This document shows positions 1 to 64,000 of a stretch of DNA of 64,000 nt, piece after piece. The translations under genes were made by a program, and so were the position numbers. The first letter of the stretch is position 1, and each line of letters begins with the position of its first letter. Source of the stretch: Acidobacteriota bacterium (GTDB lineage Bacteria; Acidobacteriota; Terriglobia; Terriglobales; Acidobacteriaceae). The notes under the pieces were generated by a model, which did no database searches, was not told where the DNA came from, and was given only the letters and a program-made list of their open reading frames with translations. The stretch spans positions 1 through 64,000 of the forward strand of contig JABCZC010000014.1 of assembly GCA_013289875.1 (NCBI GenBank), in the 5' to 3' direction.

Positions 1-2031
1 CACGACGAGGCGTACAGCAGCTCCGGTGATAGTAGTTCCGACAGTGGCGACAGCAGTTCGAGCGACAGTGGCGACAGCAGCTCCAGTGACAGCGGAGACA
101 GCAGCTCGAGCGACAGTGGCGACAGTAGCTCCAGTGACAGCGGCGACAGCAGTTCGAGCGACAGTGGCGACAGCAGCTCGAGCGACAGCGGAGACAGCAG
201 CTCCAGTGACAGCGGAGACAGTAGCTCCAGTGACAGCGGAGACAGTAGCTCCAGTGACAGCGGCGACAGCAGTTCCGGTGATAGTAGTTCCGACAGTGGC
301 GACAGCAGTTCTGGAGACAGCAGCTCCGGAGACAGCTCTGGTGACAGCAGCTCCGGAGACAGCAGCTCCGGAGACAGCAGTTCTGGAGACAGCTCCGGAG
401 ACAGCAGTTCTGGAGACAGCTCCGGAGACAGCAGTTCCGGTGACAGCAGTTCTGGTGACAGCAGTTCTGGAGATAGCTCTGGTGACAGTTCCGGCGACAG
501 CAGCGGCGACAGCTCCGGAGATAGTTCTGGAGATAGCTCTGGAGACAGCTCCGGAGATAGCAGTAGCTCCGACAGCGGAGATAGTTCTGGAAGTAGCTCA
601 AGCTCGAGTAGCAGCTCTGGTTCCAGTGGTAGCTCTGGTTCCAGTGGTAGCTCCGGTTCCAGTGGCAGCTCTGGCTCCAGCTCCAGCTCCGGAGGCTGCA
701 CACTCACCGGCATTACGCCCGCGAACGCCTCGTTGTTCGCCGGCGAGCCGCAGCAGTTTGCGGCACAGGGAAGCAATCTCGGCACGGTTTCGTGGACGAC
801 CAGCTCCTCAGCGAATCCGGCGACCGGCACCGGTGCAACATTCACTACACGGTGGAGCGCGACCGGAAACCAGACTGTGACAGCGACTTGCGGAGGCGTG
901 ACCAAAACAGTCACAGTGGCGGTCCACTCGCTGGACATACAGATCAACAACACTACCGCGACCAACGACGATCTTGTGGTGTTGAACAGTACTCATCCGG
1001 CCCAGCAATTCAACATTAACTGCCAAATGAGGCTCCAAGGGCCTTCTGTTGGCAACGTAACCGTTGTGCTGTCAAATCCAGACGGACGACTCCGCTTCCC
1101 CAATGCTGCCAACACAACCGTCAACCTCAACCTGGATGCCGCCGGCGCCTTCTCTGCATTCCAAATCTCAGGCAACGCGGCAAGCGCTGCGATGAACGAT
1201 GCGGTGATCCACATAGCCTTGACGAACGGTTCAGAAATTACGACCAAAGGAGTTACAGTCGTCAGCTTCGACACAGCAAGTATGCAGCTCACGCAGGGCG
1301 GGAACTACAGTATCAACGCCTCCGGTCAGTACGCGCCAGCGGGGGTTGCCGTGTCCTTCGCCTCAAGCGCGCGGATTCGACCCGCTGGTGTCGACTGCAC
1401 CACACCCCAATTGACAAACCTGCGCATGGCCATCATGCAGGAGAGCAGCAACAAGGACATCGAGGTCACCTGGGATACGCCCACGGTCAGCTGGCTAGCC
1501 TCAGCGCCGGCGGGAACCTCCATCACCGTTCCCACTTCAAGGCGAAGTGTCACTACCTACGCTTCCACCGTAACGCAGCCGGTGAACGATGGAGTGGCGG
1601 GGGCAGCACCCCTCTATGACAACGCGGCTACGGCGCTGACCACCCCCTCCGGCTGCTCCGGGTCCGGAACGGCGCAAAGCAACGATAGCCCCTTCCATAC
1701 ACCTGCTCCCACCACCCAACTCCCGGTGCAGGACGGCTCCGGCACTACGGTAGCTACTGTGACCTGGACGAACCGGGTAAACACCACGAGGGTGCAGCAC
1801 TTCCGAACCTTCTGTGTCGTTTACAATTCGTCGACCAACACGGCCTTCTCCCTGCGGGAAGCAACCTGGGACATCAACCTTGATAGTGCTTCCGCGTCTC
1901 CTCAGCACGCAACCGTCAATCCCGACGCGGCGGCCTCGGCGGATCCTGCCCTCGGCATACAGTCAAACAATGCTCCGCTGACAACGGTCAACAATGCGTT
2001 TGGAGCGGCTACGACAAACTTCACTAAGTGA
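1..2031 (+). CDS. Ser-Asp-Gly repeat surface protein with Ig-like C-terminal part (5' partial)
   Basis: The frame is open from the first base, so the N-terminus lies outside the window. The first ~230 codons encode only Ser, Asp and Gly apart from a few residues at the edge. They begin as an 8-residue unit SSSSDSGD, shift to SSSGD/SSGD, and end in SSG repeats. From about 703 a folded part begins (GCTLTGITPANASLFAGEP), resembling a bacterial Ig-like domain (FAGEPQQFAA, then WTTSSSANPATG). It is followed by ~330 residues rich in Thr, Asn and Ser that I do not recognise. SD-repeat stretches in other bacteria act as extended, Ca2+-responsive stalks on surface proteins; that role here is inference. 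It ends at TGA 2029-2031, just before the next gene, so the two are probably co-transcribed. A long open frame in the +2 register (26-880) is an artefact of the repeat. Confidence 0.8.
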   Translation, partial: HDEAYSSSGDSSSDSGDSSSSDSGDSSSSDSGDSSSSDSGDSSSSDSGDSSSSDSGDSSSSDSGDSSSSDSGDSSSSDSGDSSSSDSGDSSSGDSSSDSGDSSSGDSSSGDSSGDSSSGDSSSGDSSSGDSSGDSSSGDSSGDSSSGDSSSGDSSSGDSSGDSSGDSSGDSSGDSSGDSSGDSSGDSSSSDSGDSSGSSSSSSSSSGSSGSSGSSGSSGSSGSSGSSSSSGGCTLTGITPANASLFAGEPQQFAAQGSNLGTVSWTTSSSANPATGTGATFTTRWSATGNQTVTATCGGVTKTVTVAVHSLDIQINNTTATNDDLVVLNSTHPAQQFNINCQMRLQGPSVGNVTVVLSNPDGRLRFPNAANTTVNLNLDAAGAFSAFQISGNAASAAMNDAVIHIALTNGSEITTKGVTVVSFDTASMQLTQGGNYSINASGQYAPAGVAVSFASSARIRPAGVDCTTPQLTNLRMAIMQESSNKDIEVTWDTPTVSWLASAPAGTSITVPTSRRSVTTYASTVTQPVNDGVAGAAPLYDNAATALTTPSGCSGSGTAQSNDSPFHTPAPTTQLPVQDGSGTTVATVTWTNRVNTTRVQHFRTFCVVYNSSTNTAFSLREATWDINLDSASASPQHATVNPDAAASADPALGIQSNNAPLTTVNNAFGAATTNFTK
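16..690 (+). repeat. Ser-Asp-Gly coding tandem repeat
   Basis: From about 40 to 280 the period is 24 bp (unit like GACAGCAGCTCCAGTGACAG plus a GGC/GGA codon). From about 280 to 590 it changes to 15-bp and 12-bp units encoding DSSSG and DSSG, then to SSG repeats until about 690. Serine codons alternate between AGC/AGT and TCC/TCT/TCG. This lowers the DNA identity between units while keeping the protein repeat exact, which points to selection on the protein as well as slippage. Confidence 0.9.
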
Positions 2032-2039
2032 GGCTGACG

Positions 2040-3047
2040 ATGAGCGACAAAGATATTCTGGCAGCGCCTCCCGAACAGCACCTCCACGACTTGCGTGCCG
2101 TCTATGACATGGGAAATCTGCATCTGGATCCCACCGCGACGGCGGGGAATCAGTCTTGGTCCGTAGTGCGACTTAACCCGGACCCATACAGCGGCTCGGA
2201 AACCCTGGTAGGAGCGGCGCTTGACGCGAAAACAGGACAACTGATCAACGCTGCGACCGGGAAGCCCGCTGCCGACAGTTCGTTTTCTTCAGGCATGATC
2301 GAGGAAGGCTCCTGGGTGCTGGTTACCCGTATCGGCGTTCCTCGGGGAAAGCAGCGCGGACGTTATAAGTGGACGAAGCCGCTGGAATATGAGAAACGCA
2401 GGCTTGATCCGGAGGATATCTACCGGCCATTCGTGAAAGGAGGCACCGTCCTCTGCAAGCACAACCCTGAAGTGGAGGGAGCGACGCAGTTCGATGCCGT
2501 CAGTCTTCTTCCCACTGGTTGGGAAGCCCACGTCTCACCCGCATTCGACGCTCTGAAAAAAAATAAGGTCCTGTCCCGGCAACCGGCTTCGGCCGTGGAC
2601 AAAATGTCTTTGAAGGCCCTGATGGCAAACGCTAACGCAATCACCTCGACGATCGCGTTTCGTTCTCTGAGTGAATCGGGCAATCTCGACTCCAAGACCG
2701 TTCAACAGACTCTTTCCAAGGCTACCGGCTATCATCGCGCCGTCCTCATGTACATTGCGTTGGTACACGCTCCGGCTGCGGGGCCGTCCACCATCGAACC
2801 CGCACTCACTCAGGCTGTCCAAGGCACCAGTGGTCCGGCGGACAACCGGTCTGCCGCTCTCGCCTTCACCGCGGTTGCGCTCTTCCATCCGAATTTGCCT
2901 CAGAGTCGAACGCTGAGCGTTAACCTTCTGAACGCAATGCGCAGCGGTTCGGCGCCGTCGGTCGCCGGACAAAAAACCGCCTCCGTCGCCAGGCAAAAGG
3001 CCGACCCCTACTTGGAGGAACTGCTTAAAACTGCGCAGATTCTCTGA
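2040..3047 (+). CDS. Protein of unknown function downstream of the SD-repeat protein
   Basis: 335 residues if started at ATG 2040 (MSDKDILAAPPEQHLHDLRA). A GTG at 2028 is also in frame, but GTGAGG at 2028-2033 sits six bases before the ATG and looks like its ribosome site. No signal peptide or membrane segment is visible, so the product looks cytoplasmic. The N-terminal half holds aromatic and charged stretches (YKWTKPLEYEKRR). The C-terminal half is Ala-rich and probably helical. I recognise no catalytic motif or family. The start is a few bases past the stop of the SD-repeat gene, which suggests a shared transcript and perhaps a helper role; that is inference. Confidence 0.7.
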   Translation: MSDKDILAAPPEQHLHDLRAVYDMGNLHLDPTATAGNQSWSVVRLNPDPYSGSETLVGAALDAKTGQLINAATGKPAADSSFSSGMIEEGSWVLVTRIGVPRGKQRGRYKWTKPLEYEKRRLDPEDIYRPFVKGGTVLCKHNPEVEGATQFDAVSLLPTGWEAHVSPAFDALKKNKVLSRQPASAVDKMSLKALMANANAITSTIAFRSLSESGNLDSKTVQQTLSKATGYHRAVLMYIALVHAPAAGPSTIEPALTQAVQGTSGPADNRSAALAFTAVALFHPNLPQSRTLSVNLLNAMRSGSAPSVAGQKTASVARQKADPYLEELLKTAQIL

Positions 3048-3107
3048 ACTGTACCTTCATACGTAGATCAGCATCGAAAGATAGCGTGGCTGACTCAGGT
3101 TGTCGGT

Positions 3108-3318
3108 TTACTGTACTGCCATCAGCGATTCCAGGCTTGCTCGCACCTTTTCCGGATAGTTGGCGAGCAGAATGGCCGCTACCGACTGCGTATCAGGAAA
3201 AGTAGTTGTACAGGGCGCCGATGGACGACCCGCTGCGGTCTACGATCGCCTGCATGGTAGCGGCTTCGAATCCCACATCCGCAAACAGTTGGGCGGCCGA
3301 TTCGAAAAAGCCGGGCAT
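3108..3318 (-). pseudogene. TetR-family regulator remnant (truncated and frameshifted)
   Basis: Read on the minus strand, codons from 3318 give MPGFFESAAQLFADVGFEAA followed by TMQAIVDRSGSSIGALYNYF, the helix-turn-helix of a TetR repressor, then a TGA. Removing one base from the four-T run (AAAA at 3198-3201 on the plus strand) restores YFPDTQSVAAILLANYPEKV and continues to a TAA at 3108-3110. After that stop the same frame reads TDNLSQPRYLSML before another stop at 3057, so decay may extend further. The usual first residues before ESAAQLF are missing and the start lies 3 bases after the permease stop. Most of the C-terminal ligand domain is absent. I judge it non-functional. Confidence 0.75.
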
Positions 3319-3321
3319 TGA

Positions 3322-5823
3322 TTACTCGCAACGCAAAGATATGCTGGGATCAATGCGAGAAGCGCGGCGTGCCGGGATATAGCTGGCAATGAAAGCGATC
3401 GATGCCAGAAGCGATGGAACAGCGGCAAACGTCTCGAGGTCGTTGGCTCCGACACCGAAGAGCAGCGAGCGCATCACGCGGCTCACTGTGAGTGCACCCG
3501 CAATGCCGATGCTGACTCCCCAAAAGGCCAGGGTCATGCCGCCACGCACGATCAGCGCCTTGATGTTCGCTGGGGTAGCGCCGAGCGCTAGACGGATGCC
3601 CACTTCGCGGCTACCTTGGCCAACCAGATAGGCGATGAGCCCGTAGATGCCGATGACGGCGAGGCCAAGCGAGATGGCTGCAAATGTTCCCAGGACGAGC
3701 ATGGTAAAACGACGGCGAACCAGCGAGTTGTCGAATCGCTCCTGCATGGTACTCACGTTGTAGAGCGGCAGATCAGGATTAATTTCTCGAATCTGCTGCT
3801 TTACCGCGCCGGTCAGGCTGACAGGATTGCTGCCAGCTCGCATAACGACATTCATGGCGCGCGTGACGTATTGGGTTTGAGGAAGGTAATAGGCTATGCG
3901 CGATTCCGAGTCGAGGGTGTATTGTTTGACCCTTCCGACGACGCCGACAACGGCGATCCAAGGCGAGTCTGTCTCGTTGATGCCTCCGATTTGCAGGCGC
4001 TTGCCAATCGGGTCCTGGTTAGGCCAGAGCTGCTGCGCCATGTAATCATCGACAATCGCAACAAGAGGTTTGCCGGCGGCGTCATCGTCCTGGAATAGGC
4101 GCCCCTCGCGCAGTGGTATTTCCATTGCCTGGAAATAATGCCCACTAACCATACGGACATCCGCATTGATGAACTTCTCGCCCGGAGGGGGTACGCGTCC
4201 CTCCACTGTGACGGGCCCCCAGGCAAACATTTGGCTCAGCGGCAGCGAGGTGACGGCGCCCGCGGAGGTGACGCTGGGCAGGCTTTCGAGGCGCATCCAC
4301 AGCTCGCGATAGGCGGCGAGTACGGCTGTCTTGTCCTTGTAACGCTCGCCGGTCATGGTGAGCTCTAGGGTGAGGACGTTATGCGGATTGAAGCCGGGAT
4401 TGACGTCGCGGACACGAACAAAGCTGTGAATGAGCAGGCCCGCGCCGATCAGAAGCATGACGCAAAGGGCGATCTCGGCGATGACGAGCGAGCGGCGAAG
4501 ATAGTTGCCTCGTCCCCAGACGGCGCTGACGCCGGATGACGTGCGGATTGTGTTCTGGAGGACGGTCTGTACATCGATGCGTGAGACGCGCAGTGCGGGC
4601 GCAAGTCCAGACAGCATTGCCGATAATACACAAGTCAGGAAGGTGAAGGCGAGGGCGGTGAAGCCGATGCCAACATTGCTTAGCCTTGGTACGCTCTGTG
4701 GGCCAAGCAGCCGCACGCAGCGCAAGGCAAGAAAGGCAAAGGCGATGCCCAGTGCTCCGCCTGTGAAGGCGAGCAACATGCTTTCAGTCAACAGCTGGCG
4801 AACGATCCGCAGGCGAGATGCACCTAGCGCACTTCGCACTGCCATTTCCTTTTTTTGCCGTGCGACGGCCCGCGAGAGCTGTAGGTTAGCCAGGTTGACA
4901 CATGCGATGAGAAGGACAAAGCCAACGGCCCCGAGCAGGAGGTACAGCGTGTGCCGGACATTGCCGACCACCTGCTCAAGGAGCGGCACGATGCGGAATG
5001 TGAGGCCGCCGTTGGGCGGATAGACTTCCGGATACTCGTGCCGCAGGCGCGCGGTGATAGTGTCCATTTCAGCCCGTGCCTGCTGTACGGAGACACCTGG
5101 CTTGAGCTCGCCGATGATGTTGTAGTCTTCATGGTCGCGATTCTGCGCCGCGTCGGGGGGCATCGGAAGCGGCAGCAGAATCTCCGCCTGCTCGGCGCCG
5201 TCGAGTGTGGGCATGACCTCACGAGGTAAGGAAAATGAGCGCGGCATGATGCCAACGACTTCATACGGCAGGCCGTTGAGAACGATCTTTCTGCCCAGGA
5301 CCCGGGGATCGGAACCGAAGCGTCGGGCCCATGTTCCGTAGCTGAGGATAGCGGTGGGAGTGCGGCCTGGGGTGTCCTCATCGGGAAGGAAGACTCGCCC
5401 GAGAGCTGTGCGTTGTCCTAGTAGTGAGAGGAAACTCGACGAAACCCGGATGGTTCCAACGCGCTCCGGCTCGCCTGAGCCGGTGAGGTTGTAGTTGCCG
5501 CCGATGGCGATCGCAACTTTCTCGAAGCCGTGATGACCGTTCTTGATGTCGAAGTATTGCGCGGTGGAGAACCAGTCTTCGGTGATGTTGAGGCCGGGAG
5601 AGCTGTTCCAGAGAATAACCAGCCGTTCCGGATTGGCGTATGGAAGTGGATGAAGCAAAAGGCCGTCTACGATGCTGAATATCGCAGTATTTGCGCCGAT
5701 CCCGATAGCCAGAGAGAGGAGTGCTGCCATCGTGAAGGGGCGCGCTTCGTTCAGGACGCGAAAAGCGTAACGCAGGTCTTTCAGCGGGGCATTCATGGAG
5801 GCAGCAATATCGCTGGCGACCAA
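3322..5823 (-). CDS. ADOP-type ABC transporter permease (MacB/FtsX fold, duplicated)
   Basis: 833 residues from a TTG at 5823; ATG 5796 (MNAPLKDLRYAFRVL) is an equally plausible start and fits the family N-terminus better. It has an N-terminal membrane helix (about 30-52), a MacB-type periplasmic domain, and an FtsX-like block of three helices (about 290-410). A second copy of the arrangement starts at RRSLVIAEIALCVMLLIGAG, and a last FtsX block ends at PARRASRIDPSISLRCE. This doubled architecture without an ATPase is characteristic of the acidobacterial duplicated orphan permeases, usually annotated as efflux or macrolide-type export permeases with unknown substrate. No ATPase or periplasmic adaptor lies next to it. 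A broken regulator of TetR type follows directly. Confidence 0.9.
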   Translation of the reverse strand: MVASDIAASMNAPLKDLRYAFRVLNEARPFTMAALLSLAIGIGANTAIFSIVDGLLLHPLPYANPERLVILWNSSPGLNITEDWFSTAQYFDIKNGHHGFEKVAIAIGGNYNLTGSGEPERVGTIRVSSSFLSLLGQRTALGRVFLPDEDTPGRTPTAILSYGTWARRFGSDPRVLGRKIVLNGLPYEVVGIMPRSFSLPREVMPTLDGAEQAEILLPLPMPPDAAQNRDHEDYNIIGELKPGVSVQQARAEMDTITARLRHEYPEVYPPNGGLTFRIVPLLEQVVGNVRHTLYLLLGAVGFVLLIACVNLANLQLSRAVARQKKEMAVRSALGASRLRIVRQLLTESMLLAFTGGALGIAFAFLALRCVRLLGPQSVPRLSNVGIGFTALAFTFLTCVLSAMLSGLAPALRVSRIDVQTVLQNTIRTSSGVSAVWGRGNYLRRSLVIAEIALCVMLLIGAGLLIHSFVRVRDVNPGFNPHNVLTLELTMTGERYKDKTAVLAAYRELWMRLESLPSVTSAGAVTSLPLSQMFAWGPVTVEGRVPPPGEKFINADVRMVSGHYFQAMEIPLREGRLFQDDDAAGKPLVAIVDDYMAQQLWPNQDPIGKRLQIGGINETDSPWIAVVGVVGRVKQYTLDSESRIAYYLPQTQYVTRAMNVVMRAGSNPVSLTGAVKQQIREINPDLPLYNVSTMQERFDNSLVRRRFTMLVLGTFAAISLGLAVIGIYGLIAYLVGQGSREVGIRLALGATPANIKALIVRGGMTLAFWGVSIGIAGALTVSRVMRSLLFGVGANDLETFAAVPSLLASIAFIASYIPARRASRIDPSISLRCE

Positions 5824-6274
5824 TGTATCTCAAACGGCGGGGAATAGAATATAGCGTCGAGCAGAACTGAAACGACTGCCCTCTAGCGCATTGCAGATTG
5901 GACTGCGAGAATGCTTTTTTTCAGTTCTCCGCAATTGCCCTAAATGTCGAGTCAGACCATTCGGTGTGGCTTTGATGAGGCCCCGGTGCGAACGGCAGGC
6001 AAAAACAGTAATCCTCTATTGGCGACTTCAGGGCTTAGCACTCATTGAGAATAATTTGTGGGCCGAAAGGCCGATTAGTACGGAAACACCTGCAGCCTTC
6101 TGCGATAAGCCATTTCCGAATTACTGGAGCCTAGCCGACATATCGGTACCGATGTGCCAAGCGATGAGCGGATTGTCTATCGGCACGCTGAAGCGGGCAG
6201 TCGGATGGCCGCTACCGAACTCCTCGATAGCGACCATCCTGATAACAACTCACTCCACCGCGTCAAGGAAACGC
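5824..6274. other. Intergenic, no gene supported
   Basis: 451 bases between the permease start and the 3' end of the M56 gene. An open frame from 5891 (plus) runs into the M56 gene on the other strand and has no protein-like character. I see no repeat or terminator. The permease promoter should lie here, but no clear boxes stand out. Confidence 0.4.
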
Positions 6275-7627
6275 TCAGTAAACCTTCTCGGCCTGTATTG
6301 GCTTCATGTTCGTTGGGGCACCCATAGGATGGATTTCGGCATGTGTGTCGTCCATCAGGGTCACAGTGAATTCAAAACCATCCATGACTTTGACGTGTAG
6401 TGCGGAACCTTCCAGAGTTGCCTTGATCTGCTGTGGCGTGGTGTTGTCGGAGGGATCCGCCTTGCTCAATTCCCCAGCGTCATTTAGCGCGATACGAGAT
6501 TCGGTAACGGATCCCGTATAGCCGGATCCGCTCCGAGCCAGAGTCATTGTGGCGAAACTCTTTCCTTGAAACATCCAGTGCCACGTTCCGGCGAATGCCG
6601 GCGCGGCATCTGAGGATCCCGAAGCTGCCTGCAGGCTCGTTGCGCGCGCGAGCACCGCGCCCGAGCCAAATGTCATGCTGATTGCCAATACCAATCCAAT
6701 CAGATCGGCGCTTGATAGCGGACTTCTCTTCTTGGTTAACATCATGATTCGATCCTCCAGGTTGTCACCATCGAAAATACCCAGCCCCACTGCGTTCCCA
6801 TGGGGAGCATGCATACACAGTGAGGCCAGGCGTAGGAGTGTGCGGGCATATAGACGTCGTTTTCCGAGTTGAACGGCTGCGTGTTCATCGCAGGCAAGCT
6901 CACGAGTCTGCGAAATCTTCGACTTCAGGTACCAAATGCCGGGGTGCCAGGCCACAGGCAAGGAGACAACTTCACATAAGATGTGGACCAAGAAATCTCT
7001 TCGACGAATGTGAGCGTATTCGTGCGCAAATACAGCCGAGAGTTCGTGTTGTCCAAGAGCAGGTAGCAATTTGCTGGGCAGTACGATTGCGGGATGAAAT
7101 ACACCGACAGTCACCGGCTCCTCAATGTCTGTGGATTTGAGGAGGGCGACCGGATGCGAGGCAACCGTCGAGCGAGCCATTCTGATTTCGGCAGGAGAAA
7201 GCGGCCAAGCGTCTCTCCGCAGTCGATGCACTCGGCGGAGACCGCGGCCAAAGTGGATGAGCTGATTGACAACAAGCGCTCCCCAGATGACAACGATCAC
7301 ACTTTCGGCTCCTGCCCCGAGCTCGGGCGGATCGTACGCTTTGGCACGCCCCTCCCATATCCAGAAGTAATGATCAGAAGATCCTGTCCGGTGTACCGCG
7401 TCCTGCGGAGATTTCTCTGCGATCACAGATCGATGCGTGGACCAGAGAGTATTGATCACTGGTACAGCCAGACACAGGATCAGCACGCCAAGATAGAAAG
7501 AATGTTGATACTTTGCTTTGGCTTTCGCAACGAATGATGAGAAGACTGCCGCAACGACGGCAAAGAATCCAATCTGCAGGAACGCATTGAACACCAAGTC
7601 GAATGGGACTTCCCGAATCGTAGTCAT
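6275..7627 (-). CDS. M56 (BlaR1/MecR1-type) membrane metallopeptidase
   Basis: 450 residues. N-terminal membrane helices (about 15-35 and 43-62, then about 108-125) lead into a cytoplasmic zinc protease domain with HEYAH at 202-206 and the downstream ELACDEHAAV glutamate motif. This is the signature of M56 peptidases that cleave BlaI-type repressors. One further helix (LIGLVLAISMTFGSGAVLA) is followed by ~110 residues (FAGTWHWMFQGKSFATMTLA) resembling a small beta-barrel rather than a penicillin-binding sensor. The signal sensed is therefore probably not a beta-lactam; that is inference. The ATG shares one base with the original blaI stop (TAATG), typical translational coupling. Expression should be controlled by the operators in front of blaI. 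Confidence 0.88.
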   Translation of the reverse strand: MTTIREVPFDLVFNAFLQIGFFAVVAAVFSSFVAKAKAKYQHSFYLGVLILCLAVPVINTLWSTHRSVIAEKSPQDAVHRTGSSDHYFWIWEGRAKAYDPPELGAGAESVIVVIWGALVVNQLIHFGRGLRRVHRLRRDAWPLSPAEIRMARSTVASHPVALLKSTDIEEPVTVGVFHPAIVLPSKLLPALGQHELSAVFAHEYAHIRRRDFLVHILCEVVSLPVAWHPGIWYLKSKISQTRELACDEHAAVQLGKRRLYARTLLRLASLCMHAPHGNAVGLGIFDGDNLEDRIMMLTKKRSPLSSADLIGLVLAISMTFGSGAVLARATSLQAASGSSDAAPAFAGTWHWMFQGKSFATMTLARSGSGYTGSVTESRIALNDAGELSKADPSDNTTPQQIKATLEGSALHVKVMDGFEFTVTLMDDTHAEIHPMGAPTNMKPIQAEKVY

Positions 7628-8019
7628 TATGCCTCCTCCTCTTCATCCCCAACGGTCTCCAGTTTTGCCTGCAGTTCGGCAAGCTTTCGAGAGTCGAGGT
7701 GCCTGCTCCGCACTAAAGAGAGGAGCAAGTCATCCACTGAGCCTCAAAAAACTTTGTGCAGGACATCTTTGATGGCGTGCGAATCAGCTGCTTCTTGAGA
7801 AACGGCGGCGCTGTATTCGAACGCGCGCCCAACGAGCTTCCTCTTCACTTTGCATTTGCGGTGCAGAACGTTCAGCGTGGTCTGAACCGTCGTATAGGCA
7901 AGTTGAGGCTCCCCCGCCAAGCCTTGCAGAACCTTCTGAACATTTCCCCGACCCTCATCCCAGAGGACGCGCATGATTCGTCGCTCCAGGGGAGTCAGGA
8001 CTCTTGCCGCTTTAGCCAT
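7627..8019 (-). pseudogene. BlaI/MecI-family repressor with in-frame premature TGA
   Basis: Codons 1-91 (MAKAARVLTPLERRIMRVLW) encode the winged-helix DNA-binding domain and end HKVF then TGA at 7746-7744. Reading straight on in the same frame gives GSVDDLLLSLVRSRHLDSRK then LAELQAKLE, the normal BlaI dimerisation helix, up to TAA at 7629-7627. The stop replaces a residue in what is usually an FGGS-like turn; one base change (GGA to TGA) explains it. The intact length, 130 codons, is typical of the family. As it stands the product is a 91-residue DNA-binding domain without its dimer interface. Sequence error, a true nonsense mutation, or TGA readthrough are all possible. The ribosome site AGGAGA lies 9 bases before ATG and inside the operator. 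Confidence 0.85.
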
Positions 8020-8027
8020 CGACGCAA

Positions 8028-8047
8028 TCTCCTATACGCATAGGAGA
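8028..8047 (-). promoter_or_regulatory. BlaI operator 1 (perfect inverted repeat over RBS)
   Basis: TCTCCTATACGCATAGGAGA is an inverted repeat with 8-base arms and a 4-base centre. It directly follows the predicted -10 box and includes the AGGAGA ribosome site of blaI. A bound dimer would block both initiation and ribosome loading. Confidence 0.75.
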
Positions 8048-8074
8048 CTATCTCGCCAGCGCTAAACGTGTCAA
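8047..8074 (-). promoter_or_regulatory. Predicted blaI-M56 promoter
   Basis: On the minus strand a perfect -35 TTGACA (8074-8069) is followed after 16 bases by GATAGT (8052-8047), a 4/6 match to the -10 consensus. It lies between the two operator-like repeats. Confidence 0.6.
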
Positions 8075-8090
8075 CTATACATATAGGAGA
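8075..8090 (-). promoter_or_regulatory. BlaI operator 2 (half-conserved inverted repeat)
   Basis: CTATACATATAG is an inverted repeat running into AGGAGA. It shares the half-site TATAGGAGA with operator 1 and abuts the -35 box, a second site expected for cooperative BlaI binding. Confidence 0.6.
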
Positions 8091-9102
8091 TAATTACCCA
8101 CGCCTGACAGTCGCACGGTGTGCGCAGGTTGATCCTATCGCGTCAAAATGAATCCTGTTAAACGCGCATGGCGACGCTGATTCCCCCTGGCTGCGCGACA
8201 GTTGATTCCAGTCGCGATGCCGACATATCGTTCCCTATCTGCGGTCGATGAGCGCTTTGGCGATTTACCACTCATTGAGTCAACGGCGATACTGTTCAGG
8301 TCGTCGAGACCGCCGCCTGCATATTCGCTTAGCGGAGGTCTGCGCGGGGCTCTGAGCGGGGGCGGCACCGACAGCGGTTACGCCGAAAAGAAGGGCAGCA
8401 ATCATGGGCGAGGATAAGCGCAACAGTGAGCGATTAAGTTTCATCGGACGTACGGTATCAGTGGAGCGTCGGGATTGACAAAGGAGGCTGTGACATGAGT
8501 TGAGACGCACGGGCTACCTCTTTGTGGTTGTCCGCTGGAGTCCCCTGCTTGATCTGTGCCGAGAGATGAGAGAGACATTGAACAAGGAGAGCGTATGGGA
8601 CGGGTAAGAAGTGCCAGCCTGAGCAGGTCGTGAGTCTCTGCGGCAGATCGAAGTGGCCGTGGCGAACGGCAAGACGCGGCACAAGCGTCGAAGGAAGCCG
8701 AAATCAGTTTTGAGCACCTGCAGGCAATGCATCAGAACGAAAGAATAATTGACCTGAACATCGAGTGGAGCTCCTTTGAAAAAATGGAAAAAAGATCCGA
8801 CTATAGGTCGTAGGGATCGTCCCATTACAGAAGGAGCAGGCGGCCTTGGGCGCTTGATTGAAATGGGCGAAATGGACCGAAGTTATCCCATTGACGTGAT
8901 ACGCCAGAAATTACAGATTTGGGCTCGCTGAGTGACTCGGAGATTATGCACTAACTGAAGACTAGCTGCGGCGAATGAGCGTCTAAGCCACAAACTCAAT
9001 GAAGGCTCCATAGCGTCAGACCAGTAAAGGTCGATGTATTCACAGATTAGCTGGCGAATCGATCCCAGTATCCCACCGGCTTCTTCAGGTGGAGATAAGC
9101 TC
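8091..9102. other. Decayed region with gene fragments
   Basis: About 1 kb without an intact gene. On the minus strand, codons from 8444 read MKLNRSLLRLSSPMIAALLF then GVTAVGAAPAQSPAQ, a convincing signal peptide, but the frame ends at 8280. The continuation lies in another frame (to 8135), suggesting a frameshifted remnant of a small secreted protein; support is weak. An IS3-like fragment is at 8595-8712. Nothing else was recognised. Confidence 0.4.
8595..8712 (+). mobile_element. IS3-family OrfA remnant
   Basis: Pieces in shifting frames read KKCQPEQVVSL, LRQIEVAVANGKT and AQASKEAEIS. These match the N-terminal helix-turn-helix of IS3-type OrfA transposases (KxxxPEQIVxLLRQIEVxxxxGK, then QAxKEAEI). 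At least two small indels are needed to join them. No inverted ends or orfB were found, so it is a dead fragment. Confidence 0.5.
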
Positions 9103-12100
9103 TCACGAATCGGTCATCAGGGCGTCTTTTTCGAGCGACATCATCATCTCCTGGAGCTCAGGTGTGCGCTTCCGTTGGAAGGGATGGAGATAGAGGTAAA
9201 TCACAGGTGTGACGTAAAGGGTCAGGGATTGAGAGAGAAGCAGGCCTCCAACGACTGCGATTCCCAGCGGACGGCGAGCTTCACCACCTACACCTCCGCC
9301 GAATGCGATCGGAAGGGCTCCCAGGAGTGCGGCCATAGTGGTCATCATGATCGGGCGAAAGCGCTGGAGACAGCCCCGGTAGATCGCATCTTCCGGGCTT
9401 AGATTTGTCCTGCGCTCGGCTTCGAGGGCGAGGTCAACAATCATGATGGCGTTTTTCTTCACAATGCCGATCAGCAGGATCACGCCAAGGAAGGAATAGA
9501 GGTTGAGATCTTCACCGAAGAGCAGCAAAGTCAGGAGCGCTCCTACTGCGGCTGGTGGCAGGCCGGAGAGGATGGTGATGGGATGAATGAAGCTCTCGTA
9601 GAGAACTCCCAGAACGAGATAGATCACCATGACGGCAATGACGAGCAGAAGTCCCAGGCCTTTGAGCGAGCTCTGAAACTGAGCGGCCGTTCCCTGGAGG
9701 GCGAAAGTCAACGTTGCCGGCATCCCGATCTCTTCCGCTGCCTGGCGGACAATTCTTGTCGCCGCGTCAAGTGAGATTCCGGGCTTGAGGTCGAACTCAA
9801 ATGTCACAGCAGGAAATTGACCTACGTGGTTAGCGGTCAGCGGAGCTACGGTCTGGGTGAGCGTGGTGACCGCGGAGAGCGGAACGAGCCGCCCTGTGTT
9901 CGACCTTATATATAGGTCTCCCAGGGTAGCCGGATCATGCTGGTACTGTGGCGAGACCTCAAGGACAACGTCATATCGCTGGGACGCCACCATGATCGTG
10001 TTGGCTCGGCGGTTTCCGTACGCGTCATAAAGAGTGTTGGCGATCATCTCGGGACCGACATTCAGTGACATGGCCAAGTCCCGCCGTATATCGACGTTGA
10101 CTCTCGGAGCACTCATCTGCAGGTCTGAAGAGACATTGGCCAATTCAGGCAGCGATTGCAGCTTTTCTTTCAGCTTGGGCGCCCATCGATACAACTCCTC
10201 CGCATCTGGGCCTTCGAGCGACGCAGAGTACTGCGAACGGCCTTCGTTCTGACCCAGGCTCACGAAGTCTCCCTGACGCAGATAGACATTCAGGCCCGGA
10301 ATGCGATTCAGCTTCTTCTGCAAATCGGCGATGATGATTTTTACATTCGGGCGCCGTCTATCCTGGACTAGATTGACCCAGAACCAACCTGAATTCTGAG
10401 ACTCGACGCCGGACAGATTGCTCTCCATCCATGGCGTGGTCGCAAGGACCTTATTCACCTGCTCGCCGTAGCTAACCATGCGATCGAAGGAGTTGTCCTG
10501 CGAGGCTTCCAGATGGCCGGAAAAATAGGGAACGTCCACAGCAGGCATGAAGCTTTTCGGCATGACGACAAAGAGGTAAACGGTCAGCACGGTCATAGCG
10601 ATGCTGACAGCGATAGTGGCCCTCCTGTGCCGCAATACCGCATCCAGTGAGCGCCTGTAGCCATTCTCCATCGCGGCATAGAGTTTTTCCGTACGCCTGT
10701 GGAACCAGTTATCGGCCTGTTCTCGCGAGGTTAGAAAGCGACTGCAAAGCATTGGGGTGAGCGTCAAGGCGGTCAGGCCGAGAGCAGTATCGATACCGAT
10801 ATGGTGATTGCGAATTCGCGAAGCAGGCGTCCGAGTATTCCGTTGAGAAAAACGATCGGGACAAAGACGGCCACCAGCGAAATAGTCATCGAGATGATTG
10901 TGAAGCCCACCTCGCGGGCGCCGTAGATCGCGGCCTGCAGCCGCGTCTTGCCCATCTCGCGGTGGCGCACAATGTTTTCGATCATCACGATAGCGTCGTC
11001 GACGATAAAACCGACCGAGAGCGTTATAGCCATCATCGAGAACATGTCCACCGAATAGTTGAGCAGTCGCATTACGATGAACAATCCGAGGATGGAGACA
11101 GGAATTGTGGCGCTTGCGACGATGGTCGAAGATGCCGTGCCAAGAAAGATGAAGATAACCATCACCACCAGGCCGATGGTCAGAATAAGAGTTCGATTGA
11201 CTTCGGCGATGGAATCACGGACCGTGTCGGCGTTATCGGCTAATTTGCCGAATGAAACGCCAGGGGGCATCGTTTCGCGCAGGGATTGGACGACTGCCTT
11301 GACCTGATCGGCAACCTCCACCGTATTCGCGCCGGGCTGTTTCCTGACGGCAAGAATAATGCTGCGGCGACCGTTGATCCAGAAGGTGCGCTTGTTATTG
11401 GTTGAGCTGTTGAAGACGGCCGCAACCTGATTCAGGCGCAGCGGCACGCCATCTCGATACGCAACGACCAGCTGCGAAAACTGGTCGGCAGACATGAGTT
11501 GGCTATTGGCCTGAAGCGAATAATCCCGTGCGTCGCCATACATTGTTCCCGTGGGGAGGTTGGCGCTGTTGCTGCTAAGCGCCGTGCGTATCTGCTCGAG
11601 ATCGAGGCCGTATGCAGCCAGCCTCGCTGGATCGGCCTGAACGCGGATGGCGGGATCTTCCGGGCCGTAGACCTGTACCTGCGAGACACCGTTCACCATG
11701 GAGATGAGCTTCGCGAAGACCTGATTGGCGTATTTCGCGAAGTCCTCATACGCGATCGTCGTTGAGGACATTTCGATCCAGATAATCGGTTCTTGTGCAG
11801 GATTCACCTTAGAGTAGGAGGGCGGCGATGGCATGTCGCGGGCAAGGCGCCGGCGGCGTGCGAGATCGCGGCCTGAACATCCTGTGCAGCTGCGTCCACG
11901 CTGCGGCTCAGGTTGAACTGGAGCGTGATGTTCGTCTCTCCAACGGAGCTGGAAGACGTCATGTGTTCGATGCCGGGAATTGTCGAGAACTCGCTCTCAA
12001 GTGGTGTGGCGACCGTCGATGCCATAGCGTCGGGGTTTGCTCCGGGCAGCGCTGCGCGCACCTGAATGGTTGGATACTCGACCTCCGGGAGATTGCTGAC

Positions 12101-12199
12101 GGGCAGAGAGAAGTAGCTCAGAACACCAAAACCTGCGATCGCCGAGATAAGCAGCGTGGTCGTGGTGGCGCGGCGAATGAAGAAGTCAGTCAATTGCAT
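9103..12199 (-). pseudogene. RND (HAE1/AcrB-type) efflux pump gene with two -1 frameshifts
   Basis: Three consecutive minus-strand reading frames join into one ~1030-residue inner-membrane drug/proton antiporter. The start is ATG 12199 (MQLTDFFIRRATTTTLLISA) behind AAGG. Frame 1 breaks at ALPATCHRR; adding one C to the CCC run (GGG at 11840-11842 on plus) restores LPRDMPSPPSYSKVNP. Frame 2 ends ISVSILLSA then TGA; adding one C at 10776-10777 restores LSALTALTLTPMLCSRF. Key residues survive: the TM4 pair in FIVDDAIVMIEN and the TM10 lysines in IVKKNAIMIVD. The last residues are EKDALMTDS. Either decay is very recent or the frameshifts are base-calling errors. No outer-membrane TolC-type gene is in the window. 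It follows the fusion protein gene in one transcript. Confidence 0.88.
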
Positions 12200-12229
12200 G
12201 GTCAACCTTATGCGGCCGGAGCGAGCGCG

Positions 12230-13438
12230 TCATTGAGTAGAGCGTGGCGTATCGAGCAGGGAAATGCGCGCGCCAGGTGTGAGCCGGAGCTGTCCTTTGG
12301 TGACGACGGTGTCTCCCGGACTGATGCCGCTGCCGATGACTGCCTGTGCGGGGCCGCTGGGTGCCTGATACGATCGCTGCACCGTCACCGGGGCAACGCT
12401 TACGATGCCTGACCTGACGAGCCACACATATTTTCCATTGAGACCATTCTGAATCGCCGATTCCGGAACCAGCGTTCTTGCCTTCTCCACCTGCAGGCGC
12501 AGGCGGATGTTGAGGAATTCGCCCGGCCAGAGGGCGCTGTCGGTATTTGGGAAGACTGCTTTGAGGCGGATCGTGCCAGTCGTGGCGTCGACGGTGTTGT
12601 CGATGAAGACGAGCTGGCCCGGAAATGTTGGCCCGTTGCCGTTGCTGACTTCAACGATGAGGTTTCCGCCGGTATTGAGCCGCCGCACTTCGGGTAGACT
12701 CTGCTCGGGAATTCCGAAGGTGACCTGGATGGGAGCCAGTTGCAGCAGTGTGACGAGCGTCGTGTCGTTATCCCTTACCATGTTGCCGGCGTTTACCATC
12801 ACTGCTCCGGCGCGCCCGGGGATGGGAGCAACGATATTCGTGAAGCTGAGCTGCAACTGCGTCTGGGCGATACGGGCGCGGTCTGCCTTGGTGGCGCCTA
12901 CAGCAGCTTCGACCGCAGCCTGATCGGAATGAAGAGAGGCGCTGGCCGTGTCACTGGTGGTGACAAGCTGATTCATGCGTTGCCCGGAAATGACACCAAG
13001 CGCGCCGAGTTTCCGCGCGATCTCTGCCTCTGACTCGCTCTGCTTTTGCGACGCAGCGTCTCGGGCCACAACCGCGCGCGCCTGTTGCTCGATGGCCATG
13101 TCGCGCTCCAGTTCAGCCTGCTGCTCCACTTCTTGACGTTCGAGAAGCTGCCGGTCAATGGTGAAGAGCAACTGGCCTTTAGCTACGCTCTGCCCCTCGG
13201 TGAAGTTGACGCGCTCGATCTGCCCGGCAATGCGCGATTTCACCTCGACGCTGTTGATCGCCTGGACGTTTCCAACGGCTGAAATCTCCAGGGGCACGTC
13301 CTGGGAGACCGCGCGGTCGACCCGGACCGGGATGAGGTCTGCCGCTGCGGGGTCCCCTTTGGCAGAGACGCGAGTGCAAGACATCAGCGGCAGGCAGGTC
13401 AGGGTTCCAAGCAAGGCCAGTTTGTAATCCCACTTCAA
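12230..13438 (-). CDS. RND efflux periplasmic adaptor (membrane fusion lipoprotein)
   Basis: About 402 residues from a TTG at 13438 (LKWDYKLALLGTLTCLPLMS then C), preceded by GAGG. The open frame extends upstream to 13576 but without lipoprotein sense. The lipobox LPLMSC marks an inner-membrane-anchored lipoprotein. Then come the barrel-sandwich half VGNVQAINSVEVKSRIAGQI, an alpha-helical hairpin with many Gln, Glu and Ala, the second half IVAPIPGRAGAVMVNAGNMV, and a beta-barrel. It links an RND pump to an outer-membrane channel. The pump gene starts 30 bases downstream in the same orientation. Unlike the pump gene this frame is intact. Confidence 0.9.
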   Translation of the reverse strand: MKWDYKLALLGTLTCLPLMSCTRVSAKGDPAAADLIPVRVDRAVSQDVPLEISAVGNVQAINSVEVKSRIAGQIERVNFTEGQSVAKGQLLFTIDRQLLERQEVEQQAELERDMAIEQQARAVVARDAASQKQSESEAEIARKLGALGVISGQRMNQLVTTSDTASASLHSDQAAVEAAVGATKADRARIAQTQLQLSFTNIVAPIPGRAGAVMVNAGNMVRDNDTTLVTLLQLAPIQVTFGIPEQSLPEVRRLNTGGNLIVEVSNGNGPTFPGQLVFIDNTVDATTGTIRLKAVFPNTDSALWPGEFLNIRLRLQVEKARTLVPESAIQNGLNGKYVWLVRSGIVSVAPVTVQRSYQAPSGPAQAVIGSGISPGDTVVTKGQLRLTPGARISLLDTPRSTQ

Positions 13439-13826
13439 GGTCGCAATACCTCGTCTCCAGCATATGGGGCTGAATAATAGAGAGCTATCGCTATGCAGTC
13501 GGAGATATGGGAATTGCAGGGAACAATTGGATTTTCGCGGGGAGTAATGTGGGCGATTTTGCTGGAGGCGCCCCACCCGCCAGCCTGAAGGCAGGATAGG
13601 TTGAGGTGAACGTCATTCCCTGCATAAATAGAGGCGTTCGCTGCAAAGAGGTAGAAAAGCGTGTCGAACTGTCCGGATTCTGAGAGGAATGGACTTTCGT
13701 GCCGATCCGGCGCGGTGATTTATCGTAAATGTTATAGGGCTTAAGTGAAAAGTACTTCGTCAAGACCGTTGGGATTGAATCTCATGCGACAAGGGCGAGT
13801 ATGAATGGCAATAAGAGAGGACGCGT
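13439..13826. other. Divergent intergenic region
   Basis: 388 bases between the efflux operon (leftward) and the sensor kinase (rightward), expected to hold both promoters. I found no clear box pairs or operator palindromes. GAGAGG at about 13815 is the ribosome site of the kinase. Confidence 0.4.
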
Positions 13827-14966
13827 ATGAATGCGTTTGTGACCGCTCCTGAATATCCGCCGGGAGTGCCCGCAACGGCACAAGAAACCGCGCCTGCAGC
13901 TAAGGGTCCGGGCCTTCGCGTCAATGGCTATGCCGCGATCTTCACCGTTGCCATAGTTCTGGCTCTGGCCACGGCGAGCGAATGCCATTCGATCACCTAT
14001 CCTCCGTCCTTGATATATGGTGCGGCGTTCTGGCTATGGTGGGCCTGCGTAGCCAGCGCCATGTGGATGATCGGACGCAGGTTGCCGTTTGTATCGAGCT
14101 TTTCGCTCATGGGAGTTCTCGTTCACCTATCGATCGGATCCGCTCTTGGCATAGTTCATCTTCTGTTGCTGGGAAGCCTTGGTTTCACCGATGCGGCATG
14201 GCGGCTTCACGCAACGGCTTTCGAGGTTTGGACGGGCGGGCTCAGTATCAATCGGCTGGGCATCGAGATTCTTCTTTACGGCTTCGTGTTTGGGATCACG
14301 GGTGTCATTCAGTTTCGGATTCGGGTGCAGCGTGACGCATTGAAGTCTCTTGAACTGCAAAAGGAGTTATCTACTGCGCATCTCCGGGCGCTGCAGATGC
14401 AGATGGAGCCGCATTTTCTCTTCAATACTCTGAATGCGATCACGACGCTGGTTGAACTTGAGAGGACCAAAGAGGCTGCGGAAATGCTTTTTCATCTCAA
14501 CGCCATTCTGAGGAGCACGCTGTCGAGAACAACGCCGGAGAAGGTCCCTCTGTCTCAGGAACTGGAGATCATTGAGAACTATCTCGCGATTGAACAAGTC
14601 CGATTTGCCGACCGGCTGCGTGTTGAGATCAAGGTGGATCCGGGTGCTCTTGACGGACTCGTCCCATGCTTTCTGCTGCAGCCGATTGTGGAGAATGCGA
14701 TTCGGCACGGCATCGCAAATTGCGAAAACGAGGGATCGGTAGAGACATCTGTGAGGCGCGAAGGAACGACTTTGCACCTGCGTGTGCGCGACTCGGGGCC
14801 CGGCCTCAGCGGGAATTCGCAGAATGGACACGGCATAGGACTAAGAAATATTCGAGAGCGGCTCGCCCACTTCTATGAGGACAAGTACGTGATGAACGCA
14901 CAGCCCCTCAAAGCCGGCGGATTTGAAGTCCAGATCGCCATCCCCTATGAGCATGGCTTCCGGTGA
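13827..14966 (+). CDS. LytS/YpdA-type sensor histidine kinase
   Basis: 379 residues with four hydrophobic segments (about 35-52, 62-82, 92-118, 145-163). A short coiled linker leads to the His_kinase domain with MQMEPHFLFNTLNAITTLVE; the phosphorylated His is residue 196. The ATPase part has the N-box PIVENAIRHGI and the G-box GHGIGLRNIRERL. There is no extracellular sensor domain, so the membrane helices themselves probably sense. ATG 13827 follows GAGAGG. The stop overlaps the next gene's GTG by four bases (GTGA), so kinase and regulator are co-translated. It may control the adjacent efflux operon, but no binding sites were identified. Confidence 0.92.
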   Translation: MNAFVTAPEYPPGVPATAQETAPAAKGPGLRVNGYAAIFTVAIVLALATASECHSITYPPSLIYGAAFWLWWACVASAMWMIGRRLPFVSSFSLMGVLVHLSIGSALGIVHLLLLGSLGFTDAAWRLHATAFEVWTGGLSINRLGIEILLYGFVFGITGVIQFRIRVQRDALKSLELQKELSTAHLRALQMQMEPHFLFNTLNAITTLVELERTKEAAEMLFHLNAILRSTLSRTTPEKVPLSQELEIIENYLAIEQVRFADRLRVEIKVDPGALDGLVPCFLLQPIVENAIRHGIANCENEGSVETSVRREGTTLHLRVRDSGPGLSGNSQNGHGIGLRNIRERLAHFYEDKYVMNAQPLKAGGFEVQIAIPYEHGFR

Positions 14967-15736
14967 GGTTGAAGACGCTCATTGCCGATGATGAGCCGCT
15001 CGCACGTGAGCGGCTTAGATTTCTTTTGTCGACCGACGATGAAATTGAAATTGCCGGAGAATGCCGCAACGGGCGTGAAGTTATTGCCGCGCTCAGAGAA
15101 AAGCGAATCGACGTGCTCTTTCTAGACATTCAAATGCCTGCGGGAGGAGGTTTCGAGGTAATCGAACAATTAGGTCCGGTACGCATGCCGGTTACCGTGT
15201 TCGTGACGGCGCACAATCAATATGCGGTGCAGGCATTCGAGGTTAAGGCGCTCGACTATCTCACCAAACCGGTTGAGCCCGAGCGGCTGCGCGCGACACT
15301 CGCCCATGTCAAAGAACGGATCGCTTCACAAGCAGCCCTCCTCACACAGGAGCAACTGAAATCTCTGCTGGCCAGCTTGGAGAATGGCGGCGGCCTTACG
15401 AAGGAGCACCCGAGGCGGTTTCTCGTCCACAACGGCACAAAAGATATCTTCGTCAATGTGGACGACGTCGAATGGATCGAGGCGGCGGATTACTACTCCT
15501 GCTTGCACGTTGGCACAAAGAATCTCATGCTGCGAGAGACGATCAAGCAGTTGGCGAGCGTTCTAAATCCGCAGCAATTCGTACGCATCCATCGCTCCGT
15601 CATCGTCAACGTGGAACATATCCAGGAGATTATTCGCGAAGGGCAAAGCGAGGGATCTGTAGTTTTGACGAACGGCCAGCGGCTAAAGATGAGCAAAGCC
15701 GGATGGCAGAAACTGCTGGCAGTAAGCCGCACTTGA
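14963..15736 (+). CDS. LytTR-family response regulator
   Basis: 257 residues. The receiver domain has the acidic pair in IADDEP (residues 9-10), phospho-acceptor Asp55 in LFLDIQMP, and the lysine in DYLTKPV. The C-terminal ~100 residues are a LytTR DNA-binding domain (FVNVDDVEWIEAADYYSCLH, then FVRIHRSVIVNVEHI). It starts with GTG at 14963 inside the end of the kinase gene and is its cognate partner. Such regulators bind paired direct repeats; none were recognised nearby. Confidence 0.92.
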   Translation: MRLKTLIADDEPLARERLRFLLSTDDEIEIAGECRNGREVIAALREKRIDVLFLDIQMPAGGGFEVIEQLGPVRMPVTVFVTAHNQYAVQAFEVKALDYLTKPVEPERLRATLAHVKERIASQAALLTQEQLKSLLASLENGGGLTKEHPRRFLVHNGTKDIFVNVDDVEWIEAADYYSCLHVGTKNLMLRETIKQLASVLNPQQFVRIHRSVIVNVEHIQEIIREGQSEGSVVLTNGQRLKMSKAGWQKLLAVSRT

Positions 15737-16254
15737 ATTCGCCTCTCTTCGGGGCATCCGTCGGCTCGATTTAACATCCAACGCCCATGTTGCCCGCGTT
15801 GGTGCGCAAAGTTGGGGCGACCCAGTAGTGAGACTCGAATCGCCAAATCGAGTTCTTTCGACTTGGTTATGGTCGAGACAGGGTAACTCACTCGTTGAGA
15901 ACCCGTTGCGCGGCTTTGACACGCGCACTGGCTGCAAACGGTGAAGTTGGCGCGTTCGTCGGCGAGATTGCGAGCGATGCATGATAGTCATCATGGAATG
16001 ACCGGCCCGATGCCCACCTTGACCTTAGCGACAGTATGGCTTACAGCCCGAATCTTCTACTAGGTGCGATCACGGGCTAAGCCAGCCAAAAGGCAATTTT
16101 CTCGACAGTCGATGATGCGCGCTGGAGTAACCTGCCAACTTCATGATTGCAAATGCGTCGACTACCAGCTTCGCCGAGGCGGGCGAGGCAGGTATGGGCC
16201 GCCGGCAGTCTTAGCGCCCTCCACATTGCCTACGTTGTGTGGCAGCGATCACCC
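15737..16254. other. Intergenic, no gene supported
   Basis: 518 bases between convergent genes. Short open frames on both strands lack protein-like composition. I see no terminator hairpin with a T-run, and no repeat. Confidence 0.4.
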
Positions 16255-18360
16255 TCAGTGCAGCAGCACGGCGTCGATGTTGGCGATATACTTCCGCGAA
16301 CGCTGAGCTTCGTCGGTATCGGGGATGAGAGCAACTACGGTGCTGAAGTGTAGGCGGGCTTCTTTGAGCAGCTCGGTGTTGCCGTTGCCGTTGTACTCTT
16401 CGGCGTAGACGATGCCAAGGCGGTAGTTGGCATAGGGCTCGTCACGGACATACGTAAGGGCCTTCTGGCAGGATTCCGCGGCAGCCTGGAATTGCTTTTG
16501 AACCCACTGGCAATCGCAAATGCCTACATTGGCCTGAGCCCGCAGATCGCGCCAGATATCCTGCTGTGCGGCGCGCTTCTTAACGCCGAACCCAAAAAGG
16601 CTGCCAAGCAGATAATAGTTAAGCTGGCCACCTGCTCCGCTGTTGAAGTTGCTCAGTGATAGATATTGGTTATATTCCGGAAGCGCAGCCGGGCATTGCT
16701 TGGCCATCCGCTGCGCCTCGCCAAGCCACAGATGGGCTTCGGCATTGGCGGGCGTAAACTTCACGGCACGCTGGCCGGCGTCAATTGCCTGGTCGTAGCT
16801 GCCCTTGCGGACAAAGGCCTGAGATTCGAGGTACCAGGCCATGCCGTTGTTGGGATCACGCTGAATAACGGCATTAGTCTGGCGGATGGCTTCATCGTAT
16901 CCACCAGTGTCGAGGAGTGCGGCAGCGTAGCTGAGGCGAGCCTCGGAGTAATCATTATCGATGTCGATGGCGTTTTTAAGGTATGTCTCCGCCTGTTCAG
17001 GATCGTAGAGCGCTTGATAGGTACGGCCCAGATAGAGGGCCGCTTTGCTGTACTTAGAATCGATCTGCAGCGCCTTCTGGAATTCGACGGCGGCCTTCTT
17101 GTAGTTGTCGGCACCGCCGCGCGTGTAGAACTCCAGTCCTTTGTCGAATGGCTCTTCAGCGGCGTGGTTCCTCTGCCTGGCAATTATAATGCGAACGTTG
17201 ACGGTCGTTTCTTGCCCCGGATAAACCTGCTCTTCGCGCGGGCCATCAGGCTCATATCCAAGATGGACGCCCTTAATGGTGTGCGGTCCTGGCGCGATGC
17301 CAGGAAAGCGCTGTGGCTTCGTCTTGTCGATGACTCCCAGGCTCTTGCCGTCAAGCCAGACCTCGACTCCGTCCATGTTCGTCTGAAAGATGAGCGTGCC
17401 ATCGCGCGGTGCGCCGGGGCAATTCGGTCCGGCGCACTTTGCCGATCGAGGAGGGTTGTAGGCCAGAACCATGTTAGGGTCGAAGCTGCCACGATCTGAG
17501 GTCGGGTTCTGGAGCGTTTTGGTGGCCAGGCGAACGTTTGTGCGGACATAGTCGGCTAGTTCATCAGCAGTAACGATCCCATCTCCAGAGGAGTCAGCTT
17601 CGCCCTGCAATCCATGGATGACATAGTAGGTGAAGATGCCGTGGCCACCGCCCCACTGCGGACTCTCGAAGCTCTGCTCGCGGTCGCGACTGGCAGTGAG
17701 TGAAAAGGTTGAAGTGTTTAAGTCAAGAAGGCTGTGGTTCACCTGAGCGGTGTCGTCTTCGGGGGTAATCGCGCCACTGTGACAGGCGTCAGTGATGAGG
17801 ACCTTCCATTTCCCGTGAATCTGCGTGCCAATGGCTTTGCCTAAGTCCTCCATTGGGTATGCGGTGCCGGAGAGGTGCGAAACATCAACGTCGTTGGGCG
17901 CCAGATAGGCTTTGCCGCCAGCGATGAAGCCGTGACCTGCAAAGTAAACGAGCACTCGGTCCTCTGGAGTGGTAACGGAAGGCAGCCATTGCTCCAGTTC
18001 GTGCCGTAGATTGGCGAGAGAGGCTTCTTCGTTGATGAGCTTGTGGACATTCTCAGCAGGAAAATTTCCGCCTTGGGCACTGATAAGCGTGGTGTAGATG
18101 TCCTCGGCGTCACGGTCGGCGAACTGGAGTTGGGCCTTCGCGGGAAGGTGCGCATAGCGAGCGATTCCAACCACCAGCGCGTAGCTATGCGGAATGACGG
18201 GTGGCGCACCCGTCCTGGTCGGTGCGGGATTGGTCGCAGCTGGGCTTTCTTTGACGGTGGTCAGATCGCGCTGTTGCTCAGTTTGAGGCTGCGGAGGGTT
18301 CTGCGCGCAGAGGGTTGAGACAAATCCAAAGCCGATGGCAAGAAGAGAGATCCCGCGCAT
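16255..18360 (-). CDS. Exported caspase-like (C14) peptidase with EF-hand-like loop, PEGA and TPR domains
   Basis: 701 residues. A signal peptide (MRGISLLAIGFGFVSTLCAQ) sends it out of the cytoplasm. A caspase domain spans about 58-310: His143 in VYFAGHG and Cys193 in ITDACHSG form the catalytic dyad. An EF-hand-like calcium loop (SSGDGIVTADEL) lies near its end. A PEGA-like domain follows (about 318-395, DGVEVWLDGKSLG), then TPR repeats to the C-terminus (about 405-690). It is the last gene of a four-gene operon, six bases after the DUF4384 gene. The combination suggests a calcium-responsive protease presented on a protein-binding scaffold in the periplasm. Its substrate is unknown. A TPR fragment with similar sequence lies at 22.1 kb. 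Confidence 0.9.
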   Translation of the reverse strand: MRGISLLAIGFGFVSTLCAQNPPQPQTEQQRDLTTVKESPAATNPAPTRTGAPPVIPHSYALVVGIARYAHLPAKAQLQFADRDAEDIYTTLISAQGGNFPAENVHKLINEEASLANLRHELEQWLPSVTTPEDRVLVYFAGHGFIAGGKAYLAPNDVDVSHLSGTAYPMEDLGKAIGTQIHGKWKVLITDACHSGAITPEDDTAQVNHSLLDLNTSTFSLTASRDREQSFESPQWGGGHGIFTYYVIHGLQGEADSSGDGIVTADELADYVRTNVRLATKTLQNPTSDRGSFDPNMVLAYNPPRSAKCAGPNCPGAPRDGTLIFQTNMDGVEVWLDGKSLGVIDKTKPQRFPGIAPGPHTIKGVHLGYEPDGPREEQVYPGQETTVNVRIIIARQRNHAAEEPFDKGLEFYTRGGADNYKKAAVEFQKALQIDSKYSKAALYLGRTYQALYDPEQAETYLKNAIDIDNDYSEARLSYAAALLDTGGYDEAIRQTNAVIQRDPNNGMAWYLESQAFVRKGSYDQAIDAGQRAVKFTPANAEAHLWLGEAQRMAKQCPAALPEYNQYLSLSNFNSGAGGQLNYYLLGSLFGFGVKKRAAQQDIWRDLRAQANVGICDCQWVQKQFQAAAESCQKALTYVRDEPYANYRLGIVYAEEYNGNGNTELLKEARLHFSTVVALIPDTDEAQRSRKYIANIDAVLLH

Positions 18361-18366
18361 ATGAGC

Positions 18367-19116
18367 CTACCTGTGTGCCAGCCGAAACTGATAGATCAGG
18401 GGACCATCCGCGCCGTTGGCTGGCGCGACAACGGTGCTGTCATGCTTGTTAATGACCGTTATATCGCGCGGACTCATAGCGGGAATGACGGGTAACTGCG
18501 AGGGAACAGCGTCATCCTTGCCAACCGCGCGTGGACCGGCCAGTATGTCAATGCATTCGCCGCGTGCGCGGAAGACTGCGTCGTCGCATCGTGGAAGCAA
18601 CTCGGCGGGCGCGGTGGGTGGCGGGGGAGCGGCGGGCAGCGGCTGGACACCATCCTGTGGCGGATTGGACGGGGCGGATCTTTCAAGCCGCACCGGGCTA
18701 ATCACAAAGTAGATGGTCTCATACCCAGGCGGATTGTCGACCCGAAACCACGTGCCACGGGTTGCGGGAATGAGATATTCCTGGTCGCGCTCAATGCGGT
18801 TGGCATCCGGACCATCTTTGGCCGGAAAGAGCAACAGGTATTTGCCCGAAGTGCTCTGATCCATGACATAGAGATATCCATCGAAGGATGACTTAAAGCG
18901 GAAACGCACCAGGTCTCCGGAATGGAAGACGCGTTGCGGGCTGGTAACCTGCACGCCTCCCTTGACCTGGCGCTCGACAGTGATCTGCGTGTGTAGACTC
19001 TGCGCGAAGAGAACGCTGAAGAATGACGAGCTTGACAAAATGCAAAGAGTTAACAGGATGACACAGATGAAGTGTCTACTTGTGCGTGAAACTGCATTCT
19101 GGCGGCCGTCATTCAT
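18367..19116 (-). CDS. DUF4384-domain secreted protein B
   Basis: 249 residues from ATG 19116 (MNDGRQNAVSRTSRHFICVI), whose first eight bases overlap the end of the upstream gene (ATGAATGA). A longer frame to 19257 exists only because it lies over that gene. A hydrophobic segment (FICVILLTLCILSSSSFFSV) acts as signal or anchor. The DUF4384 core follows: VFHSGDLVRFRFKSSFDGYL, then YVMDQSTSGKYLLLFP. The C-terminal part is Pro-rich. DUF4384 domains commonly sit next to caspase or kinase modules and are thought to be binding modules; the ligand is unknown. It is a paralogue of the preceding gene. Confidence 0.85.
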   Translation of the reverse strand: MNDGRQNAVSRTSRHFICVILLTLCILSSSSFFSVLFAQSLHTQITVERQVKGGVQVTSPQRVFHSGDLVRFRFKSSFDGYLYVMDQSTSGKYLLLFPAKDGPDANRIERDQEYLIPATRGTWFRVDNPPGYETIYFVISPVRLERSAPSNPPQDGVQPLPAAPPPPTAPAELLPRCDDAVFRARGECIDILAGPRAVGKDDAVPSQLPVIPAMSPRDITVINKHDSTVVAPANGADGPLIYQFRLAHR

Positions 19117-20005
19117 GATCGAGCACGAGCTTTGCGACGACACGCGATCCGTTGGATTCTGCGGAGAGCGAGTTGACGACGTAAACGGCCTTTTCGCTGT
19201 GCTGGTTGCTGTTGTTGGCGGAGCTGTTGACCTGCTCCTGCACGGCAACCAGATCACGGCTGGCGAGCTGCTCTACTAATTGGTCAGTGATACGGTTAGC
19301 GGCCTCCGACGTTTCAAGAGAGGAGGTTGGGACAGCGGTTGGCTCGGGCTTCTTCTCCTGCAGGCCAAAGATCGCGCCGTCAAGATCGTTTATCGGGTTC
19401 ACGCTCAGAAGGATAAACAGACGCTCTTTGCCAGACTGCTTGTTCAGCTCGAATGCTCCGTCATTGGGTATCTCATAAACCTGGCCGGCATCAATGTAGT
19501 TCGAGTCTTTGGTGGCGTCCTGGCTGGGAAAGATGGGCGACCAATTGCCGCTCGAGCCTTGCTGAATGATGTAGAGATATCCAGAGCGGTTAGCCATCAC
19601 ACTAAGCTTTACGTGATCGCCGCTGTGAAAGACTGTGGACGGCAGGACTTCAACGTATCGCCCGCTGGGATCTCTTTGAAGCAAAGTGTAGCGGAGTCCG
19701 AGACGAACGTCGGTGAGGCTAACCAGGTGCGGCTGCGCACCGTAGCCGTTGGCAACGACCTTTTTGGGATCGATCTGACGCTTCGCTGATGGCGCAGGAC
19801 GGGTGGATGTTTCCTCCTTTTTGGGTTTCGAGTCCGGCGGCTTGGCTGGCTTGGACGTAGTAGTCCCGGGATTGGGCGACACACTCACCAGATCGCTTGC
19901 CGACCAGAAGACATCGCGGGCGCCGATATCGGGCGGCAACGTCTGCTGCTGGCCCAACCCTCCGTTGCAGACAAAAAGAATGCCGACCAAGACTGAAATT
20001 CGCAT
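19109..20005 (-). CDS. DUF4384-like secreted protein A
   Basis: 298 residues with a signal peptide (MRISVLVGILFVCNGGLGQQ). A Pro/Lys/Thr-rich linker (about 45-75) is followed by the DUF4384-like core VFHSGDHVKLSVMANRSGYL, then YIIQQGSSGNWSPIFPS. A helical, Gln/Asn-rich tail ends VVAKLVLDHE. It starts six bases after the kinase gene and overlaps the next by eight. Two divergent DUF4384 paralogues in tandem suggest a heteromeric receptor or adaptor for the kinase and caspase; that is inference. Confidence 0.8.
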   Translation of the reverse strand: MRISVLVGILFVCNGGLGQQQTLPPDIGARDVFWSASDLVSVSPNPGTTTSKPAKPPDSKPKKEETSTRPAPSAKRQIDPKKVVANGYGAQPHLVSLTDVRLGLRYTLLQRDPSGRYVEVLPSTVFHSGDHVKLSVMANRSGYLYIIQQGSSGNWSPIFPSQDATKDSNYIDAGQVYEIPNDGAFELNKQSGKERLFILLSVNPINDLDGAIFGLQEKKPEPTAVPTSSLETSEAANRITDQLVEQLASRDLVAVQEQVNSSANNSNQHSEKAVYVVNSLSAESNGSRVVAKLVLDHE

Positions 20006-20011
20006 AGCACG

Positions 20012-21925
20012 TCACCTTGAGAATAGCGCTTTCAGGCGGGAGAAAAGCCTGGGGGTGGGAAGGTCGCGCACACAACGAAATCCGATGACCGGCGACTGTT
20101 GGTCGGAAGGAAAGCCTCTCCGCATGAAACATAGAAAGAATACATCACCGTGCGGAGAAAAGCTGCCCCCCTTGATCGTGTGCCAGATTCTCGAGAATCT
20201 GACCGTCCCCAGTACGGTACGCATATCCGTAAATTCTGTTTCTCCAGCTGGAAAGGTGGACGCCGTCCATTCAAAGACATTACCGGCCATGTTAAGCGCT
20301 CCGTTAGGGCTTTTGCGATCGGGAAATGAATTCACTGGCTTCAAGCTAGCAGGAACGCCGCTGGTCCAAGGCTCCTGACCCCACGGATAGCGCCGTCCAT
20401 CGACGCCGCGCGCGGCCTTTTCCCACTCCTCTTCTGTGGGCAGGCGTTTTCCCGCCCACGCGGCAAAGGCCCGCGCGTCTTCATAGGTCACGCCAGCCAC
20501 GGGGTTGTCGGGAGCGGTGGTAAAATCGGCCGACTTTGGCGCAGTGTGTCCAGTCGCGTCTACGAATTGCTTGTACTCTTTGTTGGAGACTTCCATCTCG
20601 TCCACGTAGAAACCCCTTAGCGACAAGGTCTGACGGGGCCGGGGCGAATCCGGAGAGTTTTCTCCGTAGATGAAATCCCCAGCCGGAACCAGCAGCATTC
20701 GTCCGTACGCATCGTTCAGCTCAGGCGCGGGCAGCGCCGGCACCAAAGACAGAAACAGAACTGCGACCACAACAATCGCCGCGAAGACCCCACTTGCTAT
20801 CCAGAGGAATCTCCGCTTGTCGCGCGCTTTCGGAATTGGAAGTGGAGGAGCTGGAGGAGCCGTCGGAGCTGGAGGAGGTATCGTGGCGAACTGCGGCCGC
20901 GGCATGTCAAGGAATATCGGCGCAGCGGACACAGACCGGGTTGCCTTCGGTATAGGATGTGTCGTCACGGATGGGGGTGGGCAGATCACGGCAGTTGCAG
21001 AAATCGTGCTGACAGGCTCCACCAGTACCGCTTCCAAAGCTGCATTAACTTTGGGGCGAAGCTTCCCTGGACCTGAAGTCGCACCGAACTTCTGTAGTTC
21101 GTCGAGCAATTCCTGGGGGCCCTGATAGCGGTCTTCACGCCGCTTTTGCAGCAACTTCTGCACAAACACCTCGCAGGCTTCGGGCAGAGACGGATCAGCT
21201 GCCCGAAGGAGGGGGACAGGCGCGGCGAGGTGCGCCATTTGGATCGCTACTATGGAATCAGCGTCAAAAGGGCGGCGGCCGGCGAGCAGCTCGAAGAGAA
21301 CAATCCCCAGAGAATAAAGATCGCTACGCAGATCGCAGGGTTCGCCGCGGATCTGTTCGGGACTCATATAGTACGGCGTTCCTAGGCTTTCTCCGGGACG
21401 GGTGAGGCCGGTTGCGACATCGGCAATCTTGGAGATGCCGAAGTCGAGGATTACGATGTGCCCGGTCTTGTCGAGTAGGATATTGGCGGGCTTCAGGTCG
21501 CGGTGCACGATGTGTTTGGATTCAGACCAGACCAGGCCTGTGGCGGTCTGGGCGACCACGTTGAGGGCATCCGCTGGCGCAAGCTTCCCGTGCTCGGAAA
21601 GATAGCTCGACAGGTTTTCACCGGAAATGAATTGCATGATGAGGTAATGCAGACCGTTTCCGGACCCGATGTCAAAGATAGGAACAATGTTCGGATGGCC
21701 TGAGAGAGACGCGGCGGTGCGCGCCTCCTGCTCAAAACGAGCGACAACCTGCGGATCCTGGGCGAGATATTCGGCCAGGACTTTGACCGCAAAGGCCCCC
21801 CCGTGTCCACTGTGTCTCGCGAGGAAAACCTGGGCCATGCCGCCACCGCCTATGTGGCACAGCACTTCATATTTGCTGCCCAATATAGTCTGTAGCTCAA
21901 CTATTTGTTGCTTCTCATTTTGCAC
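20012..21925 (-). CDS. Ser/Thr protein kinase with transmembrane segment and FGE-sulfatase-type domain
   Basis: 637 residues. The N-terminal Hanks-type kinase is complete: Gly loop IGGGGMAQV (25-33), Lys48, HRDLKPAN (141-148), DFG (161-163) and the activation segment GTPYYMSPE (182-190). A Pro-rich linker (about 315-370) leads to one membrane helix (about 373-397). The extracytoplasmic C-terminus (about 405-625) has the formylglycine-generating-enzyme/sulfatase-modifying-factor fold: MLLVPAGDFIYGENSPDSP, GKRLPTEEEWEKAARG and IKGGSFSPHG, ending GFRCVRDLP. In kinases this fold usually serves as a sensor rather than an oxidase; I did not establish whether active-site cysteines are present. It leads the operon. 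Role inferred: transmembrane signalling to the exported DUF4384/caspase proteins. Confidence 0.9.
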   Translation of the reverse strand: MQNEKQQIVELQTILGSKYEVLCHIGGGGMAQVFLARHSGHGGAFAVKVLAEYLAQDPQVVARFEQEARTAASLSGHPNIVPIFDIGSGNGLHYLIMQFISGENLSSYLSEHGKLAPADALNVVAQTATGLVWSESKHIVHRDLKPANILLDKTGHIVILDFGISKIADVATGLTRPGESLGTPYYMSPEQIRGEPCDLRSDLYSLGIVLFELLAGRRPFDADSIVAIQMAHLAAPVPLLRAADPSLPEACEVFVQKLLQKRREDRYQGPQELLDELQKFGATSGPGKLRPKVNAALEAVLVEPVSTISATAVICPPPSVTTHPIPKATRSVSAAPIFLDMPRPQFATIPPPAPTAPPAPPLPIPKARDKRRFLWIASGVFAAIVVVAVLFLSLVPALPAPELNDAYGRMLLVPAGDFIYGENSPDSPRPRQTLSLRGFYVDEMEVSNKEYKQFVDATGHTAPKSADFTTAPDNPVAGVTYEDARAFAAWAGKRLPTEEEWEKAARGVDGRRYPWGQEPWTSGVPASLKPVNSFPDRKSPNGALNMAGNVFEWTASTFPAGETEFTDMRTVLGTVRFSRIWHTIKGGSFSPHGDVFFLCFMRRGFPSDQQSPVIGFRCVRDLPTPRLFSRLKALFSR

Positions 21926-22123
21926 CGGGTGGCCATTATACGTTAGTGCCTCGCGTCTTAATCGCGTTGGCTTGCTTCGCTACCAGGCAGTGCAATCCCT
22001 GCGCGCCACTCATCACCCCGTGATGATACTGGTGTCGGACCAGAGCTCGATCAAGCCTTCTCGTACCGAGATGACCGATCTCTTTCGTTCTCAATGACCG
22101 CATCCACGGATGTGAGCGCCGCT

Positions 22124-22236
22124 GGCTGTACTTGGGATCGAGTTGCAAAGCCTGCTGAAACTCGTCGGCTGCCTTGCGGTAATTCTGTTCGGAGTCCTTC
22201 TTGTAGGCGACTCCCTTAACAAAAACATTTCCAAAT
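22124..22236 (-). pseudogene. TPR-repeat gene remnant
   Basis: One minus-strand stretch reads FVKGVAYKKDSEQNYRKAAD then EFQQALQLDPKYS, a clear tetratricopeptide unit close to DNYKKAAVEFQKALQIDSKYS of the caspase protein at 16.3 kb. Upstream and downstream codons in the same frame are not protein-like. It is probably a leftover of a duplicated operon component between the kinase gene and the next operon. Confidence 0.6.
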
Positions 22237-22248
22237 TTTTCCCTCCCA

Positions 22249-23025
22249 CTACTTGGGAACGCCGACGTGAACGGCTCGGAAGAGCTGCGGAGCACCGACA
22301 GTACCGGGGCCGGTGGTGATAATGGTCGGGGCGCTGGTACCAGTGACAATCGCTCCGGCGACGACGCCGCCTACCACCGCCCCGGCTGCCACAAGAGAGA
22401 CCAAAATGATGTGAGTCGACAAGAAGCCGGCGATGCCCGCGCTGCTCGCGCCAGCGGCACCGGCAACGATGACGTTAGTCTGTGAGATTGTCGTATGGTT
22501 GGTCAGATTACCTTTACTGGCGGTGACATTGATATGAAATTGGCCGGTATGGGTATTGGGACGGTAACCTCTGGCAACGATCTGTCCGTTGGCATCGGTC
22601 TGACCGGAAAAGGTCTTTGCACCGCCAAGAAAGCTGGCTCCGGCATTACCGCCCTGGCTATCGATACTGAAGAGAACGACCGCGCCGGCGACCGGTTTGT
22701 GGTTTTCGTCTTCGACCTGGATGATTGGCTCGCGGGCCGTACGCTGTTTGATGTTGTTGGAAACGTCTTCGCCTTCGAGAATGACGATCTTCAAGGCGGG
22801 GGCCGGCGGCCCGGTGGAAGCCACGGCCTGTGCAGGTCCCTCCGCGAGCTTCGACGGAGCCACGTTCATTGAGGCAATGGTTTCCCGGAGCGCCGACTTG
22901 GGAGCAGGTGCCGCTGGAAGTTCGTCTTCGGCTAACACGAAGGTTGGCAATAACAACACCGATATCAAAGCGAGCGCCTGGATTCGCAAGCAGCGGGTCC
23001 TATGGAACTTGAAGGTAGCCGTCAT
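22249..23025 (-). CDS. Secreted/anchored protein with one Ig-like (Big-1 type) domain
   Basis: 258 residues from ATG 23025, which overlaps the stop of the giant SBBP gene (ATGA). The longer frame to 23172 is only overlap. A signal peptide (ALISVLLLPTFVLAEDELPA) is followed by an Ala/Pro-rich region and a Big-1-like fold: PIIQVEDENHKPVAGAVVLF, then GQTDANGQIVARGYRPNTHT. The C-terminus carries a long hydrophobic Gly/Ala/Val segment (IILVSLVAAGAVVGGVVAGA) that could anchor it. Last gene of the three-gene operon. Likely surface or periplasmic; function unknown. Confidence 0.8.
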   Translation of the reverse strand: MTATFKFHRTRCLRIQALALISVLLLPTFVLAEDELPAAPAPKSALRETIASMNVAPSKLAEGPAQAVASTGPPAPALKIVILEGEDVSNNIKQRTAREPIIQVEDENHKPVAGAVVLFSIDSQGGNAGASFLGGAKTFSGQTDANGQIVARGYRPNTHTGQFHINVTASKGNLTNHTTISQTNVIVAGAAGASSAGIAGFLSTHIILVSLVAAGAVVGGVVAGAIVTGTSAPTIITTGPGTVGAPQLFRAVHVGVPK

Positions 23026-26000
23026 TGTGAACTTACCCCGGAAGAGGTCCCGACCGCGTTCGTCAGAGTCACGCTGACGCTGGCTATCGACGAAGGGGAC
23101 CCCGAGAGTGTGAATTGTTGGCTGTACGTGAAGGCGCTCCCGTACTGCGCGGAACCGGCGGTAGTGTACCAAGCTGAGAAGAGCGTAGCTGCAGGTACTA
23201 TAACGGTCTTCTGAGCAAGCGTCGCACCGTTCGCGGCCGTGAAGCTGAAGGTGGCCGACTGGATCTCGCGAGTGGTGGAGTATCCGGTCGTAAGAACAAT
23301 AAGAGTATTGCCGGAGGTACTGATCGATACGGCAGATATCGTAGGGGCGGCTTTTGGCACGACAATCGTGATGGGCACGACGTTGGCTGGGGTAATGTTG
23401 ACCCCGGCAGCAGTCAGCCGCAGCGTGACGGTGATGGTCCCGGAGATCGTGCCAACTTGCACCATCACCGCTGGAGTGGTGGTGGTGTTCGCCGGGAGCG
23501 TGAAGTTGAGCGTCGTGCCTCCGCTGGCGAATTGCACTTGAGGATTGGCCGGGTTACCGGGATCTGGAGCGAAGGTGAGAGTCATGGTTCCTGCAAGATC
23601 CACAGGATATGGCTGATTCAGTTGGAAAGTTAGCGGCGGTTGCTCGCCGGGAGACGTGGTCGATGGTCCGCTGAAGGTTACATTAAGACCGGACGGCACA
23701 ATGGTAAACACCGCCGGCCCTGAGCTTGAATCCGAAGCGGAATCGGTCACTGTGACGGCCGCAGTTCCGGTTGAGGCAAGCAGGGCCGCCGGCACTACGG
23801 CGGTTAGCTGGGTCGCACTGACGAAGGTGGTGGTTAACGGAATGGAGTTGAAATTCACCACTGAGGTTGAGGTGAAGTTCGCGCCCGTAGCCGTGATCGT
23901 GGTATTGCTCGCTCCAACTGTCGCTCCAACCGGTGAGATCGTAGTGAGCACAACCGCAGGCAGCGATGTAGTTTCTCCCATGCCGCTGATCTGGAACGAC
24001 TGCGGCGAGAAGACGGCGTTATCGGTGACGGACACGGTGAGGTTCCGCGTGCCTGCGGCGGTCGGTTTGAAGCCGATCTGTAGCGTGCAGGACCCGCCAT
24101 TCGGAGCCAGCGTCGCCGGACTCGTCAGACATGTGCCGCCGATCAGCGAAAAGTCTGTCGCGTTGCCGCTGAGTGCAAAGCTCTCCCCAGAAGCGATTTC
24201 AACCGCCACATTGCCGATATTGCTGAGGGTGACCGTCAGAGGTGTGGCAGCCGTGCCCACGTTGGTTGTCGGGAAGACCAACGCGCCGGCGGGGAAGACC
24301 TCCCGGATCGCGTTGTTTCCGGTGTCGGAGAAGTACAGATTGTCTTTCAAATCGAATGCAAGCGCCGACGGGGCGTTGATCCCGGCGCTTCCGGCGTTAT
24401 CTAGACCACCGACCACGGTAGTGATGATGCCGGTCGTGTCGATCTTGCGAAGGCGATTGTTTCCGGAGTCCGCGATATAGAGATTTCCGGCCGAATCCAA
24501 ATCCACGTCGTTCGGGAAGTTCACCTCGGCGGCCAGAGCTGGGCCGCCGTCTCCCCTGAAGCCGGGAGTGCCGTTGCCAGCGATGGTGGTGATCACTCCA
24601 CTTGCATTCACCTCGCGGATACGGTCGTTGTTATAGTCGGCGATGAAGAGTTTACCTGTATTGTCGACGACCACTCCTGACGGGCAGTTCAACTGCGCGG
24701 CCGTCGCCGGGCCGCCGTCGCCGCTGAAGCCGTCAGTGCCATTGCCCGCCACCGTAGTAATCGTTCCGCTGGTATCGATTTTTCGGACGGCAGCCGGCCC
24801 GCATTGCGGCACATAGAGATTGCCCGCCGTATCGAATCGCGCTCCTTGCACCTCAGAGAGCGTCGCGCTGGTTGCCGGGCCGCCGTCCCCCGCGAATCCG
24901 AACTTTCCATTTCCGGCAACGGTCGTGATGGTTCCGGTGGTATCGACCTTGCGGATGCGGGCATTGAGCGTGTCCATGATATAGAGATTCCCCGCTGCGT
25001 CGAGGTCCACTCCGAACGGCGCGTTCAGCTCGGCCGCGGTTGCCGGGCCGCCATCGCCGCTGAAGCCTTGCGTGCCGTTGCCGGCGACGGTGGTGATGTT
25101 TCCCAAGGTGTCGACCTTACGAATGACATTGTTGCCTATGTCAGCGATGTACAGGTCGCCATGGGTGTCGAAGGCGATTCCGTCCGGGGTGTTCAGCTCC
25201 GCAGTCGTAGCCGGGCCGCCATCGCCGCCGTACCCTGCCGTCCCGTTCCCGGCAATGGTCTTCAGGTTGCCGGGGTTTACCTGCAGCACGCCGCCCGTTC
25301 CCGTGCCGCTCAGGTTTACCCCCAGCGAGGGGACTGGAGAGTTGTCCGAGATCAGAAGCCCGGCGGATTTAGCGCCGATCCCCGCCGGAGCGAAGGTAAT
25401 GCTGATCTGGCAGTTCGCCCCGCCCGCCAGCGTCGCGGGACAGTTGTTGGTCTGAAGAAAATCCGAGGGATTGACTCCCAGGTCGAGGATGATTCCAGTA
25501 ATCTCGTAAGCGGTCGTCGAGGTATTGGCGAGGGTCACGACCTGGGCCGGGCTTTGTGTCCCGACCGTCTGACTGCCGAAGGATAGTGACGTCGCGGGGG
25601 TGACCTGTAAAGGTGGCGCGGCCACGGTAACGACGGCCGCATTGGAAGCCCCGCCATCGGGATTGACAACCGTCAGCGTCAACGTTCCTGCGGTCGACAA
25701 TTGAGCCGCCGTGAGGGTCGTGGTGAGCTCGGTGGCGGAGACAAATGTCGCGGCCTGATTAGTCCCATTGACACTTACGACGGCCCCGTTGAGGAAGTTC
25801 GTACCAGTGATGGTCACCACCGTGTCCCCGCTGCCGGCGTACACCGCATTCGGATTAAGCGACGTAATCGTCGGCGCGCGTTGGGAAACGGTGTAACTCA
25901 AAGGCTGTGAAACGCTTGCCGCAAGATTCGTGTCCCCAGGATAGGACGAGGTCAGAAAGTCCACTCCGGGCGGAAGCGCGCTCGTGCTGAATGTTGCGAC

Positions 26001-29000
26001 ACCGCCGGACAGCGTCCCCGTTCCAATCGCCAAACCCCCATCCAAGAACGTGACTGTTTCGCCGTCGGTGGTAAAACCGTCGCCGTTGAAGGGATCCAAG
26101 GTCGCTGTAAGCGTCACACTCTGCCCGACAACGCTCGAAGCAGGATTGGCAGTCAGCGTCAAAGTCGTTGCCGGGAGCCCCGTTGAGGGGGTCAGGCCTA
26201 GACTGGATCCGCTTGCGCCGTAGGTTGCGTCTCCAGAGTAAGCGGCAATTACGTCGTAGAGATTGTCCGTAAGTTGGTTGGTGGTGTAGGTCGCGGTCCC
26301 GGTCGGGTCGAGCGTGACCGTCGTCGCCTTTACAGAATTAACATAAAAGTTGACCGTCCCAGTCGGAACTCCAGTCCCGGTAGCTGGTTTCACGACGGAC
26401 GTAAAGGTAATATTGGCTTCCGCTGTTGTCGAAGATAGCGTGGTCGTGGTGGGAAGAAAGGTGACTCCGGCAGTAGCTCCGAATTTCGCAATAAAGGAAT
26501 TGCCGCCCGGTCCGCCGCCGGCGTTGTTCACTGTCTGGAGCCCATTTTTTGTGACCGGGAAGTCATAGGAATAGGCATATCCGGTCAAATAAGCATTGGC
26601 GGATCCGTCAAGAGCGATGTCATAAAAGAAGTCCCCTTCGAAATAGGAGTACTCGGTTCCTCCATAGGCACCGGCTCCGCTTCCACCCAGGTAGGTGGAG
26701 TATTTCAGAGCGCTCCCGTTCGAGTTGACCTCGGTAAAAAACCCTGAATCAACGATCTGGGCGCTGCGTGGACCGGACTGAAAGGCATCGCTGGTCACAG
26801 GAAAATCGCGCGATTCGGTAGCGCCGGTAACGTAAGCATTGCCTGTGGTATCGATGGCGATACCAGTGCCGAAATCTCCCACACCACTATCGCCGGCAGT
26901 GCTCGCGATCCCGCTGCCGCCAATGTAGGTCGAATACATCAACGTCGAGAGGGTTGGATTGAGTTTGCTGACGAAAATGTTAGTTCCAAGATTGGCCGCG
27001 GCCTTGTTCGCCGTCTGGTACGCGCCCTGACTGGTCGGAAAATCTGTCGATGTGGTAACTCCAACTACATAGGCGTCGCCCGAAGCATCCAGAGCCACTC
27101 CAATGCCGTCATCGCCATTATCCAGGACATCCAGATCTCCAGTTCCACCCGTCTTTCTACCTGTTCCACCGAGGTAAGTGGAGCCGACCAGCCCGGTACC
27201 GCCGGCGTTGAATTTACTCACGAACGCATTCGCAGCAACATTTGCGGTACCGTGGTTAACTTGCTGATAGCCGCTGGTTGTAGCCGGAAAATTGGCTGAA
27301 AATGTGAATCCAGTTACATACGCTTCGTCATTGGCGTCGACCGCAATACCATAACCTCTTTCACCCGCGCCTTCGTCTTCATCTTCGGGCAGACTGGAGG
27401 GACTGACGCCGTTTCCGCCAAGATAAGTCGAATAAACAAGCGAACTTCCATTTGGACTAAGCTTGGTCACAAACGCGTTCGAGGCGAGGTTTGCGGCGGC
27501 TTTGTTGCTTAACTGATAAGCGCCTGAGGTAGTAGGAAAGTCAGTTGAATACGCAGTCCCAACAACATACGCGCTGCCCGCGGCATCCACGGTCATTCGC
27601 AGCGGGGAATCGCCTTCGAAAACGTCAGTGGTGATGGCTAAACCGCTGCCGCCCAGATAGGTGGAATACGACAGTGCCGTGCCGTCAGGGCTGAGCTTCG
27701 ATATAAATGCATTTTGAGCATCGTTAGCATATGCCTTGTTCTGTGTTTGGAATGCACCCTGAGTCACAGGAAAATCGCTGGAAAAGGTTTCGCCGCAGAT
27801 ATATGCGCTCCCCGCTCCATCTACCGCGATTCCGTAAGCATCGGTTCCCTCGGAATGCGAGGTGCTCGCGCTCCCACCGAGATAGGTGGCATAGACAAGC
27901 GCAGAGCCGGCCGCATTGAGCTTGGCTACGAATCCAACCAGGTTGTCCGCGGTATTAGTGGTTTGGAAGGCGCCCGTGGTGACTGGGAAGTCCGCATCTG
28001 CTGTGAACCCGACGACGTAGATGCTGCCAGCGGCGTCTACCGCGATCGCTGTTCCGGCGTCTTCCGTGCTTCCACCGAGGTAGGTTGAGTAGCTTAGTGT
28101 CGGATCGATGACCAGCGCTTTGCTGCGGTCGTACTTGCCGACTTTGAAGCCTACCGTGTGGTTTGCGAACAGTACATACTGGCCTTTAACCGGGACACGT
28201 TGGCCTTTCTCGTCCTGGTAGATGACTGGCTTCTCGAAAGCAACTTCCCCATTGTTGCCCGAAATGTGCAAATTACCAAGGTCGTCAAGTGTTAGCTGCT
28301 GCGCGCCTGAAAAATGCAATGCGACTTGTCTGGGATTGGCATTTGGCGCAATCACGAAATCGTACTCGAGCCTGCGCTGATTGCCGTAGTAGATGAGGTC
28401 AATGCCTGGGTAAACACCGGTGTAATGGACCTTCGCGAACGTAGGCACCCGGGTGCGCCATCGGGCCGGGTCGTTACCGAGAAAATAATTGGCGGTACCC
28501 GGTAGCTCATCGGAGCCGCTCACCTGTGCTCGACTGTTGGCCCCCTTCAACTCCATTCGTAGTGTGTCTGTCCCGAGCAAACTGGCAGACATCTTTGCCA
28601 GTTTCCTGCGTTGCGCACCGCTAAGAAAGGGCCAGAGCATCCGCCAATGTGCGATCTGCTGCATCTTCTCTCTATCTGCGCGCGACATTGGCCTGCTTAG
28701 CGCCAGGACGGCTTCATTGGACGTCAGATAGAAGCCATACCCTTGCCCCCTCGCCAGGAATTTCACACTTTGATCCGCCTGGCCCTGGTTCACCTCAAAA
28801 CTAAGCGGTAGTCCGCCGTACGTGGCGGCGACTGTCGGCGTGGCGGGTCCCAAAGCGTATTGCGCAGGGTGGCTTTGCGGCGAAGATATCTTCTCGGAAA
28901 CAGCTGTCTGCGCCTGCGCGGCCGCAGGTCGGAGTGCCGCTTGGCCAAGTGCTAGGAAAAAAAGCGCAACTGCAGCAAGGCGCGTCAACCTCCCCCAGTC

Positions 29001-29060
29001 GATTCGCCGTCTGGAGGCGCCTGGAAGATGCAAGGTGGTAATTGTCACCATGTCGCTCAT
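23022..29060 (-). CDS. Giant secreted SBBP / Ig-like / NHL repeat protein
   Basis: About 2012 residues from ATG 29060 (MSDMVTITTLHLPGASRRRI); the frame is open to 29324 but lacks sense there. A signal segment (LAAVALFFLALGQAALRPAA) is followed by a DUF7948-like N-terminal domain. Eight or so SBBP beta-propeller repeats lie at about 26.5-28.1 kb (YSTYLGGS, AIAVDAAGSIYVVG, FPVT). Then come an Ig-like Big_3_5 domain (~26 kb), an IPT/TIG domain, an ASH/HYDIN-like domain (~25.4 kb), five or six NHL repeats (24.3-25.3 kb; ITTVAGNGTQGFSGDGGPAT), another ASH-like and another TIG domain, and a beta-rich tail. NHL and SBBP propellers bind proteins or glycans. This is an extracellular scaffold or adhesin; its partner is unknown. 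Middle gene of an operon. Confidence 0.88.
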   Translation of the reverse strand: MSDMVTITTLHLPGASRRRIDWGRLTRLAAVALFFLALGQAALRPAAAQAQTAVSEKISSPQSHPAQYALGPATPTVAATYGGLPLSFEVNQGQADQSVKFLARGQGYGFYLTSNEAVLALSRPMSRADREKMQQIAHWRMLWPFLSGAQRRKLAKMSASLLGTDTLRMELKGANSRAQVSGSDELPGTANYFLGNDPARWRTRVPTFAKVHYTGVYPGIDLIYYGNQRRLEYDFVIAPNANPRQVALHFSGAQQLTLDDLGNLHISGNNGEVAFEKPVIYQDEKGQRVPVKGQYVLFANHTVGFKVGKYDRSKALVIDPTLSYSTYLGGSTEDAGTAIAVDAAGSIYVVGFTADADFPVTTGAFQTTNTADNLVGFVAKLNAAGSALVYATYLGGSASTSHSEGTDAYGIAVDGAGSAYICGETFSSDFPVTQGAFQTQNKAYANDAQNAFISKLSPDGTALSYSTYLGGSGLAITTDVFEGDSPLRMTVDAAGSAYVVGTAYSTDFPTTSGAYQLSNKAAANLASNAFVTKLSPNGSSLVYSTYLGGNGVSPSSLPEDEDEGAGERGYGIAVDANDEAYVTGFTFSANFPATTSGYQQVNHGTANVAANAFVSKFNAGGTGLVGSTYLGGTGRKTGGTGDLDVLDNGDDGIGVALDASGDAYVVGVTTSTDFPTSQGAYQTANKAAANLGTNIFVSKLNPTLSTLMYSTYIGGSGIASTAGDSGVGDFGTGIAIDTTGNAYVTGATESRDFPVTSDAFQSGPRSAQIVDSGFFTEVNSNGSALKYSTYLGGSGAGAYGGTEYSYFEGDFFYDIALDGSANAYLTGYAYSYDFPVTKNGLQTVNNAGGGPGGNSFIAKFGATAGVTFLPTTTTLSSTTAEANITFTSVVKPATGTGVPTGTVNFYVNSVKATTVTLDPTGTATYTTNQLTDNLYDVIAAYSGDATYGASGSSLGLTPSTGLPATTLTLTANPASSVVGQSVTLTATLDPFNGDGFTTDGETVTFLDGGLAIGTGTLSGGVATFSTSALPPGVDFLTSSYPGDTNLAASVSQPLSYTVSQRAPTITSLNPNAVYAGSGDTVVTITGTNFLNGAVVSVNGTNQAATFVSATELTTTLTAAQLSTAGTLTLTVVNPDGGASNAAVVTVAAPPLQVTPATSLSFGSQTVGTQSPAQVVTLANTSTTAYEITGIILDLGVNPSDFLQTNNCPATLAGGANCQISITFAPAGIGAKSAGLLISDNSPVPSLGVNLSGTGTGGVLQVNPGNLKTIAGNGTAGYGGDGGPATTAELNTPDGIAFDTHGDLYIADIGNNVIRKVDTLGNITTVAGNGTQGFSGDGGPATAAELNAPFGVDLDAAGNLYIMDTLNARIRKVDTTGTITTVAGNGKFGFAGDGGPATSATLSEVQGARFDTAGNLYVPQCGPAAVRKIDTSGTITTVAGNGTDGFSGDGGPATAAQLNCPSGVVVDNTGKLFIADYNNDRIREVNASGVITTIAGNGTPGFRGDGGPALAAEVNFPNDVDLDSAGNLYIADSGNNRLRKIDTTGIITTVVGGLDNAGSAGINAPSALAFDLKDNLYFSDTGNNAIREVFPAGALVFPTTNVGTAATPLTVTLSNIGNVAVEIASGESFALSGNATDFSLIGGTCLTSPATLAPNGGSCTLQIGFKPTAAGTRNLTVSVTDNAVFSPQSFQISGMGETTSLPAVVLTTISPVGATVGASNTTITATGANFTSTSVVNFNSIPLTTTFVSATQLTAVVPAALLASTGTAAVTVTDSASDSSSGPAVFTIVPSGLNVTFSGPSTTSPGEQPPLTFQLNQPYPVDLAGTMTLTFAPDPGNPANPQVQFASGGTTLNFTLPANTTTTPAVMVQVGTISGTITVTLRLTAAGVNITPANVVPITIVVPKAAPTISAVSISTSGNTLIVLTTGYSTTREIQSATFSFTAANGATLAQKTVIVPAATLFSAWYTTAGSAQYGSAFTYSQQFTLSGSPSSIASVSVTLTNAVGTSSGVSSQ

Positions 29061-29119
29061 ACAACCCTCAGCTGTGACTTGCCGCCCCAACGTCACTCCA
29101 TCGCCGAAACAGAGCAGCG

Positions 29120-30226
29120 CTACATCGCGCTCTTGGGGGTGAGCGTAGGTAGAGTCCCGGCCGTCGCGATTGCCGGAATAAAGAGAACTCGCGGAGAAGC
29201 GTTTCCTGCGTCCACAATCCAGAGCGGACCACCAGCGGCAGTCACCAGACGCACCGTTGTGGCCACCCCCGCAGCATTCGCAGACCCATTCAGTGCCAGC
29301 ACCTGGCTCGGCGCGCAAGAGCAATGTACCTTAGTTGCCGCAGCCACACCGGTCAGATCGATTCGCAGAACATCTCCATTGTGGTTAGCCGCCACCACCC
29401 AGCGGCCATTGGACGTGATGTCCAGCGCCACCGGCGCCGTGATACCTCCTGCGGGCGACAAGGCCGAGGAAGAAGGCGTTGTATTCACCCGCGTAATTGC
29501 TGTCAGCGCACCGCTTCCGCCATCGGCGACCACCAGCTCATCGCTATTGGGAACGAACTGCATTCCGCCGAATGCCTGCGTCGTTGCAACTTGTGCCCCA
29601 GCCGCCTGTCCGACGAATGCAACGATTGAGACATTGCTTTGGCTTGAACCGGTGGCCAAGGCGACCGTGCCTGTATCGCTGGCTGCAGTGCCCAGAACAG
29701 AAGCCGCCGAAGACAAATTCAGGGTACGAGCCGACGGGAACGTGGGTAACCCGGAGATTACTGAAGCTATGCTTGCCCCATCTGCGTTTTTTCCGGTTAT
29801 TACGGCGTAAGCTCCTGAGTTACTCAGGATCAGCGAGGTAGCACCGGCGACGCTCGCCACGTTGGTGAGCGGGCCGCCGGTCACAGAGCCTTGAAATACG
29901 CCGCCATTCGCATCGAGGAACAACGCCATGCCGGATATACCAGAGGTGGCGCTGGCTATGAAACTAATCCCCTGGCTGGGGGCGGAAAAGATGGCGGCCC
30001 CGATGATCGACGCTCCCGCTAAACCCTGGATTGGGCGCAAAGACTGGCTGGGCGGATCCCAGACATACCCGAGAATCGGCCCCGTGGGAGTCTGAGATTG
30101 GGATTGAATCGTGCCTGATGGCGAAGACAGGGAAGAATTGATGGCTGTGCCGCACCCAGCGACCGTCAACGAAAGCACCCCGGCTACGGCCGCCGCAATC
30201 CTATGCAGTCGCTTATGACAAAACAT
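29120..30226 (-). CDS. Predicted lipoprotein with beta-propeller-like repeats
   Basis: 368 residues with a lipoprotein signal (AAAVAGVLSLTVAGC, lipid Cys25). The rest is Ser/Ala/Gly-rich with repeated strand patterns such as GMQFVPNSDELVVADGGSGA and LDITSNGRWVVAANHNGDVL, resembling a seven-bladed quinoprotein/YVTN-type propeller. No enzyme motif was seen. It is the first gene of the operon, 59 bases before the SBBP giant. Probably an envelope-bound binding protein. Confidence 0.75.
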   Translation of the reverse strand: MFCHKRLHRIAAAVAGVLSLTVAGCGTAINSSLSSPSGTIQSQSQTPTGPILGYVWDPPSQSLRPIQGLAGASIIGAAIFSAPSQGISFIASATSGISGMALFLDANGGVFQGSVTGGPLTNVASVAGATSLILSNSGAYAVITGKNADGASIASVISGLPTFPSARTLNLSSAASVLGTAASDTGTVALATGSSQSNVSIVAFVGQAAGAQVATTQAFGGMQFVPNSDELVVADGGSGALTAITRVNTTPSSSALSPAGGITAPVALDITSNGRWVVAANHNGDVLRIDLTGVAAATKVHCSCAPSQVLALNGSANAAGVATTVRLVTAAGGPLWIVDAGNASPRVLFIPAIATAGTLPTLTPKSAM

Positions 30227-30517
30227 CCGTGATCTCCGTGTTCAGCGCGTGCATAGTTCTGTAAGTGCAATCGCGGAAGGGTACCATGTGATTGCCGTCG
30301 GCTCAATGGGAATTATTTCTTTGAGCAACCTGACGATGCATATTCAACGCATGTATCGGAATTCGTTCAACCAATCGCCCCCACGGGGCAGGCGGCGGCT
30401 CTCTGTAGGTAACCAGGATCTTAGTTACTCCTGGCGGAAATATCCACGATCCCGGAGATTCACCTTCAGCAGAGAAGGGGGCTGGTCTTCTCAGTTTCTG
30501 GCCCTAATCCGGGATCG

Positions 30518-30979
30518 GCAATCTTCGATCTTGGACCCCAAAACTCCCGTGGGTTTCGAGCTCTCAAGGTCTGGCTCGCACTCCAGGAGGTCGGTCGAGC
30601 CGGCTACGTTCAAACGATAGGAACGGATATCGCGCTGGCCAGGGAATTGTTTGAACAAGTCAGGTGTTGGTCTGAGCTCCAGGCTCTTACTCAGTCCCCC
30701 AGCATCACCACATTTCGTTTCGTTCCTCCAGACCTCAGTCACGGCGGCGACGACGAAGAGTCTTATCTCAATTGGCTGAACTCTGAGCTCTTGACGCGCT
30801 TGCAGAACAGCGGCGAGGCCTACCTTTCCAACGCCATCATGCATGAAAAGTTCGCACTGCGCGCCTGCATCGTCAATTTTCGCACTTCTGCGGCAGACAT
30901 TGAAGCACTGTCCTCGAGCCGCGAAATCCTTCGTCCCTCAATCGAGAACATCCCACGCCATCGGTCAGACGGCGGATGA
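30518..30979 (+). pseudogene. C-terminal remnant of a PLP-dependent decarboxylase
   Basis: The frame reads AIFDLGPQNSRGFRALKVWL, then ALQEVGRAGYVQTIGTDIAL, ELQALT, and after more residues LQNSGEAYLSNAIMHEKFAL and RACIVNFRTSAADIEAL. This is the C-terminal third of an aromatic-L-amino-acid/glutamate decarboxylase-type enzyme (group II). The catalytic Lys region and everything before it are missing. After ADIEAL (about 30909) the frame runs into unrelated sequence on the strand opposite an ADOP permease fragment. It cannot be functional. Confidence 0.75.
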
Positions 30980-31307
30980 ATCTCTGAGACCGAGACGGCC
31001 CGCACCCCGGGAACCGCGCGCAGCCGTTCTGTCAGCTGATCGCTAAACTCAGTAAAATCGACTCCTTCGTCGGATATTGCGCCGGCGGCAGATACAGTTG
31101 ACCTTGGATCAAGTGATCGACGCGAAATCCGAGGTCCTGATTCTGCAGTCGCTCCAGCGTCTGGATCAGCAGGCCCGCGCCAATCAGCAGCATCAGCGAG
31201 AGCGCGATCTGCGCCGTCACCAGCATTTTCCTGAATGCCTGTCGCGATGCCCCCGGTGCTCCACCGCCCGCCATCTGGTTGCTTGGCCTGTTTTCGGTGG
31301 AAGTCAT
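30935..31307 (-). pseudogene. ADOP permease internal fragment with frameshift
   Basis: Minus-strand frames read QAFRKMLVTAQIALSLMLLI then GAGLLIQTLERLQNQDLGF, the second-half membrane helix of an ADOP permease, down to YLPPAQYPTKE. After one extra C at 31072-31073 they continue as DEGVDFTEFSDQLTERLRAV, then PGVRAVSVSEIHPPSDRWRG. Both ends of the gene are gone. The intact paralogue at 3.3-5.8 kb shows what is missing. Confidence 0.75.
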
Positions 31308-31830
31308 TCGACCCCCAATCGGAGGTAATGGTAGACATCCGACTGTCAGTTGTCAGGACGCTGGTCCTCGATTGATAACTTCAGGCCAAACCGCTCGTTG
31401 ACAGGGTTCCTGGAGGTTTGTCGCCCACCCGGCAGTTACTTTGTAGTACATGGTCACAGCGCGAAAACGCTTCGTAACCGCCGACGCAGGCCCGGGGTGG
31501 AAACGATCGGTATCGATAAGCGCCGATCTGAGGTTGAACCAATTAGATTTCGTTCGATCCGTCTTTAGTGAATGATAATGTCCTTCATCATTGGCTACTG
31601 ATTGGCAAGCCGGCGGCCTGGACTTCGCCAACTTCCGATAGCCGACAAGCCGGGAATCAGTCAAAGTCGACTAGAGCTTCTGGTCCCAGCTTTCCTAGTG
31701 AGTCGCTCCTCATAAGACGCGTCGCAGGCAGTCGGTTCGATCATTTTCGCGCGCACGCTAATCTGTTTGCATAGTTTGGCGGCGGCAATCCGCGGGCCCG
31801 GTATCTGTCTTTATCTCGAAAGGAACTCCA
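31308..31830. other. Intergenic, no gene supported
   Basis: 523 bases. A GG-N10-GC spacing occurs at 31593-31606 (TTGGCTACTGATTGGCAA), but the -12 half is poor and it is 225 bases from the next start. I see no other structure. Confidence 0.35.
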
Positions 31831-32637
31831 ATGCCAGAAAAAGTCGATCTCTACGACAGCGCGTACTCCCACTACGAGGCCGATGTTTACCGCGAAGTGC
31901 GAATTGCAACCTACGGAGAGGACCTGGGTCAGACTAGCTGGGTCACGAACGAGGAGTCAGGCGAGATTCCCCGAATACTGCGGCTCACTCCCGCCTGCCG
32001 TGTGCTCGAAATCGGCTGTGGCTCAGGACGGTATGCCTTGCAGCTCGCCGAGACATTCGGTTGCTCCGTGATCGGTGTCGATATCAATGAACTCGGCATC
32101 CGCAACGGCAACCATCTCGCTCGTGTTCGCAATCTCTCTGACCGGGTGACCTTCGAGCATTGTGATGTCTCGCAGAAACTGCTCTTTGCCGACGCGAGCT
32201 TTGACGCGGCCTTTGCAAACGACGTCATGTGTCACATTTCCGGCCGTCCCGCAGTGTTTCAGGAAGTATTCCGGATCCTGAAGCCGTCTGCCCGCTTCGT
32301 CTATAGCGATGCTCTCATTATCGGCGGAATCGTTTCGCATGAGGAAATCGCTAGCCGCAGCTCCATCGGATACTACCTCTTCAGTCCGCCCGGACATAAC
32401 GAGGAGTTGTTACAACGGGCAGGCTTCCGTCTTATCGAGGTCCGCGACACTACCGATCACGCCACTGGCATCGCACGGCGCTGGCGCGACGCACGCGAGC
32501 AAAACCGCGAAGCACTCATCGCTTCGGAAAGCGAGGCCAATTTCGTTGGATTACAGCAGTTTCTCTCCTGCGTGCAGTCACTGACTAGCGAAAGGCGACT
32601 CTTACGCTTTCTCTACACAGCGCAAAAACGAGGCTAG
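31831..32637 (+). CDS. Class I SAM-dependent methyltransferase
   Basis: 268 residues. Motif I VLEIGCGSG (58-66) binds S-adenosylmethionine; the acidic end of strand 2 is VIGVDIN and motif IV is FDAAFANDVMCHI. The pattern resembles small-molecule methyltransferases of the UbiE/phosphoethanolamine type, but the substrate cannot be read from the sequence. ATG 31831 follows AAAGGA at good spacing. It stands alone between decayed genes and unassigned sequence. Confidence 0.88.
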   Translation: MPEKVDLYDSAYSHYEADVYREVRIATYGEDLGQTSWVTNEESGEIPRILRLTPACRVLEIGCGSGRYALQLAETFGCSVIGVDINELGIRNGNHLARVRNLSDRVTFEHCDVSQKLLFADASFDAAFANDVMCHISGRPAVFQEVFRILKPSARFVYSDALIIGGIVSHEEIASRSSIGYYLFSPPGHNEELLQRAGFRLIEVRDTTDHATGIARRWRDAREQNREALIASESEANFVGLQQFLSCVQSLTSERRLLRFLYTAQKRG

Positions 32638-33215
32638 AGGGCCAATCCATCCGGTTCAAAACCGCAATAGGGAGAACCCGCTTCGGTTTCTGCCTGCACC
32701 CTCGTCCGGCGACCCACCTATACTTGCCGGTTCTGCAGCAGTCACCGGCAAATCCGGAAATTGAACCGTAAAGTTTCCCTGGGGCCAGAAGTTGGAGGGT
32801 CCTGCCGACATCGGTGCACGATGCTCGCGATAATGGATTTTATCGGGTTAAAAAACAAGCACCCAAAATCGCTCAAAAGGCGGAGTGTGACCCGCCTGCA
32901 ACAATGAGTATTAAATGCCGCCTACATCGGAGCGCAGCGCGTGCGACGAGCAACCTGCGCGGGGTACAGAAAAACCAGGCCCATCATTGTTCCAGTTTGT
33001 CTCACTCTCACTGGTACAGAATTTGCCGGGCACTCCATCTGCTCGCGATGTCTCGCAGAGACCTCCTGCAAGAGAAGAAAGAAAAAGCGGGTGACGAATT
33101 CTGGCATTTCACATAGGCGGCGTGCAGGTCTGCAAGGCCAGAGATTCGGACTCCAACACCAACGGGATCTAACTGTTTGTCGATCTCGCGTAGATCAGCA
33201 TGTCGGATTACGGGA
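32638..33215. other. Intergenic, no gene supported
   Basis: 578 bases between convergent genes. Short frames on both strands (for example 32814-33116 plus) have no protein-like composition or ribosome sites. No repeat was found. Confidence 0.35.
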
Positions 33216-33446
33216 CTAATCTAAATAGTGCCAGCGCGCGAAAGTGCCAACCACTATCAGAAGCACGCCAATGATGATGAAGATTGTCGCCATCTGATGC
33301 AGGTTAAGTAGAGCGCCTGATGGCACTGAAGGGGAAAACAAAAGCAGCAGCACGCCCAGGAACACGGCTAGTCCGCCTCCAACTTGCAGCTTCCTGCCCA
33401 GGCGCTCTCTGACAAGGCTCTCGCTTTCCGACTCGTCGGGATTCAA
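33216..33446 (-). CDS. Small two-helix membrane protein
   Basis: 76 residues. A charged N-terminus (MNPDESESESLVRERLGRKL) is followed by two membrane helices (VGGGLAVFLGVLLLLF and MATIFIIIGVLLIVVGTF) and a short tail RWHYLD. It starts at TTG 33446, which overlaps a stop (TTGA) of a short coding-looking stretch ending VSRSPYESYRQKLGVN, suggesting translational coupling to a lost or tiny gene. Function unknown. Confidence 0.6.
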   Translation of the reverse strand: MNPDESESESLVRERLGRKLQVGGGLAVFLGVLLLLFSPSVPSGALLNLHQMATIFIIIGVLLIVVGTFARWHYLD

Positions 33447-33524
33447 TTGACACCCAGTTTCTGCCGATAGCTCTCGTACGGAGATCGCGACACCTGCCCC
33501 TGAACCTCGACGCCGGGAATGGAG

Positions 33525-33549
33525 CAGAAAAGCCGTTCCGAAGAACGGC
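33525..33549 (-). terminator. Rho-independent terminator after the Ig-like lipoprotein gene
   Basis: Minus strand GCCGTTC-TTCG-GAACGGC is a perfect 7-bp stem with a stable TTCG loop, followed by TTTTCT. It lies about 22 bases past the stop of the 33571-35238 gene. Confidence 0.85.
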
Positions 33550-33570
33550 CATTCCGGGGCAGGTTTGCGC

Positions 33571-35238
33571 CTAGTTGAAGATAGCTCCCACGGTCACGTT
33601 GGGGTTACTTGGCGAGATCGTGACCGTGCAACTGTTGGGCCCAGCCGCGGTGACCGGTGCAGTAGCCGTGCAGTTGTCGGACCATCCACCGAAGGCGGCC
33701 CCAGTTGATGGCGCCGTCAAGGTCACGGTAGTTCCAATAGGATATGGCGCCGCGCATACTGAGCCGCCAGTTCCTCCGTTCAGGGTCCAGCCCGGGCCGC
33801 AATGAATCACGTCCGGCGTGCCGGTAGCAGAAGGAGCAGTAATCTCCCAATTGGTAGTATTCAAGCCTTCGTTATAGACCGTGATGGTTGCCTTGAGCGC
33901 AGGAGCCTGGGAACCTGGATAGCATGACCCCGGGGTTGGCGGGTTCCCGTTGGGGTTCGGGAGAACCAGAGGGCAGTTGAATTGTGCCGTAGCGGTTTGT
34001 ATCGACCCGTCGTTGGCAGTTGCTTCCGCAATGATGGTGGCGCCTCCACTCCCGTAGGCAGTAACGACCCCGGCGGCAGCGCCGACCGGTTCCACAGGGC
34101 TATTATTCGAGTTGACCGGGAAAACGTCGGGCGCGGAAGAGAGCCAGGTCACGGAGTCCGTGAGATCTCGTGTGTATGGAGGCGACGAGAACGTTCCGAC
34201 CGCCAGGAAATTCCCCGTATCCTGTAAATTCAGCACGGTAATCGAACTCGGAATGATTGTGAGCGAAAGTAGAGGCTCCGGCGCAGCTGTTAGCGAAACC
34301 GCGACAGTTGCCGTATTTGATACCACGCTGCCGTCGGGGTTCGTCAACAACGCAGTGATGGTGCTGGTACCCGCACTTAAACCCTTGACGAGCCCGGACG
34401 CATTCACAGAAGCAATCGATGGAATGCTGGAACTCCATTGCATCTGGACCGAGGCGGTGACGTCCAGCAGGAGGCCGCTGCTTCCAGAAGTGCCAAGCGC
34501 AATCAATTGGCTGGTTTGACCCGAGGCCGACAGCGCCAGAGAGCCGGGTGTGATGCTCACAGCAGTGAATTGCTCGGTTGTTCCACCGACGACGGTGAAT
34601 GTCGCTGTCCCCGTCGCCGCGGTACCGCCCGTGGAGTTAGTGTAGAGGGCAGTGATCGTGGCGGTCCCCTGACCAACTGCCGTGGCAAGCCCGCTAGTCG
34701 CGCCGATTGTGGCGATCTGTGTGCTGCTTGAGCTCCAGGCCACCTGGCCGGTCAGGTCCACCGTGGCCCCTGATGAAGTCGTTCCGATAGCGATGAATTG
34801 GCTGGTTTGATTCGGCGAAGAAACCGATTGAGAGCCTGGGATGACAGAGATCGAAACGATGCTCACCCCAGTGAAGCCTCCGGCCGAACCTGTAACTGTG
34901 AACTCAGCGGTGGCGGAGACAATGCCGGGATAGCCGTTTATCGTTGCCGTAATGACGGTGGTACCCGCCGCGACAGCGGTTGCCATGCCGGAAGAGTTAA
35001 TGGTTGCCACGCTCGGATTGCTGGATGACCAGGTAGCGGAGTCGGTTGCATTCTGACTCGAGCCGGGATGAGTTCCCTGAGTGTAGGTCGCCGTCGCCGT
35101 GAACTGCGCAGTTTGGCCTACCGCCGCAGTCGCGGTCGTGGGGCTGACCTGGATGGCGGTTACCGAGGAGGTGCTGCACCCGATGATTAGCAGGACGAGG
35201 CCGATGAACATCAATATCGGCAAACGACGATAGAACAT
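33571..35238 (-). CDS. Secreted lipoprotein with BIG2 Ig-like domains
   Basis: 555 residues. Signal MFYRRLPILMFIGLVLLIIG is followed by lipid Cys21. At least four BIG2-type domains of about 100 residues follow, each with a strand like ATWSSSNPSVATINSSGMAT and AGTTVITA. The last ~75 residues form a cysteine-containing repeat (GWTLNGGTGGSVCAAPYPIG, then GGWSDNCTATAPV) found at the ends of many acidobacterial surface proteins. Likely a cell-surface stalk or adhesin. It is divergent from the sigma-54-controlled gene at 35.7 kb and ends at a strong terminator. Confidence 0.85.
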   Translation of the reverse strand: MFYRRLPILMFIGLVLLIIGCSTSSVTAIQVSPTTATAAVGQTAQFTATATYTQGTHPGSSQNATDSATWSSSNPSVATINSSGMATAVAAGTTVITATINGYPGIVSATAEFTVTGSAGGFTGVSIVSISVIPGSQSVSSPNQTSQFIAIGTTSSGATVDLTGQVAWSSSSTQIATIGATSGLATAVGQGTATITALYTNSTGGTAATGTATFTVVGGTTEQFTAVSITPGSLALSASGQTSQLIALGTSGSSGLLLDVTASVQMQWSSSIPSIASVNASGLVKGLSAGTSTITALLTNPDGSVVSNTATVAVSLTAAPEPLLSLTIIPSSITVLNLQDTGNFLAVGTFSSPPYTRDLTDSVTWLSSAPDVFPVNSNNSPVEPVGAAAGVVTAYGSGGATIIAEATANDGSIQTATAQFNCPLVLPNPNGNPPTPGSCYPGSQAPALKATITVYNEGLNTTNWEITAPSATGTPDVIHCGPGWTLNGGTGGSVCAAPYPIGTTVTLTAPSTGAAFGGWSDNCTATAPVTAAGPNSCTVTISPSNPNVTVGAIFN

Positions 35239-35474
35239 GCAGGTCTCCTAAGCATTCGGGCGGGCGGAGTCGTGTCGCACCGTATGGTCAGCCTCATCAG
35301 ATGCACCATACTGCGATTGCTTCCCCTGCTCAATTTCTGCGGCGCAAATCAATCCTGCGTCCAGACGATGCTTCGCTGTGCTTTGCTTGAGCAAACGGAT
35401 AGCCATTCCCACTTTGACTACTATTTTCGAAATCAGTCAGTTACATGCAGGAACTGCGCATGAGTGTCATCGCA

Positions 35475-35513
35475 TGTATACAGCGTCGTGAGGACAGATA
35501 CACGGTGTATACA
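35475..35513 (+). promoter_or_regulatory. Paired TGTATACA sites (31-bp spacing)
   Basis: Two identical TGTATACA octamers begin at 35475 and 35506. The same pair with the same 31-bp spacing occurs before the Flp pilin genes. They lie 139 bp (second site to -24 GG) upstream of a sigma-54-like promoter, so they are candidate activator binding sites. The rest of the 35239-35697 interval shows nothing else recognisable. Confidence 0.65.
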
Positions 35514-35642
35514 GGCGCGGATAACTTCATCTGAACGGGGAGCTCCGCGTAGAAGCCTCCGGGCTATCGACGAGCATATAAGTAACATTCGATCGCAGAG
35601 GGTGTTTGCTATCTAGTGTCGTGGGGAGCGACAGCGGAGCAG

Positions 35643-35659
35643 TTGGAGAGACAGTTGCT
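35643..35659 (+). promoter_or_regulatory. Sigma-54 -24/-12 promoter
   Basis: TTGGAGAGACAGTTGCT matches TGGCAC-N5-TTGC with GG (35645-46) and GC (35657-58) exactly 10 bases apart. It would give a ~28-base leader to GTG 35698. Confidence 0.7.
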
Positions 35660-35697
35660 TATACTGAGACCTGAATGGTGAGACATCAGGAAGTTCA

Positions 35698-36738
35698 GTG
35701 ACAGACGACACGTCGGACAAGGCCGGGATGATTCCCCTGCGGAAACGGCGGGGCATTCGCTCGCTCGCTGGCGGAACGGGCTTAGGTCTGGTCCTCGGAT
35801 GTGCAATCGGAGCCTTCTGTTTTTATCGATCGAGACCGAAACCGTCGAATCAGAATGTTATTCCCACTGTGGGGCCAACACCGGTTGCTCCCGATCTCCG
35901 GCGAGAAAGCCCAGTTACAGTCGACATGCCGGACAAGCCCGGGACGATGCCTGTGCGAAAACGGTGGAGCTTTCGCTGGCTCGCTGCTGCAACGGGTTTA
36001 GGTGTGGTCCTCGGGTGTGCAATCGTAGCCTTCTATCATTATCGATCGAGACCGAAACCGTGGAACCTGAATGCGGTTGTCGCTGTTGAACCAACAACTG
36101 CCGCTGTCGATCTCTCGATGGGTCTAGTGCCAAATACGATTCCTGCCCGGACAGTGCACGACGCCCCTGCGCCCACCCCCGACCCCGCCTCAGTTAAGTC
36201 AAAGGCTTCCGCCAGGGCGGACCAGGACGGCAATGCATCTACTTCAGAGCAAACGCAAAATTTGAATCCGGGCCTGACGGGTATCGCAATGGCAGGCTTG
36301 CGGAATAATACCCCCGAAGACATCACGCTCCCGCAGAACGTCCTGGTGATGGAGTCTGAGCAAGGGACCCACGTTCTCCACAGCTCGAAATTTACGCTGG
36401 ACCACGACTACTTCATTCCGACCGGCCGCGCAGTATCAGTGACGTTGGTGGCGGATGATCCTTGTGCACCTGAAAACAGCCCCGAGATGTGTGTGGAATC
36501 CTACTTCAACGGGGTGGACGAGATTGTTCTGTTTGATAAACCGGCGCGCTATGAGGTTCATATTCCTCTCAAAGCAATTCAATTGTTGCGCGTCGAGCCT
36601 AAGCAGCAGCGAGAGCAGCGTGTTACTGCGCCTGCCGGTACAACCGTGGTCCGTCAACAACCCGAGATCAGAGGAGAATCCCAGCGTCGCGCCAGCGGAC
36701 AAGCGACGCTTGATCCGGCGCATCCGCACGACGAATAA
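35698..36738 (+). CDS. Membrane protein with tandemly duplicated N-terminal segment
   Basis: 346 residues from GTG 35698, preceded by AGGAAG. A 72-residue unit is repeated: DKAGMIPLRKRR with helix GLGLVLGCAIGAFCFYRSRP, then DKPGTMPVRKRW with helix GLGVVLGCAIVAFYHYRSRP. The DNA copies (from 35716 and 35932) are also very similar, so the duplication is fairly recent. Both helices carry positive charges on their N-side. A Pro/Ala linker leads to an outside domain (about 190-310; LDHDYFIPTGRAVSVTLVAD and DPCAPENSPEMCVESYFNG) I do not recognise. It has its own sigma-54 promoter and paired sites like the pilus genes, so it may belong to the Tad regulon. Convergent with tadG. Confidence 0.75.
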   Translation: MTDDTSDKAGMIPLRKRRGIRSLAGGTGLGLVLGCAIGAFCFYRSRPKPSNQNVIPTVGPTPVAPDLRRESPVTVDMPDKPGTMPVRKRWSFRWLAAATGLGVVLGCAIVAFYHYRSRPKPWNLNAVVAVEPTTAAVDLSMGLVPNTIPARTVHDAPAPTPDPASVKSKASARADQDGNASTSEQTQNLNPGLTGIAMAGLRNNTPEDITLPQNVLVMESEQGTHVLHSSKFTLDHDYFIPTGRAVSVTLVADDPCAPENSPEMCVESYFNGVDEIVLFDKPARYEVHIPLKAIQLLRVEPKQQREQRVTAPAGTTVVRQQPEIRGESQRRASGQATLDPAHPHDE

Positions 36739-36762
36739 TGCCAGTGTCTTCTTGAACAACCG

Positions 36763-38292
36763 TCAAGGGAAGAGGCTGTTGGGAATCAGCCGCGCGACAG
36801 TCAGGTTCCCCGCAATCTGGGTAAAGATATTACTTATGGCTGAAACGGACTTGCCTGCGGGGCAGCTACTCGTAGTTCCGCTCTGGTTGTCGTCGGAGTA
36901 AAAGGTGGCCGTACTGGAGGCCATTTGCTGCATGGTGTAGCAGGGGGAAGTATACGAGCCGGTGTCAGTCGTGCATCCCGTTGACGGCGAGCCGTACGCG
37001 ACCGTGTACACCGTGGTTCCATGGTTCGTGGCATACTGGGCTGCTGTGACTGCCTGCTGACACTCGTTATTGTAGGATGGGTACGTTCCGCCACTGGTGG
37101 CAATCGTCGTGCTTTGGGTTCCCGTAGCCATCTGGCTCGACGAAGAAGTTGCTGCGCCGTCGCTCACCAGGATCATTACGTTCTGTGTACCCGGATACTT
37201 TGTCGCCTCGGCGGTGAGCGCCGCTTGCGCGGCATAGATAACGCCGGCATAGTAAGTTCCCTCCCCACTCGGGCCGGCCATAGCGGTGCAGCCGCTTTTT
37301 CCACCAACCGCCTCCACCAGGTCGGAGCTCGAGCTCAGCGTCGTAGCCGAATTGGAGCTCCGGTAATCGCTTACGAATCCATTCGCATCCCCTAAGCCAT
37401 AGAGGTCCTGGTAGGTCATCTGGACCGTCGTGGCACTTTTCCCACTACCCGTCGTGTATGGCATTGTCGAAATTGACGACGCCCCTACCGCGGGGAATGT
37501 GTACACCTCTGGCGTGGCGTTGGTGCTGGTACAGTCGTACTGATCCGGAGCTGTCGTCGTAGTGAAGTTCGGAAACGAGAACAGGCTGATCCTGTCGACC
37601 TGGTTTGCGTAGTTCTGACCGGTAAGAGTGCCGCAGCCGGTCGCGGCGCAGGGCGAGAGCTCCTGCAGAAAAGTCTGAACACCGTTCAACGCGCACTGAA
37701 GCCGTGTCACATTGCCGCAATTAGTGTCTTTATTGCTCGTCATCGAATCCGTGGTATCGACGATGATTGCCACGTTGTACGGCGATGTTGCCGCGCCTCT
37801 CATTAGCGCCGTTGCGGTTGCCGTGAGCGTGACGGAAGATGTGCCGAACATCGCGGCGAAATACGTGGGCACCTTCGCTGTCTGCGTTACCTGGATAGCG
37901 TTTGCCGTTGAGGCTCCAGTCGATGTACCAGTAGCGACACAGGGGATTGATGCGCCCACCGAGGTCGTCACGCAGCCCAGGGTATAGGTCGCGCTGGTGA
38001 TGTTCAGATTGCCGTAGGCGTTCAAATTTCCTGTTTGAGAACTGTACAAGGTCGCATTGGTTACGGCCTGATTCGTAGTCGATGTATTCGAGGGCAGCCC
38101 CTGGGCTCCCGCCAGAGCGGCTGCATTCGTCGAGACGACGAGCTTGTTATAGCTGTAATAAACGTCGCCGACGTCGATCACAACTGCGCCCATTCCGAGA
38201 AGACCGAGCATGAGGACTGCCATCAAGACGAGCACGCTACCGCTTTCGTCCTCGAGAGCGCGGCGTAGAAATAACCTGACTTTTTCGTTCAT
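36763..38292 (-). CDS. tadG: TadG-like pseudopilin with von Willebrand A domain
   Basis: 509 residues. The N-terminal helix ESGSVLVLMAVLMLGLLGMG is the TadE/TadG-type membrane/pilin-like segment. A vWA domain follows, with MIDAS-like DTTDS (in VAIIVDTTDSMTS) and VMILVSDGAAT. It ends with AISNIFTQIAGNLTVARLIP. TadG-type proteins are minor components of Flp pili; the vWA part could bind metal and surfaces. Its ATG overlaps the end of the TadE-like gene (ATGA). The sequence is Thr/Ser-rich with several Cys pairs (CGTL, CTTDTGSYTSPC), suggesting disulfides outside the cell. Confidence 0.85.
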   Translation of the reverse strand: MNEKVRLFLRRALEDESGSVLVLMAVLMLGLLGMGAVVIDVGDVYYSYNKLVVSTNAAALAGAQGLPSNTSTTNQAVTNATLYSSQTGNLNAYGNLNITSATYTLGCVTTSVGASIPCVATGTSTGASTANAIQVTQTAKVPTYFAAMFGTSSVTLTATATALMRGAATSPYNVAIIVDTTDSMTSNKDTNCGNVTRLQCALNGVQTFLQELSPCAATGCGTLTGQNYANQVDRISLFSFPNFTTTTAPDQYDCTSTNATPEVYTFPAVGASSISTMPYTTGSGKSATTVQMTYQDLYGLGDANGFVSDYRSSNSATTLSSSSDLVEAVGGKSGCTAMAGPSGEGTYYAGVIYAAQAALTAEATKYPGTQNVMILVSDGAATSSSSQMATGTQSTTIATSGGTYPSYNNECQQAVTAAQYATNHGTTVYTVAYGSPSTGCTTDTGSYTSPCYTMQQMASSTATFYSDDNQSGTTSSCPAGKSVSAISNIFTQIAGNLTVARLIPNSLFP

Positions 38293-38828
38293 TGGATAAT
38301 CTCCGTTACTTGCGCACTGAGACTACAAGAAGATGCGTAGTTAGCTCCGAATACGGCGAGACTGCAGGGATACGTGGCCGTTACCACTGCGGCCTGCCCC
38401 TGCGTCAGATTCCCGGCTGCACCGGTGGTGGTACTGCTGCTGCTGCAGGACGTCCCAGAGTACGAGGTGGAAGCTGTAGAAGAGGTATAAATCTTGGTGG
38501 TGAACGAGAGAGACGTCGACACAAGATAGGGTGCTGCTGAGATGACCGCGGAGGAAACAGTGTTGCAAGGGTCTGTGGTGTTGCCCCGGCTGACCGAAAG
38601 CGCCTGCGCGCCAATGCCCACAGCCTGTGTTAACTGCATATAGTTGTTGAGGGCGATCCCAAATGTGGTGATACCCGTCACCACGAGCAGCAGCACCGGC
38701 AGCACCAGGGCAAACTCAACGAGCGCCTGGCCTCTCTCGCTGCCGGCGCTTATGAGAAACCGGACGAGTTCACTTCTCAGACGGGTTCCAACCCCCACGG
38801 CCGCTGCAGAATGGTTTATTTTGCACAT
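38289..38828 (-). CDS. tadE: TadE-like pseudopilin
   Basis: 179 residues. ERGQALVEFALVLPVLLLVV is the TadE motif; the Flp-like G-x4-E pattern sits before a single helix. The exported part is Ser/Thr-rich with cysteines. First gene of a two-gene unit with tadG (overlap ATGA). TadE-type pseudopilins assist assembly of Flp pili. The upstream 180 bases hold the CTACAACTTAGG motif and TTGACA on the minus strand, but no convincing sigma-54 promoter. Confidence 0.85.
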   Translation of the reverse strand: MCKINHSAAAVGVGTRLRSELVRFLISAGSERGQALVEFALVLPVLLLVVTGITTFGIALNNYMQLTQAVGIGAQALSVSRGNTTDPCNTVSSAVISAAPYLVSTSLSFTTKIYTSSTASTSYSGTSCSSSSTTTGAAGNLTQGQAAVVTATYPCSLAVFGANYASSCSLSAQVTEIIQ

Positions 38829-38960
38829 GTCCTACTACCTTTTTCGCACAAATCTTCCTCAGGATGGCTGAGGGTTATCGCGGTTGTAGGGGAACTTATA
38901 AGTATTGCTCCCTTGAACCGGTAAATGTCAAGGGGGATATTTATGGATTTAGTCATTTGT

Positions 38961-38975
38961 CCCCCTAAGTTGTAG
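38961..38975 (-). promoter_or_regulatory. CTACAACTTAGG motif, copy A
   Basis: Minus strand CTACAACTTAGGGGG, upstream of tadE. The same 12-mer is at 57503 before flp1 (CTACAACTTAGGTGG), and an 11-base match is at 42143 (AACTTAGGTGG on minus). It may be a second regulator site of the pilus locus. Confidence 0.45.
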
Positions 38976-39010
38976 TGAGGACGAGTAAGCCGACTTAGTT
39001 CCCCTTAACC

Positions 39011-40522
39011 TCAATTTAGAGCGCTCCTGGCTGCAACTCGCGTGAAAATCACAGAGCTGTTATCCGAGTAGGCGAGCTTCCAGTCATGCAATAGCGGCAA
39101 GACATTGGCCATGGAAGACTGGCGCTCCAGCAAACAGAAATTGATCCCGTACTTGTCGAGAAGTGTATGAGGGTCACCCTGGAGTGACATCCACTGTCCA
39201 TATTCCTCGAAGATGCCGGTCCACTCGAATACGTCAGCGCGGCCATCGATGAAAACTGGCTGTTCCGGCGCTTCCCAGATCAGATATCCGCCGTAGCCAT
39301 ATTCGTTGAACATCCGTCCGGGGAGATGGTGGGCCTTTATAAAGTCCACTGCCTTTACCGGGCTCTGCTGAAGCACTTGACCTGCCAAACTTTGGCGCGT
39401 TGGAAAGATCCAGAAAATGAACATCAACGCTGCGCTAATGAGCACCGCGTTGGCCCAGGGCAGATCCTCTTTCGAGCTGTAGCTGTCCCACTCTGTCGAG
39501 AGCAGCCGCGAGATAACAGGGCCTGCCAATATGCCAAAGACGAATAGCATTCGTTCATGACTTGAGGCCAGCCACGCTCCCAGGGCTAACAGCAGCAACT
39601 CGTGCCAAAGTAACTCGGACCAGCGCATGATCACCAGGAGAAAGACGCACCCAAGAGTTACCGCCCATGCAATTCCGCGCGCGGCATTTAACTGAAGCGG
39701 TCGCCACTCCTGCACCAGACTGAGGCCAATTGGCTGGTGTAGCAGGGTGTTAAGGGGGTACAGGACCTGCCTGAAGCCAATCGGATTTACGAACAGAGCC
39801 GCGACCGACAGAACCAACGCGAATGCCAGCATTCTCTGACAATGTGGTTCCCACCGTGACGACACCAGCGAGCCCATTCGGAAGTCAAAAAACGAACTAA
39901 AGAGGTATATTCCCAACACAATCAGCCCGAGAAAAAAAGATCCGTGGCAGTTCACCCAGACCGCGAACAGCGGCGGCAGCCCCATGAACCAGCGAGGATT
40001 TCGAGTACGCCCTAAATGGACCAGCAGCAATTCGAAGACCAGAAAAAGATAGCCGATCATCTGGGGTCGAATGGCAAGACCGATCGTTGCAAATAACCAG
40101 ATGACCATGGCTCCCAAGAACCCCACTTTCGCATTTCCTGAATAGAGCCAACACAGTGCATAGCCGGCAATGAGAACGGCAGAAGCGAAGAAGCAGAGCC
40201 ACAGCATCAGGCCGGTGTAGCCGCCCACCCTGTAAGCGCCATAGATGATCACCTGCGAAAGCCATTCGTGGGGCACGTAGGCATGATGGTGAGTCGTGTA
40301 GGAGAAAATGTCCGTGGCAGGGATGGCGTGGGTGGTCCAAATGATTTCACCCGACTTCAGATGCCACCACATATCTGGATCATCGAAGCGCGACCTGACC
40401 GTCAGCACCGCAAGTACCGCAAGAGAGACTGCCAGCATTACAGGGAACGAGCAAATCCGCTGAGAAAAACGAACTCGTGCTGGTTCAACCTTGCGTTCCT
40501 CGGCTAAGAGCATCACCGTCAT
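39011..40522 (-). CDS. Polytopic membrane protein, GT-C-like
   Basis: 503 residues with about ten membrane helices. An early loop holds FDDPDMWWHLKSGEIIWTTH, an acidic/aromatic motif typical of GT-C-like membrane glycosyltransferases and their relatives. The soluble C-terminal part (AVDFIKAHHLPGRMFNEYGY, then FIDGRADVF) recurs in many acidobacterial and deltaproteobacterial proteins of this type. Its ATG overlaps the stop of the sigma-54 activator gene (ATGA), so the two are co-translated. It may modify the pilus or feed its glycan; the substrate is unknown. Confidence 0.75.
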   Translation of the reverse strand: MTVMLLAEERKVEPARVRFSQRICSFPVMLAVSLAVLAVLTVRSRFDDPDMWWHLKSGEIIWTTHAIPATDIFSYTTHHHAYVPHEWLSQVIIYGAYRVGGYTGLMLWLCFFASAVLIAGYALCWLYSGNAKVGFLGAMVIWLFATIGLAIRPQMIGYLFLVFELLLVHLGRTRNPRWFMGLPPLFAVWVNCHGSFFLGLIVLGIYLFSSFFDFRMGSLVSSRWEPHCQRMLAFALVLSVAALFVNPIGFRQVLYPLNTLLHQPIGLSLVQEWRPLQLNAARGIAWAVTLGCVFLLVIMRWSELLWHELLLLALGAWLASSHERMLFVFGILAGPVISRLLSTEWDSYSSKEDLPWANAVLISAALMFIFWIFPTRQSLAGQVLQQSPVKAVDFIKAHHLPGRMFNEYGYGGYLIWEAPEQPVFIDGRADVFEWTGIFEEYGQWMSLQGDPHTLLDKYGINFCLLERQSSMANVLPLLHDWKLAYSDNSSVIFTRVAARSALN

Positions 40523-41913
40523 GCTGTGCTGATCTCCTGATTACTTGATTCGAGCATCAGATCCGGTTCGTCAATCCTGATCAGCCGATGTAAGTAAGCC
40601 CGCGAAATTTGCAGCGCCCGTGCAGCGAGCGTCTTATTCCCGTTGTTATCTCGCACGGCGTTCATGGCTAACTTAACCTTGTACTCGTAAACCTGCTGCT
40701 CGAAAGAACCGGTGGGAAGGTATTCGTCGATGCAGAGAACATTTTCCGCCTGGATATTCTGGGGAAGATCCTCCACCCGGATTCTTTCGTCAGAAGCAAC
40801 GATGATGGCCCGCTGAATCACGTTCTCCAATTCGCGTACGTTTCCGGGCCACGAGTAACTCTGCAGCATAGCCATTGCGCCGGGCTCAATGTCCTTCATT
40901 GGTTTCTCGTACATGTCCGCGTATTGCTGGAGAAAATGCGTGGCGAGCAGGGGGATATCTTCCGGATGTTCCTGGAGCGGCGGGGCATCGATTCGCATCA
41001 CGTGAATGCGATAGTAGAGATCCTGCCGGAATTTTCCTTGAGCCACCAATTCAGCCAAGTCCCGATGAGTGGCAAAAACCAGGCGTGCTCGCAACGGGAT
41101 GAGCCGGCTACTGCCCAGCCGGCTGAACTCGCGCTGCTGTAGAACGCGCAGCAGTTTAACCTGCGTGGACAGGCTGAGCTCACCGATCTCATCGAGGAAG
41201 AGGGTGCCGTCGGCCGCTTTCTCAAGATAGCCTTCTCGCGCACCGACCGTTCCCGTGAACGCGCCCTTTTCATGCCCGAACAGCTCGGCTTCGATCAGGG
41301 TTTCCGGGATGGCGCCGCAGCTGACAGCAACGAACGGCCGATTGGAACGAGCCCCCAGATTATGAATCGCCCGGGCTATCAGTTCCTTACCGGTGCCGCT
41401 TTCGCCTGTCACGAGCACAGACGCATTGAGGTTGGCGACGCGGCGCACAAGATCATAAACCTGCCGCATCTGGGGCCCCGACCCGATCAATTGGTCACAA
41501 CTGCAGGATGCTCCCAGCTGTTGCTGCGCAGTTTGAAGCTCGCGCTTGAGCAAGGCATTCTCGGCTATGCGGCCCAACAGTGTCTTGAGATCTCGAATCG
41601 ATGGCGGTTTACGGCAGTAACCAAAGGCGCCCTGCCGAACCAGTTCCGCTGCCGTCGAGCGAATATCATCATCAGCCATTACCACCGTCGGGATTTGTGA
41701 CGCGATCAATCGCTCAGAGTACGTAATTCGATCCTTCAAATAGCCCTGAGTGGAATCCAGGTCCAGGATTAAAGCGTCACAGTCTCCCGCCGAGAGCATG
41801 CGATTCATTCCCTGCTCGTCTGGCTCGAGACTGATTTGGAATTCCTTCCCCAAGGCAGAGGATAAAAGGGGCTGCAGTGCACGATCCCCCGAATACAATC
41901 CAATCCGAATCAT
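40519..41913 (-). CDS. Sigma-54-dependent activator (NtrC type) with atypical receiver
   Basis: 464 residues from ATG 41913 (MIRIGLYSGDRALQPLLSSA); an extra 11 codons are open upstream. The receiver-like domain (1-120) has Asp51 (LILDLD) and Lys102 (CRKPPS) but lacks the N-terminal acidic pair of true receivers (YSGD instead of DD), so phosphorylation may be weak or absent. The AAA+ domain is complete: Walker A GESGTGKE (170-177), GAFTGT (217-222) and FLDEIGELS. The C-terminus is a Fis-type helix-turn-helix (GNKTLAARALQISRAYLHRL). It sits between the tad gene blocks and four sigma-54 promoters lie around it, so it is the likely activator of Tad expression. Confidence 0.92.
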   Translation of the reverse strand: MIRIGLYSGDRALQPLLSSALGKEFQISLEPDEQGMNRMLSAGDCDALILDLDSTQGYLKDRITYSERLIASQIPTVVMADDDIRSTAAELVRQGAFGYCRKPPSIRDLKTLLGRIAENALLKRELQTAQQQLGASCSCDQLIGSGPQMRQVYDLVRRVANLNASVLVTGESGTGKELIARAIHNLGARSNRPFVAVSCGAIPETLIEAELFGHEKGAFTGTVGAREGYLEKAADGTLFLDEIGELSLSTQVKLLRVLQQREFSRLGSSRLIPLRARLVFATHRDLAELVAQGKFRQDLYYRIHVMRIDAPPLQEHPEDIPLLATHFLQQYADMYEKPMKDIEPGAMAMLQSYSWPGNVRELENVIQRAIIVASDERIRVEDLPQNIQAENVLCIDEYLPTGSFEQQVYEYKVKLAMNAVRDNNGNKTLAARALQISRAYLHRLIRIDEPDLMLESSNQEISTA

Positions 41914-42142
41914 GTAAATAGGCGCCCTCCTCGCGCCGATTTGCAATCACTGTCGTTGCTATCCTTGGGGAACTCAATCAGAACTTCATTACCGATGTTA
42001 CTGAATGGACCATCGAACTGTTACCCTTGTCCAGCCAAAACTGGTACTACTGCAACGAAAGTTGCATGACTTAAGTTTGGTGTCCCTCATCAATTAGGGC
42101 GAATTCGACATGAAGTTGGGTCTGTTTAAGGTATTGTCTTCG

Positions 42143-42153
42143 CCACCTAAGTT
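42143..42153 (-). promoter_or_regulatory. CTTAGG motif, copy B
   Basis: CCACCTAAGTT on plus equals AACTTAGGTGG on minus, identical over 11 bases to the copy before flp1 at 57507-57517. Confidence 0.4.
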
Positions 42154-42443
42154 ATCGACAATCCCGGCTGCATCTCAACCCCACAGCCCCACTAATCGTT
42201 ACCACAAGTAATGTTGAGGGAGATTAGCCGAACTTTTGACAAGCCCCAGTGGCTGGTCGCCGGGTGCCATTTTGCATCTGGGTCTGGGTTTTTAGGCGAC
42301 CGTTCCCGGGCGAAAAGCCTGCTATGAGCCGCATCTGTAGGTGTGTATCCGCCACCGGGCGGCCCGCGGATAGCTCATATCCGGCTTGGTTACCGATCGC
42401 CCGCATCCCCATACCTTCGGAGTATAGAGGGCGCACTTTAGTG

Positions 42444-42481
42444 TCTATACTCTGATTCACACCGGAATGCCGCATGTAAAC
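42444..42481 (+). promoter_or_regulatory. Paired activator sites before cpaA (31-bp spacing)
   Basis: TCTATAC at 42444 and TGTAAAC at 42475 begin 31 bp apart. The second lies in CGCATGTAAACAGC, nearly identical to CGCATGTATACAGC at 35471. It starts 80 bp before the -24 GG. Confidence 0.6.
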
Positions 42482-42552
42482 AGCCGTGCACACCGGCTTC
42501 TGCGGGCGACCTCTAATTCCCTGAATTCAGTGTTGGTGCGGCCAATCGGAGA

Positions 42553-42569
42553 TTGGGCTCGAAATTGCA
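42553..42569 (+). promoter_or_regulatory. Sigma-54 promoter of the cpaA operon
   Basis: TTGGGCTCGAAATTGCA: GG 42555-56 and GC 42567-68 are 10 bases apart and the -12 half TTGCA is perfect. Expected transcript start is about 42580, a ~33-base leader to ATG 42613. Confidence 0.75.
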
Positions 42570-42612
42570 CAACCGTCGATGACTTCCAAATTTGGAAGAA
42601 AAGAGTCAGGGT

Positions 42613-43128
42613 ATGCATTCAATTGCCTGGTGGCCGACGCTCATCGTTCTCGCGATAGCCACTTTTACGGATCTGCGCAGCCGCCGCATCCCGAACTGGC
42701 TGGTTTTTCCTTTTTTGCTGGCGGGAATCGTCGTTTCCGGTTGGCTGTATGGTTGGCACGGAATATGGCAAAGCTTGTCCGGTCTCGGATTGGGAGCCCT
42801 GTTGTTCGGCATTCTTTTTTTCATGGGTGGGATGGGAATGGGCGATGTAAAGCTGTGTGCGGCCATTGGCGCCTGGATCGGGCCCCGCCAGTTGCTGACG
42901 GCAATCGTTCTGACGGGAATCACAGGAGGCATCATGGCCGTATGTTGGGCCGCCGCTGGTGGATTTCTTGGGGACTTATTCACGGGCTCCGGCGATCTCG
43001 TTTTTGGTTTCAAGGATCGGGGGATGCGGCAGCATCCGGAGTTAGTGCTCTCCAATCCTAGGACGCGCAAATTGCCTTATGCGCCCGCCATTGCGATCGG
43101 GACACTGGTTTCATTCTTTTCCCGTTAA
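42613..43128 (+). CDS. cpaA: Prepilin peptidase CpaA/TadV (A24 family)
   Basis: 171 residues with about four to five membrane helices. The two aspartates of A24 aspartyl proteases are visible: TDLRSRRIPN near the first helix and GMGDVKL in the middle. It cuts Flp prepilins and pseudopilins at the Gly-x motif at the membrane. ATG 42613 (MHSIAWWPTLIVLAIATFTD) is preferred; a TTG at 42592 is in frame but would overlap the leader. First gene of the tad export operon behind the sigma-54 promoter. Confidence 0.9.
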   Translation: MHSIAWWPTLIVLAIATFTDLRSRRIPNWLVFPFLLAGIVVSGWLYGWHGIWQSLSGLGLGALLFGILFFMGGMGMGDVKLCAAIGAWIGPRQLLTAIVLTGITGGIMAVCWAAAGGFLGDLFTGSGDLVFGFKDRGMRQHPELVLSNPRTRKLPYAPAIAIGTLVSFFSR

Positions 43129-43165
43129 GGATCGGCATTCGGACCATGGCTATTTCACTAACGAT

Positions 43166-44422
43166 ATGCGAAACACATCCCAATCCGCCGGAATGTCGCA
43201 AGCAGGGAGTCACCAACTCGTGAGCACGACCTCTTCAAAACATCCCGGCGCACTTGGCGACGACGTCCTGACGATTGCGCTCATTAGTCCGGAAGCGCAC
43301 CGCCGCGATGCAGTGGCCAGAGCCATTACTGGCCCACAGGCTCGGGTGACCCGCGAGTTTTCTTCCTATCCTGATCTGGACGACGTGCCGCGGTTACTGG
43401 AAGAAGATTATGACGTCGTCATCATTGACCTGGATAGTAATCCTGAGCACGCGCTCGACCTGGTAGAGAGCATATGCTCTGGCGGGCCTTCAACCGTGAT
43501 GGTTTGTTCGGCGAAGGCAGATTCGGAGATGCTGGTCCGCTGTATGCGCGCGGGTGCTCGTGAATATCTGGCGCAGCCCTTCGCTCAAAGTACGATTGCC
43601 GAAGCGCTTGTTCGGGCCGCGGTCCGCCGTCCCGCCAATCGTCCCACTAAAAAAGTAGCAGGCAAGCTGTTGCTATTCGTGGGCGCTAAGGGCGGTTCTG
43701 GCGTCACAACCATCGCCAGCAATTTTGCCCTGTCTCTTGCCCAGGAGTCCGGTAAGAATACCGTGCTGATTGATCTCGCTCTTCCTCTTGGTGATGCAGC
43801 GCTTGACCTGGGCATAAATACTCAGTATTCGACAGCCAATGCCCTACATAATTTCGAACGTCTGGATGCGAATTTTCTTTCTACGCTCTTGGCGAAACAT
43901 AGCTCGGGGTTATACGTCCTCGCAGCTCCAGACCAGTACACGCCGATCCAGACTTCTGATGAAGCTATCGCCCGCCTCGTCGCCGTCGCCCGGCAGGGCT
44001 TTGATTACGTGGTGGTGGATGCCGGATCAAGGCTGGGCATAACTGCGAAGTCTCTCTTCGAAGAAGCCGCCATTGTCTACCTCGTAACGCAGGTCAGCAT
44101 ACCCGAATTGCGCAATTCCAATCGCTTGATCACAGAGTTCTTCAGGGCGAGTAACGCCAATCTGGAAATCGTGCTCAACCGTTTCACGCCTCGTTCGCTG
44201 GGGATTGATGAGGAACATGTGACGAAGGCTCTGACCAGGCCAGCCCAGTGGAAAGTGCCTGGCGACTATGTTGCCGCCCGGCGTGCGCAGAATACTGCCA
44301 CCCCGCTCGCGCTCGAAGATTCTCCCATTTCACGGGTAGTCAGGCAGATGGCCAGAACGGCATGCGGTCTGCCCGCAAACACCGATAAGAAGAGCCGGTT
44401 CAGCTTATTCGGTAAGGGTTGA
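43166..44422 (+). CDS. cpaE: Pilus localisation ATPase CpaE/TadZ
   Basis: About 418 residues if started at ATG 43166 (MRNTSQSAGMSQ); ATG 43193 is an alternative. The frame is open back to 43079 inside cpaA, which I consider overlap. An N-terminal receiver-like domain (ALISPEAHRRDAVARAI, VVIIDLD) precedes a MinD/ParA-type ATPase with deviant Walker A GAKGGSGVTT (Lys near codon 175) and a Walker B-like VVVDAGSRLG. TadZ/CpaE places the Tad apparatus, usually at the pole. The order cpaA-cpaE-cpaF-tadB-tadC is a classic Tad core. Confidence 0.88.
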   Translation: MRNTSQSAGMSQAGSHQLVSTTSSKHPGALGDDVLTIALISPEAHRRDAVARAITGPQARVTREFSSYPDLDDVPRLLEEDYDVVIIDLDSNPEHALDLVESICSGGPSTVMVCSAKADSEMLVRCMRAGAREYLAQPFAQSTIAEALVRAAVRRPANRPTKKVAGKLLLFVGAKGGSGVTTIASNFALSLAQESGKNTVLIDLALPLGDAALDLGINTQYSTANALHNFERLDANFLSTLLAKHSSGLYVLAAPDQYTPIQTSDEAIARLVAVARQGFDYVVVDAGSRLGITAKSLFEEAAIVYLVTQVSIPELRNSNRLITEFFRASNANLEIVLNRFTPRSLGIDEEHVTKALTRPAQWKVPGDYVAARRAQNTATPLALEDSPISRVVRQMARTACGLPANTDKKSRFSLFGKG

Positions 44423-44449
44423 GGACCGTAACCTCGCGGATGGTATGAC

Positions 44450-45730
44450 GTGGAACAACTGAGTCTTGAGAAGTTCAAAACGGAAGTGCACCGGACCCTG
44501 ATCTCGAAGCTGGATCTGGAGAAGCTGTCGCGTGTCGATTCTCGCCAGGCGCGCCAGGCTGTTGCGGGCGTGATTAAAGAGATCATCAATGATCAGCGGG
44601 TGCCGCTGAGCTTTTCTGAACAAGAGAAGATTCAATCCGATCTGCTCGACGATGTCTTTGGACTCGGCCCTCTGGAACCGTTGCTAGCGGATAATACGAT
44701 CTCCGACATACTTGTGAATGGCACGAAGAGCGTCTTTATCGAGCGGGGCGGGCTCCTTTCGAAGGTCGATACGACATTTCGCGACGATCGCCACCTGCTG
44801 CAAATTATCGACCGCATCGTATCCCGCGTAGGCCGCAGAGTGGATGAATCCTCACCGATGGTTGATGCGCGTCTGCCTGACGGTTCACGCGTCAATGCCA
44901 TCATCCCGCCGTTGGCGCTCGACGGCCCCTCGATGTCCATTCGCCGCTTCGGAACTGGTCCACTGGCAGCGAATCAGCTGGTGAAGCTGAAGAGTATTTC
45001 AGCGGAGATGATGGAACTATTAACAGCCGCGGTGAAATCACGTATCAGCATCCTCATATCTGGCGGCACCGGCGCTGGCAAGACCACGTTTCTGAACATT
45101 CTGTCGCAGTACATCCCATCGGGCGAACGCCTAGTGACCATAGAGGATGCTGCTGAACTGAGGCTGGCGCAGGAAAACATTGTGCGTCTGGAAACCCGGC
45201 CGCCCAATGTCGAAGGGCAGGGAGCGGTCCGTCAGCGTCAACTGCTCATCAACAGCCTCCGTATGCGGCCGGATCGCATCATCATCGGAGAGGTGCGCGG
45301 TGAAGAAGCCTTTGACATGCTCCAGGCTATGAACACCGGTCATGAAGGCTCAATGACCACGATTCACGCCAACACTCCCCGCGATGCCTTGAGCAGACTG
45401 GAGTCGATGGTGGCAATGACGAGTATGGGTTTGCCCGAGCGAACCGTTCGCCAGCAGATCGCGTCAGCCATTTCCATCGTTGTTCAGGCCTCCCGTATGA
45501 GCGACGGCTCGCGCAAAGTAACCAGCATATCCGAGATATCCGGCATGGAAGAAAACATCATCAGCATGCAGGAAATCTTCAGCTTCAAGAAAAAAGGGAT
45601 AGGTCCCGATGGCAAGGTGATTGGCGTATTCGAGCCGTCGCGCATCCGGCCCCGTTTCCTCGAACAGCTTCGGACATCGGGAATTTTCCTGCCGGCGAGC
45701 ATGTTCGAAACAACAATGGAAGTCAACTAA
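44450..45730 (+). CDS. cpaF: Tad secretion ATPase CpaF/TadA
   Basis: 426 residues from GTG 44450. Type II/IV secretion ATPase: Walker A GGTGAGKT (205-212), Walker [17 protein letters not shown], a His-box in [10 protein letters not shown], and the CpaF signature [20 protein letters not shown]. It powers Flp pilus extension, and retraction in some species. It lies 27 bases after cpaE and 15 before tadB. Confidence 0.95.
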
Positions 45731-45745
45731 AAGTTCGAGGGTTAT

Positions 45746-46717
45746 ATGTTGCTTGTTGTCGCGCTGGTATTCCTGGGAGTTTTCGGCGTCTTCGTGCTGC
45801 TGATACTGGCAGGCAACGTCGGCGGCTCCCAACAGAGCAAACAAGCACTTGCCGCGCTTCAATCAGCTCTGGCTACTGACAAATCGGAATGGCGAGATCA
45901 GATCGTCGATATTCGAAAAAAGGAACTGCTCAGCGCCATCCCCCTTCTCCATCGCTGGCTGCTGAGGATCGAGCTTGCGCCGCGCCTCCACAGGCTTCTC
46001 TATCAGGCCAATCTGAAATGGACTGCCGGGGGCTTGATGCTGATGTCGGCCACGTGCTTTGTGATTCCCGCATACCTGCTGTATCGGCGAAGCGGAGTCC
46101 TTATCTTTTCTATGTTGATCGGGGTGCTACTGGGCGGCGCGCCATTTGCATTCGTTTTATTCAAACGAAGCCAGCGTTTCAAGAAATTCGAACAGAATCT
46201 GCCGGAGGCGCTTGATTTGATGGTGAGCGCCCTGCGTGCCGGCCATAGTCTCATCGCCGGGCTGGGCCTGGTGTCTCGTGAGTGTATCGATCCCATCGGC
46301 AGCGAATTTCGTATTTGCTTCGAAGAGCAGAACTACGGACTTGAACTAAGAACGGCCATGGACAACCTTGTTACCAGGATGCCCCTGCAGGATCTAAAGC
46401 TCGTCGCGACGGCCATTCTGATTCAAAAAGAGAGTGGAGGAAACCTCGCCGAGGTACTCGACAAGGTCTCTCAATTAATTCGGGAACGGTTTCGCCTGAG
46501 GCGTCAGATTCGTGTTCATACCGCCCAGGGACGAATGACCGGGTGGGTGCTCAGTTTTCTGCCGATCGCTCTGGGGCTTGCGCTATGGCTCGTCAACCCT
46601 AAAACGATGAGCCTTCTTTGGACAAATCCTCTCGGCATTAAGCTCATCTACGCGGCCTCTTCCATGATGATCGTTGGCGGCTTGATCATTCGGAAGATCG
46701 TAAACATGGAAGTTTGA
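45746..46717 (+). CDS. tadB: Tad inner-membrane platform protein TadB
   Basis: 323 residues. An N-terminal helix (LLVVALVFLGVFGVFVLLIL) is followed by a second hydrophobic pair, the T2SSF domain (LPEALDLMVSALRAGHSLIA, then LVATAILIQKESGGNLAEVL), and two C-terminal helices. With TadC it forms the inner-membrane base on which CpaF acts. Starts 15 bases after cpaF. Confidence 0.92.
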   Translation: MLLVVALVFLGVFGVFVLLILAGNVGGSQQSKQALAALQSALATDKSEWRDQIVDIRKKELLSAIPLLHRWLLRIELAPRLHRLLYQANLKWTAGGLMLMSATCFVIPAYLLYRRSGVLIFSMLIGVLLGGAPFAFVLFKRSQRFKKFEQNLPEALDLMVSALRAGHSLIAGLGLVSRECIDPIGSEFRICFEEQNYGLELRTAMDNLVTRMPLQDLKLVATAILIQKESGGNLAEVLDKVSQLIRERFRLRRQIRVHTAQGRMTGWVLSFLPIALGLALWLVNPKTMSLLWTNPLGIKLIYAASSMMIVGGLIIRKIVNMEV

Positions 46718-46727
46718 AGGTTAGGTT

Positions 46728-47630
46728 ATGGGACTGATTGTCTTTACCTTTTTCGCCATTTTTCTGTTGATCGCGAGCGTCGGGCTGCTCATGTTCTACA
46801 GGGAAGCTATGCTCGCGCGTATCGCCGCGGTCATCAATCCGGGCGAGAAGCCAAAGAAGACCCTGTTGGGCAGTATTCAGCAGACAGGGGTCTCGCTAGG
46901 TGGGATTGTGGAACGCCTCGAAGGCGTTCTCCCCAAAACCCAGGCAGAAGTCTCCGTCGTGCAGCAGCGCCTTATTCGTGCCGGCTACCGCAGCGACTCG
47001 GCGATAAAGATCTTCTATGGTGTGAAAATACTGGTGCCGCTGCTCTTCTGCCTTCTGGTAGCTGTCGGGCGCAGCAGCAATTTCATCTTCTATATTGCGG
47101 CCTTGGGTCTTGGATTTCTCCTCCCCGATTTCTGGCTGGGCAAACGGATCACCAAACGCCAGAAACAAATTCGGCTCGGTTTGCCGGACGCGCTCGATAT
47201 GTTGGTCATCTGTATCGAGGCCGGCCTGGGTGTGGACCAGGCAACAGCGCGCACCTGCCAGGAATTGAAGTCAGCTCAACCAGCGCTTACCGATGAATTG
47301 AACATCATCGTCCTGGAGCAGCATGCCGGAAGGCCTCGTTCCGATGCGTGGAGGAATTTTGCAGAACGTACCGATGTGGACAGTGTCCGAAACCTGGTCA
47401 CCATACTGGTTCAATCGGAGCAATTTGGAACGAGCGTCGCGAAAACCTTGCGAGTTCATTCCGACACGATGAGATCTCAGCGCCGTCAGAAAGTAGAAGA
47501 GCAGGCAGCCAAGACAACAATCAAGTTGATCTTCCCGCTTGTGTTTTTCATTTTTCCTTCTCTCTTTCTGGTAACTCTCGGCCCTGCGATCATAATCATC
47601 ACTCAATCTTTCACGCAACTTAACAAATAA
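46728..47630 (+). CDS. tadC: Tad inner-membrane platform protein TadC
   Basis: 300 residues. N-terminal helix (LIVFTFFAIFLLIASVGLLM), helices around 95-130, and a T2SSF domain with LPDALDMLVICIEAGLGVDQ and LVTILVQSEQFGTSVAKTL. A last long helix pair is KLIFPLVFFIFPSLFLVTLG. Partner of TadB; 10 bases between them. A mini-protein gene follows after 12 bases. Confidence 0.92.
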   Translation: MGLIVFTFFAIFLLIASVGLLMFYREAMLARIAAVINPGEKPKKTLLGSIQQTGVSLGGIVERLEGVLPKTQAEVSVVQQRLIRAGYRSDSAIKIFYGVKILVPLLFCLLVAVGRSSNFIFYIAALGLGFLLPDFWLGKRITKRQKQIRLGLPDALDMLVICIEAGLGVDQATARTCQELKSAQPALTDELNIIVLEQHAGRPRSDAWRNFAERTDVDSVRNLVTILVQSEQFGTSVAKTLRVHSDTMRSQRRQKVEEQAAKTTIKLIFPLVFFIFPSLFLVTLGPAIIIITQSFTQLNK

Positions 47631-47642
47631 AAGGAAAGGAGA

Positions 47643-47744
47643 ATGGATATGGGCGATACAACAATTATCCGGGTAGTTGCCGGTGCGCTCTTTGTCGTTG
47701 TGCTATTTTTTCTGGTCCAACGGCGTCGCAAAAAGGTTCACTAA
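47643..47744 (+). CDS. 33-residue single-helix membrane mini-protein
   Basis: ATG 47643 to TAA 47744 encodes MDMGDTTIIRVVAGALFVVV followed by LFFLVQRRRKKVH. It is one membrane helix flanked by an acidic N-terminus and a strongly basic tail, so N-out/C-in by the positive-inside rule. A near-ideal ribosome site (AAAGGAGA) sits just before ATG, the best in this operon. It lies 12 bases after tadC, so it is part of the Tad transcript. Possible roles: a small subunit stabilising TadB/TadC or a regulator. No family name can be assigned. An internal ATG (third codon) is an alternative start. Confidence 0.75.
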   Translation: MDMGDTTIIRVVAGALFVVVLFFLVQRRRKKVH

Positions 47745-47782
47745 ACTGGGTTTCATGACGGGTAAAACCTCATGTGCACAAC

Positions 47783-47850
47783 GCTTCACCCCGGAGCCTT
47801 GGCTTCGAGTCTTACTAGCCTCTTAAGTCTGGAACTCCGGGGGATGAAGC
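47783..47850 (+). terminator. Large stem-loop after the tad core operon
   Basis: GCTTCACCCCGGAG (47783-47796) pairs with CTCCGGGGGATGAAGC (47835-47850) apart from a two-base bulge, closing a 38-base loop. The following AAGCTTTGATTTGA is only weakly T-rich. It may be a terminator or an mRNA-stabilising 3' structure. Confidence 0.45.
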
Positions 47851-48034
47851 AAGCTTTGATTTGACCTCATTGTGTTTTAAGTACCTTCTTAGCTAATGAC
47901 AAAAGGTAAGGCCACTTGCGGCCAGCCGATGTCAGAGAAGGGAATGATTTGATCCGATCGATCATTTACGACGGACGACCAGTACATGGAGATTCGCTGG
48001 CTCGCCGCTTACTCTCCGAGGGCAGGGATACAAC

Positions 48035-48457
48035 TTGGAAAGACGGACATATTGCGTATACAACCACACTCGCGAGTGCTTTCTAGGCTTGCGTATTGCC
48101 CCTGCCGATACGACCTTCGCGCGACTCAAAGGATTGATAGGAAGACTCAGGCTCAGATTTGATGAGGGCATCTGGGTGGTCCCGTCGAGCGGCGTTCATA
48201 CGTTGGGGGTGCTGTTTCCTGTCGACTTGATTTATCTCGATGAAGACCTTCGCGTCGTTCACGTCGTCGAACACTTTCCCACATTTCGAATCGCACCATT
48301 GAAGACGCAAGCTGCAAGTGTGTTGGAACTGCCCCCTCACACGATCTATTCGTCACAAACCCAGCTAGGGGATCAATTGGAAATCTGCAAGCCCGAGGAG
48401 ATGGAGAATCGATTACGTGGCGGCAGTACAACATGTCTCGCCGGCGCGATGGAATGA
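48035..48457 (+). CDS. DUF192 protein
   Basis: 140 residues from TTG 48035, with AGGG eight bases upstream. The DUF192 pattern is present: FARLKGLIGR, then EGIWVVPSSGVHTLGV, PVDLIYLDEDLRVVHVVEHF and ASVLELPPHTI. No signal peptide was seen, unlike many DUF192 proteins. The biochemical function of the family is unknown. A second DUF192 domain occurs 5 kb downstream in the same locus, which suggests a role tied to the Tad system. It is followed by the PilZ-like gene. Confidence 0.8.
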   Translation: MERRTYCVYNHTRECFLGLRIAPADTTFARLKGLIGRLRLRFDEGIWVVPSSGVHTLGVLFPVDLIYLDEDLRVVHVVEHFPTFRIAPLKTQAASVLELPPHTIYSSQTQLGDQLEICKPEEMENRLRGGSTTCLAGAME

Positions 48458-48482
48458 ACGGTCTTCAAGACAAGGATATGTG

Positions 48483-48920
48483 ATGAAGTTTTTTAGAAGT
48501 TGGTTAGATTGGTTATGGACTAGCGACCGCCGGGCGGCCAAACGACACACAATGCCTTCATTGGCCGCCTATTATTGGAATGGCGGCAATCCGAAGGCTC
48601 ACACCGTCCGGGATATCAGTTTGACTGGCTTATTTCTGGTGACTGAGGAGCGCTGGTACCCGCGCACTCTGGTTAGGGTAACGCTGCAAAAGACCGATGG
48701 CGCGGACGATGACACACAACGTTCGATCACGGTGGAATCGATGGTAGTTCGGTGGGGCTCAGATGGCGTCGGACTGGAGCTCCTCCCGCCGGACAGCCCC
48801 AATTCCAACGGAGATCTCACCTCGAACGGTGCAGATAAGAAAGCGCTGCAGAGGTTCTTGAAGGAAATCTCGTTGAATAAGGTCGAGGCTATTGTTGAGC
48901 GAGTTCTGCTGGTACCCTGA
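48483..48920 (+). CDS. PilZ-like domain protein
   Basis: 145 residues from ATG 48483 (MKFFRSWLDWLWTSDRRAAK), preceded by AAGGAT; the longer frame to 48417 overlaps the DUF192 gene. DRRAAKRHTMPSLAAYYWNG and VRDISLTGLFLVTEERWYPR follow the PilZ RxxxR ... D/NxSxxG pattern. The first motif is looser than in proven c-di-GMP binders. It could tie pilus output to c-di-GMP. Convergent with the TonB-like gene. Confidence 0.75.
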   Translation: MKFFRSWLDWLWTSDRRAAKRHTMPSLAAYYWNGGNPKAHTVRDISLTGLFLVTEERWYPRTLVRVTLQKTDGADDDTQRSITVESMVVRWGSDGVGLELLPPDSPNSNGDLTSNGADKKALQRFLKEISLNKVEAIVERVLLVP

Positions 48921-48960
48921 TTCTCTTGTCGATGCCAGTGCGATCGGCACTTATCCGACG

Positions 48961-50445
48961 TTAATCCGGTTCCTCGGGGATTATCAGCAACACCTCCACC
49001 GTTGTGACTTGACCATTTTGCGTGGCTGGTCTGAATTTCCACTCCTGGAGCGTATTCAGCACGAACTCCTTCTGTGCGAACTCCGACGGAGAGACAACTG
49101 CCAGTTGTTCGAAACAGCCCGCAGTATTGACAAAGCCATGGACCATAATGGCATCGGCATTTAGTTCGTTGAGCGCGATGTGGGGCACCACGATGTAGAA
49201 GGGCCACGGTGCATCGGGACGGACAACGTCTCCGGCTGCGGCCGCATCTGCAGAGCGCGGCACGGAATATTGGAGAATCCAGTTCCGGGCTAAGCCCGGG
49301 TGCACGTAAACGGTATAGGCTAAGCGCCCCCCCCATACTCCAAGCACCTCAGGATACTGATCCGCTAGAGAGGACCCCACCACCATCACTCCAAATCGAC
49401 CGTCCTTCGGCAGATTGATGCGATTAACCGAAGAGCTCTCGCTCAAGCTCGAACCGGAGCTCACACCAGATACCGGTCTCCCCCCCGTGTTCGCGCCCTT
49501 CTTCGCGGCGGAGCCGATTTCGGTCGTCGCTTTCTCCTCCTTATTAGGAACTTCATTGCCAGGATCTTTGCCGCCCTTATTGCCTGTGCCTTTTCCTGCG
49601 CCGGAGCCGGGTTGCTCGCTGGGCGAGTCGCCCCTGCCGGTCTGTGCGCCGCTCTTTCCGTGTCCCTTTAGAAGGGCTTCGGAGGAAGATGCGGATGCTG
49701 TCTCGTTGGCTGGTGGCAGTGCGATGATTCCGTCCAGCAGTTGAAGATCGGAGATGGACATTACTCTGGCCGGCGTCGGCGTTCCCGCTGGACTCGTTGC
49801 CATCTCCGGAACCCGCTGCACAGGTTCGTGTCCGCTTATGACGAGTGGTGAGGTTGTACCGGGAAGGGGCGCAGGTGTAACGGTGGCAAAAGAGGTTGCC
49901 GATATCTTGAGGTCGGCCAGATTTAACTCACGATTGGGTGGATCAAGGGAGGGCGGCACATCTGCCGTTGTCGTCTCATGCGGCGGCGGTGGAATGATCT
50001 TCTTGATCGGGCTATTCGCCGGGGACCACAATAGCGCAGCTGGAATCGGGATTTCTTGCGGGAGCACGATATCGGGAGGGAGATCCGGCTGCACGAGCGT
50101 TTGGGGGGCGGTGACCAATTGCGCGACTGGCTTGGGGACAGATGCAGGAGCGGTTGGCCTGCCCCCCGATTGAGCCGCAGCTGCCGCAGCATGAGGACCA
50201 GAATAAATGATGCTACTCCCAGCAGATGATCGTTCCTGCGTCGCAGTGCTGTGCACCTCCAGAAGGCGTAGCGAATATCTTTCGTTGATCTGGCGGTCAT
50301 CGATGATGTGCGTTGTATGTTGCAGGGCAACGGACACCATGCCGATAGCTGTACCGTGAACCAGCATGGAGACTGCGAACGAAGACAGTCCGCTTCCCGA
50401 TGGCGGCGGAGCCGTAAACAGTGTGATGGTTTGGGAGGACATCAT
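48961..50445 (-). CDS. TonB-like protein with long disordered linker
   Basis: 494 residues. One N-terminal helix (LSSFAVSMLVHGTAIGMVSV) gives a TonB-like topology. A very long Pro/Ala/Ser-rich region (about 65-330) contains a Gly/Lys/Glu low-complexity stretch (GSGAGKGTGNKGGKDPGNE). A C-terminal domain (about 350-494; VHGFVNTAGCFEQLAVVSPS, then LNTLQEWKFRPATQNGQ) matches the TonB_C fold. TonB proteins carry proton-motive energy to outer-membrane receptors; no ExbB/ExbD is here. Placed divergently from the cpaB-cpaC operon, it might act on the Tad secretin or envelope. That is inference. Confidence 0.8.
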   Translation of the reverse strand: MMSSQTITLFTAPPPSGSGLSSFAVSMLVHGTAIGMVSVALQHTTHIIDDRQINERYSLRLLEVHSTATQERSSAGSSIIYSGPHAAAAAAQSGGRPTAPASVPKPVAQLVTAPQTLVQPDLPPDIVLPQEIPIPAALLWSPANSPIKKIIPPPPHETTTADVPPSLDPPNRELNLADLKISATSFATVTPAPLPGTTSPLVISGHEPVQRVPEMATSPAGTPTPARVMSISDLQLLDGIIALPPANETASASSSEALLKGHGKSGAQTGRGDSPSEQPGSGAGKGTGNKGGKDPGNEVPNKEEKATTEIGSAAKKGANTGGRPVSGVSSGSSLSESSSVNRINLPKDGRFGVMVVGSSLADQYPEVLGVWGGRLAYTVYVHPGLARNWILQYSVPRSADAAAAGDVVRPDAPWPFYIVVPHIALNELNADAIMVHGFVNTAGCFEQLAVVSPSEFAQKEFVLNTLQEWKFRPATQNGQVTTVEVLLIIPEEPD

Positions 50446-50648
50446 GATCGGATGAACTCCTCTCAGTTCCAGGAGCGCTTTGTGACCTCTTCAGCACTTG
50501 CGGTGTCGTTCTGAATGAAACACAAGCAGCCTGTCAAGGCGATCGAGCCGACCCTCCTGGAAGAGACTCTCCACGACTGTAGGCAATTTCCCCGCCAAAC
50601 GACCCTGTCGTAACTTGCAGCCAGAATTAGGCCCAGCTTATGTAAGCG

Positions 50649-50685
50649 TGTCTACGCGGCTACACAGGGACAGCGGTTGGTAAAC
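50649..50685 (+). promoter_or_regulatory. Paired activator sites before cpaB (30-bp spacing)
   Basis: GCGTGTCTACGCGG (core TGTCTAC at 50649) matches GCGTGTATACGTGG before flp1. The second half-site is GGTAAAC at 50679. It begins 81 bp before the -24 GG, the same distance as at flp1. The rest of 50446-50826 shows no other clear element. Confidence 0.55.
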
Positions 50686-50757
50686 ACACGTTCACACTTG
50701 CCCTGCGGTTCTGCTTCTAAAGTCCTGATTCAGTGGCAAAAAGCACTCTTCGCGTCT

Positions 50758-50774
50758 TTGGTACCTGAGTTGCC
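50758..50774 (+). promoter_or_regulatory. Sigma-54 promoter of the cpaB-cpaC operon
   Basis: TTGGTACCTGAGTTGCC matches TGGCAC-N5-TTGC at all but one base. GG 50760-61 and GC 50772-73 are 10 apart. A ~42-base leader to ATG 50827 is expected. Confidence 0.78.
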
Positions 50775-50826
50775 AGTTATGGGGAAGGCGTAACTGGCTG
50801 TATAGCCAGCTCGAATAGGTTCCCGA

Positions 50827-51672
50827 ATGAATCGTAGGCTTACAAGTATTCTCCTAAGTGCCTTTCTCCTTGCCGCCGGTTGTAGTTACCTGGTGTATCG
50901 ATTGGTCGTCGGCCGTCTGGCCGCCGGCGCTCCGTCAAAGACAACCCACGTAATTGCAGCGAATGCGGACATCAAGCTCGGAAGCGTTCTCCGCGATGCT
51001 GATCTGACGACGGTGGAGATGGCGGGAACTCTGCCCAAGGGCGTTATCGTCAAGCGTGAAGACGCCATTGGCCGCGGTGTGATCTCCGATCTGCATCAAG
51101 GTGAGCCGATCCTGGACAGCCGGCTTGCCGCAGTCGGATCAGGCGGCGGCCTGGCCGCGACGATTCCGCCAGGGATGAGAGCATGTGCGGTCAAGGTCGA
51201 TGATGTTGTGGGAGTCGCCGGATTCGCAACTCCCGGAATGCGTGTGGATGTTCTCATTTCGGGCGTTCCGCCCGGTGCCGTCAACACGGATCAAGGGCCG
51301 AAGGTCGCGACGCTTCTGCAGAACATCGAGGTTTTATCCGCTGGTACCGACATTCAGAAAGACGCGGAAGGGAAGCCGAAGCCGGTTCAAGTCGTCAATC
51401 TTCTGGTGACGCCTGAGCAAGCCGAGTCGTTAAGCCTCGCCAGCAACCAGACCAAGATTCAGCTCGTATTGCGGAATCCACTGGATACGCAGATTTCCCA
51501 ACCGCCGGGGATCATCATGGCCAATCTCTTCGGCGACAGGAACGCGCCGCCCAAGTCTTCGGGGGCCCGTCCCAGCGCACCTAGCGCCTCGCCCCGCGTC
51601 TATGTGATCCAGGTATTAAACGGGTCCAAGAAAACCGAGCAAAAGTTTTCATCCGGTGAGGAAAAGCAGTGA
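50827..51672 (+). CDS. cpaB: Tad assembly protein CpaB/RcpC
   Basis: 281 residues. N-terminal signal/anchor (LTSILLSAFLLAAGCSYLVY), an SAF/beta-clip domain (THVIAANADIKLGSVLRDAD, GRGVISDLHQGEPILDSRLA), then the RcpC domain (RACAVKVDDVVGVAGFATPG, VNLLVTPEQAESLSLASNQT). It works in the periplasm with the secretin, helping its assembly or gating. Four-base overlap (GTGA) with cpaC. Confidence 0.92.
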   Translation: MNRRLTSILLSAFLLAAGCSYLVYRLVVGRLAAGAPSKTTHVIAANADIKLGSVLRDADLTTVEMAGTLPKGVIVKREDAIGRGVISDLHQGEPILDSRLAAVGSGGGLAATIPPGMRACAVKVDDVVGVAGFATPGMRVDVLISGVPPGAVNTDQGPKVATLLQNIEVLSAGTDIQKDAEGKPKPVQVVNLLVTPEQAESLSLASNQTKIQLVLRNPLDTQISQPPGIIMANLFGDRNAPPKSSGARPSAPSASPRVYVIQVLNGSKKTEQKFSSGEEKQ

Positions 51673-53249
51673 GAGCTCCAGCGGTCGTCACCATCGCTTG
51701 TTTCGGCGCATTGTCCTTGGCAATTTGTGCAGTACCGGAGCTTCCCGCTCAGGTCATGGCCCCTCGTCCTCAAACCGCCGCGGGGGCCGGCCAGGACTCC
51801 TCGAACGATCTCTTCGTCGGGGTAGGCAAATCGGTGTTGGTCGATAGCGCGCGGCCTATCCAGCGGATATCCGTCGGTTTAGGCGAGTTCGCCGAAGCCT
51901 CCGCAGTAAGCCCAACCGAGGTTTTGGTGAACGGCAAATCCCCTGGAGACACCAGTCTGATCATTTGGGATGCCAGCGGAGGGCGGCTGTTCTTCAACGT
52001 GCGGGTTGGCGCCAGCACATATGTCGCAGACGACAGGATGGAGGCGCTTCGTCGCGAACTCAGAGCCGAGCTTCCCGGTCAAACGCTGAAGGTCAGCGCC
52101 GAGAACGGCCTCATTTTCCTTCGCGGAACAGTCAAGGATCTCAATAGCTCCAATCGGGCAGCCCAGATAGCGGCCACCGCCGGCAAGGTGATGAATCTGC
52201 TCTACGTCGAGGTGCCTTCCTCGGAGCGGCAGATTCTTCTCAAGGTGCGTTTCGCCAGCGTCGACCGCAGCCTCGAAAAGCAGCTTTGCATGAATATCTT
52301 CAGCACTGGTGCCACAAATACAATCGGCTCCATTAACACGGGACAGTGCTCTCCGCCATCGGTCAGCCTTCCGAGTACGGGAGCTCCTGCTTTAGCCACA
52401 ATATCGAATGGACTGAACCTCTCTATCTTCCGCCCGGACCTGAATCTGGGCGTCACCATCCAGGCGTTGGAGACCATGGGCCTCGTGCAGGTTCTCGCTG
52501 AGCCCAACGTAATTGCGCAGAACGGCAAGGAGGCCAGTTTCCTGGCGGGGGGAGAATATCCATACCCGGTTGTGCAGGGAGTCTCGGGCACCGCAGCAGG
52601 AGCAGTTACGATTCAATTCAAGGAATATGGAATTCGCCTGAACTTTATTCCCACCATTACCCCCCGGGGCACCATTCATCTCCAGGTCGCCCCCGAAGTA
52701 AGCGCGCTCGACTTCACCAATGCTGTGGAGGTATCGGGATTTAACGTTCCCGCCATTACTATCCGGCGGGTCCAGACGGAGGTTGAGCTGGGCGAGGGGC
52801 AAAGCTTTGCGATCGGAGGCCTGCTCGACAATAACGAGACAAAAACCTTTGAGAAGATCCCGTTCCTGGGTGACATTCCCATCCTGGGCAGGTTCTTTCA
52901 GTCCATCCAGAAGACTCGGAACAACACCGAGCTGATCGTGATTGTGACGCCTGAGTTCATAGATCCCATACCGGTCGGCGCGCCGTTGCCCCAGTTGAAG
53001 TTTCCGGACAAGTTCCTGCCGCCTAACTCCGACATACCGATGCACAATCCGGATACGAAAACAGCCGGTGCGGCGCCCCCTCCGCCTCAACCCACAGCCG
53101 TACCCGTGGAGCAGCTGATCCAGAGTATGCAGCCGGAGCCGCCACTGGTGATCTCAGGCGGCAGTTACATGGGACAGGGCTCGCAGGGTTCAAGCCAGGC
53201 TACGCCACCAAACCCCACTCCTGTGCTTACAACGGGGGCGCCGCAATAG
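51669..53249 (+). CDS. cpaC: Tad outer-membrane secretin CpaC/RcpA
   Basis: 526 residues from GTG 51669. A signal peptide (VVTIACFGALSLAICAVPEL) is followed by the pilus secretin N-domain (KSVLVDSARPIQRISVGLGE), a BON-like part (LKVSAENGLIFLRGTVKDLN), then the secretin barrel domain: AEPNVIAQNGKEASFLAGGE, FIPTITPRGTIHLQVAPEVS and EKIPFLGDIPILGRFFQS. A Pro-rich tail follows. It forms the channel for the Flp pilus. No CpaD pilotin or TadD is evident in the window. Confidence 0.93.
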   Translation: MRAPAVVTIACFGALSLAICAVPELPAQVMAPRPQTAAGAGQDSSNDLFVGVGKSVLVDSARPIQRISVGLGEFAEASAVSPTEVLVNGKSPGDTSLIIWDASGGRLFFNVRVGASTYVADDRMEALRRELRAELPGQTLKVSAENGLIFLRGTVKDLNSSNRAAQIAATAGKVMNLLYVEVPSSERQILLKVRFASVDRSLEKQLCMNIFSTGATNTIGSINTGQCSPPSVSLPSTGAPALATISNGLNLSIFRPDLNLGVTIQALETMGLVQVLAEPNVIAQNGKEASFLAGGEYPYPVVQGVSGTAAGAVTIQFKEYGIRLNFIPTITPRGTIHLQVAPEVSALDFTNAVEVSGFNVPAITIRRVQTEVELGEGQSFAIGGLLDNNETKTFEKIPFLGDIPILGRFFQSIQKTRNNTELIVIVTPEFIDPIPVGAPLPQLKFPDKFLPPNSDIPMHNPDTKTAGAAPPPPQPTAVPVEQLIQSMQPEPPLVISGGSYMGQGSQGSSQATPPNPTPVLTTGAPQ

Positions 53250-53342
53250 AAGTGTAGGGCTCTGAAGCCGACGGTGTTCTGGGAGATTCGTCCGCCAGGA
53301 GGCGTCGTGTCGCAGCGCGGCAGGCTGGAAGGATCTGAAGTG

Positions 53343-55079
53343 ATGAATCTGACTCGCTGGATAGCTGTTGGGAAGTTGGACAGACTCATGCGCCCCGCGA
53401 AGCCGGAGGCGGATCTTAGAATCTCCAATCTAACCCGGCAGGTGGAACTTGCGAGCCGCGTAGAAGTGGCCGGCCATGGCGCGAAGCGCAGAAAGGGTTT
53501 GCTGGGGCGCGACCGGCTTCCTGCCGGAGAAGGTCTTTGGATCGTTCCTTGCGAGGCAGTCCATACCTTTGGAATGCGATTCGCGATCGACCTTGTTTAT
53601 TTGGACCGCCGCATGCGCGTGAAAAAGGTGAAGAGCAATGTTCCACCTTGGCGGTTGTCGGCGTGTCTTTCCGCGCACTCCGTGATCGAGCTCGCCTCGG
53701 GCACGATTTGCAGCACGCGGACGAAAGCCGGAGACATGCTCGAAGTCTCGGCCGCTTCTCCCCTGACCGATACCCGGAGAGGTATTGACGAGGCCAGCCC
53801 CGCTGTGCGGAATCCGGACAAAACCGGAGGCACAGAGATGTCGATGCGGGACAAACTTCGCGCTGTCGCCGAGGTTCTGGTCGTGGCCATCTGTACCTTG
53901 GCGTTTTCACTTACCTGCGTGGGCATCTTCGGGTCGCTTTTGGGGCACAACGCCCCAGGGACGCGCGATTTCGTCGAGTATTGGGCCGCTGGTCGTCAGC
54001 TCGTGCATCACGCAAATCCGTACGATGGCGACGCCTTGCTACGTTCGGAACGTTCAGTAGGCTTCCCATCGGATCTCCCTCCCCAGATCATGGCTAACCC
54101 GCCGTGGGCTCTCCCTTTGGTGCTTCCACTTGGTATGCTGAGTCCAATGGCGGCAGAGCTGCTGTGGCTGGTGATATTGCTGACCAGTCTCATCGCTTCG
54201 GTGTGGATGGTCTGGGTCATGCACGGCCGCCCAGAGACGCCGGTGAATTTTCTCGGATACACGTTCGGGCCGGCTCTCTTCTGCCTGCTCCTGGGGCAAG
54301 TATCGGTTCTTCTGCTGCTCGGAGTAGTTCTCTTTCTGTACCTGCATCGATCGCGCCCTTTCCTGGCCGGGATTTGTCTGTGGCTCTGTATGTTGAAACC
54401 GCACCTGTTTCTGCCCTTCGGCACTGTTCTATTGGTGTGGGCCATCACAACGAAAACTTATAGAGTCCTGGCTGGGACTGTTGCCGTCCTTGCTGTCAGC
54501 ACTGCGGTTGTATTCATTATGGATCCGCACATTTGGGCGCACTATAGCCAGATGATGGCCTCAGTGCGGGTCGATCGACTGCCGATTCCTTGTTTCAGCA
54601 TCCTGCTGCGCCAGCACGTCTGGCCGCATACGCTCTGGCTGCAATGCCTCCCAGCCATTGTCGGATGTGTCTGGTCGCTTTTCTATTACCGTAAACAACG
54701 CGACAACTGGGAGTGGTTGACGCATGGCTCGCCGCTGCTGCTCTTGTCTGTGCTGGTGGCTCCCTATACCTGGTTTATCGACCAAGCGGTGGTAATACCG
54801 GCGCTTCTCCATGGCGCCTACGTCACCCGCTCGCGCTGTCTTGTAGCTCTGCTCGCATTGGCGAGCGCTGTCATCGACATCCAATGGTTCCTTGGCGCTT
54901 CGGCTCTGCATTCGGCCCTCTTTTTGTGGACTACACCTACATGGCTTGCGTGGTATCTCATTGCACGCAGGTCAGCCAGCCGATCGCCTGATCAACTTTC
55001 GGAACCGTCGAACGATCCGGAAAAGAGCCGGCGACGTGCCAGTCCGGGCTCTCCATCGACTTTGATCGAAATGGGATGA
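53343..55079 (+). CDS. DUF192 domain in frame with a GT87-like membrane glycosyltransferase
   Basis: 578 residues from ATG 53343 (MNLTRWIAVGKLDRLMRPAK) behind GGAAGGA; GTG 53274 and 53307 are also in frame. Residues about 30-135 are DUF192 (KRRKGLLGRDRLPAGEGLWI, AVHTFGMRFAIDLVYLDRRM). From about 170 on there are ten or so helices of a DUF2029/GT87-type polyprenol-mannose transferase (TRDFVEYWAAGRQLVHHANP YDG, LKPHLFLPFG). At the join, GGAGG (53826) stands seven bases before ATG 53838, a good internal start, so two proteins or a fusion plus a shorter form could be made. Its second part is a paralogue of the next gene. Confidence 0.8.
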   Translation: MNLTRWIAVGKLDRLMRPAKPEADLRISNLTRQVELASRVEVAGHGAKRRKGLLGRDRLPAGEGLWIVPCEAVHTFGMRFAIDLVYLDRRMRVKKVKSNVPPWRLSACLSAHSVIELASGTICSTRTKAGDMLEVSAASPLTDTRRGIDEASPAVRNPDKTGGTEMSMRDKLRAVAEVLVVAICTLAFSLTCVGIFGSLLGHNAPGTRDFVEYWAAGRQLVHHANPYDGDALLRSERSVGFPSDLPPQIMANPPWALPLVLPLGMLSPMAAELLWLVILLTSLIASVWMVWVMHGRPETPVNFLGYTFGPALFCLLLGQVSVLLLLGVVLFLYLHRSRPFLAGICLWLCMLKPHLFLPFGTVLLVWAITTKTYRVLAGTVAVLAVSTAVVFIMDPHIWAHYSQMMASVRVDRLPIPCFSILLRQHVWPHTLWLQCLPAIVGCVWSLFYYRKQRDNWEWLTHGSPLLLLSVLVAPYTWFIDQAVVIPALLHGAYVTRSRCLVALLALASAVIDIQWFLGASALHSALFLWTTPTWLAWYLIARRSASRSPDQLSEPSNDPEKSRRRASPGSPSTLIEMG

Positions 55080-55098
55080 GTCGAGAAAGTAATACGCG

Positions 55099-56313
55099 AT
55101 GAATCTTACAGCAGAGCAATTATCACAAGCAGAGGCTGAGTCCGGCGCCAGGGTCACACCGTTGCGGATGATCGCTGCGCTCTGCATCCTTGCCGTAGGT
55201 GTGTGCATTCTGAGCTTCGCGATGAACAGTAATACCGCGGCAAACACCGACTTTATCTCCTTTTGGGCAGCGGGCCAGCGGCTTGTCCATCATGAGAATC
55301 CTTATGACGGTGCGGCCATCTCTCGGCTGGAAGATGCGGCCGGAGCTCACTTTGATCCGCCGTTATTGATGCGAAATCCGCCCTACGCATTCTTTCTGGT
55401 GCTGCCGCTGGGATTCGTGGGCGTAAAAATAGGAGCGATCGTGTGGTCGACCGCGATCATCGCCGCTCTTATGGCGTCAACGCGCTTGCTTTGGATGATG
55501 CATGGCCGCTCAGAGTCACGGCAGCATCTGGTTGCTTACTGTTTTCCTCCGACGTTTGTGTGCTTGCTCAACGGGCAGACAGGCATATTTGTTTTGCTGG
55601 GCATTGTGCTGTTTCTGTACTTCCATTCGAAGAAACCATTCCTCTCCGGAGCGGCGCTTCTGTTGTGTGCGCTGAAGCCGCATCTCTTTGTTCCTTTCGG
55701 CCTGGTTTTGCTGGCATGGATCGTGGTTCGCAAGGCATATCGCGTTCTTGCCGGAGCCGCGGCAGCTCTGATCGGCAGTTGCGTGCTGTCGTTTTGTTGT
55801 GATCCTGCCGCATGGTCCCACTATGTTCACAGGGCTGGTGCGGAGAACATTCAGAACCAGTTCATTCCCACTGTAAGTCTGCTGTTCCGTATCGCCGTCA
55901 ATGTCAACGCAGCGTGGCTTCAATTCCTTCCGGCGCTCGCAGGTGGTCTGTGGGCGCTCCGGTACTTCGGGAAGCGTCGTGACCAATGGGATTGGATGGA
56001 TCACGGTTCCTTGTTGCTGATGATTTCGGTGTTGGTCGCGCCTTATGCCTGGTTTACCGATCAGTGCGTAATTTTCCCAGCGGTCCTGGCCGGCCTTTAT
56101 CGAGCGGCGAATTCCAGTCGCCTGATGCTGCTGTTCGGGATTATCACCGGGGCCACCATGCTCGAGGTACTGTTTGGAGTCGGCGTAAACTCCGGATTTT
56201 CTTATGTATGGACCGCGCCGGCCTGGCTTGCCTGGTACCTATATGTTGTTCAACAATCTGCTCCTATAGCTGGAGCTACCTGCACTATCCCAGCAGGCGC
56301 GAGATGCGGCTGA
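55099..56313 (+). CDS. GT87-like (DUF2029) membrane glycosyltransferase
   Basis: 404 residues, about ten helices. An early loop holds NTDFISFWAAGQRLVHHENP followed by YDGA; the acidic residue near the start of this loop is the usual catalytic candidate in GT87 enzymes, which use polyprenyl-phosphate sugars. LKPHLFVPFGLVLLAW is shared with the preceding protein. It starts 19 bases after that gene. It probably adds a sugar to an extracytoplasmic acceptor, perhaps pilin or a lipid. Confidence 0.8.
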   Translation: MNLTAEQLSQAEAESGARVTPLRMIAALCILAVGVCILSFAMNSNTAANTDFISFWAAGQRLVHHENPYDGAAISRLEDAAGAHFDPPLLMRNPPYAFFLVLPLGFVGVKIGAIVWSTAIIAALMASTRLLWMMHGRSESRQHLVAYCFPPTFVCLLNGQTGIFVLLGIVLFLYFHSKKPFLSGAALLLCALKPHLFVPFGLVLLAWIVVRKAYRVLAGAAAALIGSCVLSFCCDPAAWSHYVHRAGAENIQNQFIPTVSLLFRIAVNVNAAWLQFLPALAGGLWALRYFGKRRDQWDWMDHGSLLLMISVLVAPYAWFTDQCVIFPAVLAGLYRAANSSRLMLLFGIITGATMLEVLFGVGVNSGFSYVWTAPAWLAWYLYVVQQSAPIAGATCTIPAGARCG

Positions 56314-56387
56314 TGAAGCTTGAACTGAGTCTGCTCAGCAGTTCATCACACTCCGCGCCGAGTGTCGACCTGAGGGACGTGCCGTGA
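56313..56387 (+). CDS. Tiny coupled open frame (24 codons)
   Basis: ATG 56313 overlaps the stop of the GT87 gene (TGATG), and its own TGA overlaps the GTG start of the PAP2 gene (GTGA). It encodes MKLELSLLSSSSHSAPSVDL then RDVP. It may serve only to carry ribosomes to the next gene. No family was recognised. Confidence 0.4.
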   Translation: MKLELSLLSSSSHSAPSVDLRDVP

Positions 56388-57316
56388 TCGGGCTCTTAGC
56401 CCTCTTCCTGGCGCTGATCTGGATGCTCAGGGATGAGAAGGATAAGACGCGCCCGCTGCTTGTGTTTGCCCTGGTGCTCAACCTCTGCTACGGCTATTTA
56501 TTGAGCGTCGTCATGGGGAAGGAGGACAGTCTGCTTCCATGGAAGTACGACCTCTTTCTCCTCCATCTGGACGCATCCCTGGGCGTTTCGGCTGCGGCCA
56601 TAGCGCTTCCATTACAGGGCCTCTGGCGAATTCCGCTCAATGTGATCTATCAGTTGATGGTTCCAATGATGATCTGCTGGTACTTTGTTACCCGGAATCG
56701 AAACCGCAGCAGGTCTCTTGTTCTCGCGTACGTTTCCGAACTGGTTATGGGCCCGCTTCTCTACGTTATCCTTCCAGCTTGTGGACCCGCATACGCCTTC
56801 GGCTCGATTTGGCTGACCCCCCCGCTGGCGACAGCTCATCCAATTCGGTTTAGCGGAATGCCGAACGCATTTCCCTCTTTGCACTTGGGGACAGCACTGG
56901 TGTTAGTCCTTTACGCTGAGGGCAAGCTGCGGCGGGGTATCTCGCTCATGTTTTTCGTCGGCACGGCGCTCGCGACGATCTCCACCGGAGAGCACTATCT
57001 CATCGATCTAGTCGCAGGACTAGCGTTCGGCTGTTTCGCGGCGAATATAGGGTACAGCAGATTTCGGAGTGCGTTGGCTTATCTGGGCGTCGCAATTACC
57101 TGGCCGCTTGCCATCAGGTTTGAGTTCCCATTTCTGTTGGCCCATCCTGGCAAGCTGCGGTCCTGCGCAGCGCTCACGGCAGCCTTGGCAATATTGGCCG
57201 TTTTCCGCGAATGGCGGGTCCATTCTCAACTGCGATTGTCAGCCCAAGTCGCTTATGACGCCGAGCCGCAAACCTCTAAAAGCCGGATGCAGCCGGGAGA
57301 GGCCCTCGCGGACTAA
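56384..57316 (+). CDS. PAP2-superfamily membrane phosphatase/transferase (inositolphosphotransferase-like)
   Basis: 310 residues from GTG 56384, with six or more helices. PAP2 motifs: NAFPSLHLGTALVLVL (motif 2) and STGEHYLIDLVAGLAFG (motif 3, catalytic His in GEHYLID). The upstream CGPAYAFGS region resembles Aur1/IPC-synthase-type members rather than plain lipid phosphatases. It may recycle polyprenyl phosphate or move a head group for the neighbouring glycosyltransferases. Last gene of the run that starts at cpaB. Confidence 0.82.
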   Translation: MIGLLALFLALIWMLRDEKDKTRPLLVFALVLNLCYGYLLSVVMGKEDSLLPWKYDLFLLHLDASLGVSAAAIALPLQGLWRIPLNVIYQLMVPMMICWYFVTRNRNRSRSLVLAYVSELVMGPLLYVILPACGPAYAFGSIWLTPPLATAHPIRFSGMPNAFPSLHLGTALVLVLYAEGKLRRGISLMFFVGTALATISTGEHYLIDLVAGLAFGCFAANIGYSRFRSALAYLGVAITWPLAIRFEFPFLLAHPGKLRSCAALTAALAILAVFREWRVHSQLRLSAQVAYDAEPQTSKSRMQPGEALAD

Positions 57317-57502
57317 CGTCCGGTCGAGGCGTTGGATTTCCAGCCGCTCTGCTGGTTGCCAACTGTTCGTCTCGCCTTTTTCGATGGAGTCCGGCGACCG
57401 GCCCTCGGTTATCCCGAACAACTATTTCGGTTCTCATAACATGCGCTTCACTCAGGCTGTCTCAAGCCGACAAGATATATCCAACCCGCAAGCGGAGTCC
57501 GC

Positions 57503-57517
57503 CTACAACTTAGGTGG
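57503..57517 (+). promoter_or_regulatory. CTACAACTTAGG motif, copy C
   Basis: CTACAACTTAGGTGG shares 12 bases with the minus-strand copy before tadE and 11 with the copy before cpaA. A looser ACTTAGG follows at 57531. It lies about 250 bp upstream of the flp1 promoter. Confidence 0.45.
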
Positions 57518-57637
57518 TAATATGGCCGCCACTTAGGCAGTAACGCGGTCCGATTACGTAACCACTTCATGCTGACCCGAAGGTGTTATCTCTAACTTAT
57601 GACAGTAGTTAGGTCACCGTCATAGTTGATCGCGGCG

Positions 57638-57675
57638 TGTATACGTGGCGTATCTGCGGAGTCCGCTCTGTATAC
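57638..57675 (+). promoter_or_regulatory. Paired TGTATAC sites before flp1 (31-bp spacing)
   Basis: TGTATAC at 57638 and 57669 begin exactly 31 bp apart; the second begins 81 bp before the -24 GG. Sequence and spacing match the pair at 35475/35506. The 57317-57825 interval otherwise contains only the CTTAGG motif and the promoter. Confidence 0.7.
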
Positions 57676-57748
57676 GGGCGTTCACACCTTTGCACAGCTC
57701 AACTCCTGCAACTTATTCATTTTAATTGAAGGGCCGCGATGGCAGAAA

Positions 57749-57763
57749 TGGCTGCTTGCGTGC
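57749..57763 (+). promoter_or_regulatory. Sigma-54-like promoter of flp1
   Basis: TGGCTGCTTGCGTGC has GG 57750-51 and GC 57762-63 10 bases apart. The -12 half (GTGC) is weaker than at the other three sites. It would give a leader of about 50 bases to ATG 57826. Confidence 0.6.
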
Positions 57764-57825
57764 CATAAGGTAGGCGTGCCCAGCTGAGGCCGGGACAAGA
57801 AAAACACACGGGAGAGGAACTCAAA

Positions 57826-58020
57826 ATGAAAGAAATGATTAACAAGCTGTCCGCCAAGATTCAGTGCCTGATTGCTCGCGAAGAAGGTCAGGACCTGGTC
57901 GAATACGCGCTCGTCGTTGCTCTGATTGGTTTTGCAGCCGTCGCCGGCATGGGAACACTTGCCAACGACATCAACACTGCGTTCTCCAACATCGGCGCGA
58001 AGCTACTGACAACCGCCTAA
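57826..58020 (+). CDS. flp: Flp-type pilin 1
   Basis: 64 residues. Leader MKEMINKLSAKIQCLIAREE ends at Gly21, then QDLVEYALVVALIGFAAVAG: the Flp cleavage site (G/QDLVEY) and the hydrophobic helix. The short tail NDINTAFSNIGAKLLTTA fits Flp major pilins. CpaA should process it and CpaF/TadBC assemble it. GGAGAGG stands just before ATG. It has its own sigma-54-like promoter and paired sites. Confidence 0.95.
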   Translation: MKEMINKLSAKIQCLIAREEGQDLVEYALVVALIGFAAVAGMGTLANDINTAFSNIGAKLLTTA

Positions 58021-58079
58021 TTCCTGCCGCAGTACAGGCAGCACGCTCTTGTTGTTATTTCCTTGCTTGGGGAGTACGT

Positions 58080-58107
58080 AGAGTATGCCAAGCCCCCGGC
58101 GTACTCT
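58080..58107 (+). promoter_or_regulatory. Stem-loop between the two pilin genes
   Basis: AGAGTATGCC and GGCGTACTCT pair over 10 bases (one G-T pair) around an 8-base C-rich loop. There is no T-run after it, so it looks like an mRNA-processing or attenuating hairpin that could set the ratio of the two pilin messages. Confidence 0.5.
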
Positions 58108-58178
58108 CCGTCGCAACGGAATTGATATTCACCGTTAGTTGGCCCTTGTTCGTTCCATGACCCAAGGGGGGGTAACAC

Positions 58179-58373
58179 ATGAAGTACATCGTTACCAAGC
58201 TGTCTGTCAGGATTCGGTACCTGATGTTACAGGAAGAAGGCCAGGATTTAGTCGAGTATGCCCTGGTCGTTGCTCTGATTGGTTTTGCAGCCGTCGCCGG
58301 CATGGGAACACTTGCTAACGACATCAACTCTGCTTTCTCTAATATCGGCGCGTCTCTGCTTACCACCGCTTAG
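58179..58373 (+). CDS. flp: Flp-type pilin 2
   Basis: 64 residues. Leader MKYIVTKLSVRIRYLMLQEE, Gly21, then QDLVEYALVVALIGFAAVAG and tail NDINSAFSNIGASLLTTA. The mature part differs from pilin 1 at only two positions near the C-terminus, while the leaders differ much more. Fifty bases (58266-58315) are identical to 57913-57962, suggesting recent duplication or gene conversion. AGGGGGGG precedes ATG. Confidence 0.95.
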   Translation: MKYIVTKLSVRIRYLMLQEEGQDLVEYALVVALIGFAAVAGMGTLANDINSAFSNIGASLLTTA

Positions 58374-58562
58374 TCGCTCCTGCAGTAATTGACGATCTTG
58401 CTTACTTGGTTGCTCCGTTTGCCTTGGGCGGTGGCGTAGCTATGAATTCGGGTAGCTGACGGTATCAAACACCGCCTCACCAACTTTTCGGTTCTTTGCA
58501 GGAAAGATAAGTCGAGCGGCCAGGGTGCTCAAGCCTAACCCCGGGCTCCAGGAGACCTCTTC

Positions 58563-59627
58563 ATGCTTCTTTCGATCGTAATTCCGGTCTTGAACGAAGC
58601 GCAGACGATTCCTCTGATGGTCTCACGCCTCCGCGATACCCTCGACGGACTCATGTGGGAAGTCATATTCGTAGATGATGGCAGCACTGATCAGACGTGG
58701 AGCATCCTTGAGCGGGCAGCGTTTGACGACCCGCGCGTCAAACTGCTCCGCTTCAGCCGCAACTTTGGCCATCAGGCGGCGGTTACTGCCGGATTGGATT
58801 TTGCCCATGGGGATGCCGTCGTCGTGATGGACGCGGATCTTCAGGATCCACCGGAACTGTTGCCGCGCATGGTTGACCTTTTCCGGCAGGGCTACGACGT
58901 TGTGTCGCCCAAACGAATCTCCCGAGAAGAAGAAACCAGGTTCAAGCGGTGGACAGCGAAGCTGTTCTATCGGATTTTGTCACGTATGGCTGATCAACCT
59001 CTCACTCCAGACGTCGGAGACTTCCGGCTTTTTAGTCGAAGGGCGGTATTAGCGATCCGCACCCTTCGTGAGCAACACCGGTATATGCGCGGTATCGCCG
59101 GATGGCTGGGATTGAGGGAGGCTATCATCCCATTTGAGCGTCGCGGACGCGCAGCCGGTAACACCAGCTACACATTCTTCCGGATGCTGCGATTTGCCTG
59201 GACCGGCGTCTCTTCGTTTTCGGCATTCCCGTTGCGCATCAGCATAGCGGCCGGCTGCATTCTCAGTTTTGCCGGGTTCTTATATCTTTCACGAGTTGTC
59301 TATCTGGCGCTTTTTACGACCGCACTTGTTCCCGGATGGGCGTCAGTTGTCGCCCTGCAATGCGCCTTCTCGGGGATGATTCTCCTCGCTCTCGGCGCCA
59401 TTGGTGATTACGTCGCAAGGACCTATGAAGAGACGAAGAACCGGCCTCTTTACGTTGTAACGGAATGCTCGAATCTCCCGCTGCCTCAGAGGGCCCTGAC
59501 GCGCGCTGTCATACTGGCCGAGCCTGATCCGATGAGCGTCATCGCAATGGACGACGCTGACCGCCTTTCTTCCGGCGCGGAAGATCCGTTGTCCTATCAT
59601 CATCCACTGGCCGGCATGAGGGTATAG
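58563..59627 (+). CDS. GT2 polyprenyl-phosphate glycosyltransferase (DPM/GtrB type)
   Basis: 354 residues. GT-A domain: SIVIPVLNEAQTIP, VDDGSTDQTW, DADLQDPPEL (DxD metal site) and a GDFRLFSRRAV region. Two C-terminal helices (RISIAAGCILSFAGFLYLSR and ALQCAFSGMILLALGAIGDY) anchor it, as in GtrB/ArnC enzymes that load a sugar onto undecaprenyl phosphate. The lipid-linked sugar would feed the GT-C and GT87-like enzymes around it. ATG 58563 follows GGAGA. First gene of the glycosylation block. Confidence 0.9.
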   Translation: MLLSIVIPVLNEAQTIPLMVSRLRDTLDGLMWEVIFVDDGSTDQTWSILERAAFDDPRVKLLRFSRNFGHQAAVTAGLDFAHGDAVVVMDADLQDPPELLPRMVDLFRQGYDVVSPKRISREEETRFKRWTAKLFYRILSRMADQPLTPDVGDFRLFSRRAVLAIRTLREQHRYMRGIAGWLGLREAIIPFERRGRAAGNTSYTFFRMLRFAWTGVSSFSAFPLRISIAAGCILSFAGFLYLSRVVYLALFTTALVPGWASVVALQCAFSGMILLALGAIGDYVARTYEETKNRPLYVVTECSNLPLPQRALTRAVILAEPDPMSVIAMDDADRLSSGAEDPLSYHHPLAGMRV

Positions 59628-59653
59628 ACCCGCTCAATGCACATTCCCTGTCT

Positions 59654-61405
59654 ATGATCTTGTCTCCGGCTCCAGATCGCAGAACTTCTTTGATGTTGAT
59701 TGAGGGTGGGTTCATAGCGCTTGCAATCGCGGTGGCTTTTTGCTGGCCCAGCCTGGGTTCTAAATACTTTTCACGGATTGAACAGCTCTTTGGAAGGCTC
59801 GCGCGGAGGCAAGGTTCAGCGGTCGCAACGGTCGGCGTAACTGCTCTCCTGCTGCGACTCGCGATCCTTCCTCTATGCCCTGTACCCAATCCATTCATCC
59901 CGAATGACTTCAGCTTCCTGCTCGCATCGGATACGTTTGCGTCGGGGAGACTTACCAACCCGACTCCTGCGATGTGGACGCATTTCGAGAGCATTCACAT
60001 CACCATGAAGCCAACCTATATGTCGATGTACTTTCCCGCGCAGGGCCTAGTTCTCGCTGCGGGCAAAGTGCTGTTTGGACGTCCCTGGTTCGGTGTGTTA
60101 TGCGCCAGCGCAATGATGTGCGCCTCCATCTGCTGGATGCTGCAGGCATGGCTGCCGCCCACCTGGGCGCTGCTTGGCGGAATGCTCGCGGTCCTTCGCC
60201 TGGGGCTGTTCAGTTATTGGATCAACACCTATTCAGGCGGCGGTTCCATCGCGGCTCTCGGCGGGGCTCTGGTGCTGGGTGCGCTTCCGCGATTGATGAG
60301 AACGGCGCGGCTTCGCTACAGCCTTTTGCTGGCGACGGGACTTATACTCCTCGCGACGACGCGACCCTACGAAGGGATCCTTCTCTGCATTCCGGTCGCG
60401 ACCGTTTTGGGCCACTGGATATTCCGTGGAAAGAACCGCCCGGCCCCTGCCTTGCTGCTTCGTCTTGCTGCCGCGCCGCTGGCGATGATCGTGGCTGCGG
60501 GCGCGTGGATGGGCTACTACAATTACCGCGCGTTTGGAAGTCCGGTGACCCCGCCCTACTCGATCGATCGAACAACCTACGCCATGGCGCCGTATTTCGT
60601 CTGGCAGTCCCAACGGCCGGAGCCGGTTTATCGGCACGCGGTAATGCGGCGCTTTTACTACGAGAAGGAACTTAGCGACTTCAGGAAAATCCATACTCCA
60701 TCCGGATTTCTCCCGCAGACTCTATACAAAGCAATGAGCGGCGTTGTGTTTTTTGCCGGCATCGCTCTGCTCCCTCCTCTCATCATGCTGTGCCGGGTGC
60801 TCAGGGATCGCCGTACCCGCTTTCTGGTCGTTTGCGTCCTTGTGTTGACGGCTGGCATGCTGATCGAGATCTATCTCGTCCCTCACTATCTCGCGCCATT
60901 TACATCGGCGTTCTATGCGCTCGGCCTTCAGGCTATGCGGCATTTACGCCTCTGGAGCCCGGGCGGGCAGCCGGTTGGAGTTGGGATGGTCCGGCTCATC
61001 GTGCTGTCATGTATCATCCTCGCCGTGTTTCGTACATGGGCACAGCCCCTTCATCTCAGGCTTGCTGAATGGCCTACATCCCAATGGATTGACACATGGT
61101 ATGGTCCAGGTCCGTTCGGCAGTGAGCGAGCTCATATCTCCGCGGGACTCCAGCAATTACAGGGAAAGCAACTGGTGATCGTCAGATATTCCTCCAGCCA
61201 CGATCCCTACGACGAATGGGTCTACAATGCAGCGGACATCGAGAATTCCAAAGTTGTCTGGGCTCGGGAAATGGATGCCGCTGACGATCGCGATCTTATT
61301 GACAACTACCAAGACCGGCGAGTCTGGCTCGTACAGCCGGACTCTCAGCCGGCACAGATTTCTCCGTACACATTGTCTCCCCAGCAAGGTGCGTCACTGC
61401 GGTAG
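59654..61405 (+). CDS. Polytopic GT-C-like membrane protein
   Basis: 583 residues with about eleven helices and a C-terminal soluble part (about 480-583). The early loop IPNDFSFLLASDTFASGRLT carries the acidic residues expected at a GT-C active site. ATTRPYEGILLCIP and GYYNYRAFGSPVTPPYSIDR recur in bacterial members of unknown specificity. Starts 26 bases after the GT2 gene. Probably transfers a lipid-linked sugar outside the membrane; no substrate can be named. Confidence 0.78.
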   Translation: MILSPAPDRRTSLMLIEGGFIALAIAVAFCWPSLGSKYFSRIEQLFGRLARRQGSAVATVGVTALLLRLAILPLCPVPNPFIPNDFSFLLASDTFASGRLTNPTPAMWTHFESIHITMKPTYMSMYFPAQGLVLAAGKVLFGRPWFGVLCASAMMCASICWMLQAWLPPTWALLGGMLAVLRLGLFSYWINTYSGGGSIAALGGALVLGALPRLMRTARLRYSLLLATGLILLATTRPYEGILLCIPVATVLGHWIFRGKNRPAPALLLRLAAAPLAMIVAAGAWMGYYNYRAFGSPVTPPYSIDRTTYAMAPYFVWQSQRPEPVYRHAVMRRFYYEKELSDFRKIHTPSGFLPQTLYKAMSGVVFFAGIALLPPLIMLCRVLRDRRTRFLVVCVLVLTAGMLIEIYLVPHYLAPFTSAFYALGLQAMRHLRLWSPGGQPVGVGMVRLIVLSCIILAVFRTWAQPLHLRLAEWPTSQWIDTWYGPGPFGSERAHISAGLQQLQGKQLVIVRYSSSHDPYDEWVYNAADIENSKVVWAREMDAADDRDLIDNYQDRRVWLVQPDSQPAQISPYTLSPQQGASLR

Positions 61406-61451
61406 TCCGATTGATTTCAGAGATGAAGAGAGAAGCAGTCAAGAGGTACTT

Positions 61452-62261
61452 ATGATTAACGGAAAACGAATTGCGGTTGTGATGCCCGCATACAACGCCG
61501 AGAGAACTTTAGAGAAGACCGTCCGTGGGTTACCCGACGTTGTCGACATAAAGATTCTTGTCGACGATGCAAGTAAAGACAACACAGCGCTGCTTGCGGA
61601 AGAACTCGGGGTACAGACTTTCGTCCATGACGCCAACTATGGTTATGGGCGAAATCAGCAGACCTGTTACCGGGAAGCTCTCGCAGCGGGCGCCGACATT
61701 GTAGTGATGGTCCATCCCGATTACCAGTACACACCGGCTCTTGTTTCTGCAATGGCGAGCATGGTCGCCAGCGGGGTATATGACCTGGTCCTGGGTTCTC
61801 GAATTCTTGGGAGAGGAGCTCTAAAGGGTGGAATGCCTCTCTACAAATACATCTCCAACCGTTTCCTGACTGCATTTCAAAATCTGTTTCTCGGGGTGAA
61901 GCTCTCCGAATACCACACCGGATTCCGCGCGTTTTCACGAGAACTGCTCCAGACTCTCCCACTGCTCGAAAATTCTGACGACTTCGTCTTCGACAATCAG
62001 ATGATCGCTCAGTCCGTCATGTTCGGTTTCCGAATTGGCGAGATCTCTTGCCCGACCAGTTACTTTGAAGAAGCCTCTTCCATCAATTTCAGGCGTAGCG
62101 TGAAATACGGTTTGGGCGTTCTCACGACGACGGTAAGTTTTGTGGCGCACAAGATGGGGATACGCCACAGACCCATGTTCGATGCTACAGGCAGAAAAGT
62201 GACTCTGAGGTACTATTCGGGACTTTGCTTAGTCAACGCCGGTCGTCGGCGCGCTGAGTAA
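61452..62261 (+). CDS. GT2 glycosyltransferase (dolichol-phosphate-mannose-synthase-like)
   Basis: 269 residues from ATG 61452 (MINGKRIAVVMPAYNAERTL) with AGAGG five bases upstream; the frame extends to 61227 inside the previous gene but lacks sense. Motifs: VDDASKDNT, VHPDYQY (in place of DxD) and a glycine-rich SRILGRGALKGGMPLYKY. It has no strong membrane helices. It likely makes a nucleotide-sugar-derived lipid intermediate or adds a sugar in the cytoplasm. Confidence 0.88.
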   Translation: MINGKRIAVVMPAYNAERTLEKTVRGLPDVVDIKILVDDASKDNTALLAEELGVQTFVHDANYGYGRNQQTCYREALAAGADIVVMVHPDYQYTPALVSAMASMVASGVYDLVLGSRILGRGALKGGMPLYKYISNRFLTAFQNLFLGVKLSEYHTGFRAFSRELLQTLPLLENSDDFVFDNQMIAQSVMFGFRIGEISCPTSYFEEASSINFRRSVKYGLGVLTTTVSFVAHKMGIRHRPMFDATGRKVTLRYYSGLCLVNAGRRRAE

Positions 62262-62355
62262 CCGCAAGCCAGCGCATCGTTCGGGTCGTGGCCAGCCGTA
62301 TACCAACAAAGGTTTTGACATCCGGGATTTCTCCGCGAGCACCAAAGCACACGAT

Positions 62356-63945
62356 ATGAGCGTTACTACATGCGATTCGACCGCGACGCAAGCGACAACG
62401 GCACCGACTGCTGTCAGGCAATACCTGCCATTTTCGATCTTCGTTGTGTGCCTTGACTTGTATCTCTTGCCGATCATGCGGCTTGTCTTTGTCGGCTCGG
62501 ATCAGGGGACGCTCGTTGCCGGTGCTGCGCGTGTAGCCCGCGGACAGGTATTTGCACGGGATTTCTTTGAAGTGGTTGGGCCAGGCACTTTCTACTGGCT
62601 GGGAGGCTTCTTTAAGCTGTTCGGCGTCACCTATACAGCGGTATCCCTGTGTCTTTTTGTCACTTCTTTGGGAACGTTTCTGTCGATCTATTTCCTATCA
62701 AATCGCGTGTGCCGGCAACGAAAACTTTTACCCTGCATTTTGATGATTGGTCTTTACTTTGGAGCGGCGTGGCCAGGAGTAAGCCATCATACCGATAGTA
62801 ATTTCTTCGGACTGGTATCGCTTGTCTGCCTGGTCAAATGGCTGGACATGCGCAAGGCCAGCCTATTGCTCGCGACAGGCGTTCTGGCCGGCGTGACGAT
62901 GAGCATTCATTGGCCCAAGGGCTTGAGCTTGATCACTGCCATTTTGCTGTGGCTCTTGATCGAGCGTCGTCGGAGCTTCATCTCCTTTGCTGTGATCAGC
63001 CAGGTGCTGGCAGGCTTCTGCGCCGTCATCGCGGTCGTGCTTGGCTACTTCTGGAGTTGGGGTGCCCTCCGGGACTTGATCTATGCGAACTTTATCTGGC
63101 CCTCCACCCACTATGGGACGGTAAATGCGTGCCCTTATGCGCAGGGGCTGATTACAAACTATTGGAATGTATGGACGGCCGGGAAGGAAACCTTCAGCTG
63201 GTTTAATGGGTTCGCAGCAATCCTGATCATGCCATTTCTGTTGGTCGCGGCGCTTCCGGTCATTCTATTGATCGCTGGTGTTCTGCAGAAGTGGAAGACG
63301 ATGAAGCCCGAGGTTCTGCTCTACTGGCTCTGCGGATGGGCATTGTGGCTGTCGGAGTTTCATCGAAGAGACATTTACCACCTGGTCCTCGGTGCGCCAT
63401 TGCTCCTTATCCTATGCGTTTATCTTCTTGGTGAACGACGCGAAAAGGTCGCAAAAGTGGCTTTGCAGGCTCTTACTGTAAGTGCTTGCTGCCTATGCGC
63501 CTTCAATTGGATCCTGGTGGCGCTGGCAACACACAGGGTCACGACTCGCGTAGGCTCCGTGAATATGTTCGCGACAGATCCGGCAATCACGTTTCTGCAG
63601 GAACACAGCACTCCGGGCGAGGAGGTCTTCGCGTATCCATACTGTCCTATTTACTATTTTTTGTCCGATACGACGAACCCAACGCCCTATAGCATTCTGG
63701 TGTACAACTACAACACTCCATCTCAATTTCAGGATGTCGTTCGAATCCTCGAGCAGCGGCGGCCGAAATATGTCGTATGGAATACGACTTATGATCGAGA
63801 CGTTGCCAGGGTCTTCCCTGCGGCGGTGCGCATACGCCCCGACCAACTCATCGTCGAACCTTATCTGAAATCGCACTACAAGCTGATAAAGGAAGAGGAC
63901 CGCATCCGCATTATGGAGCGAATGAGTGAAGACCATGCAGACTGA
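62356..63945 (+). CDS. Polytopic GT-C-like membrane protein
   Basis: 529 residues, about ten to eleven helices. Loop FVGSDQGTLVAGAARVARGQ is followed by VFARDFFEVVGPGTFYWLGG, the conserved first extracytoplasmic loop of PMT-like GT-C proteins. The C-terminal soluble end (TFLQEHSTPGEEVFAYPYCP) is shared with many such proteins. The 3' end overlaps the next start by 11 bases. Confidence 0.8.
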   Translation: MSVTTCDSTATQATTAPTAVRQYLPFSIFVVCLDLYLLPIMRLVFVGSDQGTLVAGAARVARGQVFARDFFEVVGPGTFYWLGGFFKLFGVTYTAVSLCLFVTSLGTFLSIYFLSNRVCRQRKLLPCILMIGLYFGAAWPGVSHHTDSNFFGLVSLVCLVKWLDMRKASLLLATGVLAGVTMSIHWPKGLSLITAILLWLLIERRRSFISFAVISQVLAGFCAVIAVVLGYFWSWGALRDLIYANFIWPSTHYGTVNACPYAQGLITNYWNVWTAGKETFSWFNGFAAILIMPFLLVAALPVILLIAGVLQKWKTMKPEVLLYWLCGWALWLSEFHRRDIYHLVLGAPLLLILCVYLLGERREKVAKVALQALTVSACCLCAFNWILVALATHRVTTRVGSVNMFATDPAITFLQEHSTPGEEVFAYPYCPIYYFLSDTTNPTPYSILVYNYNTPSQFQDVVRILEQRRPKYVVWNTTYDRDVARVFPAAVRIRPDQLIVEPYLKSHYKLIKEEDRIRIMERMSEDHAD

Positions 63946-64000
63946 TCGGCAGGCCCGCCCTGAGTTCGATGCTTATGCGCCCTTGTATGCTGAGTTGCTC
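63935..64000 (+). CDS. Start of a probable SAM-dependent methyltransferase (3' partial)
   Basis: ATG 63935 gives MQTDRQARPEFDAYAPLYAE then LL before the window ends. The FDxYAxxYxELL pattern is the usual N-terminus of class I methyltransferases in sugar clusters. It overlaps the previous gene by 11 bases. Too short to be certain. Confidence 0.5.
   Translation, partial: MQTDRQARPEFDAYAPLYAELL

Follow-up and report, generated by a model that had tools for sequence, protein, structure and literature searches.

An in-frame TGA in the repressor gene of a blaI-M56 cassette from an Acidobacteriota bacterium

The BlaI repressor of S. aureus is cleaved between Asn101 and Phe102 (PMC9834060), and the protein cleaved at 101-102 is described as having a low affinity for its operator (PMC3305447). 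Natural truncation of such a repressor has also been reported: according to PMC3149077, each of the 8 SCCmec type III S. aureus strains sequenced there had a mecI cut short at Gln68. We describe here a blaI gene with an in-frame TGA at codon 92, found in a 64,000-nucleotide stretch of DNA (hereafter 'the window') from the draft genome of an Acidobacteriota bacterium. Like the mecI allele of PMC3149077, it combines a premature stop, a truncated repressor and an adjoining gene for an M56 sensor-protease. The mecI stop, however, falls inside the DNA-binding part of the protein, whereas that of the window falls after the DNA-binding domain; and while the mecI system of that report controls an antibiotic-resistance gene, a search for exact operator matches found no target here beyond the blaI cassettes themselves.

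The locus resembles other members of the BlaI/MecI family (PF03965) in its winged helix, its gap-free alignment, its overlapping M56 gene and the inverted-repeat operators at its own promoter. It departs from them by the interruption at codon 92, by operators of the class CTCCTA-N6-TAGGAG that occur, in an exact-match search, only at blaI promoters, and by the lack of a beta-lactamase among the listed reading frames neighbouring the cassettes, as judged by reading the frames rather than by a family search. The kind of event is already known, and what this locus adds is a pair of cassettes and a test of selenocysteine decoding.

The blaI frame on both sides of the TGA

The blaI gene and its partner are laid out as follows.

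7747..8019, minus strand: blaI before the TGA, 91 codons, winged-helix DNA-binding domain and helix 4 (from the frame, Pfam and a structure model)
7744..7746, minus strand: in-frame TGA, codon 92 of blaI (from the sequence)
7630..7743, minus strand: blaI frame after the TGA, 38 codons, with predicted dimerisation helices 5 and 6 and the equivalent of the S. aureus BlaI cleavage site
7627..7629, minus strand: TAA of blaI, sharing one base with the ATG of the M56 gene (TAATG)
6275..7627, minus strand: BlaR1-like M56 membrane metalloprotease, 450 amino acids, intact frame, HEYAH motif

On the minus strand, the stretch 8019-7627 reads as 91 sense codons followed by TGA (7746-7744), a further 38 sense codons and a TAA (7629-7627), with the M56 ATG beginning at 7627 and overlapping the TAA by one base. 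The TGA, the preserved second half and the TAATG junction reported by the first-pass annotation were thus all present when the frame was re-read. Residues 1-91 match Penicillinase_R (PF03965; E 8.4e-21), residues 8-91 aligning with positions 1-84 of a 115-position profile. The 38-residue piece retrieved no family at E<=1 when searched alone against Pfam; it is identical to the four closest intact homologs at 30, 30, 30 and 25 of 38 positions, and by this alignment the stretch after the TGA is genuine BlaI sequence.

Codon 92 corresponds to a variable loop position. In 33 aligned homologs it encodes G (24 cases), Q (4) or one each of R, K, A, D and S, and none of the 33 has Cys or a stop there. 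This set leaves out L021 and L022 (the same loci as L016 and L017), L001 and L007 (the window and the second cassette of this genome again) and the distant L006 (E 1.4e-6), which by eye reads FCDGS in this region, with a Cys one residue earlier. Another unusual residue of the window protein is Cys56, where the 33 homologs have Gly (28), Lys (4) or Arg (1).

The alignment of a profile of 12 family members with S. aureus BlaI and MecI has no gaps, and position 92 falls on position 92. In the model of the protein encoded by the second cassette (contig C48, see below), the C-terminal helices span residues 75-90, 95-104 and 110-127, and residue 92 sits in the loop between predicted helices 4 and 5, where pLDDT is only about 60-70. 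Under the standard code, helices 5 and 6 follow the TGA and the dimerisation helices do not belong to the translated chain. From the frame and the helix positions, the predicted 91-residue product would still contain the winged helix and helix 4 but neither helices 5 and 6 nor the cleavage-site equivalent, in agreement with the product without dimerisation helices proposed earlier. By analogy with cleaved S. aureus BlaI, we infer that it would bind its operator weakly.

Pairwise comparisons point to selection on both halves of the frame. Pairwise dN/dS after the TGA is 0.09, 0.19, 0.11 and 0.18 against the four closest homologs, the synonymous divergence of these 38 codons being about 0.65 or higher, and a purifying signature is seen on both sides of the TGA. 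On the branch of the window copy, omega was estimated at 0.114 for the codons preceding the stop, 0.144 for those following it and 0.361 for the M56 gene; neutrality is rejected before the stop (lnL -921.76 vs -927.01) and for M56 (lnL -5720.71 vs -5731.79), and is not rejected for the 38 codons alone (lnL -462.60 at omega 0.144 vs -463.79 at omega 1). Constraint on both sides suggests that the TGA is young relative to the branch, is an error, or is no stop in practice. The statement that the rest of the gene shows no decay is supported by the identity to the closest homologs (25-30 of 38 positions) and by the pairwise ratios of 0.09-0.19. It is nevertheless too strong, given that neutrality is not rejected for the 38 codons alone on this branch, that Cys56 is unusual and that the adjacent RND gene carries two frameshifts.

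A stand-alone cassette and its second copy

The M56 product matches Peptidase_M56 (PF05569; E 1.9e-28) and presents the HEXXH signature as HEYAH. It resembles BlaR1/MecR1 in its membrane metalloprotease domain and in a weak match to the NCBIfam model blaR1_generic. Unlike them, it stays far below the curated cut-off of that model (58.9 bits for a cut-off of 400), and no beta-lactam sensor was recognised in its C-terminal part with Pfam and NCBIfam profiles. The gene has its own strong Shine-Dalgarno-like run, GAGGAGG, ahead of its ATG.

DNA similarity to Edaphobacter lichenicola (L016) extends, in two pieces, from about 8095 to about 6277, and similarity to Granulicella sp. S156 (L017) from about 8095 to about 6435. 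The edge near 8095 coincides with the operator-promoter stretch, and the flanking genes differ among L007, L016 and L017. On these boundaries, the blaI-M56 pair is a stand-alone cassette. Close copies of blaI are rare in the family and in the order: identity of at least 82% over the first 91 residues was found in 4 of 398 genomes sampled in the family (this one, G221, G203 and G186) and a sample of 397 genomes from the order yielded those 4 again. In the other eight genomes sampled from the genus, relatives reach no more than 57% identity or are missing at the search threshold.

Around the cassette, short frames upstream of blaI (8135-8510, minus strand), one with a signal-peptide-like start, look like the remnant of a broken gene. 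After the cassette lies an intact duplicated permease of the ADOP family (3322-5823, minus strand; TIGR03434, 945 bits).

Two operators precede blaI.

8029..8046, strand not assigned: operator 2, an inverted repeat of the CTCCTATGCGTATAGGAG type just upstream of blaI
8075..8089, minus strand: operator 1 (CTCCTATATGTATAG), directly ahead of a TTGACA hexamer at 8074-8069

A second, intact blaI cassette, encoding a BlaI of the same subtype, is present on contig C48. Its BlaI is 87% identical to that of the window over the first 91 residues, with a nearly identical recognition helix, and the 15-mer of operator 1, CTCCTATATGTATAG, is the same in both promoters. Searched exactly across the entire draft genome, the pattern CTCCTATNNNNATAG gives 6 matches, amounting to 4 sites, two per blaI promoter, while the reversed pattern has none; degenerate sites could escape this exact-match search. 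Inverted-repeat operators are thus found at the gene's own promoter, and both sites are kept at homologous promoters: in G221, G203 and G186 the pattern again marks the blaI promoter, with 2 sites per genome. An extra match in G186 and a single one in G005 do not rise above control level (0 to 4 matches of the reversed pattern per genome). Self-regulation would be the simplest explanation of this arrangement, with cross-regulation between the two cassettes possible.

Did the M56 protease lose its target, as had been proposed? Locally it probably did, since the equivalent of the cleavage site, placed by alignment to S. aureus BlaI and MecI, lies after the TGA. On the other hand, the proposal overlooked the intact C48 BlaI, of the same subtype and with shared operators, which could repress the window promoter and serve as a substrate for M56. 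The loss of the window BlaI is probably buffered, because an intact cassette exists on C48 and exact operators occur only at the two blaI promoters.

A duplication within the genome was rejected as the origin of the pair. In a five-sequence codon-model tree, placing the window copy beside those of Edaphobacter and Granulicella gave lnL -7151.37, against -7183.24 for a grouping of window and C48 and -7177.27 for the third grouping. As the window copy groups with Edaphobacter and Granulicella and not with C48, the two cassettes look like separate acquisitions.

Nonsense allele, sequence error or split repressor

This TGA is most likely either an ordinary loss-of-function change of recent date or an error in the sequence, rather than a sign of a recoded gene. 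Of the two, we consider it fairly probable that the TGA is read as a stop and represents a recent nonsense allele of the repressor gene in a stand-alone blaI-M56 cassette. The sequence supports this reading through the frame with its stop, the intact operators, the intact M56 frame and the intact C48 cassette; further support comes from two selenoprotein-type genes of the genome whose hairpins fit the published model and which blaI does not resemble (see below), and from a nearby RND gene that was recently broken too. Against it we count the odd hairpin at the TGA and the purifying signature on both sides, a pattern compatible only with a recent change, an error or readthrough. A nonsense allele would yield the 91-residue winged-helix domain with helix 4, which would dimerise poorly and hence repress poorly, like proteolysed BlaI, and M56 could still be translated from its own start. 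The C48 BlaI, with its nearly identical recognition helix, could bind the window promoter in trans. As the genome has no other exact operator match, loss of the repressor would change little beyond the two cassettes, and the nonsense change would be tolerated for that reason. If real, the allele is a natural BlaI-type truncation in a two-gene cassette with operators only at its own promoters; the intact second cassette then provides a built-in comparison, making this a usable case for the function of BlaI-M56 pairs without beta-lactamase.

The main rival is an error of sequence or assembly, or the consensus of a strain mixture, with a true gene that is intact; we hold this to be possible, though rather unlikely. 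The genome is a draft of 184 contigs, 90.16% complete and with 3.07% contamination, the TGA comes directly after a run of T, and the purifying signature on both sides also speaks for this reading. The neighbouring gene also bears on this question.

9103..12205, minus strand: RND efflux permease gene broken into three pieces by single-base frameshifts near 11834 and 10777

Intact relatives of this multidrug-type permease are found in G001 (78% across the last 554 residues) and in G005 (69%). The TGA and the two frameshifts all fall inside some 4.1 kb, the kind of clustering that poor local coverage would give. However, in 104,940 bases of this genome homologous to sampled G001 and G005 sequence, the only frameshift sites are the two of the RND gene, so that the assembly is not error-prone in general (the reverse control gave 3 sites, one echoing the broken window frame and two in L122). 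The RND indels, moreover, fall outside long single-base runs, and the TGA site is well inside an 80.5 kb contig. Local decay under relaxed selection and a poorly covered stretch account equally well for this cluster of lesions.

Could the two halves work as a split repressor? On this view, translation halted by the TGA would resume at codon 95, an in-frame GTG, and the DNA-binding and dimerisation parts would be made as two chains; alternatively, the C-terminal piece would interfere with the repressor from C48. A GAGG four bases before this GTG, both seen in the sequence, and the conservation of the C-terminal part are in favour of this idea, which we nonetheless regard as improbable. The four closest intact homologs also have GTG at codon 95, so that the codon needs no restart role; the resulting chain would be short (36 residues), and no split blaI occurs among the matches listed.

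Probable selenocysteine decoding in the genome and the hairpin at the TGA

Readthrough of the blaI TGA was tested because the genome carries selA, selB and two selenoprotein-type genes, and because an unusual hairpin is located at the TGA. On contig C101, selB scores over its curated cut-off and selA is cut by the contig end. Two TGA-containing frames adjoin them, one of the carboxymuconolactone-decarboxylase type (CPYU) and one of the deiodinase type (TUPPF); in this region (L158, 10875-14216), selB is followed by these two frames. Each of the two has a hairpin that fits the bacterial SECIS model, the values being -7.5 and -12.2 kcal/mol, and both share a GGUU located inside the loop or at it. 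No clear tRNA-Sec was found in the draft, where the sole match over the cut-off is a tRNA-Ser; in G001, of the same genus, a tRNA-Sec precedes a selD-like frame and a selA-like start (named by reading of the frames). These genes indicate that the organism likely decodes UGA as selenocysteine. A molybdopterin-family scan for a selenoprotein formate dehydrogenase gave 4 matches, none with an internal stop.

A general reassignment of TGA finds no support. Counting in-frame stops in the best alignment per place over 35,257 aligned residues of sampled sequence, we found 4, all ahead of likely start codons (two judged from the list of open reading frames). A coding-potential scan at threshold 0.2 gave 5 sites here and 5 in the control, with no excess of in-frame TGA. 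The blaI site scores low on its two sides (0.11 and 0.08), which points to an atypical codon use in the cassette, and the scan could not call this site. An initial tally, with 120 in-frame stops here and 112 in the control direction, was set aside because it reflected mostly antisense shadow frames.

The hairpin is a real and unexplained oddity.

7664..7758, minus strand: unusually stable RNA hairpin around and after the blaI TGA, with no fit to bacterial SECIS elements (from folding)

RNA of blaI codons 88-118 folds at -34.7 kcal/mol (z -2.29), a value reached by 5 of 200 shuffles, and only 4 of 266 coding windows reach this z (blaI is more stable than 262 of the 266). None of 1500 synonymous permutations folds as well, while codon-usage resamplings do so in 0.5% of cases with the usage of the cassette and in 3.7% with that of the genome. 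The four closest homologs, which have no TGA, show no such hairpin (z 0.45, 1.30, -0.35 and 0.48). This stability counts for a selenocysteine reading, and the locus shares with bacterial selenoproteins an in-frame UGA, a hairpin after it and a genome with selA and selB. It differs from them in having neither a fit to the SECIS model nor Cys homologs at the site. The model described in PMC13188914 specifies a loop of 3-9 nucleotides with a G in its first two positions, a spacing of 16-37 nucleotides and at most -7.5 kcal/mol; 69 of 2277 background positions pass it, whereas the best candidate at the blaI TGA reaches -4.1 kcal/mol. The test is not absolute, since the same source mentions bSECIS elements that the model does not cover. 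No GGTT occurs in the 60 bases that follow the TGA, an Rfam scan of 5500-9500 gave no match, and no tRNA was found within the window.

Reading of UGA codon 92 as an amino acid, selenocysteine or otherwise, to give full-length BlaI is thus very unlikely to us, in spite of the selenocysteine genes on C101, the tRNA-Sec of G001 and a hairpin that begins at the TGA and is missing in homologs without it. The blaI context falls short of a model that two controls from the same genome pass; 0 of 33 homologs have Cys, although, according to PMC12013277, Cys homologs now seem to exist for every known selenoprotein; the draft's best tRNA-Sec match is a tRNA-Ser, and sampled sequence shows no excess of in-frame TGA elsewhere. 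Selenocysteine at codon 92 was rejected as the main reading on the failed SECIS model, the lack of Cys in the 33 homologs and the passing controls, and the earlier suggestion that both forms exist by readthrough loses its footing for the same reasons. UGA is likely used for selenocysteine elsewhere in the genome (selA, selB, two genes), but the blaI site shows no fit to the model. The lesson for method is that, where an organism decodes selenocysteine, an in-frame TGA should be tested against the organism's own SECIS elements before recoding is claimed. Very unlikely as well is a recoded UGA directed by the hairpin that starts at this codon. Repression would then depend on whether the 91-residue monomer or the full-length dimer is made, a choice governed by selenium or redox state, and Cys56 and Sec92 would be new redox residues.

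Elsewhere in the window, a frame at 30820-31338 (minus strand) resembles by eye a fragment of an ABC permease, with no Pfam match, and a long repetitive low-complexity frame occupies the contig start (26-880, plus strand).

Follow-up and report, generated by a model that had tools for sequence, protein, structure and literature searches.

An exported caspase, two DUF4384 proteins and a transmembrane Ser/Thr kinase in one acidobacterial operon: a candidate cell-envelope signalling module

Introduction

Bacterial caspases are mostly viewed as cytoplasmic enzymes of cell death or immunity, and partners or pathways are known for only a few of them. In one Acidobacteriaceae genome (GCA_013289875.1), an exported caspase-family protease is encoded in a single operon with two DUF4384 proteins and a transmembrane Ser/Thr kinase, which raises the question of how a protease outside the cytoplasm and a kinase domain inside it might belong together. 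We addressed this question in a window of 64,000 nucleotides (the whole stretch of DNA that was analysed) and in related loci; the features are collected in Table 1.

Table 1. Features of the caspase operon and the adjoining genes in the window
Feature	Position	Strand	Basis or remark
Exported caspase-family (C14) protease	16255..18360	(-)	Pfam, ortholog alignment
EF-hand-like loop of the caspase domain, DSSGDGIVTADE	17560..17595	(-)	conserved in 19/19
D191-A-C193 codons, metacaspase-type DACHSG	17782..17790	(-)	D and C invariant; Asp at -2 from Cys
Catalytic His143 codon	17932..17934	(-)	invariant in 19/19 orthologs
DUF4384-B (d2), exported, immediately 5' of the caspase gene in every locus	18367..19116	(-)	Pfam, alignment, model
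d2 segment PRCDDAVFRARGEC (Cys-x10-Cys)	18553..18594	(-)	alignment: both Cys and the R and G between them invariant
DUF4384-A (d1), exported, travels with the kinase	19109..20005	(-)	Pfam, locus comparison
Transmembrane Ser/Thr kinase	20012..21925	(-)	Pfam, TM hydropathy, FGE alignment
Second-caspase remnant between 'up' and kinase: 35 aa from the TPR start, up to 60% identity	22122..22223	(-)	match score
'up': exported Ig-like (Big_1/MG4-like), one C-terminal TM, conserved short tail ..TVGAP	22249..23025	(-)	domain search, TM
'big': giant exported Ig/SBBP/NHL protein, conserved C-terminal region	23022..29060	(-)	start inferred; ORF to 29324
'p29': lipoprotein, lipobox VAGC, propeller-like repeats by eye	29120..30226	(-)	no Pfam family

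The operon and its constant part

Re-reading of the open reading frames showed four intact genes in the order kinase, DUF4384-A, DUF4384-B and caspase, with a spacing of 6 bp, an overlap of 8 bp and a spacing of 6 bp, in exact agreement with a preliminary description of the locus. Outside the operon, the genome has no other C14 gene and no further DUF4384 gene. Compared with orthologs, all four genes had dN/dS values of about 0.05-0.16 (dS near saturation); they are under strong purifying selection, and because the ratio is this low in all four, the operon genes are not a product of chance.

The preliminary description had treated the four genes as one set, a view that depended on finding their order elsewhere, and the identical order is kept in at least three other genera (Paracidobacterium acidisoli, locus L025; genome G119, L036; genome G137, L040). 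The conserved unit, however, is a different one. Within the Acidobacteriaceae, DUF4384-B and the caspase are always adjacent and form a constant pair, while the kinase and DUF4384-A behave as a detachable unit, which in four loci runs convergently towards the caspase and is missing from 13 of the 21 family loci, so that the caspase pair can function without the unit. The four-gene set is thus one configuration of something larger; in another, which we call type B, a beta-barrel-like protein and a multihaem cytochrome take the place of the kinase. The protein tm268, which stands beside the caspase in type-B loci, was considered as a Pycsar effector and set aside, as PycTM matched only some members, at E 0.001-0.015, below the cut-off.

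The distribution of the caspase is patchy (19/398 family genomes; 2/9 genomes of the genus). The trees of DUF4384-A and the caspase have the same branching across the eight kinase-bearing loci, the close relatives with all four genes fall into a single clade, and the caspase set has been transferred between genera. On the left flank, a LytS/LytTR-type gene pair is syntenic in three genomes that lack the island (G066, G117 and G141; in G117 together with an RND pump). No right-flank gene was found in these three, and they offer no clean empty site for the island.

Domain structure of the four proteins

The caspase consists of a signal peptide, a catalytic domain (aa 60-289), a PEGA-like domain and a TPR array. 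Pfam identified Peptidase_C14 (E 3.3e-14; 53.6 bits against a curated cut-off of 21.4) and TPRs, whereas PEGA did not reach the reporting level in the window's protein and was called in ortholog L057. H143 and C193, which had been reported as intact, proved invariant in all 19 orthologs (numbering in the alignment is +20). The invariant D191, two residues before the catalytic Cys, suggests that the enzyme probably cleaves after Arg or Lys. The residues of the EF-hand-like loop are mostly invariant as well (D256, G259, D260, G261, D266 and E267 among them), and the loop matches, weakly, the EF-hand of polcalcin, which would be consistent with a calcium-dependent protease. The predicted caspase model was poor (pLDDT <50 over residues 172-296), and searches by sequence for PDB relatives of the caspase domain and of DUF4384-B returned none of use.

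Both DUF4384 proteins exceeded the cut-off of PF14326 (51.2 and 54.9 bits against 27; E 9.3e-15 and 1.3e-13). For DUF4384-B, the mechanical open reading frame reaches 19257, and the ATG that gives a signal peptide lies at 19116. As the preliminary description had read them, these two proteins and the caspase all begin, by inspection of the sequence, with signal-peptide-like N-termini. A fold search with the DUF4384-B model returned weak matches only, mostly to beta-sandwich folds (E >0.03). Its Arg-rich Cys-Cys segment was considered as a bait loop for the protease; the segment is conserved, but it appears as a short helix in the model, and the idea was kept as a minor one.

The kinase protein comprises a cytoplasmic kinase domain (aa 19-268; Pkinase, E 2.3e-47), one TM helix by hydropathy (aa 380-398) and, on the far side of it, an extracytoplasmic FGE-type domain of C-type-lectin fold (aa 409-620; FGE-sulfatase, E 2.2e-43; 149 bits against a cut-off of 23.3). 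Because the first FGE catalytic Cys is missing, and only the second of the pair (Cys 336/341 in human FGE) aligns, the domain appears sensor-like and not enzyme-like.

A surface-protein cassette adjoins the operon

Next to the operon (22249-30226) lies a cassette encoding a lipoprotein, a giant Ig protein and an Ig-TM protein, the genes of the last two overlapping by 4 bp. The 'up' gene was present in 17/19 caspase genomes, the other two having the locus on cut contigs, and usually stood in a three-gene cassette next door; at the genome level, 'up' and the caspase co-occurred with a Fisher p of 6e-25. The four genes of the preliminary description are real, but three further surface genes belong to their neighbourhood. 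Between 'up' and the kinase, the remnant of a second caspase scored 47 bits compared with a best of 26 in 20 shuffles, and it shares 78% DNA identity over 63 bp with the window's caspase.

These results bring in a different explanation, in which the caspase is a processing protease that matures surface proteins ('big', 'up', 'p29', and a porin or cytochrome elsewhere), acting like a housekeeping convertase and not in a signalling cascade, while the kinase regulates the operon or the envelope. The link of the caspase to the surface cassette is more constant than that to the kinase, type-B loci carry their beta-barrel-like protein and cytochrome instead of it, and the 'up' proteins have a conserved C-terminal tail in common. 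No cleavage motif common to the surface proteins was found by eye, however, and kinase coupling seems to be part of the logic, given the fusions upstream of the caspase and the kinase/DUF4384 genes beside unrelated proteases that are described below. We consider this explanation unlikely.

DUF4384 links kinases and proteases across the phylum

In other families, three loci (L057-L059) encode a one-protein kinase-TM-DUF4384 fusion that overlaps the orthologous caspase gene downstream by 4-11 bp, and in L083 a C14-DUF4384 fusion lies beside a kinase and a DUF4384 gene. The architecture of DUF4384-A is that of the DUF4384 ectodomain fused to kinases in these distant families. The kinase fusions scored 101-125 bits with the DUF4384-A profile versus 76-80 bits with that of DUF4384-B, and these profile scores alone favour DUF4384-A as the fused partner; the DUF4384 tree, which has three monophyletic groups, no outgroup and one fusion row cut short, does not separate the two options.

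We then surveyed all DUF4384 loci of 35 DUF4384-bearing Acidobacteriota genomes (n=63 loci). A kinase lay within 3 kb in 45/63 loci, fused to DUF4384 in 31 of them, a protease (caspase, CHAT or trypsin-like) in 36/63, and one or the other in 56/63; about 40% of the loci had no protease of the searched types within this distance. Counts were highest at distances below 1 kb, and past 3 kb hardly any remained. With Pfam models, 20 DUF4384 domains were found within 5 kb of a C14 domain against 0.56 expected. The alternative proteases that were inspected, trypsin-like S1 (L085-L088) and CHAT (L079, L080), carry signal-like N-termini. These results show that the kinase-DUF4384-protease logic is found repeatedly in the phylum, with the kind of protease varying. 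They also bear on the view that the four genes have separate functions and are kept together by vertical descent only. A caspase confined to so few family genomes, with its close four-gene relatives in one clade, would fit that view, but the same partners return in rearranged orders, as fusions, in co-occurrence and in a phylum-wide distance peak, and the fusions already contradict it; we regard it as highly improbable.

Little sign of a conflict system

A role in conflict or programmed death, in which the FGE ectodomain senses an invader or a kin cell, the kinase relays the signal and the caspase kills the cell or its neighbour, would suit the patchy distribution and the transfer between genera. 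FGE/C-type-lectin sensors, kinases and trypsin, caspase or CHAT effectors are parts of such systems (PMC7159879; PMC10907252), and protease swapping is seen in them as it is here. However, those systems act in the cytoplasm, whereas the protease and its partners here are exported, and the neighbourhood contained no recognisable NTPase, EAD, EACC1, VMAP or toxin gene. A plasmid search with the caspase and a phage search with DUF4384-A gave no match. PADLOC returned only generic matches to a single kinase or caspase domain, none for the DUF4384 proteins and no complete catalogued system. Near the window's FGE domain, no template/variable repeat of the DGR type was present, the only repeats being the NHL-type ones in 'big'. 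The caspase scored 95.8 bits with NF047832 (EACC1-associated caspase; cut-off 140), and the 5' neighbour expected of EACC1 (single TM, Gly patch) was absent, the upstream gene being a DUF4384 gene in all family loci. Nothing in the analysis indicates defence or the killing of cells; the conflict or defence role proposed earlier found no backing in the gene context, and we judge it improbable.

Discussion

We propose a cell-envelope module that signals from outside to inside around an exported caspase, with DUF4384 coupling the protease to a transmembrane Ser/Thr kinase, and give this reading a probability of roughly one half. The direction and the coupling role had been suggested before; the kinase-TM-DUF4384 fusions upstream of the orthologous caspase and the phylum-wide survey support them. 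Outside the cytoplasm, the caspase would act together with DUF4384-B; DUF4384-A would have its place next to the kinase ectodomain, and the surface cassette would be the exposed face, as bait or substrate. The trigger would be a change on the outside: a ligand bound by the FGE domain, calcium bound by the EF-hand loop, or surface proteins that are damaged or bound. Such a change may affect how active the caspase is or how it touches DUF4384, and the DUF4384/FGE ectodomain would relay it to the kinase, which would phosphorylate cytoplasmic targets.

More tentatively, and with somewhat less than even odds, Acidobacteriota, and perhaps Paraburkholderia to judge by one plasmid with a single caspase-DUF4384 pair, may have an undescribed class of signalling systems that read proteolysis outside the cytoplasm. 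In these systems DUF4384 would be an extracytoplasmic adaptor that couples transmembrane Ser/Thr kinases to exported proteases of exchangeable type (caspase, CHAT, trypsin-like). DUF4384 would then be the extracytoplasmic counterpart of the effector-associated domains, which do the same within the cell. The parts of the literature that our search covered mention DUF4384 seldom and describe no such system. If the proposed module is real, it would give bacteria an undescribed means of reporting or controlling extracytoplasmic proteolysis. The exported caspase comes with a constant partner (DUF4384-B), with a transmembrane kinase and with a surface cassette of named genes, and the fusions say which parts should touch; both a first function of DUF4384 and the part that an exported bacterial caspase plays in physiology can therefore be tested directly in cultivated, harmless soil bacteria, among them Granulicella aggregans, which carries the caspase pair, and Paracidobacterium acidisoli, which carries all four genes.

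Comparison with known systems

The kinase resembles PknB/Stk1-type transmembrane kinases in its kinase-TM-ectodomain layout (307 bits to NF033483, cut-off 450), but these carry a PASTA ectodomain, whereas Pfam found no PASTA repeats in the window's kinase and the ectodomain here is FGE (or DUF4384). The likeness to the defence kinases PD-T4-6 and MAD6 (PADLOC, NCBIfam) is limited essentially to the kinase domain; the ectodomain and the operon differ, and the score stayed below the MAD6 cut-off. DGR-diversified FGE/C-type-lectin sensors (PMC10907252) share the FGE ligand-binding domain, the kinases and the caspase/CHAT/trypsin parts, but the window's FGE domain has no template/variable repeat close to it. 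EACC1-caspase, VMAP and EAD-peptidase systems (PMC7159879; PMC8195603) likewise combine small adaptor domains with interchangeable trypsin, caspase or CHAT proteases, but they are cytoplasmic and use NTPases, whereas here a Ser/Thr kinase serves as the relay, and the adaptor DUF4384 lies outside the cytoplasm, as do the proteases. Orthocaspases and metacaspases (peptidase C14B; MaOC1 of Microcystis, Xanthomonas-type; PMC3501461, PMC7475262) have the same C14 p20 domain, His/Cys dyad and D-x-C-H-S-G motif, and members with TPR, FGE or DUF4384 domains have been reported; some members have N-terminal signals. MaOC1 is calcium-independent, whereas the caspase described here has a conserved EF-hand loop, is exported with PEGA and TPR, and has separate DUF4384 proteins and a transmembrane kinase as its fixed partners. 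Of the known kinds, the orthocaspases come closest, together with the peptidase-adaptor conflict systems that act inside the cells of multicellular bacteria.

The four-gene set and its constraint

An ORF check of the window showed that the kinase, DUF4384-A (d1), DUF4384-B (d2) and caspase (peptidase C14) genes are real, intact and spaced as claimed in the preliminary description, with a 6 bp gap, an 8 bp overlap and a 6 bp gap in that order; Pfam bore out the domain content it had given for the four proteins. The source assembly comprises 184 contigs (5.05 Mb), its nearest named relatives are Acidobacteriaceae, and the whole genome holds no C14 or DUF4384 genes besides those of the set. Hydropathy placed the single transmembrane (TM) helix of the kinase between the kinase domain and the formylglycine-generating-enzyme-type (FGE) domain. 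Alignment showed that, of the catalytic Cys pair of true FGE, this domain retains the second but not the first, which makes a C-type-lectin-type domain that binds a ligand a better reading than an enzyme.

Features of the window and of locus L046
Feature	Coordinates	Strand	State
RND pump gene (AcrB-type)	9103-12205	-	three reading frames
Caspase	16255-18360	-	ORF intact
DUF4384-B (d2)	18367-19116	-	ORF intact
DUF4384-A (d1)	19109-20005	-	ORF intact
Kinase	20012-21925	-	ORF intact
Caspase remnant	22122-22223	-	35 aa
up	22249-23025		
big	23022-29060		
NHL-type repeats, in big	24528-25123		four repeats
p29	29120-30226		
CHASE2-cyclase and DUF928 protein	L046:9320-12042	+	

In Nei-Gojobori comparisons with the loci of Paracidobacterium acidisoli (L025) and genome G119 (L036), dN was 0.11-0.30 and dS at least 1.5 or saturated for all four genes, the caspase being the most constrained. 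An alignment of 19 orthologs showed that caspase H143 and C193 are kept, as are the Asp two residues before C193 (DACHSG motif) and the metal-ligand pattern of the EF-hand loop. DACHSG is the metacaspase form, which goes with basic P1 specificity (compare PMC7475262). Two Cys are invariant in the caspase TPR region across these orthologs and two in d2, which fits an oxidising, extracytoplasmic place for both proteins. Signal peptides were assigned by eye, and structure models of d2 and the caspase were shallow.

Gene neighbourhood and descent in the family

Full-length caspase orthologs were detected by profile in 19 of 398 Acidobacteriaceae genomes, patchily, and in 2 of 9 within the genus. 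Across the 22 loci mapped, d2 lay directly upstream of the caspase in every locus examined, and in most a p29-big-up surface cassette adjoined the pair. The kinase and d1 ran in the same direction upstream of the caspase in the window, L025, L036 and L040 (genome G137), stood convergently behind it in L047-L050, and were absent elsewhere. There the caspase was usually followed by a TM protein, a CarboxypepD_reg beta-barrel-like protein and a multihaem LVIVD cytochrome. The kinase unit was replaced in 13 loci (L026, L027, L035, L037-L041, L043-L046 and L063), and an exported caspase beside such an electron-transfer-like pair is puzzling. L046 carries a CHASE2-adenylate/guanylate cyclase and a DUF928 protein between the caspase and a small TM protein, a second sensor type adjoining the same caspase.

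In the caspase tree, kinase-bearing loci formed two separate clades, and caspases adjoining kinase-DUF4384 fusions fell far outside them; among the eight kinase-bearing loci, d1 branching matched the caspase tree. The simplest reading is that kinase association predated the family's split and was later lost, although long branches meet at the root and therefore leave the ancestral state unproven. G202, from the window's genus, and G183 fell apart from their genus mates, which implies that the caspase passed between genera. Searches for caspase relatives in plasmids and for d1 relatives in phages found none.

The surface cassette

The cassette consists of p29, a lipoprotein with an invariant lipobox Cys; big, an Ig/FG-GAP/NHL protein of 841 to >2,700 aa across loci; and up, an Ig-like protein with a TM helix and conserved tail whose gene overlaps big by 4 bp in the window. 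The NHL-type repeats in big are spaced 168 nt apart and are 71-74% alike. The up profile gave 20 strong genomes among 398, and these include 17 of the 19 genomes that carry the caspase (Fisher P = 6e-25); contigs are cut in both caspase genomes lacking up. A rival explanation takes the caspase as a maturation protease for surface proteins. The complete genome G265 carries the cassette without the caspase; the cassette is therefore a partner of the caspase set, not an obligate part. At L072 and L077, p29-big-up stands with no caspase gene nearby and big is divided into two genes.

Between up and the kinase, the remnant of another caspase gene (47 bits versus at most 26 in shuffles) is a trace of rearrangement. 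The RND pump gene is split by frameshifts in the window and is a single frame throughout in its syntenic counterpart in a genus relative (L070); the broken gene is either a pseudogene or an assembly error.

DUF4384 loci across the phylum

The strongest new evidence for the system came from phylum-wide DUF4384 neighbourhoods and fusions. Of 297 genomes sampled for the survey, 35 were positive for DUF4384, and their 92 matches all served as starting points; a C14 domain lay within 5 kb of 20 matches, versus 0.56 expected. The fetched loci were scanned with rough local domain profiles, which called DUF4384 in 63 loci; a kinase lay within 3 kb in 45 of these (31 being kinase-DUF4384 fusions), a C14, CHAT or trypsin-like protease in 36, both in 25 and at least one in 56. 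Unfused kinase, CHAT, C14 and trypsin-like genes peaked in the first kb from DUF4384 and fell to about zero past 3 kb.

By Pfam, L086 and L088 encode kinase-FGE, two DUF4384 proteins and a trypsin-like protease; L085, kinase-FGE, DUF4384, trypsin-like and C14-PEGA-PDZ proteins; L087, an FGE protein, two DUF4384 proteins and a trypsin-like protease; L079 and L080, kinase-DUF4384, DUF4384 and TPR-CHAT; and L083, kinase, DUF4384 and C14-DUF4384. The trypsin-like and CHAT proteins inspected by eye had export-signal-like N-termini. In three loci from other Acidobacteriota families (L057, L058 and L059), a single kinase-TM-DUF4384 protein precedes the orthologous caspase with a 4-11 bp overlap, and an up-like protein follows it; the fusion's TM helix exceeded the hydropathy cut in L057 and not in L059. 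Outside the phylum there was one plasmid match, in Paraburkholderia, with a C14 gene directly upstream of the DUF4384 gene. Several C14 genes cluster with DUF4384 genes within 10-50 kb at L124, L140 (G503 contig C51) and L142 (G612 contig C4).

Proposed mechanism and known systems

DUF4384 occurs fused to the kinase as its ectodomain, fused to the caspase, and adjoining both; the usual gene-fusion logic makes it the connecting part. Topology signs suggest that all parts except the kinase domain are extracytoplasmic. What was observed comprises topology signs, conservation, gene co-occurrence and fusions, and its best reading is an exported-protease/DUF4384/kinase relay, for which we infer contact between the parts, direction, protease specificity and output. 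In this relay the protease, which probably cuts after Arg/Lys and may be tuned by calcium, would pair with DUF4384-B, and its activity, occupancy or products would be reported to the kinase by DUF4384-A and the FGE ectodomain.

On sequence features the caspase belongs with the metacaspases/orthocaspases, and the window caspase fell outside the EACC1-caspases (PMC7159879 for comparison). DUF4384 is mentioned in only five papers of the literature searched, and three of these deal with caspase homologs. In intracellular conflict systems, small adaptor domains join sensors to trypsin, caspase or CHAT effectors, and FGE/C-type-lectin domains sense (PMC10907252). A conflict or cell-death system with FGE as the sensor is the other rival to the relay. 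The DUF4384 system resembles the intracellular conflict systems in logic and in its kind of parts list, but its parts would work across the membrane from theirs and together with a kinase.
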